Shown: positions 1-57,158 of the stretch, one piece after another | Numbering within the stretch: the first letter of the stretch is position 1 | Layout of the letters: each line of letters starts with the position of its first letter | Assembly: GCA_018663505.1 (NCBI GenBank) | Contig: JABJQG010000045.1 | Coordinates: 1 to 57,158 of the forward strand | Length of the DNA stretch: 57,158 bases | Origin: Pseudobdellovibrionaceae bacterium | Lineage (GTDB): Bacteria > Bdellovibrionota > Bdellovibrionia > Bdellovibrionales > UBA1609 | Direction: 5' to 3' | Notes under the pieces: model-generated | Database searches by the model: none | What the model was told of the DNA's origin: nothing | Seen by the model: the letters and a program-made list of their open reading frames with translations, nothing else | Program-made: the position numbers and the translations under genes

Positions 1-150
1 AAATGCTCTGTAAGTTTTGAAATAGACCATTTCAGCACCCAACGGTGTCTTGCCAGCTCCGTTAAATCCAAATTAGGTCGTTTCCACTCCGCCGAGCACA
101 CCCGCTTTACAAGCATTGGGTGTTCGACTACCTTAGGACCGCGGGCACCA
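1..150. other. GC-rich, strongly foldable segment of unknown nature at the left edge
   Basis: This stretch is clearly richer in G+C than the AT-rich DNA after it and can fold strongly. Positions 98-103 (acaccc) pair with 118-123 (gggtgt), and inside them 104-107 (gctt) pair with 111-114 (aagc). On the minus strand, 123-141 reads CGGTCCTAAGGTAG-T-CGAA. Apart from one extra T this is the universally conserved 23S rRNA motif around the I-CeuI site, but the flanks do not continue like 23S rRNA. One plus frame is open from the edge to the TAG at 238-240 region or earlier, and a minus frame is open from about 148 to the edge; neither product is recognisable. It could be a structured RNA, an rRNA-derived remnant or the end of a truncated gene. 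Confidence 0.35.
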
Positions 151-207
151 AATTATTACTTCATAACCTTAACTGACTTTTCATCATAGACAATTTGATT
201 ACTATCT

Positions 208-237
208 CCACTTATAACTTATCTTTGTTATAAGTGG
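208..237. repeat. Perfect 11-bp inverted repeat
   Basis: CCACTTATAAC (208-218) and GTTATAAGTGG (227-237) are perfect inverted copies around an 8-nt loop. No T tract follows on the plus strand. It lies between the left-edge segment and the first clear gene, so it may be a terminator-like hairpin for something entering from the left or an operator for the gene starting at 346. Confidence 0.5.
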
Positions 238-345
238 TTCCTAAATTAAGCTTATAATCATTACAAGAGCTCTATTCTTAGTTAATAGGATTTAGTTGTG
301 TGATATTTAGGTATTTCTATTTTATTGAAAATCAATGGAGGTAAT

Positions 346-666
346 ATGAAAAAAATAATTGTTTTAATCTCATTTTTAGCTACAAATGCTATGTTTGCAG
401 CTGATTTAACTTGTGCGACACCTTATGAAATTATGAGAGGGGCTGTGGTAGCATCTTTGAATCAACTTGGTGATGAACGTAACACTGATGAACAAGATGC
501 CCTGGCAAACCAAGTCCATGCATTACTTGGTTCCAATATGGAGTTTGCACAGGAGTTTAATCGAGTAAATATGAGACTCGAGCAGATGGTTACTAATAAT
601 ATTGAATTAGATGTTGAAGCAAAAATGTCTATGCTAATTGGTTCATTTTATATGACCTGTGAGTAA
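346..666 (+). CDS. Small secreted protein of unknown function
   Basis: A 106-residue protein starting MKKIIVLISFLATNAMFA, a typical Sec signal peptide with predicted cleavage near Ala20, so it is probably periplasmic or secreted. I chose the ATG at 346 because GGAGG lies at 337-341; an upstream in-frame TTG at 325 has no such site. The mature part is about 86 residues, acidic, probably helical, with only two cysteines (near the new N-terminus and the penultimate residue), which might form a disulfide tying the ends together. I do not recognise a family. It is monocistronic and is followed by a strong terminator at 707-732. Confidence 0.75.
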   Translation: MKKIIVLISFLATNAMFAADLTCATPYEIMRGAVVASLNQLGDERNTDEQDALANQVHALLGSNMEFAQEFNRVNMRLEQMVTNNIELDVEAKMSMLIGSFYMTCE

Positions 667-706
667 GATTTAATAATCGAAGGATATTTGTCAAAGCACA
701 TGTTAT

Positions 707-732
707 AAAAAGCCACGTATATGTGGCTTTTT
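707..732. terminator. Bidirectional intrinsic terminator
   Basis: AAAAAGCCAC (707-716) and GTGGCTTTTT (723-732) form a perfect 10-bp stem with a 6-nt loop. A T run on one strand and an A run on the other let it serve both directions. It lies between two convergent genes (346-666 plus, 873-3893 minus) and probably terminates both. Confidence 0.85.
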
Positions 733-872
733 ATTTAAGAAACAGAATGGTTTTAATTTTGACAAATTGAGGTTCTAAATTTTTTTTCAAAAAAACAATA
801 CCTAAATGTGTTAAATTTCCATAGGTATCAGTCTTACAAGAGTAAAGTTTTTAAAACACTCCTAGTCAATCA

Positions 873-3800
873 CTAAGGTAAAACAATGGCGTATACGGAT
901 CGAATGTACGAAAGGCCGTTGTGAGGAAGACTGAATGAGGTGTACCTATAGACTCGAGGAGGGGTATTTCTTACCACTTCCCACTGGCTTGTATCTCTAG
1001 AGCTTGTAGCTAGAGATAGGGCTTCAGAAATCATAGAGTCAAAGTAACTAATGCTTTTGAGGTCTAAAACCCAAGAATTGTGACATATTATGAGATCTTC
1101 TGGCCCCGCAGCGATACAGACCTCACCGTAAGAAACTTGGGGAAAATATACCACGGGTTGAACCGAATTACTCAGGCCATCTGCCGTTGGTAGAAAGGCT
1201 TCTCCTTCGGAAATATAATCTTGGATGCTTGTATTGTTTATAGGTCCTGTGAGCACAGTGGCAGAGGGGTGTGCAAATGCTTCCAAATCTAAGTTAAAGT
1301 AACTGGAATCAGGTGAGGCAACTGTATTATCGTATGTAAAATTATTGTGAAGAGAAATGGTGCTAAGTGAATCCCCTTGAGTGGAATTTGTAAGTGAAGA
1401 AATGTTCATTACACTTGTGTCAGTTATAGGACTTATTTTAAGCTCAGATAAAAAAGTTTTACTCCACATTTGACGTCCAGAATACCTGCCAGTAACGTAT
1501 TCGGGGTCTATTTTTTGCAAATAATTTGCAGCTGCAAAATAAATTTCTACATCACTACTTATTAAATAAGAGAGTCGATCACGGGTTAAACTAGTGTAGT
1601 AGTGTGCAGTATTATGTGTGCCTTCGTACTTAGAGTCCTGATGTATAAATGGTTTGAGTTTATCAGCATTGGCAATAGTGTAATTAAAATTAATGAGTTT
1701 GTTGTCCATCTGCCCAGTAAAATCTCCTTGGATAAACACAAAAGCATATCTTCTGTTAGCTTCAAGTTCTACGTACTGGCTTGGGTTGTTAAAATTAAAA
1801 ACGGCAATGGCCTCTGCCCCAGGTGTGGGTGTAAAAACATTCATATTTAAGGGATAGAGTTCTGCATAGAATGTTTCACTTGTAGTGGAGGAAAATTCAG
1901 GGAAGTCTGCTTTCACAGAAATTTTTACACGACGGTCATTGTCAGATTTTATAATAGCAGAATGTGCACCGATATGGTCATCTTCCACCCAATGGTTTAA
2001 AGGCAAAAGTTCATCAGTGATAAGATCTTCAGTTAAATCAAAAATAAATGTAGATGTCCTAAGCTCATCCATGATGGGTAGAAAGTCAGCCACTTGAAAA
2101 CTATAGCTAAATACAAAGCGAGAAAATGCATTACGAAGAGCTTTGAAGTCTGTAAATGAGCTGCTGGAATCGAGCAGGCGTTCCAAAGGTGCATAGTATT
2201 TCATTTGTTCTGCAAATGTCGACAGTGAATCGTAGTGTGGTTCATTAGCATTTTGGTATTCTGGACTTTTAATAAACTGGCAAATATTAAGATCGCCGCT
2301 ACGAACCTGCTTTATATATTGGAAGAATAATCCTAGTTGGTAAATACTTTGGGTATGAGCTGGGAACATAAGTTCTAAATTTGGGTCCACTAAAGATGTG
2401 AGACCTGTTCTAATAAATTCGTTGTTCCAAATATATTCAAACCCATAGTCATAACCTAAATAAGTCTTTTTAGAGAGACCAGGATCATGGATAACTTCTT
2501 CAGCGGCAAACGTTGCTGTACTTTCCGCAAGCCAGGAGCGCGGGTCTTTGTGGTAAAAACTAGCTATTCTAGAATTTGCAAATTGTTGAATATGAAAATA
2601 CTCATGTGCAACGGTTTCGCGCCATATAGGCACACCAGCATAGGACTCATCAATAGATTCATTCTCACGGATGTTATTATCAGTCATAGGGAAGTCACAG
2701 GAGAACCGATTGTAGCCCCAGTTGCGACAATCAGAAAAACTGATGTAAGGAACAGATAGCTTTTCTGAGTTTTTATATTTGCTGGCGAAGGTTTTCAAAT
2801 TTGGACTAATGAACATTCTTGTAGGAAGTGATGGTTGTGCGCATCCAAGGTCTGAAAAATGTGTTCTGGACTCTTGAAGGTATTCTAAAGTTTTGTGTAA
2901 AAACTTGCTTGCATAAATTTTTCTTTTTTCGACATTATCATCCTCTTCAAATAACCAAAAAAGTTCAAAGTTATTCTCTGAGGAAAGCAGTCGGAGAGAC
3001 GAAGTTCTTACCAGTTGAGCCATAAAAAGTTTTTGCTTATCATAATGAGCGCTGGTTTTAGCAAAAGTGTATTCAAATATTGTGGACAGGGTTCCATTTT
3101 TTTCACTAATAGGGATTATTTGAATATCTTCACTAGAGGAGGATGGGCCAGACATAGAATTCAGACTGGTCATAACTAGAAAGTAAGTTTCATCCTTACC
3201 AGGTGCTGGCGGCATAAGGGGGTTGGCAAGAGATTTTGTCTCAATAGAAACTTCAATTTCCATTGTTTGATTAGATATATCATTTAATTCACCCAGAGAG
3301 TTTACACCCTCCTTAAATTCTAATATCAAAGCCTGGCTTTCTCGTCCTTTTGAAAATTTACCTTTTGTGAGATCCACATCTGCCATACTTAAAGAGAGGG
3401 ATGCTCCATCAAAATTTGTATTTGGCGTTGTTTTTAATGAGAACCCTTCTACAAAGCTGCCGTCAGTAAAGTTTATGCCTTCAGCTAAACTAGCGCTGTT
3501 TGCTAAAGGCAGTGCCATAGCTTGCACTACATTAATTTTCCAATTGTAAGTAAGTAATTTATTACCAGAAGTCACTTGAACTGAAAGCTCATTCTCACCA
3601 AGATCTGCCAGGGTGGGAGTCCAGGTAATTTCACGTTGGTCATTGTTGATTGATCCATCAACAACTCCTGAAAAGGATGAAATAGAGTATTCGGTTGAGT
3701 AATCCTTAGCTTGGGGGACAGGGCTGTAGGCGTAGGTCACTCCCACAACAGCGAAGGCTTCAGGTTGACTAGCAAAGACCACATTTTCTACTTCAATAGC

Positions 3801-3893
3801 TGGTTCTGAAGAGCTATCTCCGGAGGGGCAACCTGCTGTGTTTATTAGTAGAAAAAATAAAGTTGAAATTAAAAATAAATTTTTGAAATTCAT
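873..3893 (-). CDS. Large lipoprotein with HEXXH metallopeptidase motif
   Basis: A 1006-residue protein with a lipoprotein signal (lipobox ending NTAGC, Cys about 22) followed by a Ser/Asp linker. Residues 40-125 resemble a cadherin/Ig-like fold, with an initial YSPVPQ and a closing ITWTPT. Near residues 430-434 is HEYFH, followed about 23 residues later by WLAESTATFAAEE. HEXXH plus a downstream Glu in a helix is the gluzincin zinc-site arrangement, so a zinc peptidase active site is likely; the rest (600-1006) is unassigned beta-rich sequence. A TGAGG site sits 7 nt before the ATG. It faces the small secreted protein across the terminator at 707-732. A surface peptidase anchored in the outer membrane is the best guess; the substrate is unknown. 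Confidence 0.7.
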   Translation of the reverse strand: MNFKNLFLISTLFFLLINTAGCPSGDSSSEPAIEVENVVFASQPEAFAVVGVTYAYSPVPQAKDYSTEYSISSFSGVVDGSINNDQREITWTPTLADLGENELSVQVTSGNKLLTYNWKINVVQAMALPLANSASLAEGINFTDGSFVEGFSLKTTPNTNFDGASLSLSMADVDLTKGKFSKGRESQALILEFKEGVNSLGELNDISNQTMEIEVSIETKSLANPLMPPAPGKDETYFLVMTSLNSMSGPSSSSEDIQIIPISEKNGTLSTIFEYTFAKTSAHYDKQKLFMAQLVRTSSLRLLSSENNFELFWLFEEDDNVEKRKIYASKFLHKTLEYLQESRTHFSDLGCAQPSLPTRMFISPNLKTFASKYKNSEKLSVPYISFSDCRNWGYNRFSCDFPMTDNNIRENESIDESYAGVPIWRETVAHEYFHIQQFANSRIASFYHKDPRSWLAESTATFAAEEVIHDPGLSKKTYLGYDYGFEYIWNNEFIRTGLTSLVDPNLELMFPAHTQSIYQLGLFFQYIKQVRSGDLNICQFIKSPEYQNANEPHYDSLSTFAEQMKYYAPLERLLDSSSSFTDFKALRNAFSRFVFSYSFQVADFLPIMDELRTSTFIFDLTEDLITDELLPLNHWVEDDHIGAHSAIIKSDNDRRVKISVKADFPEFSSTTSETFYAELYPLNMNVFTPTPGAEAIAVFNFNNPSQYVELEANRRYAFVFIQGDFTGQMDNKLINFNYTIANADKLKPFIHQDSKYEGTHNTAHYYTSLTRDRLSYLISSDVEIYFAAANYLQKIDPEYVTGRYSGRQMWSKTFLSELKISPITDTSVMNISSLTNSTQGDSLSTISLHNNFTYDNTVASPDSSYFNLDLEAFAHPSATVLTGPINNTSIQDYISEGEAFLPTADGLSNSVQPVVYFPQVSYGEVCIAAGPEDLIICHNSWVLDLKSISYFDSMISEALSLATSSRDTSQWEVVRNTPPRVYRYTSFSLPHNGLSYIRSVYAIVLP

Positions 3894-4329
3894 GTGGCCT
3901 CACAGAGTTACAATAGAATTTATTTATGTAAAATAGCTGAGATCCACTTGTTTATCGACTCTCTATGACATTCTTGTAATTATTTCTGTGGTGTTTTGTA
4001 AAATTGAAGGGGATATAGGGGGTATGAAGTTGAAAATTTTAATGAATTGAAGGTGAGCTCACAAGTCTAAGCACTGGATTTGACGCCTTATTAGAACTTT
4101 TAGGCTTGGATAACCCAATGGCAGAGTTGTAGCTCCTCCCAAAGGTTTAGTGCTCTTAGGTTTAAATCTAAGTAACACAACTTAGCTAAGAATCTTTAAA
4201 AAAGGTGAGCTTACTGTAATCATTTTTGTTGCTAGAAAAATATCATTCTATTTAGGCAGAAACTTTGCTTTTCATTTGTGAATTAAACTTGTATAAAATA
4301 GCCCTAAGCATTTGAGAATGGGAGATTTT
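3894..4329. other. 436-bp intergenic region upstream of metG
   Basis: This is a divergent region between the HEXXH lipoprotein and metG. I see no tRNA, T-box or other recognisable RNA. The only promoter-like signal is TATAAA at 4292-4297, about 30 nt before the chosen metG start, with no convincing -35 element. Confidence 0.4.
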
Positions 4330-5988
4330 GTGGCTAAAAAGACTTTAATTACAGCAGGTTTACCTTATAGTAATGGTGATTTACATGTTGGGCATATTGC
4401 TGGCTGCTATTTACCCGCAGATATCTATAATCGCTATTTAAAAATGCAGGGCAAAGAGAGTCTTTATGTGTGTGGATCGGATGATCATGGCGTAGCTATT
4501 GTAATTTCTGCTAAGCAAAAGGGTATTTGCCCCGAAGAAGTTGTAGCCTATTACCATGAGAGGCAGCAGAAAGCTTTTGCTGGCTTAATGATTGATTTTG
4601 ATCATTATGGATCCACCTCTAAATCTCCAACCCATAAAGAAGTGAGTGAAGACTTATTTTTAAAGCTTCATGATAAAGGTTATTTTTCTAAAGAAACTAC
4701 AGAACAATTTTATGACATTGAAAGCAAAGCTTTTTTACCTGATAGATACGTAAAAGGGACTTGTGGTTTTTGTGGTGCTGAAAACCAAAATGGGGATCAG
4801 TGCGAACAATGTGGAAAAATTTTAGATACAGATTCTTTAAAAGACCCTCAATCTACTTTAAGTGGTGGTGAAGTTGTAAAAAAACCAACAGTGCATTGGT
4901 TTTTAGATCTTACAAAATCAGAAGAGGTTGTGGCTCAATGGTTAGATGAAGCCGATGTGAGAGATAATACAAAAGCTTTTGTGAAAGGTCTTTTAGGAGC
5001 AGGCTTGGTTAAAAGGTCCATGACACGTGATATTTCTTGGGGTCTTCCAGTGCCATTAGATGACCCCGATGCTCAGGGAAAAGTTTTGTATGTATGGTTT
5101 GATGCTCCCATTGGTTATATCTCTAACGTTAAAGATTTAATGATAGAAAATGATAAGGGGCCAGAGGCTTATAAGAATTGGTGGAACAATAAAGACACAG
5201 ATGTGTACCACTTTATCGGTGAAGACAATACTGTATTTCATTGCATAATATGGATTGCCATGCTTCAAGCTTACGGTGATTACAACTTACCAAAAGGTGT
5301 GATTGTTAATAACTTTATGAATGTTAAAGTGGGTGAAGAAGTAGAGAAAATTTCTAAATCAAAAGGTAATGCTGTAGCTATTCTGGATTACTTAGAACTC
5401 GAAAGAGACCCTGAATACTTAAGGTATTATTTATCAATGATAGCTCCAGAAAAAGCGAGAACAAATTTTAATGAAGCAGAATTTTTTCAAGCTTGTAATT
5501 CTGATTTGGCTGATACGCTTGGGAATTTCATTAACCGTGCTTTTGCCTTTGGAAATAAGTATTTTGAAGGTAAAATGCCCAGTTATGAGGAAATCCTTTG
5601 GGGAGATTTAGAAAAAACTTTGGTAGAAAAAACAGAACATTGCCATAATAAAATGACTGAACATCTCAATAATTTCTCTACAAGAAATGCAATGCGCGAA
5701 TTTTTTGAATTTGCCAGATATTGTAATAAGTATTTTAACGACAAAGCTCCATGGGTTTCGCGAAAAACAGATATGGCAGACGCAGGTCTAGCAGTAGCCA
5801 TGTCTTTAAATGCCGCTCAATCCATGGCAGTATTTTTAGCACCATTTTTACCAGTTAAGTCTAAAAAAATACTATCAAGCTTCGGAACAGAAGAAGTTCT
5901 AGCCTGGTCAGACTACAAGTCGTACACAAAGTCAGGCACCCAAGTAACAGCCCCCGGTGTACTCTTCCCTAAATTCGACATTTCATAG
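4330..5988 (+). CDS. metG: Methionyl-tRNA synthetase
   Basis: Charges tRNA-Met with methionine in the cytoplasm. The 552-residue product opens MAKKTLITAGLPYSNG and has the class I HIGH motif as HVGH at about 19-22. A CxxC...CxxC zinc knuckle is at about 144-163, and KISKS (the KMSKS loop) at about 340. It ends after the anticodon-binding helical domain and lacks the C-terminal tRNA-binding OB domain that many MetG proteins carry. I prefer the GTG at 4330 because GGGAG lies at 4320-4324; an ATG at 4318 is in frame but has no ribosome site. The stop codon is embedded in a REP-like palindrome. Confidence 0.95.
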   Translation: MAKKTLITAGLPYSNGDLHVGHIAGCYLPADIYNRYLKMQGKESLYVCGSDDHGVAIVISAKQKGICPEEVVAYYHERQQKAFAGLMIDFDHYGSTSKSPTHKEVSEDLFLKLHDKGYFSKETTEQFYDIESKAFLPDRYVKGTCGFCGAENQNGDQCEQCGKILDTDSLKDPQSTLSGGEVVKKPTVHWFLDLTKSEEVVAQWLDEADVRDNTKAFVKGLLGAGLVKRSMTRDISWGLPVPLDDPDAQGKVLYVWFDAPIGYISNVKDLMIENDKGPEAYKNWWNNKDTDVYHFIGEDNTVFHCIIWIAMLQAYGDYNLPKGVIVNNFMNVKVGEEVEKISKSKGNAVAILDYLELERDPEYLRYYLSMIAPEKARTNFNEAEFFQACNSDLADTLGNFINRAFAFGNKYFEGKMPSYEEILWGDLEKTLVEKTEHCHNKMTEHLNNFSTRNAMREFFEFARYCNKYFNDKAPWVSRKTDMADAGLAVAMSLNAAQSMAVFLAPFLPVKSKKILSSFGTEEVLAWSDYKSYTKSGTQVTAPGVLFPKFDIS

Positions 5989-6000
5989 GTGCCAGGCATC
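5986..6000. repeat. REP-like palindrome at the metG stop
   Basis: GGTGCCAGGCATC begins directly after the TAG of metG. Close variants are at 11391-11406 and in the paired element at 14868-15035, always just after a stop codon. Dispersed palindromes of this kind are typical REP elements, mobilised in trans by REP-associated tyrosine (TnpA-REP) transposases; no such transposase is in this window. Confidence 0.6.
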
Positions 6001-6088
6001 TAAATGTGGTGTCTTTGTGGACTTTGATCTGGCCTAACCCTTGGCTAGGTCTTCAAGTTATCACTCGCCAATGGAATTTGTACTTTGC

Positions 6089-6094
6089 TATAAT
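6089..6094 (+). promoter_or_regulatory. Consensus -10 element
   Basis: TATAAT lies 31 nt before the GTG start at 6125 of the PilZ-like gene. I see no good -35 hexamer 16-18 nt upstream. Confidence 0.45.
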
Positions 6095-6124
6095 AGGGAA
6101 AGATAATTTACAAAGGTGTTTATA

Positions 6125-6427
6125 GTGGAAGCCGGACATAAAAAAAGATCATACTTACGTTTTTTGCCAGACCCTAATACATTTGCATGGGTATGTGAGT
6201 GTGATGATGCAAGTACATTTGAGCCTCAGATTGCAGGCTTAGTGGTTAACGAATCACATACTGGATGCGGTGCGGTTTTTCTAAAGTCACAAACTTACGA
6301 TCAGTTGAAAATAGATGGCAAATATTATATTGGAGTAGGTGCTCTTTCGCCTACAAAGTGCGAACTTAAGTGGATTAAGGACTTAGACGAAGACACTGTT
6401 CGCATGGGTTTTGAATACGTTAAGTAA
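6125..6427 (+). CDS. Small PilZ-like domain protein (possible c-di-GMP receptor)
   Basis: About 100 residues, cytoplasmic, without signal or membrane segments. It has both sequence signatures of PilZ domains in the right order: RSYLR (RxxxR) near the N-terminus and NESHTG (N/DxSxxG) about 40 residues later, followed by beta-rich sequence. These motifs bind cyclic di-GMP in the family, so a single-domain c-di-GMP adaptor is likely. The spacing between the motifs is longer than usual and the overall match is remote. AAAGG at 6112-6116 supports the GTG at 6125 rather than the GTG at 6116 that overlaps it. It is preceded by TATAAT at 6089 and stands alone between metG and the peptidase gene. Confidence 0.55.
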   Translation: MEAGHKKRSYLRFLPDPNTFAWVCECDDASTFEPQIAGLVVNESHTGCGAVFLKSQTYDQLKIDGKYYIGVGALSPTKCELKWIKDLDEDTVRMGFEYVK

Positions 6428-6461
6428 AATAATTGTAGTTATCTGCAACTAAGGCCATACA

Positions 6462-8558
6462 TTGAACATTTATAAATTATTTCTTAACACATTGCCAATC
6501 TGTCTCATTGGTTGTGCACATAGTATTTCAAATCATGTAAAATCATCGGTAGATGAACATAACAATAAATTTAACAACAAACTTATGGTTATGAATTTTG
6601 AAAAAACTCCTAAAGAACTTATTGATAATGTTCATCTGGCAATTGAGAATTACGAAGTTTCTTTAAATACACTGACTCAGATTGCAGATGAAGAACTAAC
6701 ATTCAAAAATACATTTCAATTTTTAGAGGAGCAAGACCATAAGTTTTCTCAAACGTATGGTAAAGTTCGTTTTTTATGGAATGTTTCACCAAACAAGGCT
6801 TTGAGGGATGAGGCACAGAAACTAATGGACAAGGTGCAAGCTTGGTCCGTTCAGACCATTTATCGAGAAGACATCTATAATATTTTACAAAAAGTTTCAG
6901 AAAAAGAGAAAGACTTAATGGGGGAAGACTTAAGGTTAATGGTGGAAACCTTAAAATACTATAAAAGAATTGGTATAAACTTGCCTAAGAGTACAAGGGA
7001 TACTTTAAAAATCGAAAAAAGTAAATTAAACAAATACAAAAATCAATTTAAAACAAATATTAAAGAATCCAAAGATATTGTGAATTTCACGGAAGGTCAG
7101 CTTGATGGAGTACCGTCCGAATACCTAGAGGCATGGGTACAGTCAGATGGATCTTATATTGTTGATGTAAAAATATTTTCAGATTATGCCGCTATTATGA
7201 GGAATGCACTTAGGGGTGACGTTCGTAAGCAAGCAATGTTTGCACGTAGAAATATTGCACGAAAAAAAAATATCCCTCTACTAAAAAAAATCATACAAAC
7301 TCGTTCATCCATTGCAAAATTATTAGGATATAAGAATTGGGCGAGCTATAGACTTGAGCCTAAAATGGCTAAGAATCCAGAAACTGTTTTTAATTTTTTA
7401 AACCAGATTAGAAATGGAATAAAGCCTAAGCTTTTAAAAGAACTAGATACTCTAAAAGTAAGAAAACAAGAAGACTTTCCATCAGACAAAGTCATGCTAG
7501 AACCTTGGGACACAGGGTTTTATGCCAGCCTGGTGGCTAAGGAAAAGCATAAAATTGATAGCGAGAAGATTAAAGAATACTTTGAAATGAAGACCACATT
7601 GGCAGGTATGTTTAGAATTTATGAAAAATTATTTCATATTGAATTCGAAGAACTTCCTCTAAAAGAAAAAATTGTTGAGGATATGAAACTATTTCTTACT
7701 AGAGATGCTAAAACTGGGGAGCCTCTAGGGCTATTTTATACAGATTTATTTCCTAGAGAGGGGAAGCATAAACACTTTGCCATGATGAGAATGGTAAACG
7801 CAATGACTGGATCTGGTGGAATTAATTACCGTCCCACAGTGGCTCTTGTGGGTAACTTCTCAAAGCCAACTGCGGATCGCCCTTCTCTGTTGACCCATGG
7901 ACAGGTAAAAACATTATTTCATGAGTTTGGTCACGTGATGCATTCCGTATTAACTCGGGCGAAATATGCTAGTTTTGCAGGAACCAATGTGCCTAGAGAT
8001 TTTTCAGAGGCTCCTGCGAAAATGCTAGAAAATTGGGTTTGGGATCAAAGCGTAATTAGTCAGTTTTCTCGTCACTATGCTACAGGTGAAGTTGTGCCCA
8101 TGGATTTACTTCACAGAATGAAAGAGGTTCAAAAAGAAAATATTGCAAGAAGATATAGCTACCAAGTGGCAATATCCATGGTTGATATGCAGCTACATAG
8201 TATTGAAACTATGACTAATAACTTAGATGTAGTATCCATAGCCAATAATATTTATGAAGAATCAATGATGCAATCTTATGTAAAGGAGACAGCCTTTGTA
8301 GCAAATATTGGGCATTTAATGGGTTATGATGCGGGTTATTATGGTTACCTGTGGGCAGATTCTATTGCCGAAGATCTAGCATCAAAGTTTGAACTGTCTA
8401 AGGGGGGGTATTTAGATGTGTCTATAGGATTACATTTAAGAAATGAGATTTACTCTATGGGTAATACCCGAGATGTAAATATATCCATAGAAAAGTTTTT
8501 AGGAAGAAAAAAATCAATAAATCCATTTTTAAAAAAATTAGGAATAATAACTCAGTAA
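6462..8558 (+). CDS. M3-family (thimet/oligopeptidase F-like) lipoprotein peptidase
   Basis: A 698-residue zinc oligopeptidase. The signal ends in LIGC (Cys18), marking it as a lipoprotein, unusual because most M3 enzymes are cytoplasmic. The zinc site HEFGHVMH is at about 487-494, followed by the third-ligand region of M3/M2 peptidases (EAPAKMLENW). The long N-terminal half is helical, as in this fold. It likely trims short peptides in the periplasm or at the cell surface, for instance from digested protein. The start is a TTG at 6462 preceded by TAAGG; no other start would keep the signal sequence. The YdbH-like gene follows after 12 nt, suggesting an operon through 11385. Confidence 0.8.
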   Translation: MNIYKLFLNTLPICLIGCAHSISNHVKSSVDEHNNKFNNKLMVMNFEKTPKELIDNVHLAIENYEVSLNTLTQIADEELTFKNTFQFLEEQDHKFSQTYGKVRFLWNVSPNKALRDEAQKLMDKVQAWSVQTIYREDIYNILQKVSEKEKDLMGEDLRLMVETLKYYKRIGINLPKSTRDTLKIEKSKLNKYKNQFKTNIKESKDIVNFTEGQLDGVPSEYLEAWVQSDGSYIVDVKIFSDYAAIMRNALRGDVRKQAMFARRNIARKKNIPLLKKIIQTRSSIAKLLGYKNWASYRLEPKMAKNPETVFNFLNQIRNGIKPKLLKELDTLKVRKQEDFPSDKVMLEPWDTGFYASLVAKEKHKIDSEKIKEYFEMKTTLAGMFRIYEKLFHIEFEELPLKEKIVEDMKLFLTRDAKTGEPLGLFYTDLFPREGKHKHFAMMRMVNAMTGSGGINYRPTVALVGNFSKPTADRPSLLTHGQVKTLFHEFGHVMHSVLTRAKYASFAGTNVPRDFSEAPAKMLENWVWDQSVISQFSRHYATGEVVPMDLLHRMKEVQKENIARRYSYQVAISMVDMQLHSIETMTNNLDVVSIANNIYEESMMQSYVKETAFVANIGHLMGYDAGYYGYLWADSIAEDLASKFELSKGGYLDVSIGLHLRNEIYSMGNTRDVNISIEKFLGRKKSINPFLKKLGIITQ

Positions 8559-8570
8559 TAATATAAAAAT

Positions 8571-10784
8571 ATGAAAAAAATAATCTATACATTTCTGATC
8601 TTAGTAACTGTATTTGTTATTTTGACCATTTATTTTTTATTCACTCCAATACCAAAGTATCTTCAATCATTTGTTAAAAATTCTGTAAACGAACAGTTAG
8701 CTAAACTGAGCGATTATCAAATGGACAGTTTGAGTGTTGAAACAAGTTTATGGGGTATACTTCAACTTAAGCCTTATGTGCTAAACGTAAAACTGAGTGA
8801 TGTTAAAAATAATAATAATTGGGTGATTATAGATGGCTTACTAGATACAAAAATGTCAGGCTCAATAATTCAAATTAAAATTAAGCCTAAAGTTAAGGTT
8901 AGTGGATTTTCCTTTCCACCAAGTATTTTTAAAGATGGAAACACCGCCATAGATGTTCGAGCTGAATTTAATTACGAGGTCAAAGAGCTTGTGAAAGTCG
9001 AAATACACCTGAATAGTAAAAATATTGAGTATATAATAAATCAATGGAAATTGAGTGTATCTAGATTATCAACTGTTTTAAACTTAGCTCCGAACAAAAC
9101 CGATATTCTGGTTAAGGTGGGAGAAGTACTTATCTCTGATATGGCGGAAGAGCATATTGTTAATATCAAAGAAATCGAATTTCAAAACACAGCTTTATTA
9201 AAAGATCCCTTTGAATTTACTAAGAATATGAGCTCGAAATCCAATTTACATTTTAAAGAGGTAGAATTTTTATGGGGAGATTTTTATTTTTTCAAAAATT
9301 TCGCAGATACACAGCTTTCTCAAATAGTTAGACTGGATGAGATTAATCTACAGGCGAGAACATCGCTTGTGCTTAGCAAGAAACATTCAGTAGATACTGA
9401 GGTTCAAATTAATACATTTAATGATTGGCTAGTAGATAAAGATATAAATAAGGCTGAGATTCATTTAAAAAGCTCAAATATACCTTTTGTATTCTTGTAC
9501 AATTATTTAAAACCAATTTTTGCAGAACAACTTGATGACCTTGATATTAAGTTTTTAACAGGAAAATTTAAACTATCTGCAGAAATGTATGAGGGTAACA
9601 GTAAAGCTGATCTTCGAATAAATAATTTAAGTGCCGTTTCTGAGGAAAATAAATTTTACTTTAAAGGATTAAAATTACATTTGCCTATAAAATCTTATGA
9701 TGTTACTCAGGCTGAACTGTCTATTGATCATATTCTGTGGAAAAATATTCAAGGTGATTTTGAAGAAACAAAATTTAATATTTCTATTGGTCAGGATGAA
9801 TTTCAACTGAGTTCTCAAGGTGATGTGGGGATAAATTTAGGTGAATTACCTTTAAAAATGGGCCCCATTCAGATTCATAAAACTAAAATTAATAGTGTCA
9901 TGCATACTAGCTTAAGCTTAGCACCCACAACTCTTTCTCATATTTTAAAATCCACTTGTATTGTTAATAAGAGCTTGCCACCGGTAAGTATTAAGTCAAA
10001 AAAATTAGACATTACTATGTCTGATGATCGTTTTGTTGTGGGTGGGAAAGTGAACGCTTCTTTGTTTGATGGATTAGTTACCTTAAAAGATGTAAAGTTA
10101 TTTCGATTGTTTTCTGACATTCCTGAGACACAGTTTAATTTAAACTGGAACGGGCTTAAATTACAATCCATGGGAAATTGGCTAAATTTTGGAAAGATGC
10201 AGGGGGTTTTTGAAGGTTATCTTTCAAATGTGGTGCTTCAGCAATCATTACCCACTCAATTTAATTTTAAAGCTCATTTGCAGCCTTACCAAGAAAATGA
10301 AGTGGTGTTTTCCACCGAGGCTATGAAAAACTTTGTAAGTTTAGTTACAGCCAATGATATTGGCAAGACCATGCCTGCCTATTTGAGCTGGTTTGCCTTC
10401 AGTTGGCCATCAGACTTATTAGGTGGTTATAATATAAATTATGCAGGGGTTTCCTTATATGCAGTGAATGGGTCAATTTTATTAGAAACCCTAGACCCGC
10501 CCAGTGTCATAGAAAAAGAAAAAAAGCATTATTTGTTATATGGACAAAGGTTTAAGATGCCACTGGTGTCCTCATCCTACCCTGTGGTTTTAGACGCCTT
10601 TGGGGTGACCCACTTCTTTCGTCATGTTCAAAGACAACTAGATAGCCTACAAAAAAGTAAAATAAAGGATGAAAAATCCAAGGCAAAAGGTGTAGAATTA
10701 AAAGACAATAATATTACGGAAACAATAACTCAAGTGGAGAATAATAAAGATGAAACAGCCTGCTTTCAGTGGAAGAATAATTAA
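8571..10784 (+). CDS. YdbH/AsmA-like inner-membrane-anchored envelope protein
   Basis: 737 residues: one N-terminal transmembrane helix (about 4-27) and a long beta-strand-rich periplasmic part with no enzyme motifs, as in AsmA-like bridge proteins (TamB, YhdP, YdbH). The assignment to YdbH rests on context: the next gene encodes a DUF1318 (YdbL-type) lipoprotein overlapping it by 35 nt. In E. coli ydbH is followed by ynbE and ydbL, and YdbH takes part in moving phospholipid to the outer membrane. The C-terminus (about 690-737) is Lys/Glu-rich and lies in the overlap. No clear ribosome site precedes the ATG, so translation may be coupled to the peptidase gene upstream. Confidence 0.65.
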   Translation: MKKIIYTFLILVTVFVILTIYFLFTPIPKYLQSFVKNSVNEQLAKLSDYQMDSLSVETSLWGILQLKPYVLNVKLSDVKNNNNWVIIDGLLDTKMSGSIIQIKIKPKVKVSGFSFPPSIFKDGNTAIDVRAEFNYEVKELVKVEIHLNSKNIEYIINQWKLSVSRLSTVLNLAPNKTDILVKVGEVLISDMAEEHIVNIKEIEFQNTALLKDPFEFTKNMSSKSNLHFKEVEFLWGDFYFFKNFADTQLSQIVRLDEINLQARTSLVLSKKHSVDTEVQINTFNDWLVDKDINKAEIHLKSSNIPFVFLYNYLKPIFAEQLDDLDIKFLTGKFKLSAEMYEGNSKADLRINNLSAVSEENKFYFKGLKLHLPIKSYDVTQAELSIDHILWKNIQGDFEETKFNISIGQDEFQLSSQGDVGINLGELPLKMGPIQIHKTKINSVMHTSLSLAPTTLSHILKSTCIVNKSLPPVSIKSKKLDITMSDDRFVVGGKVNASLFDGLVTLKDVKLFRLFSDIPETQFNLNWNGLKLQSMGNWLNFGKMQGVFEGYLSNVVLQQSLPTQFNFKAHLQPYQENEVVFSTEAMKNFVSLVTANDIGKTMPAYLSWFAFSWPSDLLGGYNINYAGVSLYAVNGSILLETLDPPSVIEKEKKHYLLYGQRFKMPLVSSSYPVVLDAFGVTHFFRHVQRQLDSLQKSKIKDEKSKAKGVELKDNNITETITQVENNKDETACFQWKNN

Positions 10785-11385
10785 ATACATAATTTTGTTA
10801 ACCTTAACTTCTCTATTTATTTCCTGTGTTACTGTGAATGTAAACTTCCCAGAAGGTGCTGTGCAAAAAGCTGCTGATAATTATGTGAAAGATCTCTATC
10901 GTGCTAAAGAAAAAGTTGAAACAGAGGAAAAATCAGAAACTAAAAAATCCACAGATGAAAAGGCTCTAGTATTAGAAAACGGGGCATATAAAGTAGCATC
11001 GCTAATGGATGTTCTGATCCCTAAAGCCCATGCCCAAATTAATTTTAGTGTGAGTAACGCAGACATCAGTGAAATTAAAAAGAGACAAGTTTCTCGCTTA
11101 GCTAATATTGATAAGTATAAAAAGAAAGGCTTTATCGGAGAATCCGAAGAAGGCTTACTTGTATTTAAGGCCACTAAGTTGAGAGCTATTGAAAAAAAGA
11201 GAGTGCAAAAAATAATTAAAAAAGAGAACGAAGATAGAGAAAACTTGTATAATGAAATTGCCTCAGAAAATAATGTATCTTCAGCCCAAAAACCACAAGT
11301 ATCAAAAAGCTTCTCTAAATCCTTTAAGAAAATTTCCCCAAAAGGCACTTGGATCCAAGCAGATGGGCAGTGGTCTAAAAAGTAA
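10750..11385 (+). CDS. DUF1318 (YdbL-like) lipoprotein, possibly merging YnbE and YdbL roles
   Basis: 211 residues with a lipobox ending ISC (Cys26). Immediately after it comes VTVNVNFPEGAVQKAAD, a motif typical of DUF1318 lipoproteins and reminiscent of YnbE. A charged linker follows (about 55-75), then a short hydrophobic patch ending in AHAQ. The C-terminal half fits the YdbL core: GFIGESEEGLL, then NLYNEIASENNVS, then the closing KGTWIQADGQW. E. coli encodes the small lipoprotein YnbE and periplasmic YdbL separately; here one chain may do both jobs. It overlaps the YdbH-like gene by 35 nt, indicating translational coupling. A REP-like palindrome follows the stop. Confidence 0.7.
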   Translation: MKQPAFSGRIIKYIILLTLTSLFISCVTVNVNFPEGAVQKAADNYVKDLYRAKEKVETEEKSETKKSTDEKALVLENGAYKVASLMDVLIPKAHAQINFSVSNADISEIKKRQVSRLANIDKYKKKGFIGESEEGLLVFKATKLRAIEKKRVQKIIKKENEDRENLYNEIASENNVSSAQKPQVSKSFSKSFKKISPKGTWIQADGQWSKK

Positions 11386-11390
11386 GACAT

Positions 11391-11406
11391 AAGGTGTCTG
11401 GCACTT
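11391..11406. repeat. REP-like palindrome
   Basis: AAGGTGTCTGGCACTT begins 5 nt after the stop of the DUF1318 gene. It is an imperfect palindrome and a variant of the elements at 5986 and 14868-15035. Confidence 0.55.
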
Positions 11407-11518
11407 TGAAGAATTTCCTTGATGTATACTCCGTGAATACACAAATAGACTAAAAAACTTTATAATTTCAATGGCTTCGACGATAATAGGTAAAATCACC
11501 TTATCACAGGAGCCTTTT

Positions 11519-13360
11519 ATGAAAGTACATAATCAGTTTTTAAATCTAACAAGTATTCTAATCTTGTTAACAATTTTAATACAAGCCTGCTCATTACAAC
11601 CAAAAGGTAATCAAGGTTTAGAGCCCTATCCAGCAATTACTCTAGATATTAAAAAGATGAATTCTTGTGAGGAGTTCAAAAAAATACACTCTCAAATCGA
11701 AGAAAAAAAATCTTACTATAGCCGTAAATACCGCCAAAATAGAGTTTATAGCGTAGCAATGTCAGGCTCAGCTGAAACATCTAATGCCGTTCAAACTAAC
11801 GTACAAGAAGCAAGTGTTGATGAAGCTGACTATGTTAAACAGTCAGACGACCAACTATTTGTAAGTAGATATGGGGGGATTGAAGTTTTAGATAAAAATA
11901 CACTGGAAAGTTATGGTGAGTTAAATTTACCTAAATCAATGCGAGCAAATTTGTATACATATAAAGATTATCTAATTGCATTTGCTGCAACTCAAAATTT
12001 AGACCAATCTTATTGGCAAGGGTACACTGAAGTGAATATTTATAGGTTACAAAGGAACAATATTCCAATATTGCAAGAAACAAAATTATTTGATGGACAG
12101 TATAGTCAGGTAAGGAGAGATAAAAATGACATTTATTTTGTTATCAATCATTCTCAATATAGTTATTCTCATGAGATAAGCCAATTAGATACAGATATCT
12201 TTGGGATTTCTTGCAATGATATCTACCATAAAAATATATTAGATGCTTCACTTTCTATTACACAAGTTCTTAAATTGGATATCCTAAATGGCCAGCATCA
12301 AAGTGTTGGTGTTTTAGGAAATGCAGATCATATATATATGGTGGATCAGAATTTATATTTAATAAACAATTCTCCTCGAAGCTTTTCGGGTTATGGTTTT
12401 TCCAGCAATAATGAAGACTATATTGTTAAGAAAATAGATGTAGGAAATAATATGCAGGTGACCGGCGTGGGTAGAGGTTATGGTTATATTAAAGACTCTT
12501 GGGCGTTAAAAGAAATTGATGATTCTCTAGTGGTAGCCTCAACATCAAGAAGTGGTAGTGGGTTGAGAGATTTAAGCAATCACCTTTTAGTATTTCGAGA
12601 AAATGGACACAATCTTTTAGAAATACAAGGGGCCTATAAAAATTTTGGATTAACAGAGGACATTAGAGCTGTGAGGTATTTTGATCGAAAAGCTTATGTT
12701 GTTACATTTAAAAAAACAGATCCTTTGTTTATTTTTGACCTTAAAGATTTATCTTCCCCTCAATTGTTGGGTGAGCTTAAGGTTCCTGGTTTTTCTACCT
12801 ATTTACACCCCATTGGTAAGGGGCAATTGGTTGGAGTTGGTTTTGATGCAGAAGATGCCGGGGATTTTGCGTGGTTTCAAGGAATTCAAGTGTCCCTATT
12901 TGATGTTTCAGACAGCTCTAATCCACAACGTTCGGATGTAAAGATTCATGGGGAAAGAGGATCAAGTAGCCTTGTGAATTCAGACCATCATGCCTTTTTC
13001 TATAGTGAGAAGGAGAGCATACTGGCATTGCCAGTTCTTGAACTGGATAAAAATGGCAATAAAGTTTTCTCAGGGGCAGCCATTTATAGTCTTGATCAGG
13101 GATCACTAAATCTCAAGGCAGAAATAACTCACATTGAATTCCTTGAAAGCCCATGTGAGAGTGGAGCGTGGTGGAGGTGGTGGACTTATAATTCTCAAAC
13201 ACCAGATATTGAAAGAGTGTATATCATTGACCATAACTTGGTTTCATTTTCTCAGTTGGGAGTGGTTTCATATAATCTGGATTCACTTGAGGTAACAAAT
13301 GAACATAAGTTTTCAAGACAAGTAGATATTTGTTCGAATCACCAAAATCATTGGATGTAA
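11519..13360 (+). CDS. Lipoprotein with C-terminal beta-propeller domain (PF09826-like)
   Basis: 614 residues. A signal with lipobox IQAC is followed by a short helical segment. Then comes the hallmark opening of the secreted beta-propeller family, TNVQEASVDEADYVKQ, with repeated strands such as IEVLDKNTLESYGELNLP and YVVTFKKTDPLFIFDL. Family members are exported proteins of unknown function that may bind partners or substrates. I chose the ATG at 11519 because CAGGAG precedes it; an ATG at 11471 in frame has no ribosome site and would bury the signal. It seems monocistronic, 134 nt after the DUF1318 gene. A Trp-rich CxxxAWWRWW patch near the C-terminus is distinctive. Confidence 0.75.
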   Translation: MKVHNQFLNLTSILILLTILIQACSLQPKGNQGLEPYPAITLDIKKMNSCEEFKKIHSQIEEKKSYYSRKYRQNRVYSVAMSGSAETSNAVQTNVQEASVDEADYVKQSDDQLFVSRYGGIEVLDKNTLESYGELNLPKSMRANLYTYKDYLIAFAATQNLDQSYWQGYTEVNIYRLQRNNIPILQETKLFDGQYSQVRRDKNDIYFVINHSQYSYSHEISQLDTDIFGISCNDIYHKNILDASLSITQVLKLDILNGQHQSVGVLGNADHIYMVDQNLYLINNSPRSFSGYGFSSNNEDYIVKKIDVGNNMQVTGVGRGYGYIKDSWALKEIDDSLVVASTSRSGSGLRDLSNHLLVFRENGHNLLEIQGAYKNFGLTEDIRAVRYFDRKAYVVTFKKTDPLFIFDLKDLSSPQLLGELKVPGFSTYLHPIGKGQLVGVGFDAEDAGDFAWFQGIQVSLFDVSDSSNPQRSDVKIHGERGSSSLVNSDHHAFFYSEKESILALPVLELDKNGNKVFSGAAIYSLDQGSLNLKAEITHIEFLESPCESGAWWRWWTYNSQTPDIERVYIIDHNLVSFSQLGVVSYNLDSLEVTNEHKFSRQVDICSNHQNHWM

Positions 13361-13518
13361 TTGGTGTTTCAAATTGAGACGTATATGTATACTAAATTTG
13401 TTGATACTACATATAAATAAAATAATAAACATGTAATATCAATTAGTTAGATGTTATTTTGTATACTATATATGATATATTTCTTTATTTTAATTTGAAA
13501 ATAGGCGATAATAGATTT

Positions 13519-14367
13519 ATGAATGAAAAAAGGCCAGTTGTTTTTAATTATGATGATTATAGGGCTTACCTTAGTGAGCTCTATACCTTTTTAAAAAAGG
13601 ACTCTCGTTTTTTTTCATACCGTTATTTTTCAAAAGTAGCTGGTTTTAGTTCTCCTAATATTTTGAAACTTGTTATGGAGGGTCAGCGTAATTTATCTAA
13701 AGATGGAGTAAAGAAATTTAACAAGGGTTTGAAACACAACACCTCAGAAGCTGATTTTTTTACAATTTTAGTTAATTTCAATCAGGCCAAAAATACCATT
13801 GAAAAACAAAAGGCAGCTGAAAGTCTTATGAAGCATAAAGCTTATAAAAGGTTTCATCCTTTAACTCAGTCTGAATTTAAGTACTATACCTACTGGTACT
13901 ACATTCCAATAAGGGAGCTTGTAGCGGCACCTTATTTTAAAAATGATCCAGTATGGATTGCCAAGCAGTTGTCTCCAGAGATTACTGCCCAACAAGCCAA
14001 AGAAGCAATAAAAGAGTTATGCCTTTTGGGTTTGTTAAAAAAAGATGAAACGGGCAAATTAACTCAGTCAAGCCCTGATGTTACTGCGGCAGATGCAGTT
14101 GGCTCAACATTTGTGGCCAGATTTCATAGGGAAATGTTAAGGTTGGCCTCCGAATCCATAGACCGATTTAAAAGTGATCAGCGGGAGATTTCATCATCAA
14201 CAATTTTGGTATCAGAGGAGAATTTTAATAAAGTGAAAAGCTTAGTACAAAAATTTAGAGACGATTTGGTGGCAATCACTAGTGAAGATCCAGATCCCCA
14301 AATGATATGTCAAATTGGTTTGCAATTATTTCCTCTTTCTAAAAAAAATGGAGCAGAAAATGAATAG
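13519..14367 (+). CDS. TIGR02147-family (DUF4423) putative transcriptional regulator
   Basis: 282 residues. The opening VFNYDDYRAYLSELYTFLKK, the helix pair YFSKVAGFSSPNILKLVMEG and the later FHPLTQSEFKYYTYWYYIPIREL are characteristic of the TIGR02147 family, found mostly in Bdellovibrionota and Fibrobacteres and thought to be DNA-binding regulators. The ATG at 13519 gives the usual family length; the frame is open upstream to a TTG at 13459, but that region is AT-rich and promoter-like. The last 8 nt overlap the start of a lipoprotein gene, so the two are co-expressed and probably functionally linked. Confidence 0.8.
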   Translation: MNEKRPVVFNYDDYRAYLSELYTFLKKDSRFFSYRYFSKVAGFSSPNILKLVMEGQRNLSKDGVKKFNKGLKHNTSEADFFTILVNFNQAKNTIEKQKAAESLMKHKAYKRFHPLTQSEFKYYTYWYYIPIRELVAAPYFKNDPVWIAKQLSPEITAQQAKEAIKELCLLGLLKKDETGKLTQSSPDVTAADAVGSTFVARFHREMLRLASESIDRFKSDQREISSSTILVSEENFNKVKSLVQKFRDDLVAITSEDPDPQMICQIGLQLFPLSKKNGAENE

Positions 14368-14869
14368 ATTAATAAATATAGTTTTTATGTTGTTTGCTTT
14401 ACAACTATTAAGTTCATGCGACTCTAATTGTGGAACAGTTACCGGAAATCCATTTAGTTGTGCAAAAGAGAAAATCCCGTCGCATGCTAATACTGGGAGT
14501 CCAATTATTACAGATTATTTCTCAACATCTCTAAGAAGTTTTACATGCCAACGCATATCTACCTGTCACAATAATATAACGGCCACAGAATGTAACAATG
14601 AGTTTTTAAATATCACAAATATCGATACAGAAATTGGTCTTAGTTCGGGAGTTTACACCAGTTTCTCAGACATTCAGGTGGCCGAGCAGAATAATAATAT
14701 TTCTGCAAATGTAACACAAGGAAACCTATGCCTAACAGAGCTCAACACAATCACCTGTGAAAACACTCTCATGCAAAATGCTTACGACTCAACAGCACTA
14801 TCCCCCCTAGAGGGAGTAGCCCAGCTTATCTCCCAAGGTACAACCAGCTGCCAAGCCACATTCCAATAA
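14360..14869 (+). CDS. Cys-rich lipoprotein coupled to the TIGR02147 regulator
   Basis: 169 residues with lipobox LLSSC and at least nine further cysteines (two near the new N-terminus, a TCQRISTCHNN pair, others near the C-terminus), suggesting a small disulfide-stabilised surface protein. No family is recognised. I chose the ATG at 14360, with GGAG 6-7 nt upstream, which overlaps the regulator gene; the longer frame from 14315 would hide the signal. The stop codon abuts the first arm of the REPIN-like element. Confidence 0.7.
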   Translation: MNRLINIVFMLFALQLLSSCDSNCGTVTGNPFSCAKEKIPSHANTGSPIITDYFSTSLRSFTCQRISTCHNNITATECNNEFLNITNIDTEIGLSSGVYTSFSDIQVAEQNNNISANVTQGNLCLTELNTITCENTLMQNAYDSTALSPLEGVAQLISQGTTSCQATFQ

Positions 14870-15035
14870 AGTGCCAGGCATCTTTTGCGGATGCAGGGAG
14901 TTAAATGAAACATTTAAACTTCTCATACAAGTATCGAAAAGTAACAGAAATAAAATGAGATGCTGGTGAAATGCAGAGCCGATAAAAGACGATATTATAA
15001 CACATCACATCCGCAAAAGATGCCTGGCATCTTTT
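14868..15035. repeat. REPIN-like element: two inverted REP palindromes around a spacer
   Basis: Left arm 14868-14893 contains GTGCCAGGCATCTTTTGCGGATG. The right arm 15008-15035 is its inverted copy, beginning CATCCGCAAAAGATGCC. The right palindrome itself (15015-15035) is perfect: AAAAGATGCC and GGCATCTTTT around one T. The arms match over about 25 bp, far beyond the palindrome, and enclose roughly 114 bp of unrelated sequence. Inverted REP pairs are the unit of dispersal of REPIN/BIME elements. It fills the gap between two convergent genes, includes the stop codon of the minus gene, and may act as a bidirectional terminator. Confidence 0.75.
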
Positions 15036-15975
15036 AGGAGAAGAACTGGCCTTGGTAGATACCTTGGTCACGCATGTGGTCTATGAAGTATTGGTAGTTA
15101 TACATTTTTCTTGCTGTCCATTTTGGGGCCACGAGTTCTTCGTGGCGGCTGGCTACGGCGGATAGGCGATGGACAGCGATGTTTGGATCTAAGTGTTGTA
15201 AAAACAATGTTGCTTTTTTTGCATAGTCTTCCATACTTATGGGTTCAAAGTTTCCCTGATTATATATTTCCTCTAGGGGGGTACCTTTAAGCACGTGTAG
15301 GTTATGGAGCTTCACATCGTTGACGCCAAGTTCAGAAAATATCTTGGCGGTTTGGATGACTTCCTCTTCGGTTTCATTGGGCATTCCAAATATCAGATGA
15401 ACGCCTATTTTTATTTTTGGACATTTTTCTTTAATTTTTTTTATGGCCCAAATAGATTTATCTCCACTATGTCCACGTTCCATCCATTTAAGATCTTGTT
15501 CGTTTAAACTCTGTACACCAATTTCTACATATACACTTTTTGTCTCAGCAATCTCATTCCATAATTTAAAAACAGACTCAGAAATACAATCGGGACGCGT
15601 GCCCACAACAATACCCACCACATCATCAAAGTTTAAAGCCTCTAAAATTTGACTCCTTAATTGAGAGACTTTTTGGAAAGTGTTTGTGTAGGACTGAAAA
15701 TAAATTAAAAACTGGTTTACTTTATTGCGAATACGAACGGTTTGTTTATTCTTAATAACTTGTTCTTTTAAAGACAATTGCCGATTTTCAGGAAAAGCTG
15801 CCGAGCCCCAGTGATCACAAAAAACACAGAGTTTCATGCCCTTGAGACCTTCACGGTTAGGACAGGTCTGGGCCATACTCACAGGTATTTTATAGACCTT
15901 TTCACCATACACTTTTTTGTACAGCTGATTGATGGGATAATAAGGTAGCCCTTGCCATGATAATACGTTATCCAT
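15034..15975 (-). CDS. yhcC: YhcC/TIGR01212-family radical SAM protein
   Basis: 313 residues. The cluster-binding signature near residue 38 is CPNREGLKGMKLCVFC: three cysteines with a long first gap, as in TIGR01212 proteins rather than the classical CxxxCxxC. Other family features follow: the YFQSYTNTF segment, GTRPDCI, the VEIGVQSL motif and GVHLIFGMPNET. Members are radical SAM enzymes related to tRNA-modifying Elp3-like proteins; the exact reaction is not established. The gene is divergent from the methyltransferase at 16024 with 48 bp between the starts. No clear ribosome site precedes the ATG. Its stop codon lies inside the REPIN-like element. Confidence 0.88.
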   Translation of the reverse strand: MDNVLSWQGLPYYPINQLYKKVYGEKVYKIPVSMAQTCPNREGLKGMKLCVFCDHWGSAAFPENRQLSLKEQVIKNKQTVRIRNKVNQFLIYFQSYTNTFQKVSQLRSQILEALNFDDVVGIVVGTRPDCISESVFKLWNEIAETKSVYVEIGVQSLNEQDLKWMERGHSGDKSIWAIKKIKEKCPKIKIGVHLIFGMPNETEEEVIQTAKIFSELGVNDVKLHNLHVLKGTPLEEIYNQGNFEPISMEDYAKKATLFLQHLDPNIAVHRLSAVASRHEELVAPKWTARKMYNYQYFIDHMRDQGIYQGQFFS

Positions 15976-16023
15976 ATTTATGGAGTAGCTAATTTATGGA
16001 GATTCATCAATAGAATAAAAAAA

Positions 16024-16770
16024 ATGAGTAATTTTAACTATAAAATTCAAATAACTGCGGACGGTTCTCCTAGTTTAGAGCTCATAGGCCCCCGAAATAC
16101 GGCAGAAACCATGCACTCTAAGGCCGGGGCCTTCGAAGAAAGCCTGTATATTTACCTGAGAGTGGTGAAGTCAGTAGTAGAACAAGATTTACCCCTTTCC
16201 TTTTATTCTTTAGGTTTAGGGCTGGGATATAATGAATTTATTCTAATTTCTTACTTAATCTCAGTAAAAACAGATATGTCTCAACTAAAAATTGTGAGTT
16301 CCGAGCACCATCCTGAACTCATCGATCAGTTAAAACTAACCGTTCAAAACCACTCAGAAGATCGTGAGAACATATCGCCAATTCAAGCCTGTTACCATCA
16401 AGTTATAAAATTATGCACAGAATACTTCAAAATTTCAAAAACAGAATTATACACTAAAGTCAGTGAGCTGATTCAAAACAATCAGTGGGAGTTTCATTCA
16501 GCTTTAAATCAAAGTTGTTTAGCTAAAAACAATATTAGATTTTCAGGAATATTTTACGACGCTTTCAGTGAACAATTTGCAGAAGATCTATGGCAAGAAA
16601 AGTTTCTCACGGAGTTTCTTAAAACACATGCGGCTAAAAATTGTATTGTATCTTCCTACGCAGCAAAAGGTACATTAAGAAGGGCACTAGAAGCTCAGGG
16701 CTTCCAGCTGAAAAAATCTTCTGGTTTCAAAGGAAAACGTGAATCCACAAATGCAGTTAGATTGAATTAG
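16024..16770 (+). CDS. MnmC-like (COG4121) SAM-dependent methyltransferase
   Basis: 248 residues. The Rossmann-type SAM site is recognisable in FYSLGLGLGYNEF (about 60-72). The C-terminal signatures GIFYDAFSEQFAEDLW and SSYAAKGTLRRALEAQGF, with FKGKRES after it, are those of the MnmC methyltransferase domain, which performs the last step of mnm5s2U formation in tRNA wobble positions. Here it is a free-standing methyltransferase domain without the FAD oxidase part of the E. coli bifunctional MnmC. The residues between 90 and 160 are poorly conserved, so the exact substrate is inferred. It is divergent from the yhcC-like gene. Confidence 0.75.
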   Translation: MSNFNYKIQITADGSPSLELIGPRNTAETMHSKAGAFEESLYIYLRVVKSVVEQDLPLSFYSLGLGLGYNEFILISYLISVKTDMSQLKIVSSEHHPELIDQLKLTVQNHSEDRENISPIQACYHQVIKLCTEYFKISKTELYTKVSELIQNNQWEFHSALNQSCLAKNNIRFSGIFYDAFSEQFAEDLWQEKFLTEFLKTHAAKNCIVSSYAAKGTLRRALEAQGFQLKKSSGFKGKRESTNAVRLN

Positions 16771-16834
16771 ATACGGTTGGTGATTAGACTAAGGAGAGTG
16801 CATGAAAAAAGCATAGATTGAATGGTGGGAAAAA

Positions 16835-17587
16835 TTAAAGGCTAGGAACTACTTTTAAGTCAATAATAATAGATTCATTTAAATCACTAATCTTAATATT
16901 TGGGCTAATAAATTCAGGGACACCTAGTTCGCCCTTGTCAGTATATGTTTTTCCATTTCCAGTAAAGTTCTTATTTAAATTTAGATTTTTATGTAAATAT
17001 TTTCGAACTTCCCAGAGCTCTCCCCCTTGTTGCCTTAAAGAATTATAGACTTCTTCAGGACTGGAAACTGCAATGTTAGAATAGGCACTGATAAGGTGCG
17101 GGATGTTACGTGATATTTTAATTACCATGTCTTGTGAGTAAGCATTTTTATAAAAATTGGATTGATTAGCGTGTACCCAGTTAACAAGTTTACCTACATT
17201 TTCCCATGAGGCCGAAGTTATCATGGCATTGTTTTTAAAAATTACGATTTTAAAAAAATACCCTTCATGCAGTAATTTGTGAATATATTTATCTGGGTAA
17301 CCCACTTTAATCAGTTTGTCGTAATCACTCAAAGTAGTCAGTTCTTCTATACCTTTAGAATCTAAATAAAAAACAATTTTTCTATTTAAGTCATGAGTCA
17401 TAGTTAAGAAATCACTATCTTGTTTACCACGTAGAATCCTTGCAAAAATTTTATTATTTACTTTTGATAAAGTTTTAGATTTAAAGGCAGTTGCAATTTC
17501 ATAAACTTTTTGGACAGGAGTTGCTAATATGCTAGATGACATAAAAATTAATATTATGGTTGAAAACAGGGTAACTAATTTTATCAT
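16835..17587 (-). CDS. Secreted protein of unknown function
   Basis: 250 residues beginning MIKLVTLFSTIILIFMSSS with an ILA cleavage region, a Sec signal peptide; the rest has no membrane segment. The mature protein is basic and mixed alpha/beta with no cysteines and no motif I recognise. The segment KNNAMITSASWENVGKLVNWV loosely recalls phospholipase D-like sequences, but the HKD motif is absent. AAAGG precedes the ATG at a long spacing. It stands alone between the methyltransferase and the Rsm22-like gene. Confidence 0.6.
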   Translation of the reverse strand: MIKLVTLFSTIILIFMSSSILATPVQKVYEIATAFKSKTLSKVNNKIFARILRGKQDSDFLTMTHDLNRKIVFYLDSKGIEELTTLSDYDKLIKVGYPDKYIHKLLHEGYFFKIVIFKNNAMITSASWENVGKLVNWVHANQSNFYKNAYSQDMVIKISRNIPHLISAYSNIAVSSPEEVYNSLRQQGGELWEVRKYLHKNLNLNKNFTGNGKTYTDKGELGVPEFISPNIKISDLNESIIIDLKVVPSL

Positions 17588-17768
17588 AACTAAATTAACC
17601 TTTGTTGTAATAAACTCATTGCTGCTGCTGATAGCTTGTTATATCAGGATATCAAATGGACTATGATAATATCATGATTTAGTCAAAAATTTTGCATTAC
17701 TCTACTTACTTGAAATTTAGTAATAAAAGTATTGGCTAACTTGTAGAAATTTCATAGAGAATTATATG

Positions 17769-18794
17769 TTAAATTACATTTAAGCTTACGCGCAGCTCAT
17801 TACTTTTTTTCTCAATTCCAGAATCAAGTTCAACCAAGCTACCACGGGCTATGCGTTGTGCATTTTTATACTTTTTAAGCCAACTTAAAAATTCTCTTTC
17901 ATTGGATCGGCAAACCGCTTGTTTGGTTTTCCCTTTTTCTTTTTGCGTATCACCAATCACACGGCCAAGTCCTGCATTCTTATTTCTATGTACTTTACTG
18001 GCGATGAGGTAAGAAAAAGTAAGAGATCGGTTGGTCATAGGTAGTTTTTCTTCAAAGTCTAACCATGGCTTTGGCATTTGTATGTGTATGCGTTGGTGAC
18101 ACCAATCTTTTTTAGATTCATGTAGCAAGGCACAGGGGAGTTGGTGAGTACAAGGGGCTAGGATTTCATATTTATTTTCAATAAGCTGTTCTCTGAGCTC
18201 TTGTAGTCTTCGGCCGTAATATTGGGTGGAAGGTTCCAAAATAATTAAAGTTTCAAAATCAAAAAGCCACGGTGGAGTTTGTTTGAGTTCATTTAAAGAA
18301 TACGTAAAAATTCCAGTTTTCTTTTTATTGTTAGCAGTGAGTTGATTTTCCCACTGAATTGGTTGGTTGATATTGAGGTCATTGAGTAAAGATTGATGAA
18401 GCTTTATGGCTAAATTATTAACCTCAACACATGTTAAATTTTTAAATGCTAATTTTAGTAAATGACTAGCTATAGAAAATGTACCTGGACCACTACCGAA
18501 ATCCACAATGTCACTGTTTTCTTGAATAATTGATTTCAATTCGTTTTCTAGAGAAAGTATGCGCATAAGATTAAGCGGAAAGAAATAAGCCAAATAAGCG
18601 GCCTGATATTTTTTATCGTCCCACAATGTTGTTTTGGTGGTGTTCTGATTAAAGTGGTCACTGAGGCTAATCACGGCATTTTTAAGTTCTTTACTGTTCC
18701 AAGGCAAACCATATGTGTCTAGTTGCCGAGTTATAGATTCAAATACGGGTTCAGGAAACAAATAGGCATCTTGGGCTAAATAATTAATGTTCAT
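17769..18794 (-). CDS. Rsm22-family small-ribosomal-subunit methyltransferase-like protein
   Basis: 341 residues. SAM-site motif DFGSGPGTFSIA (about 95-106) is followed by LIILEPSTQYYGRRL. The Cys-containing signature APCTHQLPCALL...DWCH follows, then a later KQAVCRS. This is the Rsm22/METTL17 pattern (PF09243), in which cysteines spaced like these bind an iron-sulfur cluster; a cluster here is inferred. Family members associate with the small ribosomal subunit. I prefer the ATG at 18794 over the TTG codons at 18803-18806. It overlaps the upstream GT9 gene by 11 nt, so the two are co-transcribed although functionally unrelated. Confidence 0.8.
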   Translation of the reverse strand: MNINYLAQDAYLFPEPVFESITRQLDTYGLPWNSKELKNAVISLSDHFNQNTTKTTLWDDKKYQAAYLAYFFPLNLMRILSLENELKSIIQENSDIVDFGSGPGTFSIASHLLKLAFKNLTCVEVNNLAIKLHQSLLNDLNINQPIQWENQLTANNKKKTGIFTYSLNELKQTPPWLFDFETLIILEPSTQYYGRRLQELREQLIENKYEILAPCTHQLPCALLHESKKDWCHQRIHIQMPKPWLDFEEKLPMTNRSLTFSYLIASKVHRNKNAGLGRVIGDTQKEKGKTKQAVCRSNEREFLSWLKKYKNAQRIARGSLVELDSGIEKKSNELRVSLNVI

Positions 18795-19809
18795 TGGCTT
18801 CAACAAGTTCTAAAAATGTTAGGTAAACTCTATCTACACTTAAGTGGGCCATAATATCTTTTGAGCTATTATCAGGATCAAACTCTGGGGTTACATGGGC
18901 TGTACAAGCTCCTCTTGGTGACCAGCGAGTGGAGCCTTCGACTTTTATGGGACTGTAAAGTCCTAAAGTGGGTGTCCCCGTAGATGCAGCTAAGTGAACT
19001 ACTCCTGTGGATGGGGCCACAACACCCTTTGCTTGCTCTAAAATACAAATCAGCTCAGAAGTATCCAGTTTTTCGTTAAGCCAAATCAAATTTTTATGTT
19101 CATCCAGGGCTAACTGTAATGGCGCTAAGTACTGTCTGTCACCCGCAGTACCAGTTATAGCTACCTTGTGGTGTGTGAGTAGTTTTTTAATAAATTGAAT
19201 ATAGTGTGAGCAAGGCCAATTCAGTGCAGAGGACCTCATTCCAGGGTGCACAACGATATACTGCTTCGCAGTTAAATTGTGTTTTTTTACAATCTCTTGG
19301 TTATTACAAGTGAGTTTTAGAGAATTACCATCCTCCATTTTAGAAGCATCATGTAGTCCCTTAGTCAGTTTAGCTCGCAAAAAACCTCGTTTTAAAAGCC
19401 TCAAATTATAAATATACTCATGGTAAACAGCTTCACTGCGACTTTGTCGAATTCCATAATTAAAAAATAAAAAAGAATGCCACTGGCTAAGGCGTCCTAC
19501 TCTAACAGAGACTCCAGCCAACCAAACAGCTAAACTAATCCACCAAGGTGCATAAAAAACCACAACAGCTTTTGGCGACATGTTTTTAATTAAACCAATG
19601 GTATCTTTAAAAGTCTTCCACGAAAAATCCAAAGATAATTCAGTAAATTTTCTTTGTGGCGAACTGTGTTCGGGAATAAAGCCCATTCCTTTATTTATAA
19701 ACCAATGCGAAGAAGAGTTTTTCAGTAAATCACAACTATCAACAGGGAGGGTGAGAACAAGGTCTCCAATACGGTCCATGCGAATTAATAAATAATCAGC
19801 TTTAATCAT
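18784..19809 (-). CDS. Glycosyltransferase family 9 (LPS heptosyltransferase-like)
   Basis: 341 residues. It starts with the GT9 opening YLLIRMDRIGDLVLTLPV. The donor-binding half has VVHPGMRSSALNWP, VAITGTAGDRQY and the family signature GVVAPSTGVVHLAASTGTP ending in LGLYSP. GT9 enzymes transfer ADP-L-glycero-D-manno-heptose or related sugars onto the LPS core at the cytoplasmic face of the inner membrane. A heptose-7-phosphate kinase gene at 29342 fits the same pathway. The exact acceptor cannot be told. It shares an operon with the Rsm22-like gene downstream. Confidence 0.85.
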   Translation of the reverse strand: MIKADYLLIRMDRIGDLVLTLPVDSCDLLKNSSSHWFINKGMGFIPEHSSPQRKFTELSLDFSWKTFKDTIGLIKNMSPKAVVVFYAPWWISLAVWLAGVSVRVGRLSQWHSFLFFNYGIRQSRSEAVYHEYIYNLRLLKRGFLRAKLTKGLHDASKMEDGNSLKLTCNNQEIVKKHNLTAKQYIVVHPGMRSSALNWPCSHYIQFIKKLLTHHKVAITGTAGDRQYLAPLQLALDEHKNLIWLNEKLDTSELICILEQAKGVVAPSTGVVHLAASTGTPTLGLYSPIKVEGSTRWSPRGACTAHVTPEFDPDNSSKDIMAHLSVDRVYLTFLELVEANEH

Positions 19810-19852
19810 GAAATGTACTTTATAGGAGATTACTAAATTGTTTAAGTGATTT

Positions 19853-22720
19853 CTAACTGTTTATGTTTATTTGTCCCCAGCCATCGCAAGAGCAAAATAA
19901 ATTTTTGTCACCATAAGCGTTATCTACTCGTCCAACAGGTGGCCAGTATTTATTGTCTTTCACCCAAGCCAGTGGGTAAAAGGCTTCCGCCGGTGTGTAG
20001 GCATGTTCCCAAGGTTGGTCCACAAAGTGGCTTGCTGTGTGTGGTGAGTTGACCAAAACATTATCTTCTTTTGACTTTTTACCATCTAGAATTTCTTGAA
20101 TTTCAAACCTAATGTGAATTAAAGCTTCGCAAAATCGATCAAGCTCTTCTTTGGACTCACTTTCTGTGGGCTCAATCATAAGTGTTCCTGCCACTGGCCA
20201 AGACATTGTTGGGGCATGAAAACCATAATCCATAAGGCGCTTAGCTATATCATCCACAGAGACCCCTGCAGATGCTTTAAACTGACGTACATCAATGATG
20301 CATTCGTGAGCTACAAAGCCTTTATTGCCTTTATACAAAATAGGGAAATGTGGTTCTAATTTTTTAGCAATATAATTGGCATTTAATATTGCAACTTGAG
20401 ATGATTTTTTTAAGCCCTCTGCGCCTAATAAAGAACAAAATGCCCAAGAGATAGGTAATATGCTAGCGCTACCATAAGGAGCTGCCGATACGGCACCCAC
20501 GCCCTGATTTTCAGAGCAAGGAATCACATCATGGCCAGGTAAAAAAGCTTTGAGGTGTTCACGAACACCAATTGGTCCAACGCCCGGTCCACCGCCCCCA
20601 TGAGGGATGGAAAAAGTTTTATGTAAATTTAGATGAGATACATCTGATCCAAATATGCCAGGTTTAGCTATGCCCATGAGAGCATTTAAGTTGGCTCCAT
20701 CAAGGTAAACTTGTCCACCAAATTCATGGATAATATTACAAATTTCCACAATACCAGACTCAAAGACTCCATGAGTGGAAGGGTACGTGATCATTAAAGA
20801 GGATAAGTTTTCTTTATGTTGTTCTGCTTTTAGTCTTAAATCTTCAATATTAATATTTCCATCCTCGTCACACTGTACGGGGATCACTTGTAGTCCAGCT
20901 AAAGCCGCGCTGGCAGGATTAGTACCATGAGCTGATGTTGGAATAAGGCAAATCTTACGATGTCCCTCTTTATTTGACTCATGATATTTTTGAATGACCA
21001 ACAGTCCGGCATACTCCCCTTGAGATCCAGCGTTAGGCTGGAATGAGATTGCCGAGTATCCTGTGATTTCACAAAGCCAAGACTCTAGATCTTGAATAAG
21101 TTCATCGTAACCTAAAGCTTGGTTTTTGGGCACAAAGGGATGAAGCTGAGAAAAGGGGGCCCAAGTAACAGGGGTCATTTCTGTGGCAGCATTCAGTTTC
21201 ATTGTGCAAGAGCCTAATGGAATCATGGAGTGTGTTAAAGAAATATCTTTTTTCTCTAAACGGTAAATATACCGCATCATTTCAGTTTCAGAGTGATATT
21301 TGTTAAATACACTATGTTCTAAAAATAGAGACGTTCGTGTATTAGAAATTTTTTGCTGATGTTCAGTATTTAGTTGAGCATCACTTTTTTTAATGGCTTC
21401 AGCAAAAGCCTCTAGAACAAGATTTAATGTTTCCATATCTGTAGTTTCATCAATGGAAATACGAATCTGATTTTTAAAAAAATAATTAAGGTTAATAGAC
21501 TTACTTAAACAACTCTTTTGGATGGCTGTTTTTTGTTTATCAGTGACCTCAATGCTTAGGGTGTCAAAGAAGTTTGAGTTTAGAATTTTATAATTAAGTT
21601 TGCCAAGAGCCTCGTAAAGGAGAGCTGTTTTATTAAACACGATCTTAGCAATATTTCTAAGGCCATCAGGGCCATGGTAAACAGCATACATAGAGGCCAA
21701 TACGGCTAGTAGAACCTGTGAAGTACAAATATTGGATGTGGCTTTTTCTCTACGGATATGCTGCTCGCGAGTTTGTAATGATAGCCTCAGTGCCGGTTGG
21801 TTTAAGCTATCTTTGGAGATCCCGATGATACGACCGGGGAGATTTCTTTTAAATTCTGTTTTTGTGGCCATGTAACCAGCATGTGGTCCACCAAATCCTA
21901 AGGGGACACCGAAGCGCTGAGTACTGCCTACAACGATATCCGCTCCCCATTCTCCTGGAGGCGTTAATATACAAAGGGACAAAATATCCGCAACAGCAAT
22001 GACTAGTGCGCCACTGTCATGAGCATTTTTTGTGAAATCAGAATAATCACAAATAGATCCACTAGCTGTTGGGTAGGAAACAATATAGGCATAGGCATTT
22101 TCTGTGCTCACATCAATTTTATCATAATTACCAACCACAACCTGAATATCTAGAGGAAGTGCACGGGTTTTAATGACTGATAATGTTTGTGGAAAAATAT
22201 TTTCATCCACAAATATTTTTTGAACCTTATGTTGTCTTAAAAACTTTCTTTGCACGCCAAGGGCCATAGTCATTGCTTCAGCAGCAGCCGTGGCCTCATC
22301 TAAAAGAGAGGCATTGGCCATTTCCATGCCTGTTATTTCTTGAACCATGGTTTGGAAGTTAATTAACGCCTCCATACGCCCTTGAGAAATTTCAGCCTGA
22401 TATGGAGTGTATGCGGTGTACCAACTTGGGTTTTCAAAAACACTTCTTTGGATCACTTTTGGCAAATGAGCAGGATAATAACCTTGGCCAATAAGGGGCG
22501 TAAAAACTTGATTTCTATTTGCCACCTCTTCAGCCATTTTTAGAAACTCATTTTCAGTAAGCCCATGGGGGAGATTGAGGTTTTGATCATTAATAATATT
22601 ATCAGGCACACAAGTGGAACTCAGCTCATCTAAAGACTTAAGTTTTAGATCGCTGAGCATACTTTTTATATCTGATTCCCTGGGTCCAATATGGCGACTA
22701 GAAAATGATGTTTCTTGCAT
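19853..22720 (-). CDS. gcvP: Glycine dehydrogenase (decarboxylating), P protein
   Basis: 955 residues, the usual length of the single-chain P protein (about 957 in E. coli). It decarboxylates glycine with PLP and passes the aminomethyl group to lipoyl-GcvH. The opening RHIGPRESDIKSML, the internal LLDEATAAAEAM, and the PLP-lysine region LNLHKTFSIPHGGGGPG (Lys about 698) are all present. So are the pseudo-duplicated halves. gcvT and gcvH are not adjacent. The ATG lies 6 nt after the stop of the lysine-rich protein gene upstream, so the two are probably co-transcribed. Confidence 0.96.
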   Translation of the reverse strand: MQETSFSSRHIGPRESDIKSMLSDLKLKSLDELSSTCVPDNIINDQNLNLPHGLTENEFLKMAEEVANRNQVFTPLIGQGYYPAHLPKVIQRSVFENPSWYTAYTPYQAEISQGRMEALINFQTMVQEITGMEMANASLLDEATAAAEAMTMALGVQRKFLRQHKVQKIFVDENIFPQTLSVIKTRALPLDIQVVVGNYDKIDVSTENAYAYIVSYPTASGSICDYSDFTKNAHDSGALVIAVADILSLCILTPPGEWGADIVVGSTQRFGVPLGFGGPHAGYMATKTEFKRNLPGRIIGISKDSLNQPALRLSLQTREQHIRREKATSNICTSQVLLAVLASMYAVYHGPDGLRNIAKIVFNKTALLYEALGKLNYKILNSNFFDTLSIEVTDKQKTAIQKSCLSKSINLNYFFKNQIRISIDETTDMETLNLVLEAFAEAIKKSDAQLNTEHQQKISNTRTSLFLEHSVFNKYHSETEMMRYIYRLEKKDISLTHSMIPLGSCTMKLNAATEMTPVTWAPFSQLHPFVPKNQALGYDELIQDLESWLCEITGYSAISFQPNAGSQGEYAGLLVIQKYHESNKEGHRKICLIPTSAHGTNPASAALAGLQVIPVQCDEDGNINIEDLRLKAEQHKENLSSLMITYPSTHGVFESGIVEICNIIHEFGGQVYLDGANLNALMGIAKPGIFGSDVSHLNLHKTFSIPHGGGGPGVGPIGVREHLKAFLPGHDVIPCSENQGVGAVSAAPYGSASILPISWAFCSLLGAEGLKKSSQVAILNANYIAKKLEPHFPILYKGNKGFVAHECIIDVRQFKASAGVSVDDIAKRLMDYGFHAPTMSWPVAGTLMIEPTESESKEELDRFCEALIHIRFEIQEILDGKKSKEDNVLVNSPHTASHFVDQPWEHAYTPAEAFYPLAWVKDNKYWPPVGRVDNAYGDKNLFCSCDGWGQININS

Positions 22721-22726
22721 AGTAGT

Positions 22727-23239
22727 TTAGGCCTTTTTAGTAGCTTTCTTTTTTGTACTGCTAGATGCTTTTTTGGTAGTTTTTTTCTTAGCCACTTTTT
22801 TCTTTGTAGCAGTAGCTTTCTTTTTAGATTTAGCTTTAGATTTCTTAGCAGTAACAGAAACTCTAATATCAGTTTTTCCCACTTTTTTCTTAAAAGAATC
22901 TGTTGTTTTTTTCAGTTTTTTCTTTTGTGCGTCAGCCTTCTTTTTAACAGAATTAATTGTTTTTTTAGCATCTTTTTTAACGCTTTGAAGAGTTTTTAAG
23001 GACTTGGAAACTTCCTTATCAATTTGCTTCTGAACACGTGTAATAGATTTTAGAATGTCATTGTACTGTTTTTCTAGAGATTTGATTCTCTTCTTTGCCG
23101 TGGGGCTGAGGTACGAGTTTACGTCAAATTTAGAAATTTCAGTGCCAAGCTTATTTAATTCAGACTTTAAGCTCTCAACATCATTAATTTTTAATATTTC
23201 TGCTTTTAATTTATCCCAATATAATTTCTTTTTTGGCAT
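22727..23239 (-). CDS. Histone H1-like lysine-rich protein with N-terminal coiled coil
   Basis: 170 residues. Residues 1-75 are a charged helical, coiled-coil-like segment (KRIKSLEKQYNDILKSI). From about 80 onward the chain is extremely Lys-rich, ending in Ala/Thr/Lys repeats such as KKKATATKKKVAKKK and TKKKATKKA. This resembles eukaryotic H1 tails and bacterial H1-like nucleoid proteins (HctA, AlgP, Bordetella BpH1). DNA or RNA binding and nucleoid condensation are likely but inferred. AAAGGA lies about 8 nt before the ATG. It precedes gcvP by 6 nt. Low-complexity composition makes homology unreliable. Confidence 0.7.
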   Translation of the reverse strand: MPKKKLYWDKLKAEILKINDVESLKSELNKLGTEISKFDVNSYLSPTAKKRIKSLEKQYNDILKSITRVQKQIDKEVSKSLKTLQSVKKDAKKTINSVKKKADAQKKKLKKTTDSFKKKVGKTDIRVSVTAKKSKAKSKKKATATKKKVAKKKTTKKASSSTKKKATKKA

Positions 23240-23359
23240 TTTAGATCCTTTATTATAGGTTGTTAAGAGTGAAAACTACTTTCCCATGCAAGATGGCATT
23301 TTTTGCAAGGAAGTCAAGCTTAATGCCAAAAAACAAATCATTATATGAGGCTTATTTGT

Positions 23360-24664
23360 ATGACAGCGAACAACACATATCCAGAGGCTCCTAAGGGCTG
23401 TTATTCCCTCAGCCGATTAAAGTTTAAAGGCCCTGAATTGAATAAGTTTTGGGTGGGTGGAGAAGTCTTTTTATCTAATGGTGATCTCGTGGGCTTAAAA
23501 AATATGGAATTCCAAAAAATATGGCCTTTACCAGAAGGTAATCAGGGATTTCAAGCCTTGCTCCTAGGAGACCATGTTGCCTTAAATATCCATGATGGAG
23601 AGGTTGTGGAATACAAGCTGCTAACCAGAGCTCGCTGTGAAAAACAAGAAGATCAGTCTAGCTTACCTGAAGCTCCTCACCGGCCAATTATAAATAATTT
23701 ATATAATGCTCAAGTCTCTCAAAAGTGGAGTCAATTTTTAGCATTGTTGAGGTCTTTTTTTAAAGAACGTGGAATGTTAGAAGTGGAGACCCCTTCGCTT
23801 GTGGTTTGCCCAGGCTCTGAACCTACTCTTGATTATTTTGAAACAAAATTTTTTTTGCAAAGTAAGAGTCAGCCTTTCTTCCTGCCAACAAGTCCCGAAT
23901 TGCACCTTAAAAAAATGATCAGTGCAGGCTGGAGTGATATTTATGAAATAAAAAAATGTTACCGCAACAATGAGATAGGCGTCCACCATCAGCCCGAATT
24001 TTGGATGTTAGAATTTTATAGAAGTTATGCTAACCTTGAGCTTATAGAATTGGAATTTCAAGAATTATTTGATTATTTATATGCTCAAAAATTCCTTTTA
24101 TCGCCCTTAGGTTCTATTACTAAAATCACCATGGCAGATTTATTCAAAACACATGTGAATTTTAATCTCTCTCCGCAAACTAGCAAAGAGCAGCTTTATC
24201 AGTTAGCCACCCGTCTAAAATTAACAGTACATAGAGAAAATGACAGCTGGGATGATTTATTTTTTTATATATTTGTGGATTTCATCGAACCAAAAATAGA
24301 AAAAATAAGCGGGCCTGTTTTAATTTATAATTATCCACCATCTCAGGCGGCACTTGCTCGCTTGACCAGGGAGGGTTGGGCTGATCGTTTTGAGATTTAC
24401 ATTAATGGTTTGGAAATCGCCAATGCATTTCATGAGCTAAACGACCCCCATGAACAGGAGGCAAGGCTCAATAAGGATCAAAAAGAGAGGCTGCGTCTTG
24501 GAAAAGCGCCATTTGTGATGGATCACGATTTTTTACAAGCTCTTAAAAATGGTCTTCCACCCTGTTCGGGCGTGGCAGTTGGGCTGGAGCGGTTGTTCAT
24601 GGCTTTGCATGGAATCCCTAAGATACAGTCCCTGAAGCCTTTTCCTTTGAATGCTCCAGAATGA
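23360..24664 (+). CDS. epmA: EF-P lysine ligase EpmA-like, with N-terminal extension
   Basis: 434 residues; the C-terminal 310 or so match EpmA/GenX/PoxA, a class II lysyl-tRNA-synthetase paralogue that attaches (R)-beta-lysine to elongation factor P. Matching segments are GMLEVETPSLVVCPGSEP, the motif 2 region YEIKKCYRNNEIGVHHQPEF, the stretch PPSQAALARL, then EIANAFHELNDPHEQEAR, and motif 3 GVAVGLERLFMALHG. E. coli EpmA is 325 residues and starts near residue 110 here. The extra N-terminus is unassigned; it is beta-rich (FWVGGEVFLSNGDLVGL) and could be an OB-like domain. GAGG at 23347-23350 supports the ATG at 23360. epmB and efp are not in the window. Confidence 0.85.
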   Translation: MTANNTYPEAPKGCYSLSRLKFKGPELNKFWVGGEVFLSNGDLVGLKNMEFQKIWPLPEGNQGFQALLLGDHVALNIHDGEVVEYKLLTRARCEKQEDQSSLPEAPHRPIINNLYNAQVSQKWSQFLALLRSFFKERGMLEVETPSLVVCPGSEPTLDYFETKFFLQSKSQPFFLPTSPELHLKKMISAGWSDIYEIKKCYRNNEIGVHHQPEFWMLEFYRSYANLELIELEFQELFDYLYAQKFLLSPLGSITKITMADLFKTHVNFNLSPQTSKEQLYQLATRLKLTVHRENDSWDDLFFYIFVDFIEPKIEKISGPVLIYNYPPSQAALARLTREGWADRFEIYINGLEIANAFHELNDPHEQEARLNKDQKERLRLGKAPFVMDHDFLQALKNGLPPCSGVAVGLERLFMALHGIPKIQSLKPFPLNAPE

Positions 24665-24703
24665 TCACATGTGTCATTCGTGTTTGTGAAATCCACTGGC
24701 ACC
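24660..24703. repeat. Palindrome at the epmA stop and a nearby REP half-site
   Basis: AATGATCACATGTGTCATT (24660-24678) is a palindrome with one bulged T and includes the epmA stop. CTGGCACC at 24696-24703 equals one half of the REP-like palindrome seen at 5986. Neither has a T tract. Their roles are unclear. Confidence 0.3.
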
Positions 24704-24726
24704 ATGGGCCAGAAAATCATATGGGT

Positions 24727-24756
24727 TTGAATTTATTGGTGAATTGAGTTTACAAT
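24727..24756 (+). promoter_or_regulatory. Sigma-70-type promoter for the HU/IHF gene
   Basis: TTGAAT at 24727-24732 and TACAAT at 24751-24756 are separated by 18 nt, placing the start of transcription near 24763, about 33 nt before the ATG at 24796. Confidence 0.55.
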
Positions 24757-24795
24757 TAGTTAATACTTTCAATGCGTTAGATGAAGGGAAAAAGT

Positions 24796-25089
24796 ATGAC
24801 TAAAGCGGATTTAATAAACCTCATTTCTGAGAGATCAGGAATCACAAGAGTTAAGGCCGAAACAGTGGTAAACACAATTTTTGATTCTATGGTTGAAGCT
24901 CTCATGAAAAATGATCGTATTGAAATTCGCGGATTTGGATCATTTGTTAATCGTGATTATGGTGCTTACCAGGGAAGAAACCCAAGAACTGGTCAAGTGA
25001 TTAACGTTGCAGAAAAAAGGCTTCCATTTTTTAAGGTGGGTAAAGAACTTAAAGAAGAAATCAACGCAGCCATTCCTACTGATTCATAA
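24796..25089 (+). CDS. HU/IHF-family DNA-bending protein
   Basis: 97 residues: MTKADLINLISERSGITRVKAE, then the arm region with IEIRGFGSFVNRDYGAYQGRNPRTG, which is diagnostic of HU/IHF. The proline-containing beta arm GRNPRTGQ wraps and bends DNA. The YQGRNPRTG variant is closer to IHF-like integration host factor subunits and to delta-proteobacterial HU than to E. coli HupA. AAGGGA precedes the ATG at 24796, so I rejected the longer frame from 24781. It is probably monocistronic and converges on the GT4 gene. Confidence 0.93.
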   Translation: MTKADLINLISERSGITRVKAETVVNTIFDSMVEALMKNDRIEIRGFGSFVNRDYGAYQGRNPRTGQVINVAEKRLPFFKVGKELKEEINAAIPTDS

Positions 25090-25122
25090 CAGGCTAAATC
25101 TTAGGGTCCGTACCTAGTGAAA

Positions 25123-26388
25123 TTAGTTATGCGCAATGATTTTCTTATAGGCTGTAAGGGTTTGCTTTACCATTTTATCAATATCAAATAAATCCATGAT
25201 TTTTTTACGGGCGCGTTCACCAATGGTTTGAGCAGATATTTTTTCATCTAATATTTTAATAATAAGCTGCGATAGAAAATTAATGTCGGCTGGGCGAATT
25301 AAAAAGCCATCAATGCCGTCTTCAACAATGGAAGATATGGGGCTCACTTCAGAACCTATAATCACTTTTTTTTGAGCCATCGCTTCTAAGGTATTTGGTT
25401 CAAACCCTGTGGTACGAGAACTAATATTTATAAAAATATCACTAAGACTAATGTACTCAGTTAGGTCGTCTTGAGAGAGGTCACCTGTAAATATTACCTT
25501 TGATCCCAGTGCTAATTGTAAAACTTCAAATTCAATTTCTTTTTTAAGGGGGCCATGACCAATAATAATAAGTCGAGCAGCGGGCTTTTTTATGGAGACT
25601 TTTTCAAAAGCTCTAATAATGACTTTAAGTTCTTCAAACTCAGCCATATCAGTAATAGTAACAGCCACTTTGTTTTGCGACGATAAATTTAACTGATTCA
25701 TCAACTGCTCTGTTTTCTCTACTGGTGGAAGCTGGCCAATATCAATTCCGTAAGGCAGTAGAAAGGTTTTTTTCTCAGGGTAAAGATAATATCGCTCTAG
25801 CAATAAACCCTGTTGAGGAGATGTGACAAAAATACCATCGGCAGATTTTACAATGCTACGGTCGCCGCTATAGTAGTAAGTGAGAAATCTAAAAAATATG
25901 GATAATGAAATCTTTAAAATACTGAGTGCAGATTCTTGTGCGCGACCTGAAATAGCAATAAGCTTTGAAAGCCGAATGGCGTGAATATTAAATACCACAG
26001 GTATTTTCAATTTTCTTTTATTTTTGGCAATAATAAGTCCCCAAAAGCTTAGTGAATGTACGATATCAAATTGTTTTTCACTATGAAGCTTTTTGAAAAA
26101 CTCCAGCAAAGCCTCATTGAACTGTTGGGGGTTAGTTTTTTGTAAGTGTTTTGGTAGTTTTTCTGAGTCTCCAACAAAGTAGGCATCTACGCCCTCATTT
26201 TGGAAATGAGCTTTAGCTAAACTGTTTCTCCAAGAAATAAGAGTGACTTTATGCCCCTTTTTTACCATAGAACGAGCCACTGGCCATACATACCCCTTGC
26301 GAATGGCTTTTCCAGATATGGGAAGCCGATCTGTAATAATACAAATATTCAGTTGCTCAGGTACTACTTTTTTTTTAAATGGCCACAT
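25123..26388 (-). CDS. Glycosyltransferase family 4 (GT-B)
   Basis: 421 residues. The N-terminal domain (LNICIITDRLPISGKAIRKGYVWPVARSMVKKGH) has the usual acceptor-side layout. The C-terminal nucleotide-sugar domain has AVTITDMAEFEELKVIIRAFEKV, then LIIIGHGPLKKE, and the E-x7-E motif in GFEPNTLEAMAQKKVI, with VEDGIDGFLI after it. Family 1/4 glycosyltransferases build LPS, capsule or glycolipid chains; the sugar is not predictable. It follows the Nudix gene by 14 nt and probably closes an operon with glutamate dehydrogenase, pyrD and the Nudix hydrolase. Confidence 0.85.
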   Translation of the reverse strand: MWPFKKKVVPEQLNICIITDRLPISGKAIRKGYVWPVARSMVKKGHKVTLISWRNSLAKAHFQNEGVDAYFVGDSEKLPKHLQKTNPQQFNEALLEFFKKLHSEKQFDIVHSLSFWGLIIAKNKRKLKIPVVFNIHAIRLSKLIAISGRAQESALSILKISLSIFFRFLTYYYSGDRSIVKSADGIFVTSPQQGLLLERYYLYPEKKTFLLPYGIDIGQLPPVEKTEQLMNQLNLSSQNKVAVTITDMAEFEELKVIIRAFEKVSIKKPAARLIIIGHGPLKKEIEFEVLQLALGSKVIFTGDLSQDDLTEYISLSDIFINISSRTTGFEPNTLEAMAQKKVIIGSEVSPISSIVEDGIDGFLIRPADINFLSQLIIKILDEKISAQTIGERARKKIMDLFDIDKMVKQTLTAYKKIIAHN

Positions 26389-26402
26389 ATTCTATTAAGT
26401 CC

Positions 26403-26810
26403 CTAGGATTTCAGTAGATCTTCTAACACAGCTTTGTTGGCGTCGGGTAGTTCATATTGGGTAACTTCATCTAAAGGCACCCATTTTATTTTTTCATGGT
26501 GCAAACACTTAGGCTCGCCTTTCCAGAAGGGAACTTCAAAAAATAGGAGTAAAATTCCAACATCGCCAAAAAAAGCGGTACATGTTTTTTTTATATCTCC
26601 AATTTCTGCTTCAATACCAATTTCCTCATGAAGTTCTCGTTTAAGAGCCACTTCAGGGGACTCGTCAGCTTCGATCTTTCCACCAGGAAACTCCCAGATT
26701 CCTGATAGCGATGAGCCAGCTGGCCGTTTGCCCAGCAAAATATGGCCCTCTTTGCGAATAATCGCTGCAACTACGGGGACCCATTGAGGTCTTTTTTTTC
26801 TTATACTCAT
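26403..26810 (-). CDS. MutT-like Nudix hydrolase
   Basis: 135 residues. The complete Nudix box is present: GGKIEADESPEVALKRELHEEIG (positions about 44-66), preceded by WEFPGG. The opening VPVVAAIIRKEGHILLGKRP matches MutT-type enzymes that hydrolyse oxidised nucleotides such as 8-oxo-dGTP, but other pyrimidine or sugar nucleotides are possible. The C-terminal WVPLDEVTQYELPDANKAVL is also MutT-like. It sits 59 nt behind pyrD and 14 nt ahead of the GT4 gene. Confidence 0.87.
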   Translation of the reverse strand: MSIRKKRPQWVPVVAAIIRKEGHILLGKRPAGSSLSGIWEFPGGKIEADESPEVALKRELHEEIGIEAEIGDIKKTCTAFFGDVGILLLFFEVPFWKGEPKCLHHEKIKWVPLDEVTQYELPDANKAVLEDLLKS

Positions 26811-26869
26811 ATCAACCTAACTAAAAAGTGAATAATCATATTAATGCTAATAATATTATGAGGGTTTTT

Positions 26870-27877
26870 TTAGTTTTGAGCAACCTGTTGAAAGAACCAA
26901 GGGCCTTGAAAAATGAGAGCGGAGTATACTTGAACTAAATTTGCCCCCATATCTAAGCGTTCTAGAATATCATCTTTGCTTAAAATTCCACCGGAAGAGA
27001 TAATGATCTTCTCTTTGCGAACATGTGCAGGTAAGTGGGCCACCACGTCTCTTAGAATTTCTTTAGAGCGTTCAGCAAGTGGTTTCCCTGATACGCCTCC
27101 GCCTTGATTGCCAAAACCAAGGTTTTCCTCATACTTTGCAGTGGTATTAGTTAATATCCAGCCATCAAATCCTAATTTTAAAGAAGTGTCGATGGCACTC
27201 AGCAGGTCTTCTTTTTCCATATTTGGACTTAGCTTTAATAAAATCGGCTTGACCTGATGATTCTCATTTTGGTCTAGGTTTCGGTGCTTCGTGATTATAG
27301 GATTAAGAAATCGACTTAAGTTAGCTGGTTCTAAAAGAACTCTTAAATCTTTAGTATTTGGACTAGAAATATTAACCACAAAGCCATCCACATGAGAGTG
27401 CATAGCTTCAAGTAGCTTTATATAGTCTTCATGAGCTTGATCATTGGGTGTGTCTCTGTTTTTACCAATGTTTGCAAATATGGGAACAGATACTTTTGAA
27501 GAGTGCTTTTTAATCTCTTTTAAAGTGTCCTTTACTCCCTGAGAGGGAAAACCCATTTTGTTCCAAAGAGCCAGTTGATTGGGATTTCTATCTATGATTT
27601 TTCCGGGGTTAGGATTTTGAGCTAGAGGGGTTACTGTTCCAACTTCTATAAATCCAGCTCCTAGGCCACACCAGGCAGAAATATTTTTAGCATTTTTATC
27701 TACGCCACCAGCAATGCCCATTGGGTTTCTAAAGTTCAGGTGCTTCCAACTGTAGCTGTGCCATGGGGGAAGTTCTTTTTTATACAAAACCGAGAGCGCA
27801 GGTAAAATATAGGGGAGCATGTCATGAGCCAGCTTAACTGGCATAAGTAACCAAGGTTTTTTTAATGAATTTACCAA
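26870..27877 (-). CDS. pyrD: Dihydroorotate dehydrogenase, quinone-dependent class 2
   Basis: 335 residues. Oxidises dihydroorotate to orotate in pyrimidine synthesis, passing electrons from FMN to quinone at the inner membrane. The N-terminal helix region (WLLMPVKLAHDMLPYILPAL) matches the class 2 membrane-associated extension. FRNPMGIAGGVDKN and the catalytic loop NISSPNTKDLR carry the class 2 catalytic Ser, and IISSGGILSKDD is the FMN phosphate site. Its first 7 nt overlap the end of the glutamate dehydrogenase gene, so translation is probably coupled. Confidence 0.95.
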   Translation of the reverse strand: MVNSLKKPWLLMPVKLAHDMLPYILPALSVLYKKELPPWHSYSWKHLNFRNPMGIAGGVDKNAKNISAWCGLGAGFIEVGTVTPLAQNPNPGKIIDRNPNQLALWNKMGFPSQGVKDTLKEIKKHSSKVSVPIFANIGKNRDTPNDQAHEDYIKLLEAMHSHVDGFVVNISSPNTKDLRVLLEPANLSRFLNPIITKHRNLDQNENHQVKPILLKLSPNMEKEDLLSAIDTSLKLGFDGWILTNTTAKYEENLGFGNQGGGVSGKPLAERSKEILRDVVAHLPAHVRKEKIIISSGGILSKDDILERLDMGANLVQVYSALIFQGPWFFQQVAQN

Positions 27878-29130
27878 GCTTGTCCTCTAAGTTTTAATGC
27901 TTTTTCAAGTCTTAAAAGAGCAACAGCCATAGCCGATGTTCTCATGTCTTTGTGATGTTCTTTGGAGAAAGACCAAACCTTATCAAAAGATTTGTACATC
28001 ACAGATTTCAGTTTTCCTCTTACAGTAGCCTCTTCCCAGAAGTGCCAGTCCAAATCTTGAACCCACTCAAAGTAACTCACAACAACACCGCCACCATTGG
28101 CAAGAATATCAGGAACAACCATTATACCATTAGAATTTAAAATATGGCTGGCATTAGCAGTTACAGGACCGTTAGCACCCTCAACAATAATTTTAGCTCG
28201 TACATTATTAACATTAATAGAGTTAATAACGCCATCCAGAGCACAAGGTGCAAGTACATCCACATCTAGGAATAAGAGCTCATCATTAGTTATAGCTTTA
28301 GCGCCAGGAAAACCAATCACAGAACCTTTTTCATGGGAAAACTGGATAAGTTCTCTGATATTTAATCCTTCGGGATTATAAATAGCACCTTCAACATCAC
28401 TCACGCTCACTATTTTTCCACCTAAAGCAAAGGCTTCATTGGCCGCATGAAGCCCCACCTTACCAAACCCCTGTATGGCAATAGTTACGTCTTTAATATT
28501 TTCATTTCTAGTTTCAAGGGCTTTTTCTATTGTATAAACCACCCCAAGCCCAGTTGCGGAATCTCTTCCCAGTGACCCACCAATTTCCACAGGCTTGCCT
28601 GTAACAACGCCAGTTTGGGCATAGCCAGATTCAGAGGAATAGGTATCTAAAATCCATGCCATGGTTTGAGAGTCAGTACCCACATCAGGTGCTGGTATAT
28701 CTTTATCAGGTCCAATAAAGGGACCAAGTTCTGTAGCAAAAGAACGAGTGAGTTTTTCAAGTTCATGGTTGGAAAGTTTTGACGGGTCCACTTCCACACC
28801 ACCTTTTGCACCGCCAAGAGGGAGTTGCAATAAAGAAGTTTTCATTGTCATTAAAGTGGCAAGACCGGCCACTTCAGATAAATTTACAGTTTCATGGTAG
28901 CGTAAACCACCCTTAAATGGGCCTAAGGTTTGGTTATGTTGAACACGGTAACCTGTAAAAACTTTGATGTTTCCATCGTCCATACTTACTGGGATGGAAA
29001 CCATAATTGAGCGTCTTGGAGTTTTGAGTCTTTCAAGTGCATTGGGGCTAATGTTGGCAATTTCACCAGCCTCCTTCATTGTTTTCATTACATTTTTGAA
29101 CAGGTCGCTGGTACTTAAGAACGCTGCCAT
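27871..29130 (-). CDS. Glutamate dehydrogenase (Glu/Leu/Phe/Val family)
   Basis: 419 residues, hexameric-type length. It interconverts glutamate and 2-oxoglutarate plus ammonia with NAD(P). Substrate-site segments GPFKGGLRYHETV, TMKTSLLQLPLGGAKGG and PAPDVGTDSQTMAW are intact. The Rossmann dinucleotide site is IAIQGFGKVGLHAA. The length and C-terminus resemble RocG/GudB-type NAD enzymes more than the 450-residue GdhA class, which suggests a catabolic role, as expected in an organism growing on amino acids. It heads the likely operon running down to 25123. Confidence 0.92.
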   Translation of the reverse strand: MAAFLSTSDLFKNVMKTMKEAGEIANISPNALERLKTPRRSIMVSIPVSMDDGNIKVFTGYRVQHNQTLGPFKGGLRYHETVNLSEVAGLATLMTMKTSLLQLPLGGAKGGVEVDPSKLSNHELEKLTRSFATELGPFIGPDKDIPAPDVGTDSQTMAWILDTYSSESGYAQTGVVTGKPVEIGGSLGRDSATGLGVVYTIEKALETRNENIKDVTIAIQGFGKVGLHAANEAFALGGKIVSVSDVEGAIYNPEGLNIRELIQFSHEKGSVIGFPGAKAITNDELLFLDVDVLAPCALDGVINSINVNNVRAKIIVEGANGPVTANASHILNSNGIMVVPDILANGGGVVVSYFEWVQDLDWHFWEEATVRGKLKSVMYKSFDKVWSFSKEHHKDMRTSAMAVALLRLEKALKLRGQAW

Positions 29131-29341
29131 GAGAAATTCCTTGGTTAGTTTTGTGTTAATGATTCTAACAATATGCTCGCTAAAATTCCAATTGTAAAGT
29201 TTGAGTTCTTGAAATATAGCTATAGCAAAATAGTGTCAATGGACTTTCATGGAATGTTCTAGTAATTTGAATGATTTTCAATAGATGAAACCCATGAGAT
29301 ATGTCACAATCTGTGTAGACAAATGACAAAGTAGGTTAATT

Positions 29342-30331
29342 TTGAAGCAAAATTTAATGACTTTACTAGATAAGATAAATGGTCAAAAAGTTCTCATTGT
29401 TGGGGACGTGGGTTTAGATGAATATGTCATGGGACAGGTTTCTAGAATAAGCCCCGAGGCCCCGGTTCCTGTGGTGGATGTGAAAGAAGAGGACTCTCGA
29501 TTAGGTCTTACAGCAAATGTGGCAGCAAATGTTACTACTCTGGGTGGGGAGCCGCTTTTGCTAAGCGTGGTGGGTGAGGATGAGGCAGCTAATCAGTTTT
29601 CAGATTTATTGTTAAAAAATGGGGTAAGTAAAGACCACTTAGTAGTGGATTCAAAAAGACCTACGACTAGAAAATTAAGAATCATTGCTCAGCAGCAGCA
29701 GGTTGTTCGTGTGGATTATGAAAAAAAGTCTTTTATCACTCAAGAAATTGAAACACAGTTGTTGAACAAAGCAGAGAAGTTAATGCCCCATGTGAGTGTG
29801 GTTATTTTGCAAGATTATGCCAAGGGTGTGGTGAGTGAAACCCTTTCACAAGGGCTCATTGCCATTGCTCACAAACATAAAAAGTCAGTTTTTGTGGACC
29901 CTTCTCGTTACACTCCGCTTGAGTACTATAAGGGCGTAGATCTAATTAAGCCCAACCGTGATGAAGCCATTCAGCTGTCAGGCATTAGTGTGGACGAGCT
30001 TAGAGAAACGAAGGATATTATTCAGAAGGTAGGTGCTAAAATTCGAGAAGATTCCCATGCTAAATATGTGATCATCACTGAAGGTCAAAAGGGCATGCAG
30101 TTTTTCTCTCAGGAAGAGCAGTTTCAAATACCCACATATGCACGACAAGTTTTTGATGTCACAGGGGCCGGTGACACAGTTATTTCAGCCCTAGCATTAG
30201 CTTGGTCTGCCGGAGCCAATTTTAAAGAGGCCTGCACTTTGGCAAATTTTGCAGCCGGTGTTGTTGTAGGGCATGTGGGCTGCGTTTCTTGTGAAGTGGA
30301 CGAGCTTAAAAACTACATAGAAACCCATTAG
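29342..30331 (+). CDS. D-glycero-beta-D-manno-heptose-7-phosphate kinase (HldE N-domain/RfaE1-like)
   Basis: 329 residues, PfkB/ribokinase fold. The opening KINGQKVLIVGDVGLDEYVMGQVSRISPEAPVPVV is the standard start of HldE domain 1, and the phosphoryl-transfer motif GAGDTVISALAL is intact, preceded by DVT. It phosphorylates heptose-7-phosphate for ADP-heptose synthesis, feeding the LPS inner core. The C-terminal nucleotidyltransferase domain of E. coli HldE is missing, so a separate HldC/RfaE2 is expected elsewhere. The start is either the TTG at 29342 (TAGG upstream) or the ATG at 29357. The gene is divergent from glutamate dehydrogenase. Confidence 0.9.
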   Translation: MKQNLMTLLDKINGQKVLIVGDVGLDEYVMGQVSRISPEAPVPVVDVKEEDSRLGLTANVAANVTTLGGEPLLLSVVGEDEAANQFSDLLLKNGVSKDHLVVDSKRPTTRKLRIIAQQQQVVRVDYEKKSFITQEIETQLLNKAEKLMPHVSVVILQDYAKGVVSETLSQGLIAIAHKHKKSVFVDPSRYTPLEYYKGVDLIKPNRDEAIQLSGISVDELRETKDIIQKVGAKIREDSHAKYVIITEGQKGMQFFSQEEQFQIPTYARQVFDVTGAGDTVISALALAWSAGANFKEACTLANFAAGVVVGHVGCVSCEVDELKNYIETH

Positions 30332-30449
30332 AATAAAAACATTTCAAAAACATTGCCTATTTCTTAAGCGCAACGCGTTTTCTCTAGTTTGTGGCAGGGA
30401 TCTTTGATAGGGATTGCCTGTAAAACTAAACACCTTTAAGGAGAAAAAC

Positions 30450-32453
30450 ATGTTCAAAGTGATTTTAATGGTGGGGATATTTTCGGTAAGTGCTCAAGCT
30501 CAACAAAGTACTTATGAATTGGAGGAAATCAATATTTCTGGGGCGGCAGAAAAGGTACAGCGTGAAGTTGTGGAGTTGCCTGTACAAGTGGATATTGTGA
30601 GCAGTAGTGAAATAGAAGAAAATCAAGACAATAGCTTAAAGGGCGCGCTTAACGGTAAGTCCGATGTGGAATTTGTTGGTGGCCCTAGAGCTACTATTCA
30701 GAAGCCACAAATTCGTGGTTTAGGTGACGACCGAGTTTTATTGGTTGTTGATGGGGTGAAACAAAATTTTGGAACGGCCCATAGCGGAAGTGTATTCACT
30801 GACCTTAGTTTATTTAAATCAGTAGAGGTTATTAAGGGCTCCGGGTCTACTTTATATGGTTCCAGTGCTTTAGGTGGAGTGATTTCTTTACAGCGAAAAA
30901 CAGCCAGTGATTATTTGACTGGAGTTGATAATTTAGGAGCAGAATTGAGCAGCTCCCATGATTCAGCAGCCTCAGGGGCTAATAATAGAGGAACAGTTTA
31001 TGGACGTACGAAAAATAAAAAAGTAGGTGTGGTAGCTACTTATTCTAAAAGTAAAAATGGTAACTTGACATTAGGTGGTGGTGAAGAGCTTGAGTACTCA
31101 GAGTCAGAGATAGATTCTTTAAGTACAACAGTGTCTATTAACCCCAGGGAAGATCAAAGCATCAGCTTTACTGCAGAAAAATTTGAGGAAAGTGGTTTAT
31201 GGCCATCTAACCCTGCGGCTGAGGTGTCTCGAAATAATGGTATTGCAGAGACGTTAAATGAGAGACAGTCTTATCAGATGAATTATAATTTTAATCCTAA
31301 AAGTGAATGGCTAAATGTATCCATGGGCGTTTATGAAAATTCAGTTGATGTTGTTACAACGAACGTAAGTGATGGTATTGCAGAAAGCATGCAAACCACA
31401 TCTCAAGGTATTGAAGTAAATAATACTTCTGAAGTTGTTGTAGGCGAAGGCATTGTTTCATCCACTTTAGGAATGGAGTATATTTCTGACGTAAATAGTG
31501 GGTTAAAGGGTGGATTAGAAAATAACAGATACCCAAATGGCCAGAGTGATTTAACAAGCATTTACCTTCAGCCTACCTATGAATTAGTGGAAAAATTTAG
31601 AGTGGTACCCGGTGTAAGATATGATAGCTACCGCATTACCACAGAAGGTTCCCAAGCTAAACTTGAAGATCAGTTAACAAGTAAGCTAGCCCTAATGTAT
31701 TTTGTAAAACCTAACTTGAGTATTTATTCAAGCTATGGAGAAGGTTTTAAGGCACCTAAAATTCAAGAAACATATATATACGGAGAGCATTTTAGGGTCC
31801 CCTCAAAACATGGTATGATGGTGAATAATTTTGTCCCAAATCCTGACTTAACCTCAGAAAAAACACAAACCTACGAAGTAGGTACTCACTACGAGCTGGT
31901 TAAAGGGAAGAGAAACTCTGTGAAAGTTCATGCTTCAATTTACGAAACACAGGCTCAAGATTTTGTTGAGCGTGATATTGATATGAGAGCTGGAACTACT
32001 CAGTTTATAAATAGAGATGAAGTGCTGCTTAAAGGTGGAGAGTTAGCCTTAAGTGCATCTCAAGGCATTTTTTCAGGAAGAGTGGCTTATACAAAAGTGC
32101 GGTCTGAAAATATTCTAACAAGCCAACCCTTAGCGGATACACCCGCAGATAAGGTTTCCTTATCTGCGAGCATGGTTGCTTCTGAAAAGAATAACTTAAA
32201 AATAGGAACACTTGTGTCGCATTACGAAGCTCAAGATTTGGTTCCGGTTGGTGGGCATACTGTAGTAAATCCTACAGGCTCTTATTATGTTCAGGACCTC
32301 TACTTGTCCATACAGCCAAAGTTAAAGATTTTTGAAAAAACAAGGCTGGGTTTAAGAGTTAATAATATTCATGATCGAGAATATCAACAGCATGGATCTC
32401 CATTTAAAGGGATAGGTAGAGATATTCGTTTTACTGCCACTATTAATCTTTAA
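30450..32453 (+). CDS. TonB-dependent outer-membrane receptor, heme/hemoglobin-receptor type
   Basis: 667 residues with a signal peptide (cleavage after SAQA). The plug has the TonB-dependent pattern VEVIKGSGSTLYGSSALGGVI, and the C-terminus ends in the barrel signature DIRFTATINL. GFKAPKIQETYI followed by NPDLTSEKTQTYEVG fits the FRAP and NPNL boxes conserved in heme and hemoglobin receptors (HmuR/HemR/PhuR type), so heme uptake is the best guess. AAGGAG precedes the ATG at 30450. I see no Fur box between 30332 and 30449. Its end overlaps the convergent sulfatase-like gene by 11 nt. exbB and exbD lie beyond that gene; tonB is not present. Confidence 0.85.
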   Translation: MFKVILMVGIFSVSAQAQQSTYELEEINISGAAEKVQREVVELPVQVDIVSSSEIEENQDNSLKGALNGKSDVEFVGGPRATIQKPQIRGLGDDRVLLVVDGVKQNFGTAHSGSVFTDLSLFKSVEVIKGSGSTLYGSSALGGVISLQRKTASDYLTGVDNLGAELSSSHDSAASGANNRGTVYGRTKNKKVGVVATYSKSKNGNLTLGGGEELEYSESEIDSLSTTVSINPREDQSISFTAEKFEESGLWPSNPAAEVSRNNGIAETLNERQSYQMNYNFNPKSEWLNVSMGVYENSVDVVTTNVSDGIAESMQTTSQGIEVNNTSEVVVGEGIVSSTLGMEYISDVNSGLKGGLENNRYPNGQSDLTSIYLQPTYELVEKFRVVPGVRYDSYRITTEGSQAKLEDQLTSKLALMYFVKPNLSIYSSYGEGFKAPKIQETYIYGEHFRVPSKHGMMVNNFVPNPDLTSEKTQTYEVGTHYELVKGKRNSVKVHASIYETQAQDFVERDIDMRAGTTQFINRDEVLLKGGELALSASQGIFSGRVAYTKVRSENILTSQPLADTPADKVSLSASMVASEKNNLKIGTLVSHYEAQDLVPVGGHTVVNPTGSYYVQDLYLSIQPKLKIFEKTRLGLRVNNIHDREYQQHGSPFKGIGRDIRFTATINL

Positions 32454-34239
32454 TTAGTTTTTTGAGTTGTTTTAAGTAAGCTTTATTTTTTGGTAAAGCT
32501 AAGAAAAGGTCTGCAAGTAGCGGGCCTTTTGGTTTTTGGATATCAGTGTCCCAACGTAAGCCAATTGTGAAGTTATAAGCGTTTATTTTTTCACTGGTCA
32601 GTGACTCGTTATATAATCTTAAAAAGCGAGCCTGTTTAATGTTTTTCTTAAATCTATCTTTTTCTAAAGTCCAATCAACAGCCTTTATAAGAAGCTCGTC
32701 GGGGCACTCTTTTATATTGGGCTTTTTGAAGCTTTGATAGGTATAGGTAAATAATGAAAAACATTTTTTCATAAATAGCTGAGTGGGCTTACCTTGATTG
32801 AGTCTAGCCACATAGGACCAAAATGGGTTTTGTGTTTTTGCGCCAATATTATCTAATGTATTCCAGTGATTTTTACTCAATGCAATTTTTGCCAGCCACC
32901 CAGAGAGTTGATCATCCCAAGGCATATTCCTTACAAGCTTTCTTAGACTTTTATAACTTCTTTTTGATATCTGACCGGGGTTAGACCAAATCTGTTTTGC
33001 TAGGGAAATTTTATTAAGACTTTGCTTGGCGGGAGGTATGTTTTGACTATAACCTTTTTGGTTAAAGTAGTTTTGCGCTTCGTTGGCTAATTTTGCATAT
33101 AAGGGATCTTTTTTTTGTAGTTTTGTGGACTCATTTTGATCAATTAAGGAATTATAGATTTCAATGGGATTGTTATAAACAATAAGAAAATGACCTTTTT
33201 TCAATGCGAGCTGACTGTTTGATAGCCCTCTCCATATTGGCCAGGCAGACTCCAGTAATATTAAACGGTCCTCATCCCAGGTAACCTGTGGAGAAATAAG
33301 TACACTTTTTAAAGAAGATATATCTAATAGCCTCCTAGGAGGACTTGATAGAGGGGCTTCGAGAAGATCAAATAACGTGGCTCCAAGGTCTGTAAGAGAG
33401 ACATTTTTGTTGATGGTCCAATTAATAGGGAGATCTCTTTTTTTATGAGAGGGTTTGATAAAAAAAGGAACATGAAGGTTTTGAGAAAATAGGTTGAGGG
33501 GTTGCACAGCGGAACGGTGCGGTTGGGTAGAGGATTGACCATTTAATCCAACAAGAATAACAGTTGTGGAGTCCCATATTTTTTGCTGTTTCATTTTTTT
33601 TATTAAGAAACCTAAGGATTCATCAATTTCCGAGAGCTGACTTTGGTAGCTCAAGTTTCGCACTTCACCAGCGTTATTTTTAGTAGTTTGATTTGGAAAT
33701 AATAAATCATTTAAGTAAATAAGTGAAAAAAACTTCTCTTTGTATTTCTCTCTCCATTTTAAAAATAGCTGAAAATTATTTTTTGCGCCTCTGAATATTT
33801 TTTTTGGAGTCAGGGAAATTTTGTCATCAAATTTTTCAAAGCCTTGGCCTAGCCCTGATTTTTTTAAAATGGGTGCGCCTCCAGAAAAAAATGCTGTTTT
33901 AAAACCTTTTTTTAAAGCTAATTCAGATATGATTTCTGTTTCGGCAGGTATAAATGAATTCCCATTATCCCAGAGCCCGTTTTCCTGTGGATTTTTAGCT
34001 GTTAAAATTGAGGCAATACTGGCTTGGCTCATTGTGGAGGGTGCGTAGGCGTGGGTAAAGCGAACAGCACCGTCACAAAACTGCTTAAAACCTCCATGTT
34101 TATTTTGTAAGTTCTTTTGGCCACAGACAATTTGATTAAACCCTAAGGATTCAACGCCAATAATCAATACGGAAGGCTGGTTGTTCTTAAAAGAGCAGCT
34201 AGACAAAAATAGAGTAATAATTAGGAGGAAGTACTTCAC
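32443..34239 (-). CDS. Sulfatase/alkaline-phosphatase-fold lipoprotein, probably catalytically degenerate
   Basis: 598 residues with lipobox LSSC (Cys15). Fold signatures are visible: VLIIGVESLGFNQIVCG at the metal-binding start, VRFTHAYAPSTMSQASIASILTA at the nucleophile loop and TTVILVGLNGQS where active enzymes have a DHG-type motif. The catalytic residues differ: no DD pair at the start, no CxPSR/SxPSR, and no Asp-His in the last motif. It may be a binding protein or an enzyme with a shifted site. The C-terminal 200 residues are unassigned. The start is a GTG at 34239 with almost no leader space. It converges with the receptor gene and is divergent from exbB. Confidence 0.7.
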   Translation of the reverse strand: MKYFLLIITLFLSSCSFKNNQPSVLIIGVESLGFNQIVCGQKNLQNKHGGFKQFCDGAVRFTHAYAPSTMSQASIASILTAKNPQENGLWDNGNSFIPAETEIISELALKKGFKTAFFSGGAPILKKSGLGQGFEKFDDKISLTPKKIFRGAKNNFQLFLKWREKYKEKFFSLIYLNDLLFPNQTTKNNAGEVRNLSYQSQLSEIDESLGFLIKKMKQQKIWDSTTVILVGLNGQSSTQPHRSAVQPLNLFSQNLHVPFFIKPSHKKRDLPINWTINKNVSLTDLGATLFDLLEAPLSSPPRRLLDISSLKSVLISPQVTWDEDRLILLESAWPIWRGLSNSQLALKKGHFLIVYNNPIEIYNSLIDQNESTKLQKKDPLYAKLANEAQNYFNQKGYSQNIPPAKQSLNKISLAKQIWSNPGQISKRSYKSLRKLVRNMPWDDQLSGWLAKIALSKNHWNTLDNIGAKTQNPFWSYVARLNQGKPTQLFMKKCFSLFTYTYQSFKKPNIKECPDELLIKAVDWTLEKDRFKKNIKQARFLRLYNESLTSEKINAYNFTIGLRWDTDIQKPKGPLLADLFLALPKNKAYLKQLKKLIKD

Positions 34240-34335
34240 CTCTTAACTATAATCGATTCCCACAGGAGTACCACTGAAATCAAAGCAAACGCGTTAATCA
34301 ATTCACTTTTTAGATCTAAGTTTTAATCTCACACC

Positions 34336-34365
34336 TTGACCAAATATTTAATGAACGTAGATAAT
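34336..34365 (+). promoter_or_regulatory. Sigma-70-type promoter for exbB-exbD
   Basis: TTGACC at 34336-34341 and GATAAT at 34360-34365 are separated by 18 nt, about 24 nt before the exbB ATG. An AAGGAG ribosome site follows. Confidence 0.55.
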
Positions 34366-34389
34366 GGAATGACATCTTAAGGAGTTTTC

Positions 34390-35022
34390 ATGTTAGCAGA
34401 TAAATTTTCAATAATTGCAGAGTTTGGTCACAGTTTCACATTATGGTTGTTAATACTTCTAAGTATTTTAAGCATAGCTTTTATTTTAGAAAGATGGTTA
34501 ACCCTCCGGCAAGTAAAAGCAAATTCGGCTAAGGTCACAGAGCGCTTAGCCGGCATTTTACAGTCGCAGGACCTTAAGCAAATAGAAACTCTTTCTCACG
34601 ACTGGGATTCCCTGGAGGGGCGAGCATTAGCTTACGGTATTCGTCATATTAAAGATCACGGGGCTGAGGGCCTTGAGGAAATCTTTGCTACCTATGCAAA
34701 CATCGAGCGACCAAAGTTGGAAAGGTTTTTGAACTTCTTAGCCACAGTGGGATCAAATGCACCATTTGTTGGGCTACTAGGGACAGTTTTTGGAATTATG
34801 GATGCCTTTACTGGTCTGGCTAAATCTCAAGGCGATGCTACGGTTGTGATGGTTGGCATATCCAATGCGTTAATGGCTACGGCCATTGGTTTGATAGTAG
34901 CTATACCGGCTGTGATTGCCTATAACACTTTTCAAAAACAGGTAAAGGGCGTTTTGCAAAGCTTAGATAGTGTAAAAGAGATCTGTATTGCTTATGCAAA
35001 AAGTAGCGGGAAAGAGGCTTAA
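34390..35022 (+). CDS. exbB: ExbB/TolQ-family proton-channel protein
   Basis: 210 residues with three transmembrane helices (about 15-38, 115-140, 155-180). The conserved MotA/TolQ/ExbB segment VGSNAPFVGLLGTVFGIMDAF is complete, followed by GISNALMATAIGLIVAIPAV. With ExbD it forms the proton-driven motor that energises TonB (or, in the TolQR version, the Tol system). The nearby TonB-dependent receptor favours ExbB over TolQ. exbD starts 3 nt after its stop. Confidence 0.9.
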   Translation: MLADKFSIIAEFGHSFTLWLLILLSILSIAFILERWLTLRQVKANSAKVTERLAGILQSQDLKQIETLSHDWDSLEGRALAYGIRHIKDHGAEGLEEIFATYANIERPKLERFLNFLATVGSNAPFVGLLGTVFGIMDAFTGLAKSQGDATVVMVGISNALMATAIGLIVAIPAVIAYNTFQKQVKGVLQSLDSVKEICIAYAKSSGKEA

Positions 35023-35025
35023 GCC

Positions 35026-35430
35026 ATGGCAGGAAAAAGTTTAGATCATGATGATGCAATTGCAGAAATTAATATAGTTCCCTTTGTGGATATTATTTTA
35101 GTGGTTTTAATTATTTTTATGGTGACTACGCCGCTAATTATGAAGCCAAGTATTAATGTAAATTTACCCAAAGCCGCTAGTGGGGAGGAAAGTGCTCCCT
35201 CAAAATTAAATATTACTATTACAAAAACAGGGGAGCTCATGCTAAATGGCAACCCTTCTAGTACAGAAAAAATTCATGACTATTCAAAAATGCTAGTGAG
35301 TAAATCCTCAGATGCGCAAGCCATTATCTCCGCAGATAAAGTGGTGAGCCATGGTATGGTAGTCTCCATTATTGATGCTGTTAAATCCGCTGGTATTAAG
35401 AAATTTGCTATCACGATTGATAAAAAGTAG
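35026..35430 (+). CDS. exbD: ExbD/TolR-family protein
   Basis: 134 residues: a cytoplasmic start, a single transmembrane helix NIVPFVDIILVVLIIFMVTT carrying the conserved proton-path Asp, then a periplasmic domain ending KFAITIDKK. It pairs with the ExbB protein encoded just upstream and uses proton flow to drive TonB. The C-terminal domain is of the normal length. No tonB gene follows; the next gene begins over 400 nt away. Confidence 0.9.
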   Translation: MAGKSLDHDDAIAEINIVPFVDIILVVLIIFMVTTPLIMKPSINVNLPKAASGEESAPSKLNITITKTGELMLNGNPSSTEKIHDYSKMLVSKSSDAQAIISADKVVSHGMVVSIIDAVKSAGIKKFAITIDKK

Positions 35431-35842
35431 TTGTCTATGAAACCCTCTTTTTTAAGAAAAAGTGGAGGTGAAACATTGGTATATTAGCTGGGCATGGGTT
35501 CAGTGGAACTCCCTTTAATTTTACTTCAGGCAAACACACTTTAGGTGTAGTAAAAAAGCCATAGTGATATAAATAGTATATGACCATATCCATATCTATC
35601 CTCATTTAGGGTAAAACCTTCAGATTCAAATAAATATTTCAAATAGAATTATCTATCCTCCTTATGAAGTGGTGACATTTTTTCCATAACGCATGTGCGC
35701 TGACACTATGTGAGAACCCTTTTGCACCTGTTCAAACCCACTTTAAATTGATTTGAGCATGGCACGACAATTGTAGAAGAGCGTTTGTAACACTTTATAC
35801 AAAGTTGAAATTTAAAAAAATAATAAAATTCTGGGGGGAATT
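35431..35842. other. 412-bp intergenic region
   Basis: No gene is visible. Near the exbD stop, CCTC at 35444-35447 and GAGG at 35465-35468 bracket a T-rich/A-rich hairpin that may terminate exbBD. A sigma-54-like site is at 35760-35775. TTTGTA and TACAAA, 8 nt apart, lie close to 35785-35805 and may be an operator for the lipoprotein gene at 35843. Confidence 0.45.
35760..35775 (+). promoter_or_regulatory. Sigma-54-like promoter
   Basis: TGGCACGACAATTGTA fits the -24/-12 consensus TGGCACG-N4-TTGCA, with the correct spacing and only the C of the -12 GC changed to T. It would start transcription about 55 nt before the ATG at 35843. The changed -12 base makes activity uncertain. Confidence 0.4.
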
Positions 35843-36589
35843 ATGAAAACAAAAAATAAAATAGTATCGGCAATACTTGGCTTAGCAATGACAACATTAG
35901 TAGCTTGCGGTGGAGGCGGCGGTGGCACTAGCACTGGCGGAGTTTATTTCACACATGCAGAACTGGCAGATGAGTTTGTTTATCGCCTGAACATTGATTT
36001 AGGTTATGATGTTGAGTTGGTAAAGACGAATACAAAACAGTATGACTACATTGTTGTGTATGATTATGATTTAGATACATACGACGCTTATGATCTAACA
36101 TTCTATAATCCTGGAGAAGATTTATCTTATTACCTAGCTGATAATGATCCGTTTTTCTATTATGACCTAGACTATGATTTATCTTCTAATGTTTACACTG
36201 ACTTTTATTCTGGATATCAATTTTCTAGAGTAGCAATGACTTCTCAAGATTCTAGAAAAGCCAATGCGTTAGTGGAGCAACTTAAAATTGATAAAGCTAA
36301 AGAAGTTCTTTCAATCGAGTTCGGTTTAACACAAGACAGAGCACAAGAAGTTGCTAGCCTTGCAGTTCAATTAAACTCCATGGATAAATCACACTTAACA
36401 ATTGCTGAGTACAACCGATTCTCAGAAGCTATAGTAGGGTCTTCAATTGATGAACTGAAAGATGCCGCTTTAGCACAAATGGAAGGTAACAACGGCCTAA
36501 TGCAAGATGCTTACACCAAAGCAGCCACTGTAAACGGTTCGTCTAAATCACACATGAAGAAACTAGTTGATTCCTTAATGATGAAGTAA
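35843..36589 (+). CDS. Lipoprotein with Tyr/Asp-rich N-terminal half, unknown function
   Basis: 248 residues with lipobox LVAC (Cys22) followed by GGGGGG. Residues 55-125 are strikingly rich in Tyr and Asp (YDYDLDTYDAYDLTFY and similar runs), suggesting a calcium-binding or surface-adhesive segment, or simply low complexity. Residues 130-248 are helical, with no known motif. An unusually strong GGGGGGA ribosome site precedes the ATG, so high expression is likely. A clear intrinsic terminator follows at 36624. I do not recognise a family. Confidence 0.7.
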   Translation: MKTKNKIVSAILGLAMTTLVACGGGGGGTSTGGVYFTHAELADEFVYRLNIDLGYDVELVKTNTKQYDYIVVYDYDLDTYDAYDLTFYNPGEDLSYYLADNDPFFYYDLDYDLSSNVYTDFYSGYQFSRVAMTSQDSRKANALVEQLKIDKAKEVLSIEFGLTQDRAQEVASLAVQLNSMDKSHLTIAEYNRFSEAIVGSSIDELKDAALAQMEGNNGLMQDAYTKAATVNGSSKSHMKKLVDSLMMK

Positions 36590-36623
36590 AAAAGAAGTAG
36601 TAAAAAATCCCAATGTTTGTTTC

Positions 36624-36647
36624 AGCCCGCGAAAGCGGGTTTTTTTT
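36624..36647 (+). terminator. Intrinsic terminator
   Basis: CCCGC (36626-36630), GAAA loop, GCGGG (36635-36639), then eight T. It lies 35 nt after the lipoprotein stop. Confidence 0.9.
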
Positions 36648-36719
36648 AGTTGAAACAACATTACAAATTATACTTTTGTCTAAAAAGGGTATTTTTACAC
36701 AGTTAAGTAGAGCCCTGTG

Positions 36720-36746
36720 TTGCTGAATATGATGCAAGAATATACT
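36720..36746 (+). promoter_or_regulatory. Possible promoter giving a leaderless transcript
   Basis: TTGCTG at 36720 and TATACT at 36741-36746, spaced by about 15 nt, would start RNA within a few nt of the ATG at 36755. That ATG has no ribosome site. The short spacer lowers confidence. Confidence 0.3.
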
Positions 36747-36754
36747 TTAACAAT

Positions 36755-38173
36755 ATGAAGAAAAAAAACTTAATCATTATGTTATTCTCTTTTATTCTAT
36801 TAACTCTTTTAACTGGTTGTGACCAGTGTGGCGACTCCATATTTAACAGAGTGGCTCGCGGTTTTAGCAAAGAGGCCTCACAGTGTTCTACGTCCAGTAC
36901 GCCTACTCCTGAGGAAAGTGTTACGCTAGAAATTTCTGTGACGAAACCTGTATCCTCTCGCACTATTTGGGTTGATGATGAGGTTTCTAAAAGAACAATA
37001 AGTTTTACTCACAATGGCGACTCTTTAAGCTGTTCACGCGATGGAGGAACTTCTTTTGGATCTTGTGATAGTGCCTCTTCGTTAATTTGGTTAACTGCTG
37101 ATTATAGCAGTCAGCATGTGATTAAAGTGGAAACCACAGATGGACAAAGTGAGACTTATAGTTTTATACCATCAACGGACTACCCTGGCGTGAGTTTTGT
37201 GAGCTGTGATAGCGAGGAAGATGGTACAAATGCTGAGTTTGATCAATTCACCAGTGCGCATTTAGGAGTTGCCAATAAGGTTATCTGTATTTCTGATGCC
37301 GTTACGATTTCAAACTCAGCTATTATTCTAGACACGGCAATGGTATTCACGGCCAACGACATTACTTTAATAGCTCGAGAAGGCCAAACCGCTACATTTT
37401 ATGGAAATAGAGCTACAGGAACATCTGACCAACAATCTATTTTTACAGCTTCAGGTATTTCCGGAGTGAGATTGGTTGGATTAAATATTGAATCCTCCTC
37501 AGGCGGGTCAAGCTGGATGCTAAGAGCAAATACATCAAGTGAGGACATTCAAGTTATAGATTCAGTTTTAACTAATTCAGTGAGCACGGGGGCTCATTGG
37601 TTTATCTATGTGACCGGATCAAGTGGCAATACAACACCCATACAAATTATCAGGTCAACACTTACAGCTGATGAGGCAAAAACAGCAGTTTTTGTAAGTT
37701 CAGGTACAGCTACTATTTCTAATTCAATTATTAATACTAAATACCGTGGGGTTCATGTTTCCATTGGTTCCACAGCAAATATAAATAATACCACAGTCAC
37801 TTGTACCAGTACTGATGCTTCTGATTACCCTGTATATATTTATAGAGGAACGGCAAATATAAATGATTCAACAATCAATGATGGTTGTGGTAACGGGGCT
37901 GTAGCTCTTGATGATAATAACTTTGCCACATCTACAGCTACAATGGAAGGAACTCTAATAAAGCGAACAACAAATGCCAGCGGTAATACTAGTGCTGCTC
38001 TAGTTGCATTGGGTTCCAATACTATGAATTTTAACTCAACAAGTAACCAAAATCGTATTTGTAATGAATCCGGTTCCTCAGAAGATTTCACAGCAGTTTC
38101 GTCTGGCACATTTGGAGGAACCTGGGTTGACGCAAGTCAACTTAATGGCGGGGTTCTGGCTGATTGCCCTTAG
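36755..38173 (+). CDS. Lipoprotein with right-handed beta-helix-type repeats
   Basis: 472 residues with lipobox LTGC. Residues 45-135 look Ig-like. From about 190 on, repeated short strands such as ISGVRLVGLNIES, ATISNSIINTKYRGVHVS, TANINNTTVTC and TANINDSTIND show the pattern of a right-handed parallel beta-helix, as in pectate-lyase-fold and adhesin proteins. No catalytic motif is evident, so binding to a surface or glycan is likelier than lyase activity. No ribosome site precedes the ATG. The next lipoprotein gene begins 63 nt later with its own site. Confidence 0.7.
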   Translation: MKKKNLIIMLFSFILLTLLTGCDQCGDSIFNRVARGFSKEASQCSTSSTPTPEESVTLEISVTKPVSSRTIWVDDEVSKRTISFTHNGDSLSCSRDGGTSFGSCDSASSLIWLTADYSSQHVIKVETTDGQSETYSFIPSTDYPGVSFVSCDSEEDGTNAEFDQFTSAHLGVANKVICISDAVTISNSAIILDTAMVFTANDITLIAREGQTATFYGNRATGTSDQQSIFTASGISGVRLVGLNIESSSGGSSWMLRANTSSEDIQVIDSVLTNSVSTGAHWFIYVTGSSGNTTPIQIIRSTLTADEAKTAVFVSSGTATISNSIINTKYRGVHVSIGSTANINNTTVTCTSTDASDYPVYIYRGTANINDSTINDGCGNGAVALDDNNFATSTATMEGTLIKRTTNASGNTSAALVALGSNTMNFNSTSNQNRICNESGSSEDFTAVSSGTFGGTWVDASQLNGGVLADCP

Positions 38174-38236
38174 GCGATCTCACTTATTTTTAAGTTGTAA
38201 AATAGATTTTTGACGAATTAAATTAAAGGACGGTCA

Positions 38237-38887
38237 ATGATGTTAAAATTCAATGTAAAAAACCTTTTTATAGCTGCTCTTGGAATCATAGTTTTATTTT
38301 TAACTTCTTGTGGATTTTTTATAGATGATTCCTCTCCTTCTGCTGACCATAAGGATCCACCAAAAAAAGTTTCTCAATGTGAACTGTTGGGAAATACGCC
38401 TCGAGAAAATAACTTCGAAAAATTTGTGTCTATAGAACGTCATTTTCAAAGAACGCTTAGGTATGACTGCAACAATAAGTTAATTTCTGATGAGTTAGAG
38501 ACAGTTAAGAGCCCTAGAGCTGAAGTGCACATAAAAAGGTTTGAAAAACATGAAATTCCAGAAAATTATGAATTTACTCCAAAATGGAATGTATATAACC
38601 GTAGAACCTGTGGAGCTAGTGGAGCCTATTCTGCTAGTAGAGATTTTTTAGCAATGGGTTTAGATGTGGATATGGCCTCAGCGCTTTTTACTTTCAGAGT
38701 GGATGCTGGGGAGAATCTAATAGATTATGATTTTACAATATGTGAAGAGTATAATGAAAATAATGAATGTGTATCAAATTTATTTGAATATAAGGGAACT
38801 ATGATTCTGTATGTGGATTACGTAGAGAAGACGCTTGAGGAAGATAGAATAATAAATGGCACCTGTCCTGAGCCCGAGAGTAATTAA
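38237..38887 (+). CDS. Lipoprotein of unknown function
   Basis: 216 residues with lipobox LTSC and an acidic/Pro linker (DDSSPSADHKDPPKK). Six cysteines are spread through the mature part. The sequence is mixed strand and helix with no recognisable domain. AAAGGA lies before paired ATG codons at 38237 and 38240; either may be used. It is the last of three consecutive lipoprotein genes, which may form a surface-protein locus. Confidence 0.65.
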   Translation: MMLKFNVKNLFIAALGIIVLFLTSCGFFIDDSSPSADHKDPPKKVSQCELLGNTPRENNFEKFVSIERHFQRTLRYDCNNKLISDELETVKSPRAEVHIKRFEKHEIPENYEFTPKWNVYNRRTCGASGAYSASRDFLAMGLDVDMASALFTFRVDAGENLIDYDFTICEEYNENNECVSNLFEYKGTMILYVDYVEKTLEEDRIINGTCPEPESN

Positions 38888-38982
38888 ATTAGTTTGAAAT
38901 TATCTGTAAAAGCTGGGATTTAACTCTGTAGACCTCAAAATAAGCTTTTATTTGGTCAAACAATTTGTAGAATAATGACACA

Positions 38983-39012
38983 TCTATCACACAGTCGTCT
39001 ATCAAACTGTCG
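38983..39012. repeat. 15-bp tandem direct repeat
   Basis: TCTATCACACAGTCG (38983-38997) is followed immediately by TCTATCAAACTGTCG (38998-39012), with two mismatches. A third, weaker copy leads into the palindrome at 39025. Confidence 0.5.
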
Positions 39013-39024
39013 CCTCAATCACAT

Positions 39025-39053
39025 TGTCATCCTTCGCTACGCTCAAAATGACA
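39025..39053. repeat. Palindromic repeat in the convergent gap
   Basis: TGTCAT (39025-39030) and ATGACA (39048-39053) flank CCTTCGCTACGCTC. The motif GTCATCCTTCGCTACGCTC resembles dispersed palindromes seen in several bacterial genomes. It sits between convergent genes and may aid termination. Confidence 0.5.
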
Positions 39054-39154
39054 GCTAAGTGTATTAACCTATTTTTCACGTTGCATGACAAAATATAAAC
39101 TTCATTTTAAAAATGTAAGATCAAGTATGAGTCGCTACAAGTAATCGCTACTGT

Positions 39155-42100
39155 TTAATCCCCAATAGGTATTGCTTTAATATTCCAATTCTCACCCTGG
39201 CGACAAAGAAACATCATGTTAGCAACTCCATCATTATTTACAGGCTTTGGATTCATAGCTAAACACTCTTTGGGTGCTTGAATATTTAGGTGGATAGGTG
39301 CCACAAGTTTATCTTCCCTATAAGTCCAAATAAAGTAATGCCCTTTTTTTAAGGAGGAGTTATCTACTATTAGTGCTGGTTCAAATTCATTGTTAGACCC
39401 TTGATAACGAATGGATTTAAAGTGCTGCAAGTTTTTAATATCTAATAAATCATAACTATATAGATTTATGGGTTTGTAGAAACGTTGGCTGCTGATACTC
39501 CCATCAGAAAGTACTTTATCTTTTGTGAGAGATATTTCTGAAAATGATTGGGCAAAGTTATAATAATGGGATTCATTGGCAGAGGGACGCTTTACAAAAC
39601 TACCTAGGTCATGGGCTTGAGATTCAAAATACAAAGTTTCTTTGATTTCTTTTCTAGTAATTGAAAAACTATCTAAACGATGAAGTAAATGTTCATTGTC
39701 ATCACTAGTATAGGAGCGCAAAAAGTGTGAGTAAGATTGTTTGTCGGGAGACAGGTATGCCACTGAGCCACGGATATAGTTTTGTTCTACTTGTGGAAAG
39801 TAGTGTTCTCCCATTTTGCCCATATATTTATTTGATTGTTTATTTAAGCTGATAGAGGGGCGGAAATTCTGACATTTAGGGTATAATGTCATTTTGTTAT
39901 ATCGTTGGTTTACGTACTTTACAGTATAGCTGTTATCTTCCAGTGATTTTGGAGTAAAGGTCATAATCAGAGTATTTTTAAGTTCTTTACAATAAAAATG
40001 CAGAGAATGTCTTGAAATACTTAAGTAAATTTGAAATTCATTGCGTTTAATTTGTTCTGGAGACTGGTTAAGTAATTGTATTGGGGACACTTGTTGGCGA
40101 TCCAGTAGGAACCCATATTTTAAACGCTTGTTTTTTTTAAGTTCAGCTTCCACTTTTAACCTTAGGGTTTTAATAAAAGGTTGGTTAAAAATGTAGTCCA
40201 TATGAAATTGAACTTGGTTATTTTCATCTCTTTTGGGTTTAAAAATTAAAATAGACTCTTCAGGTCTAAGTATAGAAAGGTCATCAAGAGTCATTTTATT
40301 CTTATTATCAGGAATTAAGTGAGCCTGAAATAAAATTGGGATCATAACTTTTGTATTTTCAAAAACATGGGGGATAAAGCTGAATTTATAGTTTTGATAC
40401 AGTTGAATGTTTATTTCTTGTCCCAAAAAAGGAATTTTTGCTGCTTCGCCTTCTTGGATAGGTCCATCCAGTGGTGATAGATTATGATCTAAGTAATAAA
40501 AATATCTGCGGGCATAATCAGGTGACCCATTCTCTTTAAGTTTGATATTCAGGTAAGAGATGAAGTAGTCATTTTTGCCATCAAAATTTAGATCAAGTTT
40601 TTGAATTTTAGGTTGTAAATAATAAGGATTATCATCGTACACATAGGCATTAGGTAGCTCTATTTTTTTAACAAAAGATAGCTTCCCAGCAATTTTTTTG
40701 AAAAAATACACACTTTGAGTGGTGATATCATCGGTGACTGTTCCTTGAATGACACTATAATAATCAGGAAATTCAGTAGAGGGTGTTTCTGGTTTGATTT
40801 CTTTGATTAATATTTGTCCAGCAGGTCTTTTGAAATTATATTTGTTAAAAAAAACAGAGACCTCAGTTGGTTTAACTATGGGTACTGTAGATACCTGTGT
40901 TGTGGTTAGCTCATTTAAGGGAAGAAATGCCTCAATTTCGTGTTTGAATACTTTACTTCGATTTGCACTACTCACTAAAACATGAATTGGGATGGATTTG
41001 TGAGATCTTAAATCATTCATAAGAATCTCCACGCCTACACTCAGTTCAAAAAAAGCATCCCATTGGGAGAAACTAAACTCATGTTTCTCTATTGTTACGT
41101 TTTCACTAGGACTTGAAATGCTAATTTTAACATCATTGGTGCCTATTCCAAAATTTTTAAAAGCTAAAGGAAAGCTCACTGTTCCTGAGTTCTCTGTAAC
41201 TAGATTTAATGGGAGATCAAGAATCTCTTTAAAAATAGGTTCGATATTCTCTTCAGTTAGGGGCTTGTCTATACCCTTAAGAGAAAGAAGACCATTTTTA
41301 GCGTAGAACACTTCAGATTCTGATTTGTTTTTAACGGGAGCTGTAGATCGAGTGAGGTAAGCCATAACCTCAGCATTTGAAAGGTGTTTATTACGTTCTT
41401 TATTATAGTGGATACCCTTTATTGCTGAGACCACAGCTGCGGTGATGGGTGCAGATTGGCTAGTACCAGACATTATTTCTAAGCCTGTTTGGTTGTAGAG
41501 TTGATTTTTCCATAGTGATTTTAATTGAGGAAACAGGCTAAGTATTTGTTGTCCTGGGGCTAATAAATTGACTTGCCCACCATAGTTTGAAAAATCAGAA
41601 TAATATCCAGAGTTGTCTACGGAGCCTACGCACAAAACCCCTTTGATGTGGCAGGGATCAAGTTTAATATTTGTCCGATTATTTCCAGCCGCAACCACAA
41701 TGAATATATTTTGATCAATCGCCTTTTCAATGGCAGCTTTTAACTGATCCTGTGTTGCTTTAGAAACAGCATTTCGTGGCCAGGCTAAACTTAGGTTGAT
41801 TACATTTACCACATTCTCATCAGAGTTTGGTTTTTTTAAGTCTATGGCATAGTTAATTGCTTTAATAATTCTTTGGGCAGAGCCCTCTAGTGAGAACTCT
41901 ACTAAAAGAGCTTCTTCTCGGGGGTTGAGATCCTTGCTGGTGTTTTGCTGTTTGGCTCTTGCTAACCTTAGGGCCTTAAAATTAGCCTCAGATAAACTTC
42001 GGTTAACTCTCAAAGGTAATACTTTAATACGGTTTGATAGAGAGGTAATAAATTTATTATTTCCTTTTTTTGCTGCAATAAGACCTGCCACATGAGTACC

Positions 42101-42784
42101 ATGTCCATGATCATCATCGATACGATTACTGCCGGGATATATTTTCTCAGGTTCTGTGGGTTCAGGATTTTCACGAGGAGGGCGAGTCCTTGCATTACTA
42201 TTTCTAGGTTCTCTTTGCCTGGAGGCCCGATCTCTTCGTGGTCGTTTTTTCGTTGGAGCGAATTCTTGAGTAAAGTTCCACCCCATGCAATCGCCCACAA
42301 AACCATTACCATCTCGGTCCTCTGTGGCTTTGGGATTGATTTCATCCTCGTCACACTCAATTTCATTTTTGTAGTAATTCAAATCAGGGTGTTTTGGGTC
42401 AGCACCTCTATCAATCACAGCAACCACAATATCAGTTTTCATAAGTGCATCAATTTTTTTGTATACAAATCTCCAGCCAATGTCAGCGTCACTTTGCTTG
42501 TCTTGATTAATAACACATTGTTGTTGTGAATCTTCAGGAGCAGGGTAAATAAGTCCATGTAAGTCATAGTGAACAAGGTCATTGAGCTCATCTTTTATAA
42601 GCTGCCCATTGTTTCTTAAATACCACTGCATGGAAAACTTAGGGTCATTCACATCTGGTGTACAATATTTTACAGGAGAAATAATGTGTCTAGATTGCAC
42701 AGTGAGTGCATTTGGATGGTACTCATTAGCTGCACTTTGAAGTCCGAAAAATATAAAAAATAGAACTAAAATATTTATTTTCAT
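39155..42784 (-). CDS. Subtilisin-like (S8) secreted serine protease with Arg-rich insert
   Basis: 1209 residues with a signal peptide (cleaved near QSAA). The S8 triad is complete: Asp125 in VAVIDRGADP, His228 in DDDHGHGTHVAG and Ser442 in SGTSQSAP; the oxyanion Asn is in VVAAGNN. Between Asp and His lies an insert of about 40 residues that is Arg/Pro-rich (about 178-214), a likely autocleavage or surface-loop site. Residues 460-1209 contain a beta domain and DLNFDGKNDYF, an FG-GAP-like calcium motif. The start overlaps the upstream stop as TAATG, with GAGG before it, so I rejected the longer frame from 42805. It is the last gene of the operon that begins with tadC. Confidence 0.85.
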   Translation of the reverse strand: MKINILVLFFIFFGLQSAANEYHPNALTVQSRHIISPVKYCTPDVNDPKFSMQWYLRNNGQLIKDELNDLVHYDLHGLIYPAPEDSQQQCVINQDKQSDADIGWRFVYKKIDALMKTDIVVAVIDRGADPKHPDLNYYKNEIECDEDEINPKATEDRDGNGFVGDCMGWNFTQEFAPTKKRPRRDRASRQREPRNSNARTRPPRENPEPTEPEKIYPGSNRIDDDHGHGTHVAGLIAAKKGNNKFITSLSNRIKVLPLRVNRSLSEANFKALRLARAKQQNTSKDLNPREEALLVEFSLEGSAQRIIKAINYAIDLKKPNSDENVVNVINLSLAWPRNAVSKATQDQLKAAIEKAIDQNIFIVVAAGNNRTNIKLDPCHIKGVLCVGSVDNSGYYSDFSNYGGQVNLLAPGQQILSLFPQLKSLWKNQLYNQTGLEIMSGTSQSAPITAAVVSAIKGIHYNKERNKHLSNAEVMAYLTRSTAPVKNKSESEVFYAKNGLLSLKGIDKPLTEENIEPIFKEILDLPLNLVTENSGTVSFPLAFKNFGIGTNDVKISISSPSENVTIEKHEFSFSQWDAFFELSVGVEILMNDLRSHKSIPIHVLVSSANRSKVFKHEIEAFLPLNELTTTQVSTVPIVKPTEVSVFFNKYNFKRPAGQILIKEIKPETPSTEFPDYYSVIQGTVTDDITTQSVYFFKKIAGKLSFVKKIELPNAYVYDDNPYYLQPKIQKLDLNFDGKNDYFISYLNIKLKENGSPDYARRYFYYLDHNLSPLDGPIQEGEAAKIPFLGQEINIQLYQNYKFSFIPHVFENTKVMIPILFQAHLIPDNKNKMTLDDLSILRPEESILIFKPKRDENNQVQFHMDYIFNQPFIKTLRLKVEAELKKNKRLKYGFLLDRQQVSPIQLLNQSPEQIKRNEFQIYLSISRHSLHFYCKELKNTLIMTFTPKSLEDNSYTVKYVNQRYNKMTLYPKCQNFRPSISLNKQSNKYMGKMGEHYFPQVEQNYIRGSVAYLSPDKQSYSHFLRSYTSDDNEHLLHRLDSFSITRKEIKETLYFESQAHDLGSFVKRPSANESHYYNFAQSFSEISLTKDKVLSDGSISSQRFYKPINLYSYDLLDIKNLQHFKSIRYQGSNNEFEPALIVDNSSLKKGHYFIWTYREDKLVAPIHLNIQAPKECLAMNPKPVNNDGVANMMFLCRQGENWNIKAIPIGD

Positions 42785-45700
42785 TATAGTTGCCTCATTA
42801 ACCAATAAACAAAAAACTCACCTTCGTTCACTTGCAGATCATTTTTTAGTTTATCCACAGGTCCCAATAGCTTCTTTTTAGTGGAAGAGATAACTCCTCT
42901 GTGGTTAGACTGCTCAACGGACACTAAGGGTTCCGCAGAGTTTGATCGTTCATCATTTTTAAAAAATCCTGTGGCACTGCCTCGGGCATAATAATTTGCT
43001 TTTGAGTTTAATAGTTTAGTGAAACCATCAAAATCTAGAAGTAAATTACAAAGATCCACTAAGTCACGTAATGCAGTTGTTCTTTTTCTAATTGAGAGAG
43101 TCTCATTTTTATAGATACGTTTTAAGTGTGCAATGACCTTGAGGTAACCTAAATTAGAACGAGCAATTTTTCGTTCAGTGGATGTGATTTTTTTATGTAG
43201 AACTTTATCTACATATCTTTCAGCAATATTTGCATCAAAGAAATACTTTCCATAAATCTTAAGGATGGCGTGTTCCTGTGAGCTATTTTCAAGAATTAAT
43301 TTCTTAATTTTTTCCGCTGATGCATTTACAATATTCATTAGTCCACGGTTGCTAATATACAAGTTTGCATCAAAACTATAAAGCTGTAATTTATCAAATC
43401 CTATAAATTGTTGTTCAGTAAAAAAATCAACAGTGTTAGTTTCAGCAAATAGGGGGTTGATTTCATCTTTAAGTAAGCTAGGGATACTAGTTCGTTTGGC
43501 ATTCCATCCCTTCCAACGGTGATGGATATTTAGTTGTTGATTTAAAAGTATATCTCCAGCTTCATTCAGATTAATATCTAAGATTACATTTCGAGAATAG
43601 GACTTTCCGAATATAGTATTGCCTGGGTTACCATTATTAAAACTGGAAAAATGAATATCTTCATTGCCATTTTTTTGCACTAAGTAATTGAGTGTATCAA
43701 AAGCCACCCTTTCGTAATTGACTCCGGTTCTTTTTCCAGAGCTATTACGCACAAGTTTAAAGTTTTGCCCCTCAGGGTAGGCTGGGGCTGCAGGAACTGG
43801 TGGGATAAAAATATCAATATCATCATAGGTTTTTAAATTGAACCATTCGAAAAATAAGAATTTGCTTTGGTGAATATTTTGATTGAAGTCATGTTTAACA
43901 ACCATGGGGTAATTATAGTTTTCACTGAGGTTTTTATTTAAGTTTCTATTAGGATAAAATACTCCAGGTCCATCAAGAGCACTATTAACTGCCATTACAG
44001 CATTAAAGTAATTATTATTCACCCTTTCATACTGTTTTATAGTAGGTGGTTCACCATTTTCACTTTCTACCACCTCCTCTTCTAAATTGTATTTAGGATT
44101 TATATTGTAATTGTAGATCTTAGTTTCGGAATCACCAAAATTAGTATCAAATTTATAACTTAAGATAGGTATAAATTTACGCAAATTAAATCCCACACCA
44201 TAGTCACGAGTTCCGGCATCACTAGAGTATACCTGAAAGAGATTTTGAGATTTTCGGAAAATGTGAATCCTAGAGTGTTCAATTTTCTGTGTATTAAATA
44301 TGATTTGTGGAATAAACCCACTGCCTAAGATCTGTTGGTAGGAAAAATTTAAACGAGGACCATATTGAGTGGTAGCAATAAAAGACTCATTCACTTTCAA
44401 ATGCTCATTGAGCAGCTGAAACATTTGGTCGGCCTCATAACGTTTTTCTGAAACATGAATAACCACTGGTTTATTATCTTTGTCTACTCCATCAGGTTCT
44501 TCGATGGGGTTGTTTGTTATTTCATTATTCTCATCATAGCTAAATGCTGTTCCACGAAGGTCGCTCAGTTCACTAATTTTTTTGCCAGAACGAGATCGAA
44601 TTTTATCCACTCTGTAGGTGAGCTTATCAAGAATACTCTTCACAAAGATATTACTAAAATCCTCTTCAAGAACTGCACTCAAACAGGGTTTTTGCTCTTT
44701 CTCTAGTTTTTCATTTAAAGCAAGTCTTCTGGGTAAACTGTCACAATTTACGGGTTTGATGTGAGTATACCTTCTGGAATAGGTTAAATCAAAGCCACCG
44801 GAGGCTGACTCATTAAAGGGGAGCCCGTGAACCCCTAAGTACTTACCAAAAGATATTGAAAGTCCAAAGGTATCTGCAATTTGTATAGGGTGGGAGTTTC
44901 CTTGGTAACTGCCAATAATGAGATCTCTTGATATGATGGGGGCGATTGAGTACTGGTTGTCACTCCAGAAATCCACTGGGATTTTTAATAGAGCATTGTT
45001 TTCAAACAAATAGTCCAGCTGTCTTCTACCTAAAGCGTCGTTGTGGTCTTCTATGAGTTTAGACGTGTCAGTTTTTAAGCTTTTGTTAAATTTAATCAGG
45101 CCATTGGAAATTAAGTTACTGATGCCTTTTGACTTCAGATAAAACATGATTTCATCAAAGGAAATGGGGGACTCTAAGAAACTTTTTGAAAATCTATTGC
45201 TATAGCCTACCCACCATTGTTTTGGATCTATATAGGGGTTGTTGGTCTTCTGTGATTTTATACTACAAACACCTGGTTGATAGGTTTCTTCAGGGGTTAT
45301 TAGGGTGAGCACACCATTTTTTAACAGACCGCTTTGTTTATCTGAAACAAATGTATTCACACGGAAGCCAGGAGAGTTTTCATCCTTGCAGTATGAAGGG
45401 CTAGGTTCGTAGGATGGGACTTCAGAGCATTCTTTTTTTAGCAGCACATCATAATAAAAATTTCTGCGTCCAATTAATTTCTCAATAAGAATTTTATCAA
45501 TAGGCTTTGAACCATTAACCACAGGATAGTAGGATTGATTAATAATATCTTGATAGTCTTCTCTAGATAATTGGGCTATACGTCTAAACACCCAACGTAA
45601 GTCACTAATGTTGGGATCAAAACTATCTTGGTAACGTCTGAGTGGCAAAAGTAGGTTGTCATCCTGTATACGCCCAGGTGTATAGGTAAATTTATTCACA

Positions 45701-46617
45701 GAATCAGGTATACGTAGAAAATTATAAACAAGGAGCAAGGCATTTAAAAGTCGTCTAGATTTTATTTTAGAATACCTTCCTAGGTAGTCATAAGAAAGAT
45801 TATATGGAAACTCATTATTATGGATAATTGTAAGGTCTTGAAAAGTTAAATATACAGGTCCACTTTTATTATTGTCTTGGTCAGTGAGGTACCAGCGACA
45901 AGCTTTTTTGTTCGTATCTTCAACGGTCTCATCTTGATTATAGGCTATGTTTTTAATCCAGCGTCTTGGATCTTTTCGATCTATTTGAAAACTGAGTTTG
46001 TTTATAAAATTCCGTGCAGCCAGTAGGTTTTTAAACTGAACCTTAACTTGACGGAGGTATTTGAGCTCAGGGACAATGTATCCAATCTTGCGGAGTAGAG
46101 CTTTAGTAAGTAATTCGTTATGTATGAATAACCCGATATTTAATCGATAAAGATTTTGGTCGCCATTTTTTTCTGTGTGCAGTACAGAGAATTCCATACC
46201 AGATTTTGTGGCAATGGTTTCATTAACAATATCTTGATATTCCACAGTTGAATCTTCATCAACAGGAAATTGGTCTCTTAGCTTATCCTGGGATACAAAA
46301 CCATCTTTAGCTAATAACATTTGATTTTGCCATATATTAAAATTACCCACTGGATTTAATTTAGAGTAATCAAAATCAGGATCTTCACCGCTGTCAATGA
46401 GGTCCATGATTTCCACTGGAGAGAGAATATTTTCTTTATATTTAAAATGCTCAGAAGCTGTGGTTAGGATTTCATCTAGTGGAATTCCTTCATAAGCGCT
46501 AGATATTGATTTTTTTTGGTTAGGAGAAAGACCTTGAGCGTAGCTTAGGTTACACAACGAGAAAAAGGCTAGAATTATTGATAGTTTAGTTTTAAAGCTC
46601 ATTAATGGCTTATACAC
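42784..46617 (-). CDS. Very large secreted protein of unknown function
   Basis: 1277 residues with a signal peptide (cleavage after LSYAQ). No transmembrane segment follows. The chain mixes helical and beta regions, has about ten scattered cysteines and shows no enzyme motif or repeat I recognise. The central part (FGLSISFGKYLGVHGLP, GGFDLTYSRRYTH, GVGFNLRKFIPILSYKF) has alternating amphipathic strands as in outer-membrane barrels. Passage through or association with the outer membrane is therefore possible. The start is a GTG at 46617 or an ATG at 46602; ribosome sites are weak for both. It is joined to the protease gene by TAATG, which points to a shared job. It lies 44 nt behind the PP2C-like gene. 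Confidence 0.65.
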   Translation of the reverse strand: MYKPLMSFKTKLSIILAFFSLCNLSYAQGLSPNQKKSISSAYEGIPLDEILTTASEHFKYKENILSPVEIMDLIDSGEDPDFDYSKLNPVGNFNIWQNQMLLAKDGFVSQDKLRDQFPVDEDSTVEYQDIVNETIATKSGMEFSVLHTEKNGDQNLYRLNIGLFIHNELLTKALLRKIGYIVPELKYLRQVKVQFKNLLAARNFINKLSFQIDRKDPRRWIKNIAYNQDETVEDTNKKACRWYLTDQDNNKSGPVYLTFQDLTIIHNNEFPYNLSYDYLGRYSKIKSRRLLNALLLVYNFLRIPDSVNKFTYTPGRIQDDNLLLPLRRYQDSFDPNISDLRWVFRRIAQLSREDYQDIINQSYYPVVNGSKPIDKILIEKLIGRRNFYYDVLLKKECSEVPSYEPSPSYCKDENSPGFRVNTFVSDKQSGLLKNGVLTLITPEETYQPGVCSIKSQKTNNPYIDPKQWWVGYSNRFSKSFLESPISFDEIMFYLKSKGISNLISNGLIKFNKSLKTDTSKLIEDHNDALGRRQLDYLFENNALLKIPVDFWSDNQYSIAPIISRDLIIGSYQGNSHPIQIADTFGLSISFGKYLGVHGLPFNESASGGFDLTYSRRYTHIKPVNCDSLPRRLALNEKLEKEQKPCLSAVLEEDFSNIFVKSILDKLTYRVDKIRSRSGKKISELSDLRGTAFSYDENNEITNNPIEEPDGVDKDNKPVVIHVSEKRYEADQMFQLLNEHLKVNESFIATTQYGPRLNFSYQQILGSGFIPQIIFNTQKIEHSRIHIFRKSQNLFQVYSSDAGTRDYGVGFNLRKFIPILSYKFDTNFGDSETKIYNYNINPKYNLEEEVVESENGEPPTIKQYERVNNNYFNAVMAVNSALDGPGVFYPNRNLNKNLSENYNYPMVVKHDFNQNIHQSKFLFFEWFNLKTYDDIDIFIPPVPAAPAYPEGQNFKLVRNSSGKRTGVNYERVAFDTLNYLVQKNGNEDIHFSSFNNGNPGNTIFGKSYSRNVILDINLNEAGDILLNQQLNIHHRWKGWNAKRTSIPSLLKDEINPLFAETNTVDFFTEQQFIGFDKLQLYSFDANLYISNRGLMNIVNASAEKIKKLILENSSQEHAILKIYGKYFFDANIAERYVDKVLHKKITSTERKIARSNLGYLKVIAHLKRIYKNETLSIRKRTTALRDLVDLCNLLLDFDGFTKLLNSKANYYARGSATGFFKNDERSNSAEPLVSVEQSNHRGVISSTKKKLLGPVDKLKNDLQVNEGEFFVYWLMRQL

Positions 46618-46661
46618 TAAGAGCTTAGATAAAAAGTATCATTAGCTATGAATTGAAAAAT

Positions 46662-47342
46662 CTATAGGTTCAGTAGTCCTATCCAAAAAGGGAGGTTGGG
46701 TTGCTCAGAAGACAGCGTTTTAACTAGTGTATTTAATTCAACATCACTGTGTACAACCTGTAACATTTCACAGGGAATTCTTGGGCCAGAAAGAAGGATG
46801 AGTCTATCGGTAGCTCTTGGCTTTAAGCTGTTTACCTGAAATTGGGTGGTATTATAAATACCTAATAGTTCAGAAGGCAGTGGTACAAGCTGCTGCATAC
46901 CGGTACTGTAATCCAGCGATAAGTCATATTTTAGGTTTATAGGGGAAAGGTTGTGGTTTTGGCGACTTAATAAAATGTGAGGTTGGCCTATTTGGGTCCA
47001 AATAAAATCATGTTGATTACGTAAGCCAATAAAAAGTTCTACTCCTGTTTGAAAACTATCCGAATTATATTCTTTTCTTAAAACGTCGTTTGCTAGTCTA
47101 AGAGAGGTCCTCAAATGATTTGCTTTCATAGACATGCAGTCCAAGTTTTCAAATGGAGAAGTTATCTCTAGGTCATCTTGAATTGAGAAATAAAATTCAA
47201 GAATGGTATCAATAGCTTTTTGTGCACCATCTTTAGAGCCCCATGCAGTTGCAATAATTATGAGGTCTCCCCCATCTTCAAGGTGAATGAGCGGAGTGGG
47301 TCTGAAAGCCGTACTTCTATAAGACTGATGAGAGAAGTTCAT
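46662..47342 (-). CDS. PP2C-fold (PPM) pseudophosphatase-like protein
   Basis: 226 residues, cytoplasmic. The order of PP2C motifs can be followed. GDLIIIATAWGSKDGAQKAI stands where active enzymes have VADGMGGH..G..A. GVELFIGLRNQHDFIWTQIGQPHILLSR matches the region containing GDSR, and ATDRLILLSGPRIPCEM matches GDRLLLCSDGL. At each position the metal-binding Asp is replaced (AW for DG, QP for DS, GP for DG), so phosphatase activity is unlikely and a phospho-binding or regulatory role more so. The gene begins 1 nt after the double-FHA gene, so the two act together by context. Family assignment is by pattern and could be wrong. Confidence 0.6.
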   Translation of the reverse strand: MNFSHQSYRSTAFRPTPLIHLEDGGDLIIIATAWGSKDGAQKAIDTILEFYFSIQDDLEITSPFENLDCMSMKANHLRTSLRLANDVLRKEYNSDSFQTGVELFIGLRNQHDFIWTQIGQPHILLSRQNHNLSPINLKYDLSLDYSTGMQQLVPLPSELLGIYNTTQFQVNSLKPRATDRLILLSGPRIPCEMLQVVHSDVELNTLVKTLSSEQPNLPFWIGLLNL

Positions 47343-47343
47343 A

Positions 47344-49338
47344 TTAATTTAAAACCTCATATTTCTTTAGCTTATTTTTGGCTTTTTTGTAAAATCGTGA
47401 CCCCTTAGGGAAATCAATGCTTAAAATTTGTTTCCAAAGTTCTTTTGCTGCCTCTACGTTACCGTAGTTTTCTTCAATTGATGCGTTGTCGAATTTACTT
47501 TTCATCTCTCTACCAAGTTTTAACAAAAGGTCCCCTCTCATTTCAAGAGCGGCACTATTGGAAGGGTCTTCTTGAAGAGCTTTTTTACATGCGTCAAATG
47601 CAGCCTTATAGTTTGAACTCGCTGTTTGATTTTTACAAATATCTAAGGATTTTTTAATTTTCACTGTAAGTTGTGATCTTATAGAAGCCAAGTTTCTCTT
47701 GGCTTTATTTTTGAATTTTTTTGGATCTGGGTAATTTTTATTAATAAAATACTCATATTCCGTGATAGCCTTAGTTAACTTTCCCTTCTTGTGAGTTTTC
47801 TCAGCGACTTTATAGAGTTTTATACCAGCATTAACTTTATTTTGGTATTCTGCTTTTTGGCTGGCAGCATGTTGTTTTTTATATTCACGCTGATTTATAA
47901 CTTCTCGTAGTTGTTCAATTTCAATATCTTCAGGACTGAGTTCTATGGCTTCAGAGAGACAGGAGTTGAGTTCATCCATTGTATTAAAAGTATTAACTCT
48001 AGTACTGCATTGAGATATAACATCCCTTACTTTTTGTTCAGTGAGCTTTCGTTCACGTTCAATAAGTTTTTTATTTTCTTGAGCTCGAGAGAGTTCAAGT
48101 CCATTTTCACAAAAGTTTTGTAATTTTTTTGAGTCTTGATATGAGGGGATTATATCATGAATTTTTGAGAGTTCAGCTAAGCATAAAGAAAACTGCTCAC
48201 GATTGTATTGTGACTTAGCAAGTACTAAGGAATCTTTTAATAGAGATTTTTGTGCAGCACTTAGTTGAGACATAGAGCCATTTTTATTTTTGTCTGTTGA
48301 AGCAAGGCTTTTTTCTGATTTTGGTTTACTGTCATCTTTAAGGAGTAAACCAAATAATAGAAGTGGTACTAAAGCTATAAGCAAAAGTTGTACATAGTTT
48401 TTTTTAGCTTTAGGTTCGTCATCTATACGCAAAGCGGCAGGCTGGTTCTCCATGCCCATAGGAATTGAGTTTGCATGATGTCCCATATTCATTGGCTGAT
48501 TATATGCAGCTTGTGTCGTTTTTACTTCCATCATAGTGTTAGATATGTTTTGTAGATGCGATTTATAGTTTTTATCACGAACTTCAATTGTCAGTTGTAT
48601 ACGCTTGATGATTATCAGTTCGTTCAGTGCAATTGTAGTATATTGATTTGGTGGTATTTTTTGTCCATTGATTCGGACCCCATTACTACTATTTAAATCC
48701 TTGATTTTAAATTCGTTATTTATTTTTGACAGTTCAAAATGTTTTCTCGATATATGGTCGTCATTTAAAAATATATCGCAGTTTGGATCACGTCCGGCGA
48801 CCCAGGACTCACCTTCTAATACAAAAATATCCTTTTTTTGATTATTATAGTTCACAACTAGGAAAGTGGAGGTACTAGGTGATACTAAGCATGTAGCATC
48901 GTTATTATCCTCGCTTATTTCATTTAGATTCAAAGCTAAGGTTTTATTATCACTATCCTCATCGGATGATAGTGTACTTTCTTGTTTAACTTCTTCAGCT
49001 ATGGATACCTGTTTATCTTCAACTACGGAGTCTTCTTTTTCTTCTTGTGCTTCAAAACAAACTTCAAAAGGACCGATATACATTGTGGTAGTCTCTTCAA
49101 GGGCGAATGAATTTGCAGATTCAGAAGCAATTCTAATTTCACCAAACTTTGTGATCAGTTCAATGACCCAATAACTTTCATCAAAGTAAACCTTAAAATG
49201 TTTTCTTGAGATACCTTTTAATGCAGGGAGTTTTATATGAGAGCTCTCATCACGACCAAATTCATATGATTGTGACTCTAGAAGGTCCAGTTCGCCAATT
49301 AATTGTCCAGAATGAAATATTTTTAGTTTATAGAGCAT
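47344..49338 (-). CDS. Double-FHA membrane protein with periplasmic TPR-like domain
   Basis: 664 residues. FHA 1 (about 1-95) has GRDESSHIKLP and SRKH but lacks the Asn-Gly of the binding loop. FHA 2 (about 165-250) is complete: GRDPNCDI, ISRKHFEL, DLNSSNGVRING. A single transmembrane helix lies at about 313-331 (VQLLLIALVPLLLFGLLL), and a helical TPR-like region fills 370-664 (ALQEDPSNSAALEMRGDLLLKLG). FHA domains bind phosphothreonine, so the protein likely reads a kinase signal inside and presents a scaffold outside. The start is the ATG in a TAATG overlap with the upstream stop, with GGAGG 10 nt before. Confidence 0.85.
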   Translation of the reverse strand: MLYKLKIFHSGQLIGELDLLESQSYEFGRDESSHIKLPALKGISRKHFKVYFDESYWVIELITKFGEIRIASESANSFALEETTTMYIGPFEVCFEAQEEKEDSVVEDKQVSIAEEVKQESTLSSDEDSDNKTLALNLNEISEDNNDATCLVSPSTSTFLVVNYNNQKKDIFVLEGESWVAGRDPNCDIFLNDDHISRKHFELSKINNEFKIKDLNSSNGVRINGQKIPPNQYTTIALNELIIIKRIQLTIEVRDKNYKSHLQNISNTMMEVKTTQAAYNQPMNMGHHANSIPMGMENQPAALRIDDEPKAKKNYVQLLLIALVPLLLFGLLLKDDSKPKSEKSLASTDKNKNGSMSQLSAAQKSLLKDSLVLAKSQYNREQFSLCLAELSKIHDIIPSYQDSKKLQNFCENGLELSRAQENKKLIERERKLTEQKVRDVISQCSTRVNTFNTMDELNSCLSEAIELSPEDIEIEQLREVINQREYKKQHAASQKAEYQNKVNAGIKLYKVAEKTHKKGKLTKAITEYEYFINKNYPDPKKFKNKAKRNLASIRSQLTVKIKKSLDICKNQTASSNYKAAFDACKKALQEDPSNSAALEMRGDLLLKLGREMKSKFDNASIEENYGNVEAAKELWKQILSIDFPKGSRFYKKAKNKLKKYEVLN

Positions 49339-50297
49339 TAATAATTTTCCTCCATAAACAATAGACAAGTTTTACGAGAAAGTTTTGCTTCAATATATAC
49401 CTTGCTGCTAGGGTCCCTCAGAAGAGTCATAACTATTTTATAAGTTTGTGCACAAACTTTGTACTGTCCCTGTTCTTTGTATTGTTGTGCAAGGACCATG
49501 TTATACTGAATGAGTTCATTGTGTTTTCTATACGCTAATCTATAATACCTCTTACAAAGCTGATGTTCCGGGAATAATGAAAGACAAGCTTGGAAAGCAT
49601 CCATGGACGAAGCATAGTTTGTATTTTTAAAATCCCTAAAACCTCTAACAAATGTAGCTTGAGCCTCACGATACTGAACACTGTCGGTCCCTTTTTTACT
49701 GCTTTGCTCCTTTAATATTTTTTGTAGTTCTTTATTTTTTTTCATTTCCTGTTCAATGATTTCATCAGTTTTTAATGAAACGGCATCATTTTTTTTAACT
49801 ACATTATCTGAAAAAACTAAGTAAAGAACTAATGCTAGAATACCATAAATTATTATACGGCCACCGTTTGACTTTTTACCGTTTTTACTAGTTTTTATAC
49901 CTTTGGATTTTTTGGCTCCTGGTATTTCCTGAGCTTGCACTGAATTAGATGACTGAGCGACGGGTGTATTGACTTGGGAAATATTAAAGATTAATTCAGA
50001 ATCACCAATTGTTATTTTTGAGTTATTTATTAAAAGTGCCTGTTCACATTTTACACCATTTACAATAAGGCGCTGTCTTTTACTTGTATCAATTATTTCA
50101 ATACCTTTCTGGGTAAAAACGATTTTTGCATGTTGTCGAGAAATCTTTGGATCTTTTGGTAAACTAATATGGTTGTCAACACCTCGGCCAATAAAAACAG
50201 GTGAACCAAGTAATTTAAACTTAGCACCTTTTTCCGGCCCATTTATAATTTTTATTTCAAAACTATAATTGGGATTTTTTGTGGCCATTTGGTTCAT
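49338..50297 (-). CDS. FHA-domain membrane protein with helical C-terminal domain
   Basis: About 319 residues. The FHA domain (about 8-100) has FIGRGVDNHISLP and ISRQHAKI but a weak recognition loop (DTSKRQRLIVNG), so phosphopeptide binding is uncertain. A Lys/Ser/Gly-rich linker leads to a transmembrane helix at about 149-168 (IIIYGILALVLYLVFSDN). The C-terminal helices, AFQACLSLFPEHQLCKRYYRLAYRK and similar, look TPR-like and resemble the end of the neighbouring 664-residue protein, suggesting gene duplication. I chose the ATG at 50297 because GGAG lies 9 nt upstream; an ATG at 50315 is also possible. Confidence 0.8.
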   Translation of the reverse strand: MNQMATKNPNYSFEIKIINGPEKGAKFKLLGSPVFIGRGVDNHISLPKDPKISRQHAKIVFTQKGIEIIDTSKRQRLIVNGVKCEQALLINNSKITIGDSELIFNISQVNTPVAQSSNSVQAQEIPGAKKSKGIKTSKNGKKSNGGRIIIYGILALVLYLVFSDNVVKKNDAVSLKTDEIIEQEMKKNKELQKILKEQSSKKGTDSVQYREAQATFVRGFRDFKNTNYASSMDAFQACLSLFPEHQLCKRYYRLAYRKHNELIQYNMVLAQQYKEQGQYKVCAQTYKIVMTLLRDPSSKVYIEAKLSRKTCLLFMEENY

Positions 50298-50301
50298 ATT
50301 A

Positions 50302-51954
50302 TTATGCATCTCCATAGTTTAAAAACACGATTATATAATAACTAACATTTTGATCTCCAAAAATTGGCAGGAGGTTAATTTCAAAGTTTTCACCATTGAT
50401 TTCTAGGCTATTTATAATAGGTTCTGTAGGAGCGCTTATCATTTGCGCTTTATCAACTAAATCCTTTAAATTGAGCTGTAATGCTTGATCTATGAGCTTA
50501 TCTAAGGGAGCGTTCTGCAAATCTGTTTGTGACATACCAATTTTTTCTTCTAAGGCTAAGTTTACACTAAGTATGAGCCCATTTTCTGCCCCAATTGACA
50601 TTGCTGGAAAACCAATGAGCTGGGTAAGGTGAAATATTTCCATATCTCTACTAATTACTTGGTTTTGTTCTGATCCAAAATCTTGCATAGGTGATTGGGA
50701 GCCACGACTGATGGCACTATTGATATTGGAAACAAGATTTTGTAAAACATCAAACTTATAATCAGTTTGTATTTGATCGCCCTCATTTTTTAAAGAATCA
50801 TCCAGTTGTTTATTAATACTATCTAAAGGGTGCTCAATTATTTTATAGAGAAAGAAATATAGGAGCAAGCCAATGACGAGGGCAATAAAAAACACCTGTA
50901 TAAGTAAGCTCAGTGTCTTTCCGTTGTCTACTGCTAGAGATCCCATATTATATTGAATTACCGAATATGCTTTAACTGTTTGTGACCCAGTATTAGGATC
51001 ATATACCTTAATGGGAACCAGAGAAACAATTGTACTTGAGTCTATTTGTTTAGTGCTGGGTAGCCCTGTTTTTCTGGCTTCATGTATAAAGGGTATGTCA
51101 GGATACTCTCCGGATTGGTTACTAGGTGCCATTATGCTTCCGTCAATGGCGCTGATAATGAAAGCGCTATCAACACCAGGTTCTTTGAGTGCAAAGTTTA
51201 CTGATACAGCTGAGCCAATACCTTGATGAATATAGCCTTGATTTATCATAGCTAGGGTTTTTGCTATTGTTAAAGCGCGCTGTTGACTTTCCTTTTCTAT
51301 ACTAGATTTTAGAATAGTGAGTAATGGAATTGAAGATAGTGACGTAACAAAAAATATAAATGCAGCAATGAATAGACCTAGAACCCATTTAAACTCAAAA
51401 CTCTTGGGAATCATGTAAACGCCAGGCAAAACAATGTTTTGAATATAATTTAGGATGAGTTGTTTGATGCCTTCAATGCCCTCAGGGTTTCTGACTTCAG
51501 ATTCTGCGTTGTTGTCATTCTCAGCCTGTGTGTAAGGTTGTTGAGACATTTGTGGTTGCTGATCTAATACAGCATTTCCATCATATGCAAAAGTTTGATG
51601 AGCTTGTGGTTCAAACTGGTTTTGCATTTGAGAATTTGCACCAAGAGGAATATTCGTTACTTGGCTCTGAGTTGGCACAATGTCTAAAATCACATCGTGT
51701 AAAGAGAGTTTATCGCCAGACTGAAAGATATGGTTGGATATTTGTTTCCCATTAACAAATGTACCATTACTAGAGTTGAGATCAGTAAGCTGAATACCAT
51801 GACCATGAACTTCTATTTTTAAATGTTTTTTGGAGACACTTGGTAAATCAATTGTAATGTCACAAACCTCAGATCTACCTATGACTGTGGACGATTTAGT
51901 AATACTGTAAGATTGGCCTTTAAGTGGACCCGTTAATATTCTAATGGACCACAT
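50302..51954 (-). CDS. FHA-domain two-helix sensor-like membrane protein
   Basis: 551 residues. A canonical FHA domain (about 1-100) has VIGRSEVCDI, VSKKHLKIEV and DLNSSNGTFVNGKQI. A Gln-rich linker follows, then helix 1 (about 185-210) and helix 2 (about 348-375), enclosing an extracytoplasmic domain of about 135 residues that resembles a sensor. A HAMP-like stretch and a PAS-like segment (GFPAMSIGAENGLILSVNLALEEKIGM) end the protein; no kinase, GGDEF or HTH output is present. It may sense the envelope state and pass it to FHA partners. Start at the ATG at 51954 with GGGAG 8 nt upstream, overlapping the DUF192 gene by 14 nt. Confidence 0.8.
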   Translation of the reverse strand: MWSIRILTGPLKGQSYSITKSSTVIGRSEVCDITIDLPSVSKKHLKIEVHGHGIQLTDLNSSNGTFVNGKQISNHIFQSGDKLSLHDVILDIVPTQSQVTNIPLGANSQMQNQFEPQAHQTFAYDGNAVLDQQPQMSQQPYTQAENDNNAESEVRNPEGIEGIKQLILNYIQNIVLPGVYMIPKSFEFKWVLGLFIAAFIFFVTSLSSIPLLTILKSSIEKESQQRALTIAKTLAMINQGYIHQGIGSAVSVNFALKEPGVDSAFIISAIDGSIMAPSNQSGEYPDIPFIHEARKTGLPSTKQIDSSTIVSLVPIKVYDPNTGSQTVKAYSVIQYNMGSLAVDNGKTLSLLIQVFFIALVIGLLLYFFLYKIIEHPLDSINKQLDDSLKNEGDQIQTDYKFDVLQNLVSNINSAISRGSQSPMQDFGSEQNQVISRDMEIFHLTQLIGFPAMSIGAENGLILSVNLALEEKIGMSQTDLQNAPLDKLIDQALQLNLKDLVDKAQMISAPTEPIINSLEINGENFEINLLPIFGDQNVSYYIIVFLNYGDA

Positions 51955-52288
51955 AGAGCTGATCTCCCACTTCCACGTTGTTGGTATGAATAAATCCGCT
52001 TTTAAATTCAATAACAGATTGTGCTTTTAGAATAGGAAGGGTCAACCTTCCAGGTTTTAAGTTTCTATATATTTTTTTAACAACAAAGTTTTTATCTATA
52101 AAAGCCACATCAATGGGGAAATTCATAAAAAAGGTATGGATACTTTTACAGTTACGAATAAGCATAGCGTAATCTGGGTCAATGGACTTTTTACCTAAAA
52201 GTCCTTTGCTTCTTTTTAAAAAAGTGTGTGCATCTTCAAGTTGACTCACTAGTTGTATGTTCTTTGTTTGATTTAGAAGCGTCATCAC
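51941..52288 (-). CDS. DUF192 protein
   Basis: 115 residues of the DUF192 family (PF02643), visible in LKRSKGLLGKKSIDPDYAMLI, then SIHTFFMNFPIDVAFIDKNFVV and LKAQSVIEFKSG near the end. The family folds as a small beta-barrel and its role is unknown. In other bacteria it is often exported, but no signal peptide is visible here. It is placed between tadC and the FHA genes with overlaps on both sides, so it is translationally coupled. The first codon is either GTG (52288) or the ATG that follows; GGAGG precedes both. Confidence 0.85.
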   Translation of the reverse strand: MMTLLNQTKNIQLVSQLEDAHTFLKRSKGLLGKKSIDPDYAMLIRNCKSIHTFFMNFPIDVAFIDKNFVVKKIYRNLKPGRLTLPILKAQSVIEFKSGFIHTNNVEVGDQLYVVH

Positions 52289-53193
52289 TAATTTCCTCCT
52301 GTGAAAAATTGAATGATTACAGGGGCGAAAATCATCAACATAACAGCTGGAACTATAAACAACATCATTGGAATTAAAATTGCTTGAGCAGCTTTAGCTC
52401 CTGCTTTTTCGGCACGTACAAAACGTTCTAGTCGCATTTGGTTGGATTGATCTTTGAGCACTGAAGAGATACTAGCTCCAGTTTGATCGGCATCTACAAT
52501 AACAGCCACAAAACTTGTGATTTCAGGAATGTCTAATCTTGAAGCCAGTCCCTTAAGTGCCTCTGTCCGTGAGCTCCCAAGTTTGATATCTTTAAGTACA
52601 ATGTATAATTCATCAGTGAGAACGCTGTCTTTGGCCTTATCAACAATACGTTGAATCGCATTTATAAAGTCCAGACCAGCTTCTGTGGAGAGAGCTAATA
52701 AGTCCACTAAGAAAGGGAGGTCTATGATAACAGATGTGTAGCGTTCAGATTTTTGTTGTGAACAGTAGAAGTGGGGAAAGTAAGCACCAATTGCAGATAT
52801 GCCAATGGCAAGGTTGTAGCTAAAATCAAGTTGCAAGGCAAAATTCATAACTGAGAATACAATGGGAAACATGATCCCCCAGAGTATTTGTAAGCCAATG
52901 AATTCATCCACATTGAGTTCAGAGGATACTCCCGCAGTGAGTAATTTTTTTTCCACACTTTCACGATAGTTTTTGTTTTTTATTTTTCTTACATGATGTA
53001 TTGTGAAGTTGTGTACAAGGGGCCTTGAAAAATTGATAAAGGGTGATTTAGACTCTTTCGGTTCGTCACCTGAGGCCCAAGCTAAAGCTTCTCCCTGAGA
53101 ACTACTAGAAAGGAACGACGAAACAAATAAATATATTGCAAGGCTCATAAATCCTAAGCCAGTAAAAAGTAAAATATATTCATTGAGAATCAT
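52288..53193 (-). CDS. tadC: TadC-like inner-membrane platform protein (T2SS F domain)
   Basis: 301 residues. Two transmembrane helices at about 5-27 and 105-145, then the GspF/TadC core SVIIDLPFLVDLLALSTEAGLDFINAIQRIV with DADQTGASISSVLKDQSNQMRLER. Two more helices end the protein. TadC works with TadB as the platform of Tad/Flp pili. No tadA, tadB, tadZ or flp gene is nearby in this window: the gene is an orphan here and heads the FHA operon. GAGGAAAT lies before the ATG at 53193. The start is 24 nt from the divergent maf start. Confidence 0.9.
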   Translation of the reverse strand: MILNEYILLFTGLGFMSLAIYLFVSSFLSSSSQGEALAWASGDEPKESKSPFINFSRPLVHNFTIHHVRKIKNKNYRESVEKKLLTAGVSSELNVDEFIGLQILWGIMFPIVFSVMNFALQLDFSYNLAIGISAIGAYFPHFYCSQQKSERYTSVIIDLPFLVDLLALSTEAGLDFINAIQRIVDKAKDSVLTDELYIVLKDIKLGSSRTEALKGLASRLDIPEITSFVAVIVDADQTGASISSVLKDQSNQMRLERFVRAEKAGAKAAQAILIPMMLFIVPAVMLMIFAPVIIQFFTGGN

Positions 53194-53217
53194 TTATTTC
53201 CTCGTCGTTAAACTGAT

Positions 53218-53826
53218 ATGAAGTTGATTTTAGTTTCCCAGTCGCCAAGACGTAAAGATCTTCTCGTCGAAATGGGGTATCATTTTCATACACATTCAGT
53301 ACAGGTATCGGAATTTATTGATGAAAACCTAAATTTAGAGAGAGCATTAATGAATGTGGCTAGACAAAAGGCACAAGCTTTCTTGAACACATGTAACTAT
53401 TTGGAATTGCATAAGTTTATTGTTCTCTCTGCGGATACTACAGTTATTTTTAGAGGTGAAATCTTGGGTAAGCCTAAGGACGAAGCTGAGGCCCATGAGT
53501 TTTTAAGTAAATTATCGGGGAATAAACATGAAGTCAGGACTTCGGTCTGCTTTTATCACGGACAGAAAAAGCAATTTGTTGAAGGTATAGATTGTACAAA
53601 AATATATTTTAAGACTCTATCTAAGGAGCAAATTAGAGAGTATGTTTCTTCTGGGGACCCTTTTGATAAAGCCGGTGGTTACGGTATCCAGAATGTGCAA
53701 AGTCAGTTTGTGGAAAAAATTGAGGGTTCATACTCTAATGTTGTTGGCCTGCCGATGGAACTAATAGAAAGAATATTTAAAAATTATGGGTGGAAAATTG
53801 ATAAAAGAAAATCTAAAAATAATTAA
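53218..53826 (+). CDS. maf: Maf-family nucleotide pyrophosphatase
   Basis: 202 residues. The Maf signature SQSPRRKDLLVEMGYHF is at the start, with SADTTVIFRGEILGKPKDEAEA and FDKAGGYGIQ later. Maf proteins hydrolyse dTTP/UTP or modified nucleotides and limit cell division under stress. The ATG at 53218 is only 24 nt from the divergent tadC start and has no clear ribosome site. The last 41 nt overlap the yggS frame. Confidence 0.9.
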   Translation: MKLILVSQSPRRKDLLVEMGYHFHTHSVQVSEFIDENLNLERALMNVARQKAQAFLNTCNYLELHKFIVLSADTTVIFRGEILGKPKDEAEAHEFLSKLSGNKHEVRTSVCFYHGQKKQFVEGIDCTKIYFKTLSKEQIREYVSSGDPFDKAGGYGIQNVQSQFVEKIEGSYSNVVGLPMELIERIFKNYGWKIDKRKSKNN

Positions 53827-54502
53827 TGATAAAATTTCTCGTGCTTGTAAGTTTGCTGGAAGATCAGTTGAAGATGTAACACTTGTAGCAGTAAGTAAAA
53901 AACAAGAGGTTATAAAAATTCAAGAAGCATTGAACTTGGATATTTGTAATTTCGGTGAGAACTATGTACAGGAGTTTTTACAAAAAAAAGAAATATTGAA
54001 ACAAGAAAAGTTGTCCTGGCATTTTATTGGTCCATTGCAAAGTAATAAAGCTAAAAAAATCGTTGGAGAAGTTGAGCTCATCCATTCCGTGCATAAGTTG
54101 GCACTAGCTAAAACATTATCGGACTTATCCCTTAAAAATGAAAAAGACAATATTCAACGTATTTTGTTACAGGTGAACCTATCAGGTGAAACTTCTAAAT
54201 CTGGTTTTACTGAAGAGGACTTACTGTGTCAGTTAGATGAAATTCAGGCGAACAAAGGGATTCAAATTAGTGGATTAATGACCATGCCACCCTTGTATAA
54301 GCAGGCTGAGGAAAGTAGGATTACATTCAACAAAGCTTTTGAGTTATCTCAGAAACTTTGCAGTAGGTTATCAGGAATTCACAATATGGACCAACTGTCC
54401 ATGGGGACGAGCCAAGATTTTGAGGCTGCAATTCTTGAGGGGGCAACAATAGTTCGCTTGGGAACAATCTTACTTGGCGCTAGAAGCGATAAGGATCTAT
54501 GA
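53786..54502 (+). CDS. yggS: YggS/PLPBP-family pyridoxal-phosphate homeostasis protein
   Basis: 238 residues. PLP-lysine in LVAVSKKQ, then NFGENYVQEF, WHFIGPLQSNKAKKIV, LLQVNLSGETSKSGF, LMTMPP and LSMGTSQDFEAAILEGATIVRLG, all typical. The protein binds PLP without known enzymatic turnover and keeps PLP and amino-acid pools balanced. The start is the ATG at 53786 or a TTG at 53798, which has a GGGTGGA just ahead. It overlaps maf by 41 nt and proC by 4 nt; linkage with proC is common in bacteria. Confidence 0.93.
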   Translation: MGGKLIKENLKIINDKISRACKFAGRSVEDVTLVAVSKKQEVIKIQEALNLDICNFGENYVQEFLQKKEILKQEKLSWHFIGPLQSNKAKKIVGEVELIHSVHKLALAKTLSDLSLKNEKDNIQRILLQVNLSGETSKSGFTEEDLLCQLDEIQANKGIQISGLMTMPPLYKQAEESRITFNKAFELSQKLCSRLSGIHNMDQLSMGTSQDFEAAILEGATIVRLGTILLGARSDKDL

Positions 54503-55341
54503 TGGTTGATAAAATCTTATTTAAAAGAAAAAAAATCGGTATAATAGGTGTGGGAAATATGGGCCAAACTATTTTGCATGGCTTATTAGCTTCTGAAGCC
54601 ATACCTGTAGAAAATGTTTTTATAGCCAACCGTACTCCCGGTAAGATTAAAAAGATTCAAGAAAAATTTAAGGTGAGATCATTTGATAATAATGAAGAAC
54701 TTATAGATTTTTGTGATGTGGTTATTATTGCTGTAAAGCCTCAAGATTTTTCAGGTTGTATAGAAAATATTGCAGGTGCTTTTACTGACTCTAAAATAGT
54801 GATTAGTTTGGCTGCGGGCATTACAGCCCAGTCCATACAGAATTTGTTACCTGCTGTCACTCAAATAATTCGAGTTATGCCAAGCACACCGGCTAAAATT
54901 GGTAAAGGTGTGATTGGCTACACTTTAAACCACGGGGCAAAGAATTTAGATACATTTATTGAGAGTATACTTTCCCCACTGGGCTACGTGATACAGACTG
55001 AAGAAGGTGAGCTTTTTGAGGCGTTAACAGTTTCTTGTAGTAGTGGCGTTGGGTTTGTATTTGAATTTATGCAGTACTGGCAAGAATGGTTGGAAGAGCA
55101 TGGCTTTGAGGAAAATATTGCTCGGAAAATGACGGTCCAAACTTTTTTAGGTGCGGCTATGCTTGCTGATAAGGATTCTGTAAATTCTATTGAGGAGCTA
55201 CAGAATAAGGTTGTTTCGAAAAAAGGTGTTACATCTTCAGGGCTAAGTTCAATTAGAGAAATGGAAATAGAGAGGTCTTTACGGTACAGTTTTGAAAAAG
55301 CTGTATTAAGGGATAGAGAGTTGGGGAAGCAGGTGAACTAA
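54499..55341 (+). CDS. proC: Pyrroline-5-carboxylate reductase
   Basis: 280 residues. Last step of proline synthesis, reducing pyrroline-5-carboxylate with NAD(P)H. The Rossmann motif is IGIIGVGNMGQTILHGLL, followed by VVIIAVKPQDF, then VISLAAGIT and IIRVMPSTPAKIGKGV. The C-terminal dimer domain is intact, with GVTSSGLSSIREMEIERSL in place of the usual PGGTT motif. The ATG overlaps the yggS stop as ATGA. It ends the maf-yggs-proC operon. Confidence 0.93.
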   Translation: MMVDKILFKRKKIGIIGVGNMGQTILHGLLASEAIPVENVFIANRTPGKIKKIQEKFKVRSFDNNEELIDFCDVVIIAVKPQDFSGCIENIAGAFTDSKIVISLAAGITAQSIQNLLPAVTQIIRVMPSTPAKIGKGVIGYTLNHGAKNLDTFIESILSPLGYVIQTEEGELFEALTVSCSSGVGFVFEFMQYWQEWLEEHGFEENIARKMTVQTFLGAAMLADKDSVNSIEELQNKVVSKKGVTSSGLSSIREMEIERSLRYSFEKAVLRDRELGKQVN

Positions 55342-55405
55342 TTTTATATTTCGCATCTTTGTGGGAGACGTGGATAGTTTGGAGTTAAGTGTTTTGAGCG
55401 AACAG

Positions 55406-55465
55406 TGAGCCATCGTGGCTCAAATTATTTAAAACTCGGGCTCCTGCCCTCGCTCTTTCAGAGCG
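55406..55465. repeat. Two hairpins in the proC/PilZ convergent gap
   Basis: TGAGCC (55406-55411) pairs with GGCTCA (55417-55422), and CGCTCT (55451-55456) pairs with AGAGCG (55460-55465), the latter followed by CTTCGCGTTTTT. They lie between the convergent ends of proC and the PilZ gene and may terminate either. The second resembles dispersed palindromic repeats. Confidence 0.5.
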
Positions 55466-55537
55466 CTTCGCGTTTTTAACAATCTCATAAATTTAAAGAG
55501 TTGGGTTTTACTTGAGACTCTCGAGTGTTTCTTTTCC

Positions 55538-56329
55538 CTACTTGGTTGCTTCTTTACCCCTGAGACTACTAAACCATATTTTAAAGCTTAAAAACAAAGG
55601 GTCTGGGACACGAGTGACAGCGGCTCCAGATTTTTTTATTTGTTTTGTTAATTTTTTTGCATTATTGTGTGTCTCATTTGTGTGATTGAACTTTAATCCA
55701 TAGCCTTGTTTTTCATTGGACGTCTTTTTCTCATGAACAATTTCAAAAGGAACTTCTATGGTAGTGTCATCAAATGTAAATTTTAAAACATGTTTCTTAC
55801 CTTTATCAATATTGGAGCTGGATTCAATAAATGCTCCTCCTTCTGAAAAATCATTTACAGTAACTTGGAGATCGTCATCAGCAGTTACAGTAGCTTGAAG
55901 GTTAATTGAAAAACGAGGTTTTGATTCCCACCATCGAATTCTTTGATCAAAGTAGACTTTTCGCACAGCCGGTAATAAAAAATAAGTAACAAATGCAATA
56001 TTGACCAGTGAGATCATTGGGAAAACCCAGAAGGGCATGGGCGGTATCTGACCAGTAAACCAGAGGTAGCTATTCATGGAAAAAGTCCAGAGTGTGGCTA
56101 TTAAGAAAACAGGGTAGCTCCACTTTTTCATAAGAAAAATGCTCACACCAACTATGGGGTATAGGAGAAAGAATTCTAAAATTTGAGGCCATGACTTAAT
56201 TGTAATAAATATTTTTGTATACATCACTGGGTTTGCATCAATGATTATGGAGTTTAAGAGTATATTAAACGCAGGCATTAAAAACTGAATTAAGGCTAGA
56301 ATGAGAATAGGCCAAGGTTTGTTTTTCAT
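55538..56329 (-). CDS. Membrane protein with C-terminal PilZ domain
   Basis: 263 residues. Four transmembrane helices (about 7-28, 45-67, 72-92, 98-120) precede a cytoplasmic PilZ domain (about 135-215). The D/NxSxxG motif is present as DFSEGG, and VHEKKTSNEKQGYGLKF closes the barrel. The first PilZ motif RxxxR is incomplete: PRFSIN has Asn in place of the second Arg. Binding of cyclic di-GMP is likely but possibly weakened. AAGGGA precedes the ATG. The ArsR-type gene lies 147 nt upstream on the same strand. Confidence 0.78.
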   Translation of the reverse strand: MKNKPWPILILALIQFLMPAFNILLNSIIIDANPVMYTKIFITIKSWPQILEFFLLYPIVGVSIFLMKKWSYPVFLIATLWTFSMNSYLWFTGQIPPMPFWVFPMISLVNIAFVTYFLLPAVRKVYFDQRIRWWESKPRFSINLQATVTADDDLQVTVNDFSEGGAFIESSSNIDKGKKHVLKFTFDDTTIEVPFEIVHEKKTSNEKQGYGLKFNHTNETHNNAKKLTKQIKKSGAAVTRVPDPLFLSFKIWFSSLRGKEATK

Positions 56330-56476
56330 AAATTATCCCTTAATTAAATATCCATCACAGGTTCGCAGTGGACCAGCTATGCTAAGGATATTCTAGGAAA
56401 GAATAGTTGAAAATTCCAGCTATGTTGTTTAGATGTGAGCATTTTTGATTATTTACGGATTTTAGTCGGGTAAGGA

Positions 56477-56812
56477 CTAAGCTTCCTCTGTTTGACAGTA
56501 GATTTTATGTAATGAGTGAATTAGGTTTTTCACATTTTCATCAGCAATTTTGTATGTAACAAAATGACTGTTTCTTTCACAAGCAACTAGGTTTTCTAGC
56601 TTCATGCGGTTTAGAAACTGAGATACTGCAGATTGAGTGGCTCCAGAGAGCTTCTCTAGTTCGGTTACTGTCTTTGGCCCATCTATTAACTGACATAAAA
56701 TCATCAGCCTCTGGGGGTGAGCCATGGTTTTTAGTGTTTGCGCAACGGCTGCACACTGCTGTTTATTTGGGATCCCTTGTACGGGACTATCGTCTATTTC
56801 TATAATACTCAT
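56477..56812 (-). CDS. ArsR-family winged-helix transcriptional regulator
   Basis: 111 residues. The recognition helix region is TVTELEKLSGATQSAVSQFLNRMKLENLV, with AVAQTLKTMAHPQRLMILCQL before it, a typical ArsR start. The wing contains ACERNSHFVTYKI. Cysteines at the start (QQC), in helix 1 (ILC), after the recognition helix (ACE) and near the end (IYC) could bind metal or sense redox, but no CxC ArsR metal motif is seen. The start is the ATG at 56812: the promoter at 56823-56851 leaves only about 10 nt between -10 and ATG, so the transcript is nearly leaderless and the longer frame from 56833 cannot be used. Confidence 0.85.
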   Translation of the reverse strand: MSIIEIDDSPVQGIPNKQQCAAVAQTLKTMAHPQRLMILCQLIDGPKTVTELEKLSGATQSAVSQFLNRMKLENLVACERNSHFVTYKIADENVKNLIHSLHKIYCQTEEA

Positions 56813-56822
56813 AATAGCCCAG

Positions 56823-56851
56823 ATTATATACAAAACTAGTCAAAATGTCAA
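56823..56851 (-). promoter_or_regulatory. Perfect sigma-70 consensus promoter for the ArsR gene
   Basis: On the minus strand TTGACA (56851-56846) and TATAAT (56828-56823) are separated by exactly 17 nt. RNA should start near 56816, only about 4 nt before the ATG. The spacer carries the near-palindrome TTTTGACTAGTTTT, a possible autoregulatory operator. Confidence 0.85.
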
Positions 56852-56901
56852 ATTTATAAATAAAGCTGCGTGTAAACACACGTAATCTTTGTATTTTTTT
56901 T

Positions 56902-56920
56902 AATAATGATATTCATTAGG
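56902..56920. promoter_or_regulatory. Fur-box-like sequence
   Basis: AATAATGATATTCATTAGG agrees with the 19-bp Fur consensus at 15 positions by my count. No start codon it could control is visible nearby on the plus strand. On the minus strand it lies about 70 nt upstream of the ArsR -10 element. Confidence 0.35.
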
Positions 56921-56928
56921 TTTGTTAA

Positions 56929-56961
56929 AATTATGTTTTTGTAATTTATAAAAACATAATT
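56929..56961. repeat. Perfect 12-bp AT-rich inverted repeat
   Basis: AATTATGTTTTT (56929-56940) and AAAAACATAATT (56950-56961) flank a 9-nt loop. A stem of this kind may terminate the IS-like gene coming from the right, since a T run follows the stem on the minus strand. Confidence 0.6.
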
Positions 56962-57044
56962 AACTATTAATAATGACTATTTAGATGCTTAAGGGTGGAT
57001 ATGGGTTAAGCAGTTATCAGGTCTTTAGCTTATTTGTGGGAGCT

Positions 57045-57158
57045 CTAAATTACAGCCAGCTCATTATTATGGAAGTTTGAGTTTAAATATCCGCATTTTT
57101 GCAGGATTTTAAGAGCAAAATAAGCCATATCTTTATACCCATAGGCTTGCCACTTTAT
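57045..57158 (-). pseudogene. C-terminal end of a gene running off the right edge, transposase-like
   Basis: The minus frame is open from the window edge to TAG at 57045-57047, giving 37 residues. It includes KWQAYGYKDMAYFALKIL followed by QKCGYLNS. The pattern xxGY/FRxxxYFxLKI is what I recall from the C-termini of ISL3/IS204-type DDE transposases, so an IS element may begin just beyond the window. The piece is too short for certainty, and it is not known whether the gene is complete. Confidence 0.4.

Follow-up and report, generated by a model that had tools for sequence, protein, structure and literature searches.

In Myxococcus, the Kil system has numerous FHA proteins and its genes are divided among separate clusters; a contact-triggered cascade has been proposed for it (Seef et al. 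2021, PMC8460266), and related systems have been reported in Bdellovibrionales (PMC8460266). In Bdellovibrio, mutants of Bd0470 (TadC) are defective in prey attachment, killing and rounding, and mutants of Bd0474 attach but have lost killing and rounding (Duncan et al. 2019, PMC6561027). Bd0474 is an FHA-FHA-TPR protein whose FHA domains are cytoplasmic and whose TPR domains are extracytoplasmic; it binds the TPR protein Bd0075, and a contact between Bd0473 and Bd0475 has been predicted (ipTM 0.604) (Abulude et al. 2025, PMC12034629). The six-gene core described below is a likely signaling unit by which prey contact could lead to action of the Tad/Kil pilus in predators. The open-access literature yielded no paper linking FHA and PP2C proteins with Tad.

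We analyzed a stretch of 57,158 nt (the window) from an uncultured Pseudobdellovibrionaceae bacterium (GenBank assembly GCA_018663505.1, contig JABJQG010000045.1). An earlier note, made from the letters alone, had described a single operon of eight minus-strand genes, nearly all joined by overlaps or gaps of a few bases. The eight reading frames lie where the note had placed them (Table 1), and the tight junctions were confirmed, with one larger gap of 44 nt. tadC and the DUF192 gene overlap by 1 nt at 52288, the DUF192 gene and FHA1 by 14 nt (51941–51954), and FHA1 and FHA2 by 14 nt (50302–50315); FHA2 and FHA3 have in common a TAATG at 49338, which holds the ATG start codon of FHA3; FHA3 and the PP2C-like gene are 1 nt apart; and the giant and protease genes again share a TAATG, at 42784. 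The 44-nt gap, between the PP2C-like stop (46662) and the giant start (46617), is the border of two modules. The eight genes divide into genes 1–6 (module 1, the core) and genes 7–8 (module 2). Promoter counts within the locus were at the level of shuffled sequence, and no minus-strand terminator was predicted at the module border; given the shared strand and short gap, read-through from module 1 into module 2 is possible. A Pfam search of the window's reading frames left genes 6 (PP2C-like) and 7 (giant) without a match.

Table 1. Features of the locus, in window coordinates
Feature	Position	Strand	Remarks and basis
tadC	52288..53193	-	First gene of module 1; Pfam T2SSF 61 bits (cut-off 25)
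DUF192 protein, 115 aa	51941..52288	-	Pfam DUF192 72 bits
FHA1: N-terminal FHA, TM, extracytoplasmic sensor domain, TM, C-terminal PAS	50302..51954	-	Pfam FHA
FHA2: FHA, TM, periplasmic TPR-like tail	49338..50315	-	Pfam FHA
FHA3 (Bd0474 orthologue): FHA-FHA, TM, periplasmic TPR tail	47344..49338	-	Pfam 2x FHA, TPR
Putative PP2C-fold pseudophosphatase, 226 aa	46662..47342	-	Last gene of module 1; AlphaFold, Foldseek, VIA
Giant exported protein	42784..46617	-	Module 2; GTG start 46617 or ATG 46602
Subtilisin-like protease	39155..42784	-	Module 2; ATG start 42784; Pfam Peptidase_S8 124 bits
Small lipoprotein	35843..36589	+	Third module 2 member in most genomes; family alignment with ORF

Conserved gene order had been proposed in the earlier note as a check on the operon. 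It holds for genes 1–6 and fails for genes 7–8, which lie mostly elsewhere. A scan of named genomes recovered 80 loci, nearly all titled Bdellovibrionales or its families, of which 60 had all six core genes, including those of Bdellovibrio bacteriovorus kdesi and Bdellovibrio sp. qaytius. The order tadC-DUF192-FHA1-FHA2-FHA3-PP2C-like is strict in 59 of these 60 named Bdellovibrionales loci, the lone exception being an over-extended DUF192 reading frame, and the median junctions are −1, −14, −1, −1 and −1 nt. The same order, divergent from maf, recurs with few exceptions in 40 genome regions of the family and order, judged where the contig was long enough. An FHA3 query found a match in all 59 genomes searched, mostly a full-length orthologue, and a profile of the FHA3 tail matched 237 of 241 genomes of the phylum. 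In most phylum loci the DUF192 gene sits between tadC and FHA1, and regions from other classes of the phylum hold the same six-gene block. Core gene order is conserved far beyond chance, and genes 1–6 are a phylum-wide unit.

Several irregularities came up among these loci. An apparent FHA3-PP2C gene fusion (L062 and L107) was discarded as an artefact in which an N masks the stop codon. FHA3 carries one in-frame stop in the small genomes G001, G013, G028 and G249, through decay, recoding or assembly error. A record titled Streptomyces griseus (L126) holds the Bdellovibrionales operon and is probably a mislabeled MAG. At one locus a response-regulator receiver protein is encoded 3' of the PP2C gene (L230:7536-8855); a same-strand gene of ∼370–550 aa occupies that slot in many loci of the L230 family, its domain having been checked in L230 only.

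The tadC of the window had been called an orphan. This is accurate at the level of the locus and does not hold genome-wide: the other Tad genes are on another contig (C31; locus L025), which carries Flp, TadV, TadE-like genes, CpaB, a secretin (CpaC), TadA and TadB together, without TadC. The C31 ATPase scored 201 bits against T2SSE and the secretin 79 bits; TadB was assigned by T2SSF, and CpaB, TadE, TadV and Flp by reading the sequences. The window's tadC is the only TadC-type match in the genome, whose only other single-domain T2SSF protein is the TadB of C31, which argues that it completes the Tad system. Loci from other classes lead the same way. The core runs into the Tad locus in ten of them: L234 and L236 have the block followed in one run by TadV, TadE, CpaB, CpaC, TadA and TadB (L236 has an insertion of three genes behind tadC), and eight more (L239, L241, L248–L252 and L266) have the block and then the first Tad genes, up to the end of the fetched stretch or contig. 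These observations support the note's idea that the FHA proteins are attached to a Tad-type machine. The named loci of Bdellovibrionales had no strong TadA or TadB match within 10 kb of the core; given the contiguity in other classes, the split between core and Tad locus in this order looks derived.

The Tad loci have two further features. The TadA of this genome (L025:8438-10696) is fused to an N-terminal ParA/CpaE-like (ParA/CbiA-type) domain, a fusion also present in L234 and L236, judged by length and start. In L234 an Rhs-repeat/DUF6531 protein follows TadB (L234:263-2032), and on C31 a similar gene, split by an in-frame stop, is found at the same place (L025:5647-7362).

Phosphothreonine signaling had been proposed from the three FHA proteins, and the near invariance of their binding pockets supports phosphothreonine reading. 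We aligned 81–86 loci of the order and 39 fetched loci from outside it. Within the order, the FHA1 pocket (R27/S41/N63) is kept in 85–86 of 86 loci, and the second FHA domain of FHA3, numbered in the alignment from one codon before the ATG, keeps its Arg, Ser and Asn in 79–80 of 81. FHA2 has R44 and S59 in every non-gapped row, its Asn being found in the next column in 64 of 85 loci; the first FHA domain of FHA3 keeps Arg and Ser and lacks the usual Asn. Outside the order, the pocket residues stand in 38–39 of the 39 loci for FHA1 (39 of 39), for FHA2 and for the second FHA domain of FHA3.

A structure model of FHA1 residues 178–550 comprised a helix, an alpha/beta sensor domain, a TM segment and a PAS domain (pLDDT 92.5, with a pTM of 0.58 that leaves the placement of the domains uncertain). 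Its top Foldseek match was a WalK-YycH model (E 1.4e-15), followed by PAS-domain proteins. FHA1 lacks a kinase domain and is a predicted membrane sensor. Candidate relatives of FHA1 on plasmids turned out to be FHA-domain matches only. The operon likewise encodes no kinase, as had been remarked, by a Pfam search of the window's reading frames; Ser/Thr kinases, two of them long, are encoded on other contigs of the genome.

The sixth gene had been described as encoding a PP2C-like phosphatase that looks dead, and both a structure model and 60 orthologues agree. The AlphaFold model (pLDDT 94.4, pTM 0.91) resembles tPphA by Foldseek (E 6e-14) and by VIA (Z 18.9, rmsd 3.5, 207 residues aligned), and also PppA (Z 16.8, rmsd 3.6, 203 residues aligned). 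A profile search of PDB sequences with the family led to tPphA (E about 0.001), and hhalign gave 91.8% against tPphA. The tPphA sequence used for hhalign and for the ligand comparisons in other classes is consistent, in its central part, with the one in the PDB alignment. Among the 60 orthologues of the class, no conserved Asp stands at the positions of tPphA D34, D119, D193 or D231. In other classes, 37 loci were compared: D34, D193 and D231 all stand in 29, and one or more of them is lost or changed in the remaining eight (a hand count from the alignment table). D119 is kept in none of the 37, so even the ligand-bearing proteins may not be standard PP2Cs; judged by their residues, those with intact ligands are presumably active. 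The metal ligands are also lost in two loci from another order of the window's class (L228 and L229). Ligand loss thus appears to extend throughout the class as sampled, and at least partly elsewhere too. A PP2C fold without ligands here, set beside ligands in most other-class loci, indicates that the phosphatase died in place, and the sixth gene is a predicted pseudophosphatase whose active site was lost in the window's class.

A role in predation or surface attachment had also been raised, and the published mutants of the Bdellovibrio orthologues support the former. Judged from gene order, published descriptions and the kdesi genome, module 1 is the putative counterpart of Bd0470–Bd0475. Both have TadC first, the FHA proteins (Bd0473 and Bd0474) further on and the hypothetical Bd0475 last, in one operon (PMC6561027, PMC12034629), and kdesi has all six core genes in the order of the window. 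To Bd0475, a hypothetical protein in the literature, our analysis adds a predicted PP2C fold and the apparent loss of its active site. It likewise adds the phylum-wide linkage to Tad and the PP2C relatives that keep their ligands.

We consider it probable that the only Tad (type IVb) pilus of the cell has in genes 1–6 its signaling and platform unit at the inner membrane, with a mechanism along the following lines. Threonine phosphorylation, carried out by a membrane Ser/Thr kinase whose gene lies elsewhere, would change upon prey or surface contact (a signal suggested by analogy with Myxococcus Kil) or upon an envelope signal that FHA1 detects. The FHA domains would bind the resulting phosphothreonines, gathering FHA1–FHA3 around TadC, and the TPR tails would reach into the periplasm and engage a trans-envelope apparatus, whereupon the pilus would be assembled or fired. 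The ancestral PP2C would have reset this phospho-switch; in the window's class the pseudophosphatase would most likely work on FHA2 as an adaptor or gate, leaving any dephosphorylation to another enzyme. The data suggest a phosphothreonine-dependent platform at TadC with its kinase in trans, and we infer both a gating of the pilus by phosphorylation and an adaptor role for the pseudophosphatase. Against this explanation stand the lack of a kinase linked to the locus, the ability of FHA domains to bind without phosphate, and the first FHA domain of FHA3, with its missing Asn. More tentatively, and at somewhat less than even weight, we propose that the class has rebuilt a reversible Tad kinase/phosphatase switch: a dead PP2C, kept as a phospho-adaptor, would together with three membrane FHA proteins, including a receptor that lacks a kinase, gate prey-contact pilus action at TadC.

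The FHA proteins might instead be a structural scaffold of the Tad platform, SctD- or GltG-like, with no phosphate switching and with the PP2C-fold protein as a structural subunit. The SctD-like layout of FHA2 and FHA3, which match Yop-YscD_cpl, would fit such a scaffold, as would a PP2C-fold protein that is dead by its residues and the absence of a linked kinase. However, the pocket Arg, Ser and Asn are essentially invariant over >120 loci, and a pure scaffold needs none of them; most other-class loci hold an intact-ligand PP2C at the same slot; and the SctD and GltG NCBIfam models fall far below their cut-offs (for the SctD equivalog TIGR02500, the FHA proteins reach 14.8–17.9 bits versus a cut-off of 86). 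We regard this scaffold as rather unlikely. We give hardly any credence to the idea that the core is a sensory operon for expression or some other process, with TadC a frozen neighbor and not a working partner: the block and the other Tad genes do lie on different contigs in this order, but the block holds the genome's only TadC and is contiguous with the Tad locus in other classes, and mutants of TadC and of FHA3 are alike defective in predation (PMC6561027).

The earlier note had taken all eight genes as one system, with the giant protein and the protease as products that the Tad/FHA unit would secrete or activate. The shared strand and possible read-through would allow this, and the arrangement recurs in two other genomes (module 2 lies behind the core in three among those seen: this one, UBA1609 and G007). 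However, 146 of 241 genomes of the phylum have a homologue of the giant protein by profile search; the giant gene is followed by the protease in all 19 loci fetched from elsewhere, none of which has adjoining core genes; and the pair is missing behind most core loci. The two modules also part in Bdellovibrio, where the core is intact in both kdesi, whose giant homologue is broken by internal stops, and qaytius, where the giant homologue is a weak, short match only. The role of the pair as cargo was thus not borne out, and we judge the one-system reading very improbable. Genes 7–8 are a neighboring, independent protease module, found phylum-wide as a pair, and not part of the Tad unit.

Module 2 itself has a consistent makeup. 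In 17 of the 19 loci, a member of a small lipoprotein family is encoded no more than three genes away from the giant/protease pair, and the catalytic Asp/His/Ser triad of the protease is invariant in 15 homologues. Against TIGR03921, the model for the type VII secretion protease mycosin, the protease scored 127.7 bits, below the cut-off of 278.75. In searches for the family of the giant protein, no match in the PDB had an E-value below 0.24, and Pfam gave only a weak RAP match in eight of 21 members. Behind the core, most relatives have a convergent gene of ∼600 aa, either immediately next to it or one gene further along, and then ExbB/ExbD-like genes. A sulfatase-like gene of ∼600 aa and an ExbB/ExbD-like pair are present at window positions 32443–35430, and this block is inverted in the window, L068 and L065.

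Taken in this way, the published two-phase phenotype, in which attachment needs TadC and killing needs FHA3, is tied to one conserved block. The same operon slot, holding an intact-ligand PP2C in some classes and a putative pseudophosphatase in another, offers a natural before/after series. The giant/protease/lipoprotein set, now separated from the Tad unit, is an uncharacterized module across the phylum.

Three known systems invite comparison. The type III secretion protein SctD (Yop-YscD_cpl) resembles FHA2 and FHA3 in having a cytoplasmic FHA fold, one TM segment and a periplasmic domain; it differs in that FHA2 and FHA3 have TPR tails rather than ring-building domains and carry canonical phosphothreonine pockets. 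Kil of Myxococcus xanthus is likewise a Tad-like machine, needed for contact-dependent killing (PMC8460266), with accessory FHA proteins and split clusters; here three FHA genes lie with tadC and the rest of the Tad genes on C31. The FHA genes of Kil adjoin its ATPase and secretin, whereas those of the window adjoin tadC, and the Kil ATPase, KilF, has an FHA domain where TadA here has a ParA/CpaE-like N terminus: no FHA appeared among the best 25 of 32 families for this TadA, and a genome search gave no FHA match on C31. The PpkA-PppA-Fha pathway of the T6SS similarly places FHA readers and a PP2C-fold protein on a contact-dependent envelope machine. The locus described here, by contrast, has a Tad pilus as its machine and FHA proteins that span the membrane; its operon has no kinase, and the PP2C ligands are lost in the class.
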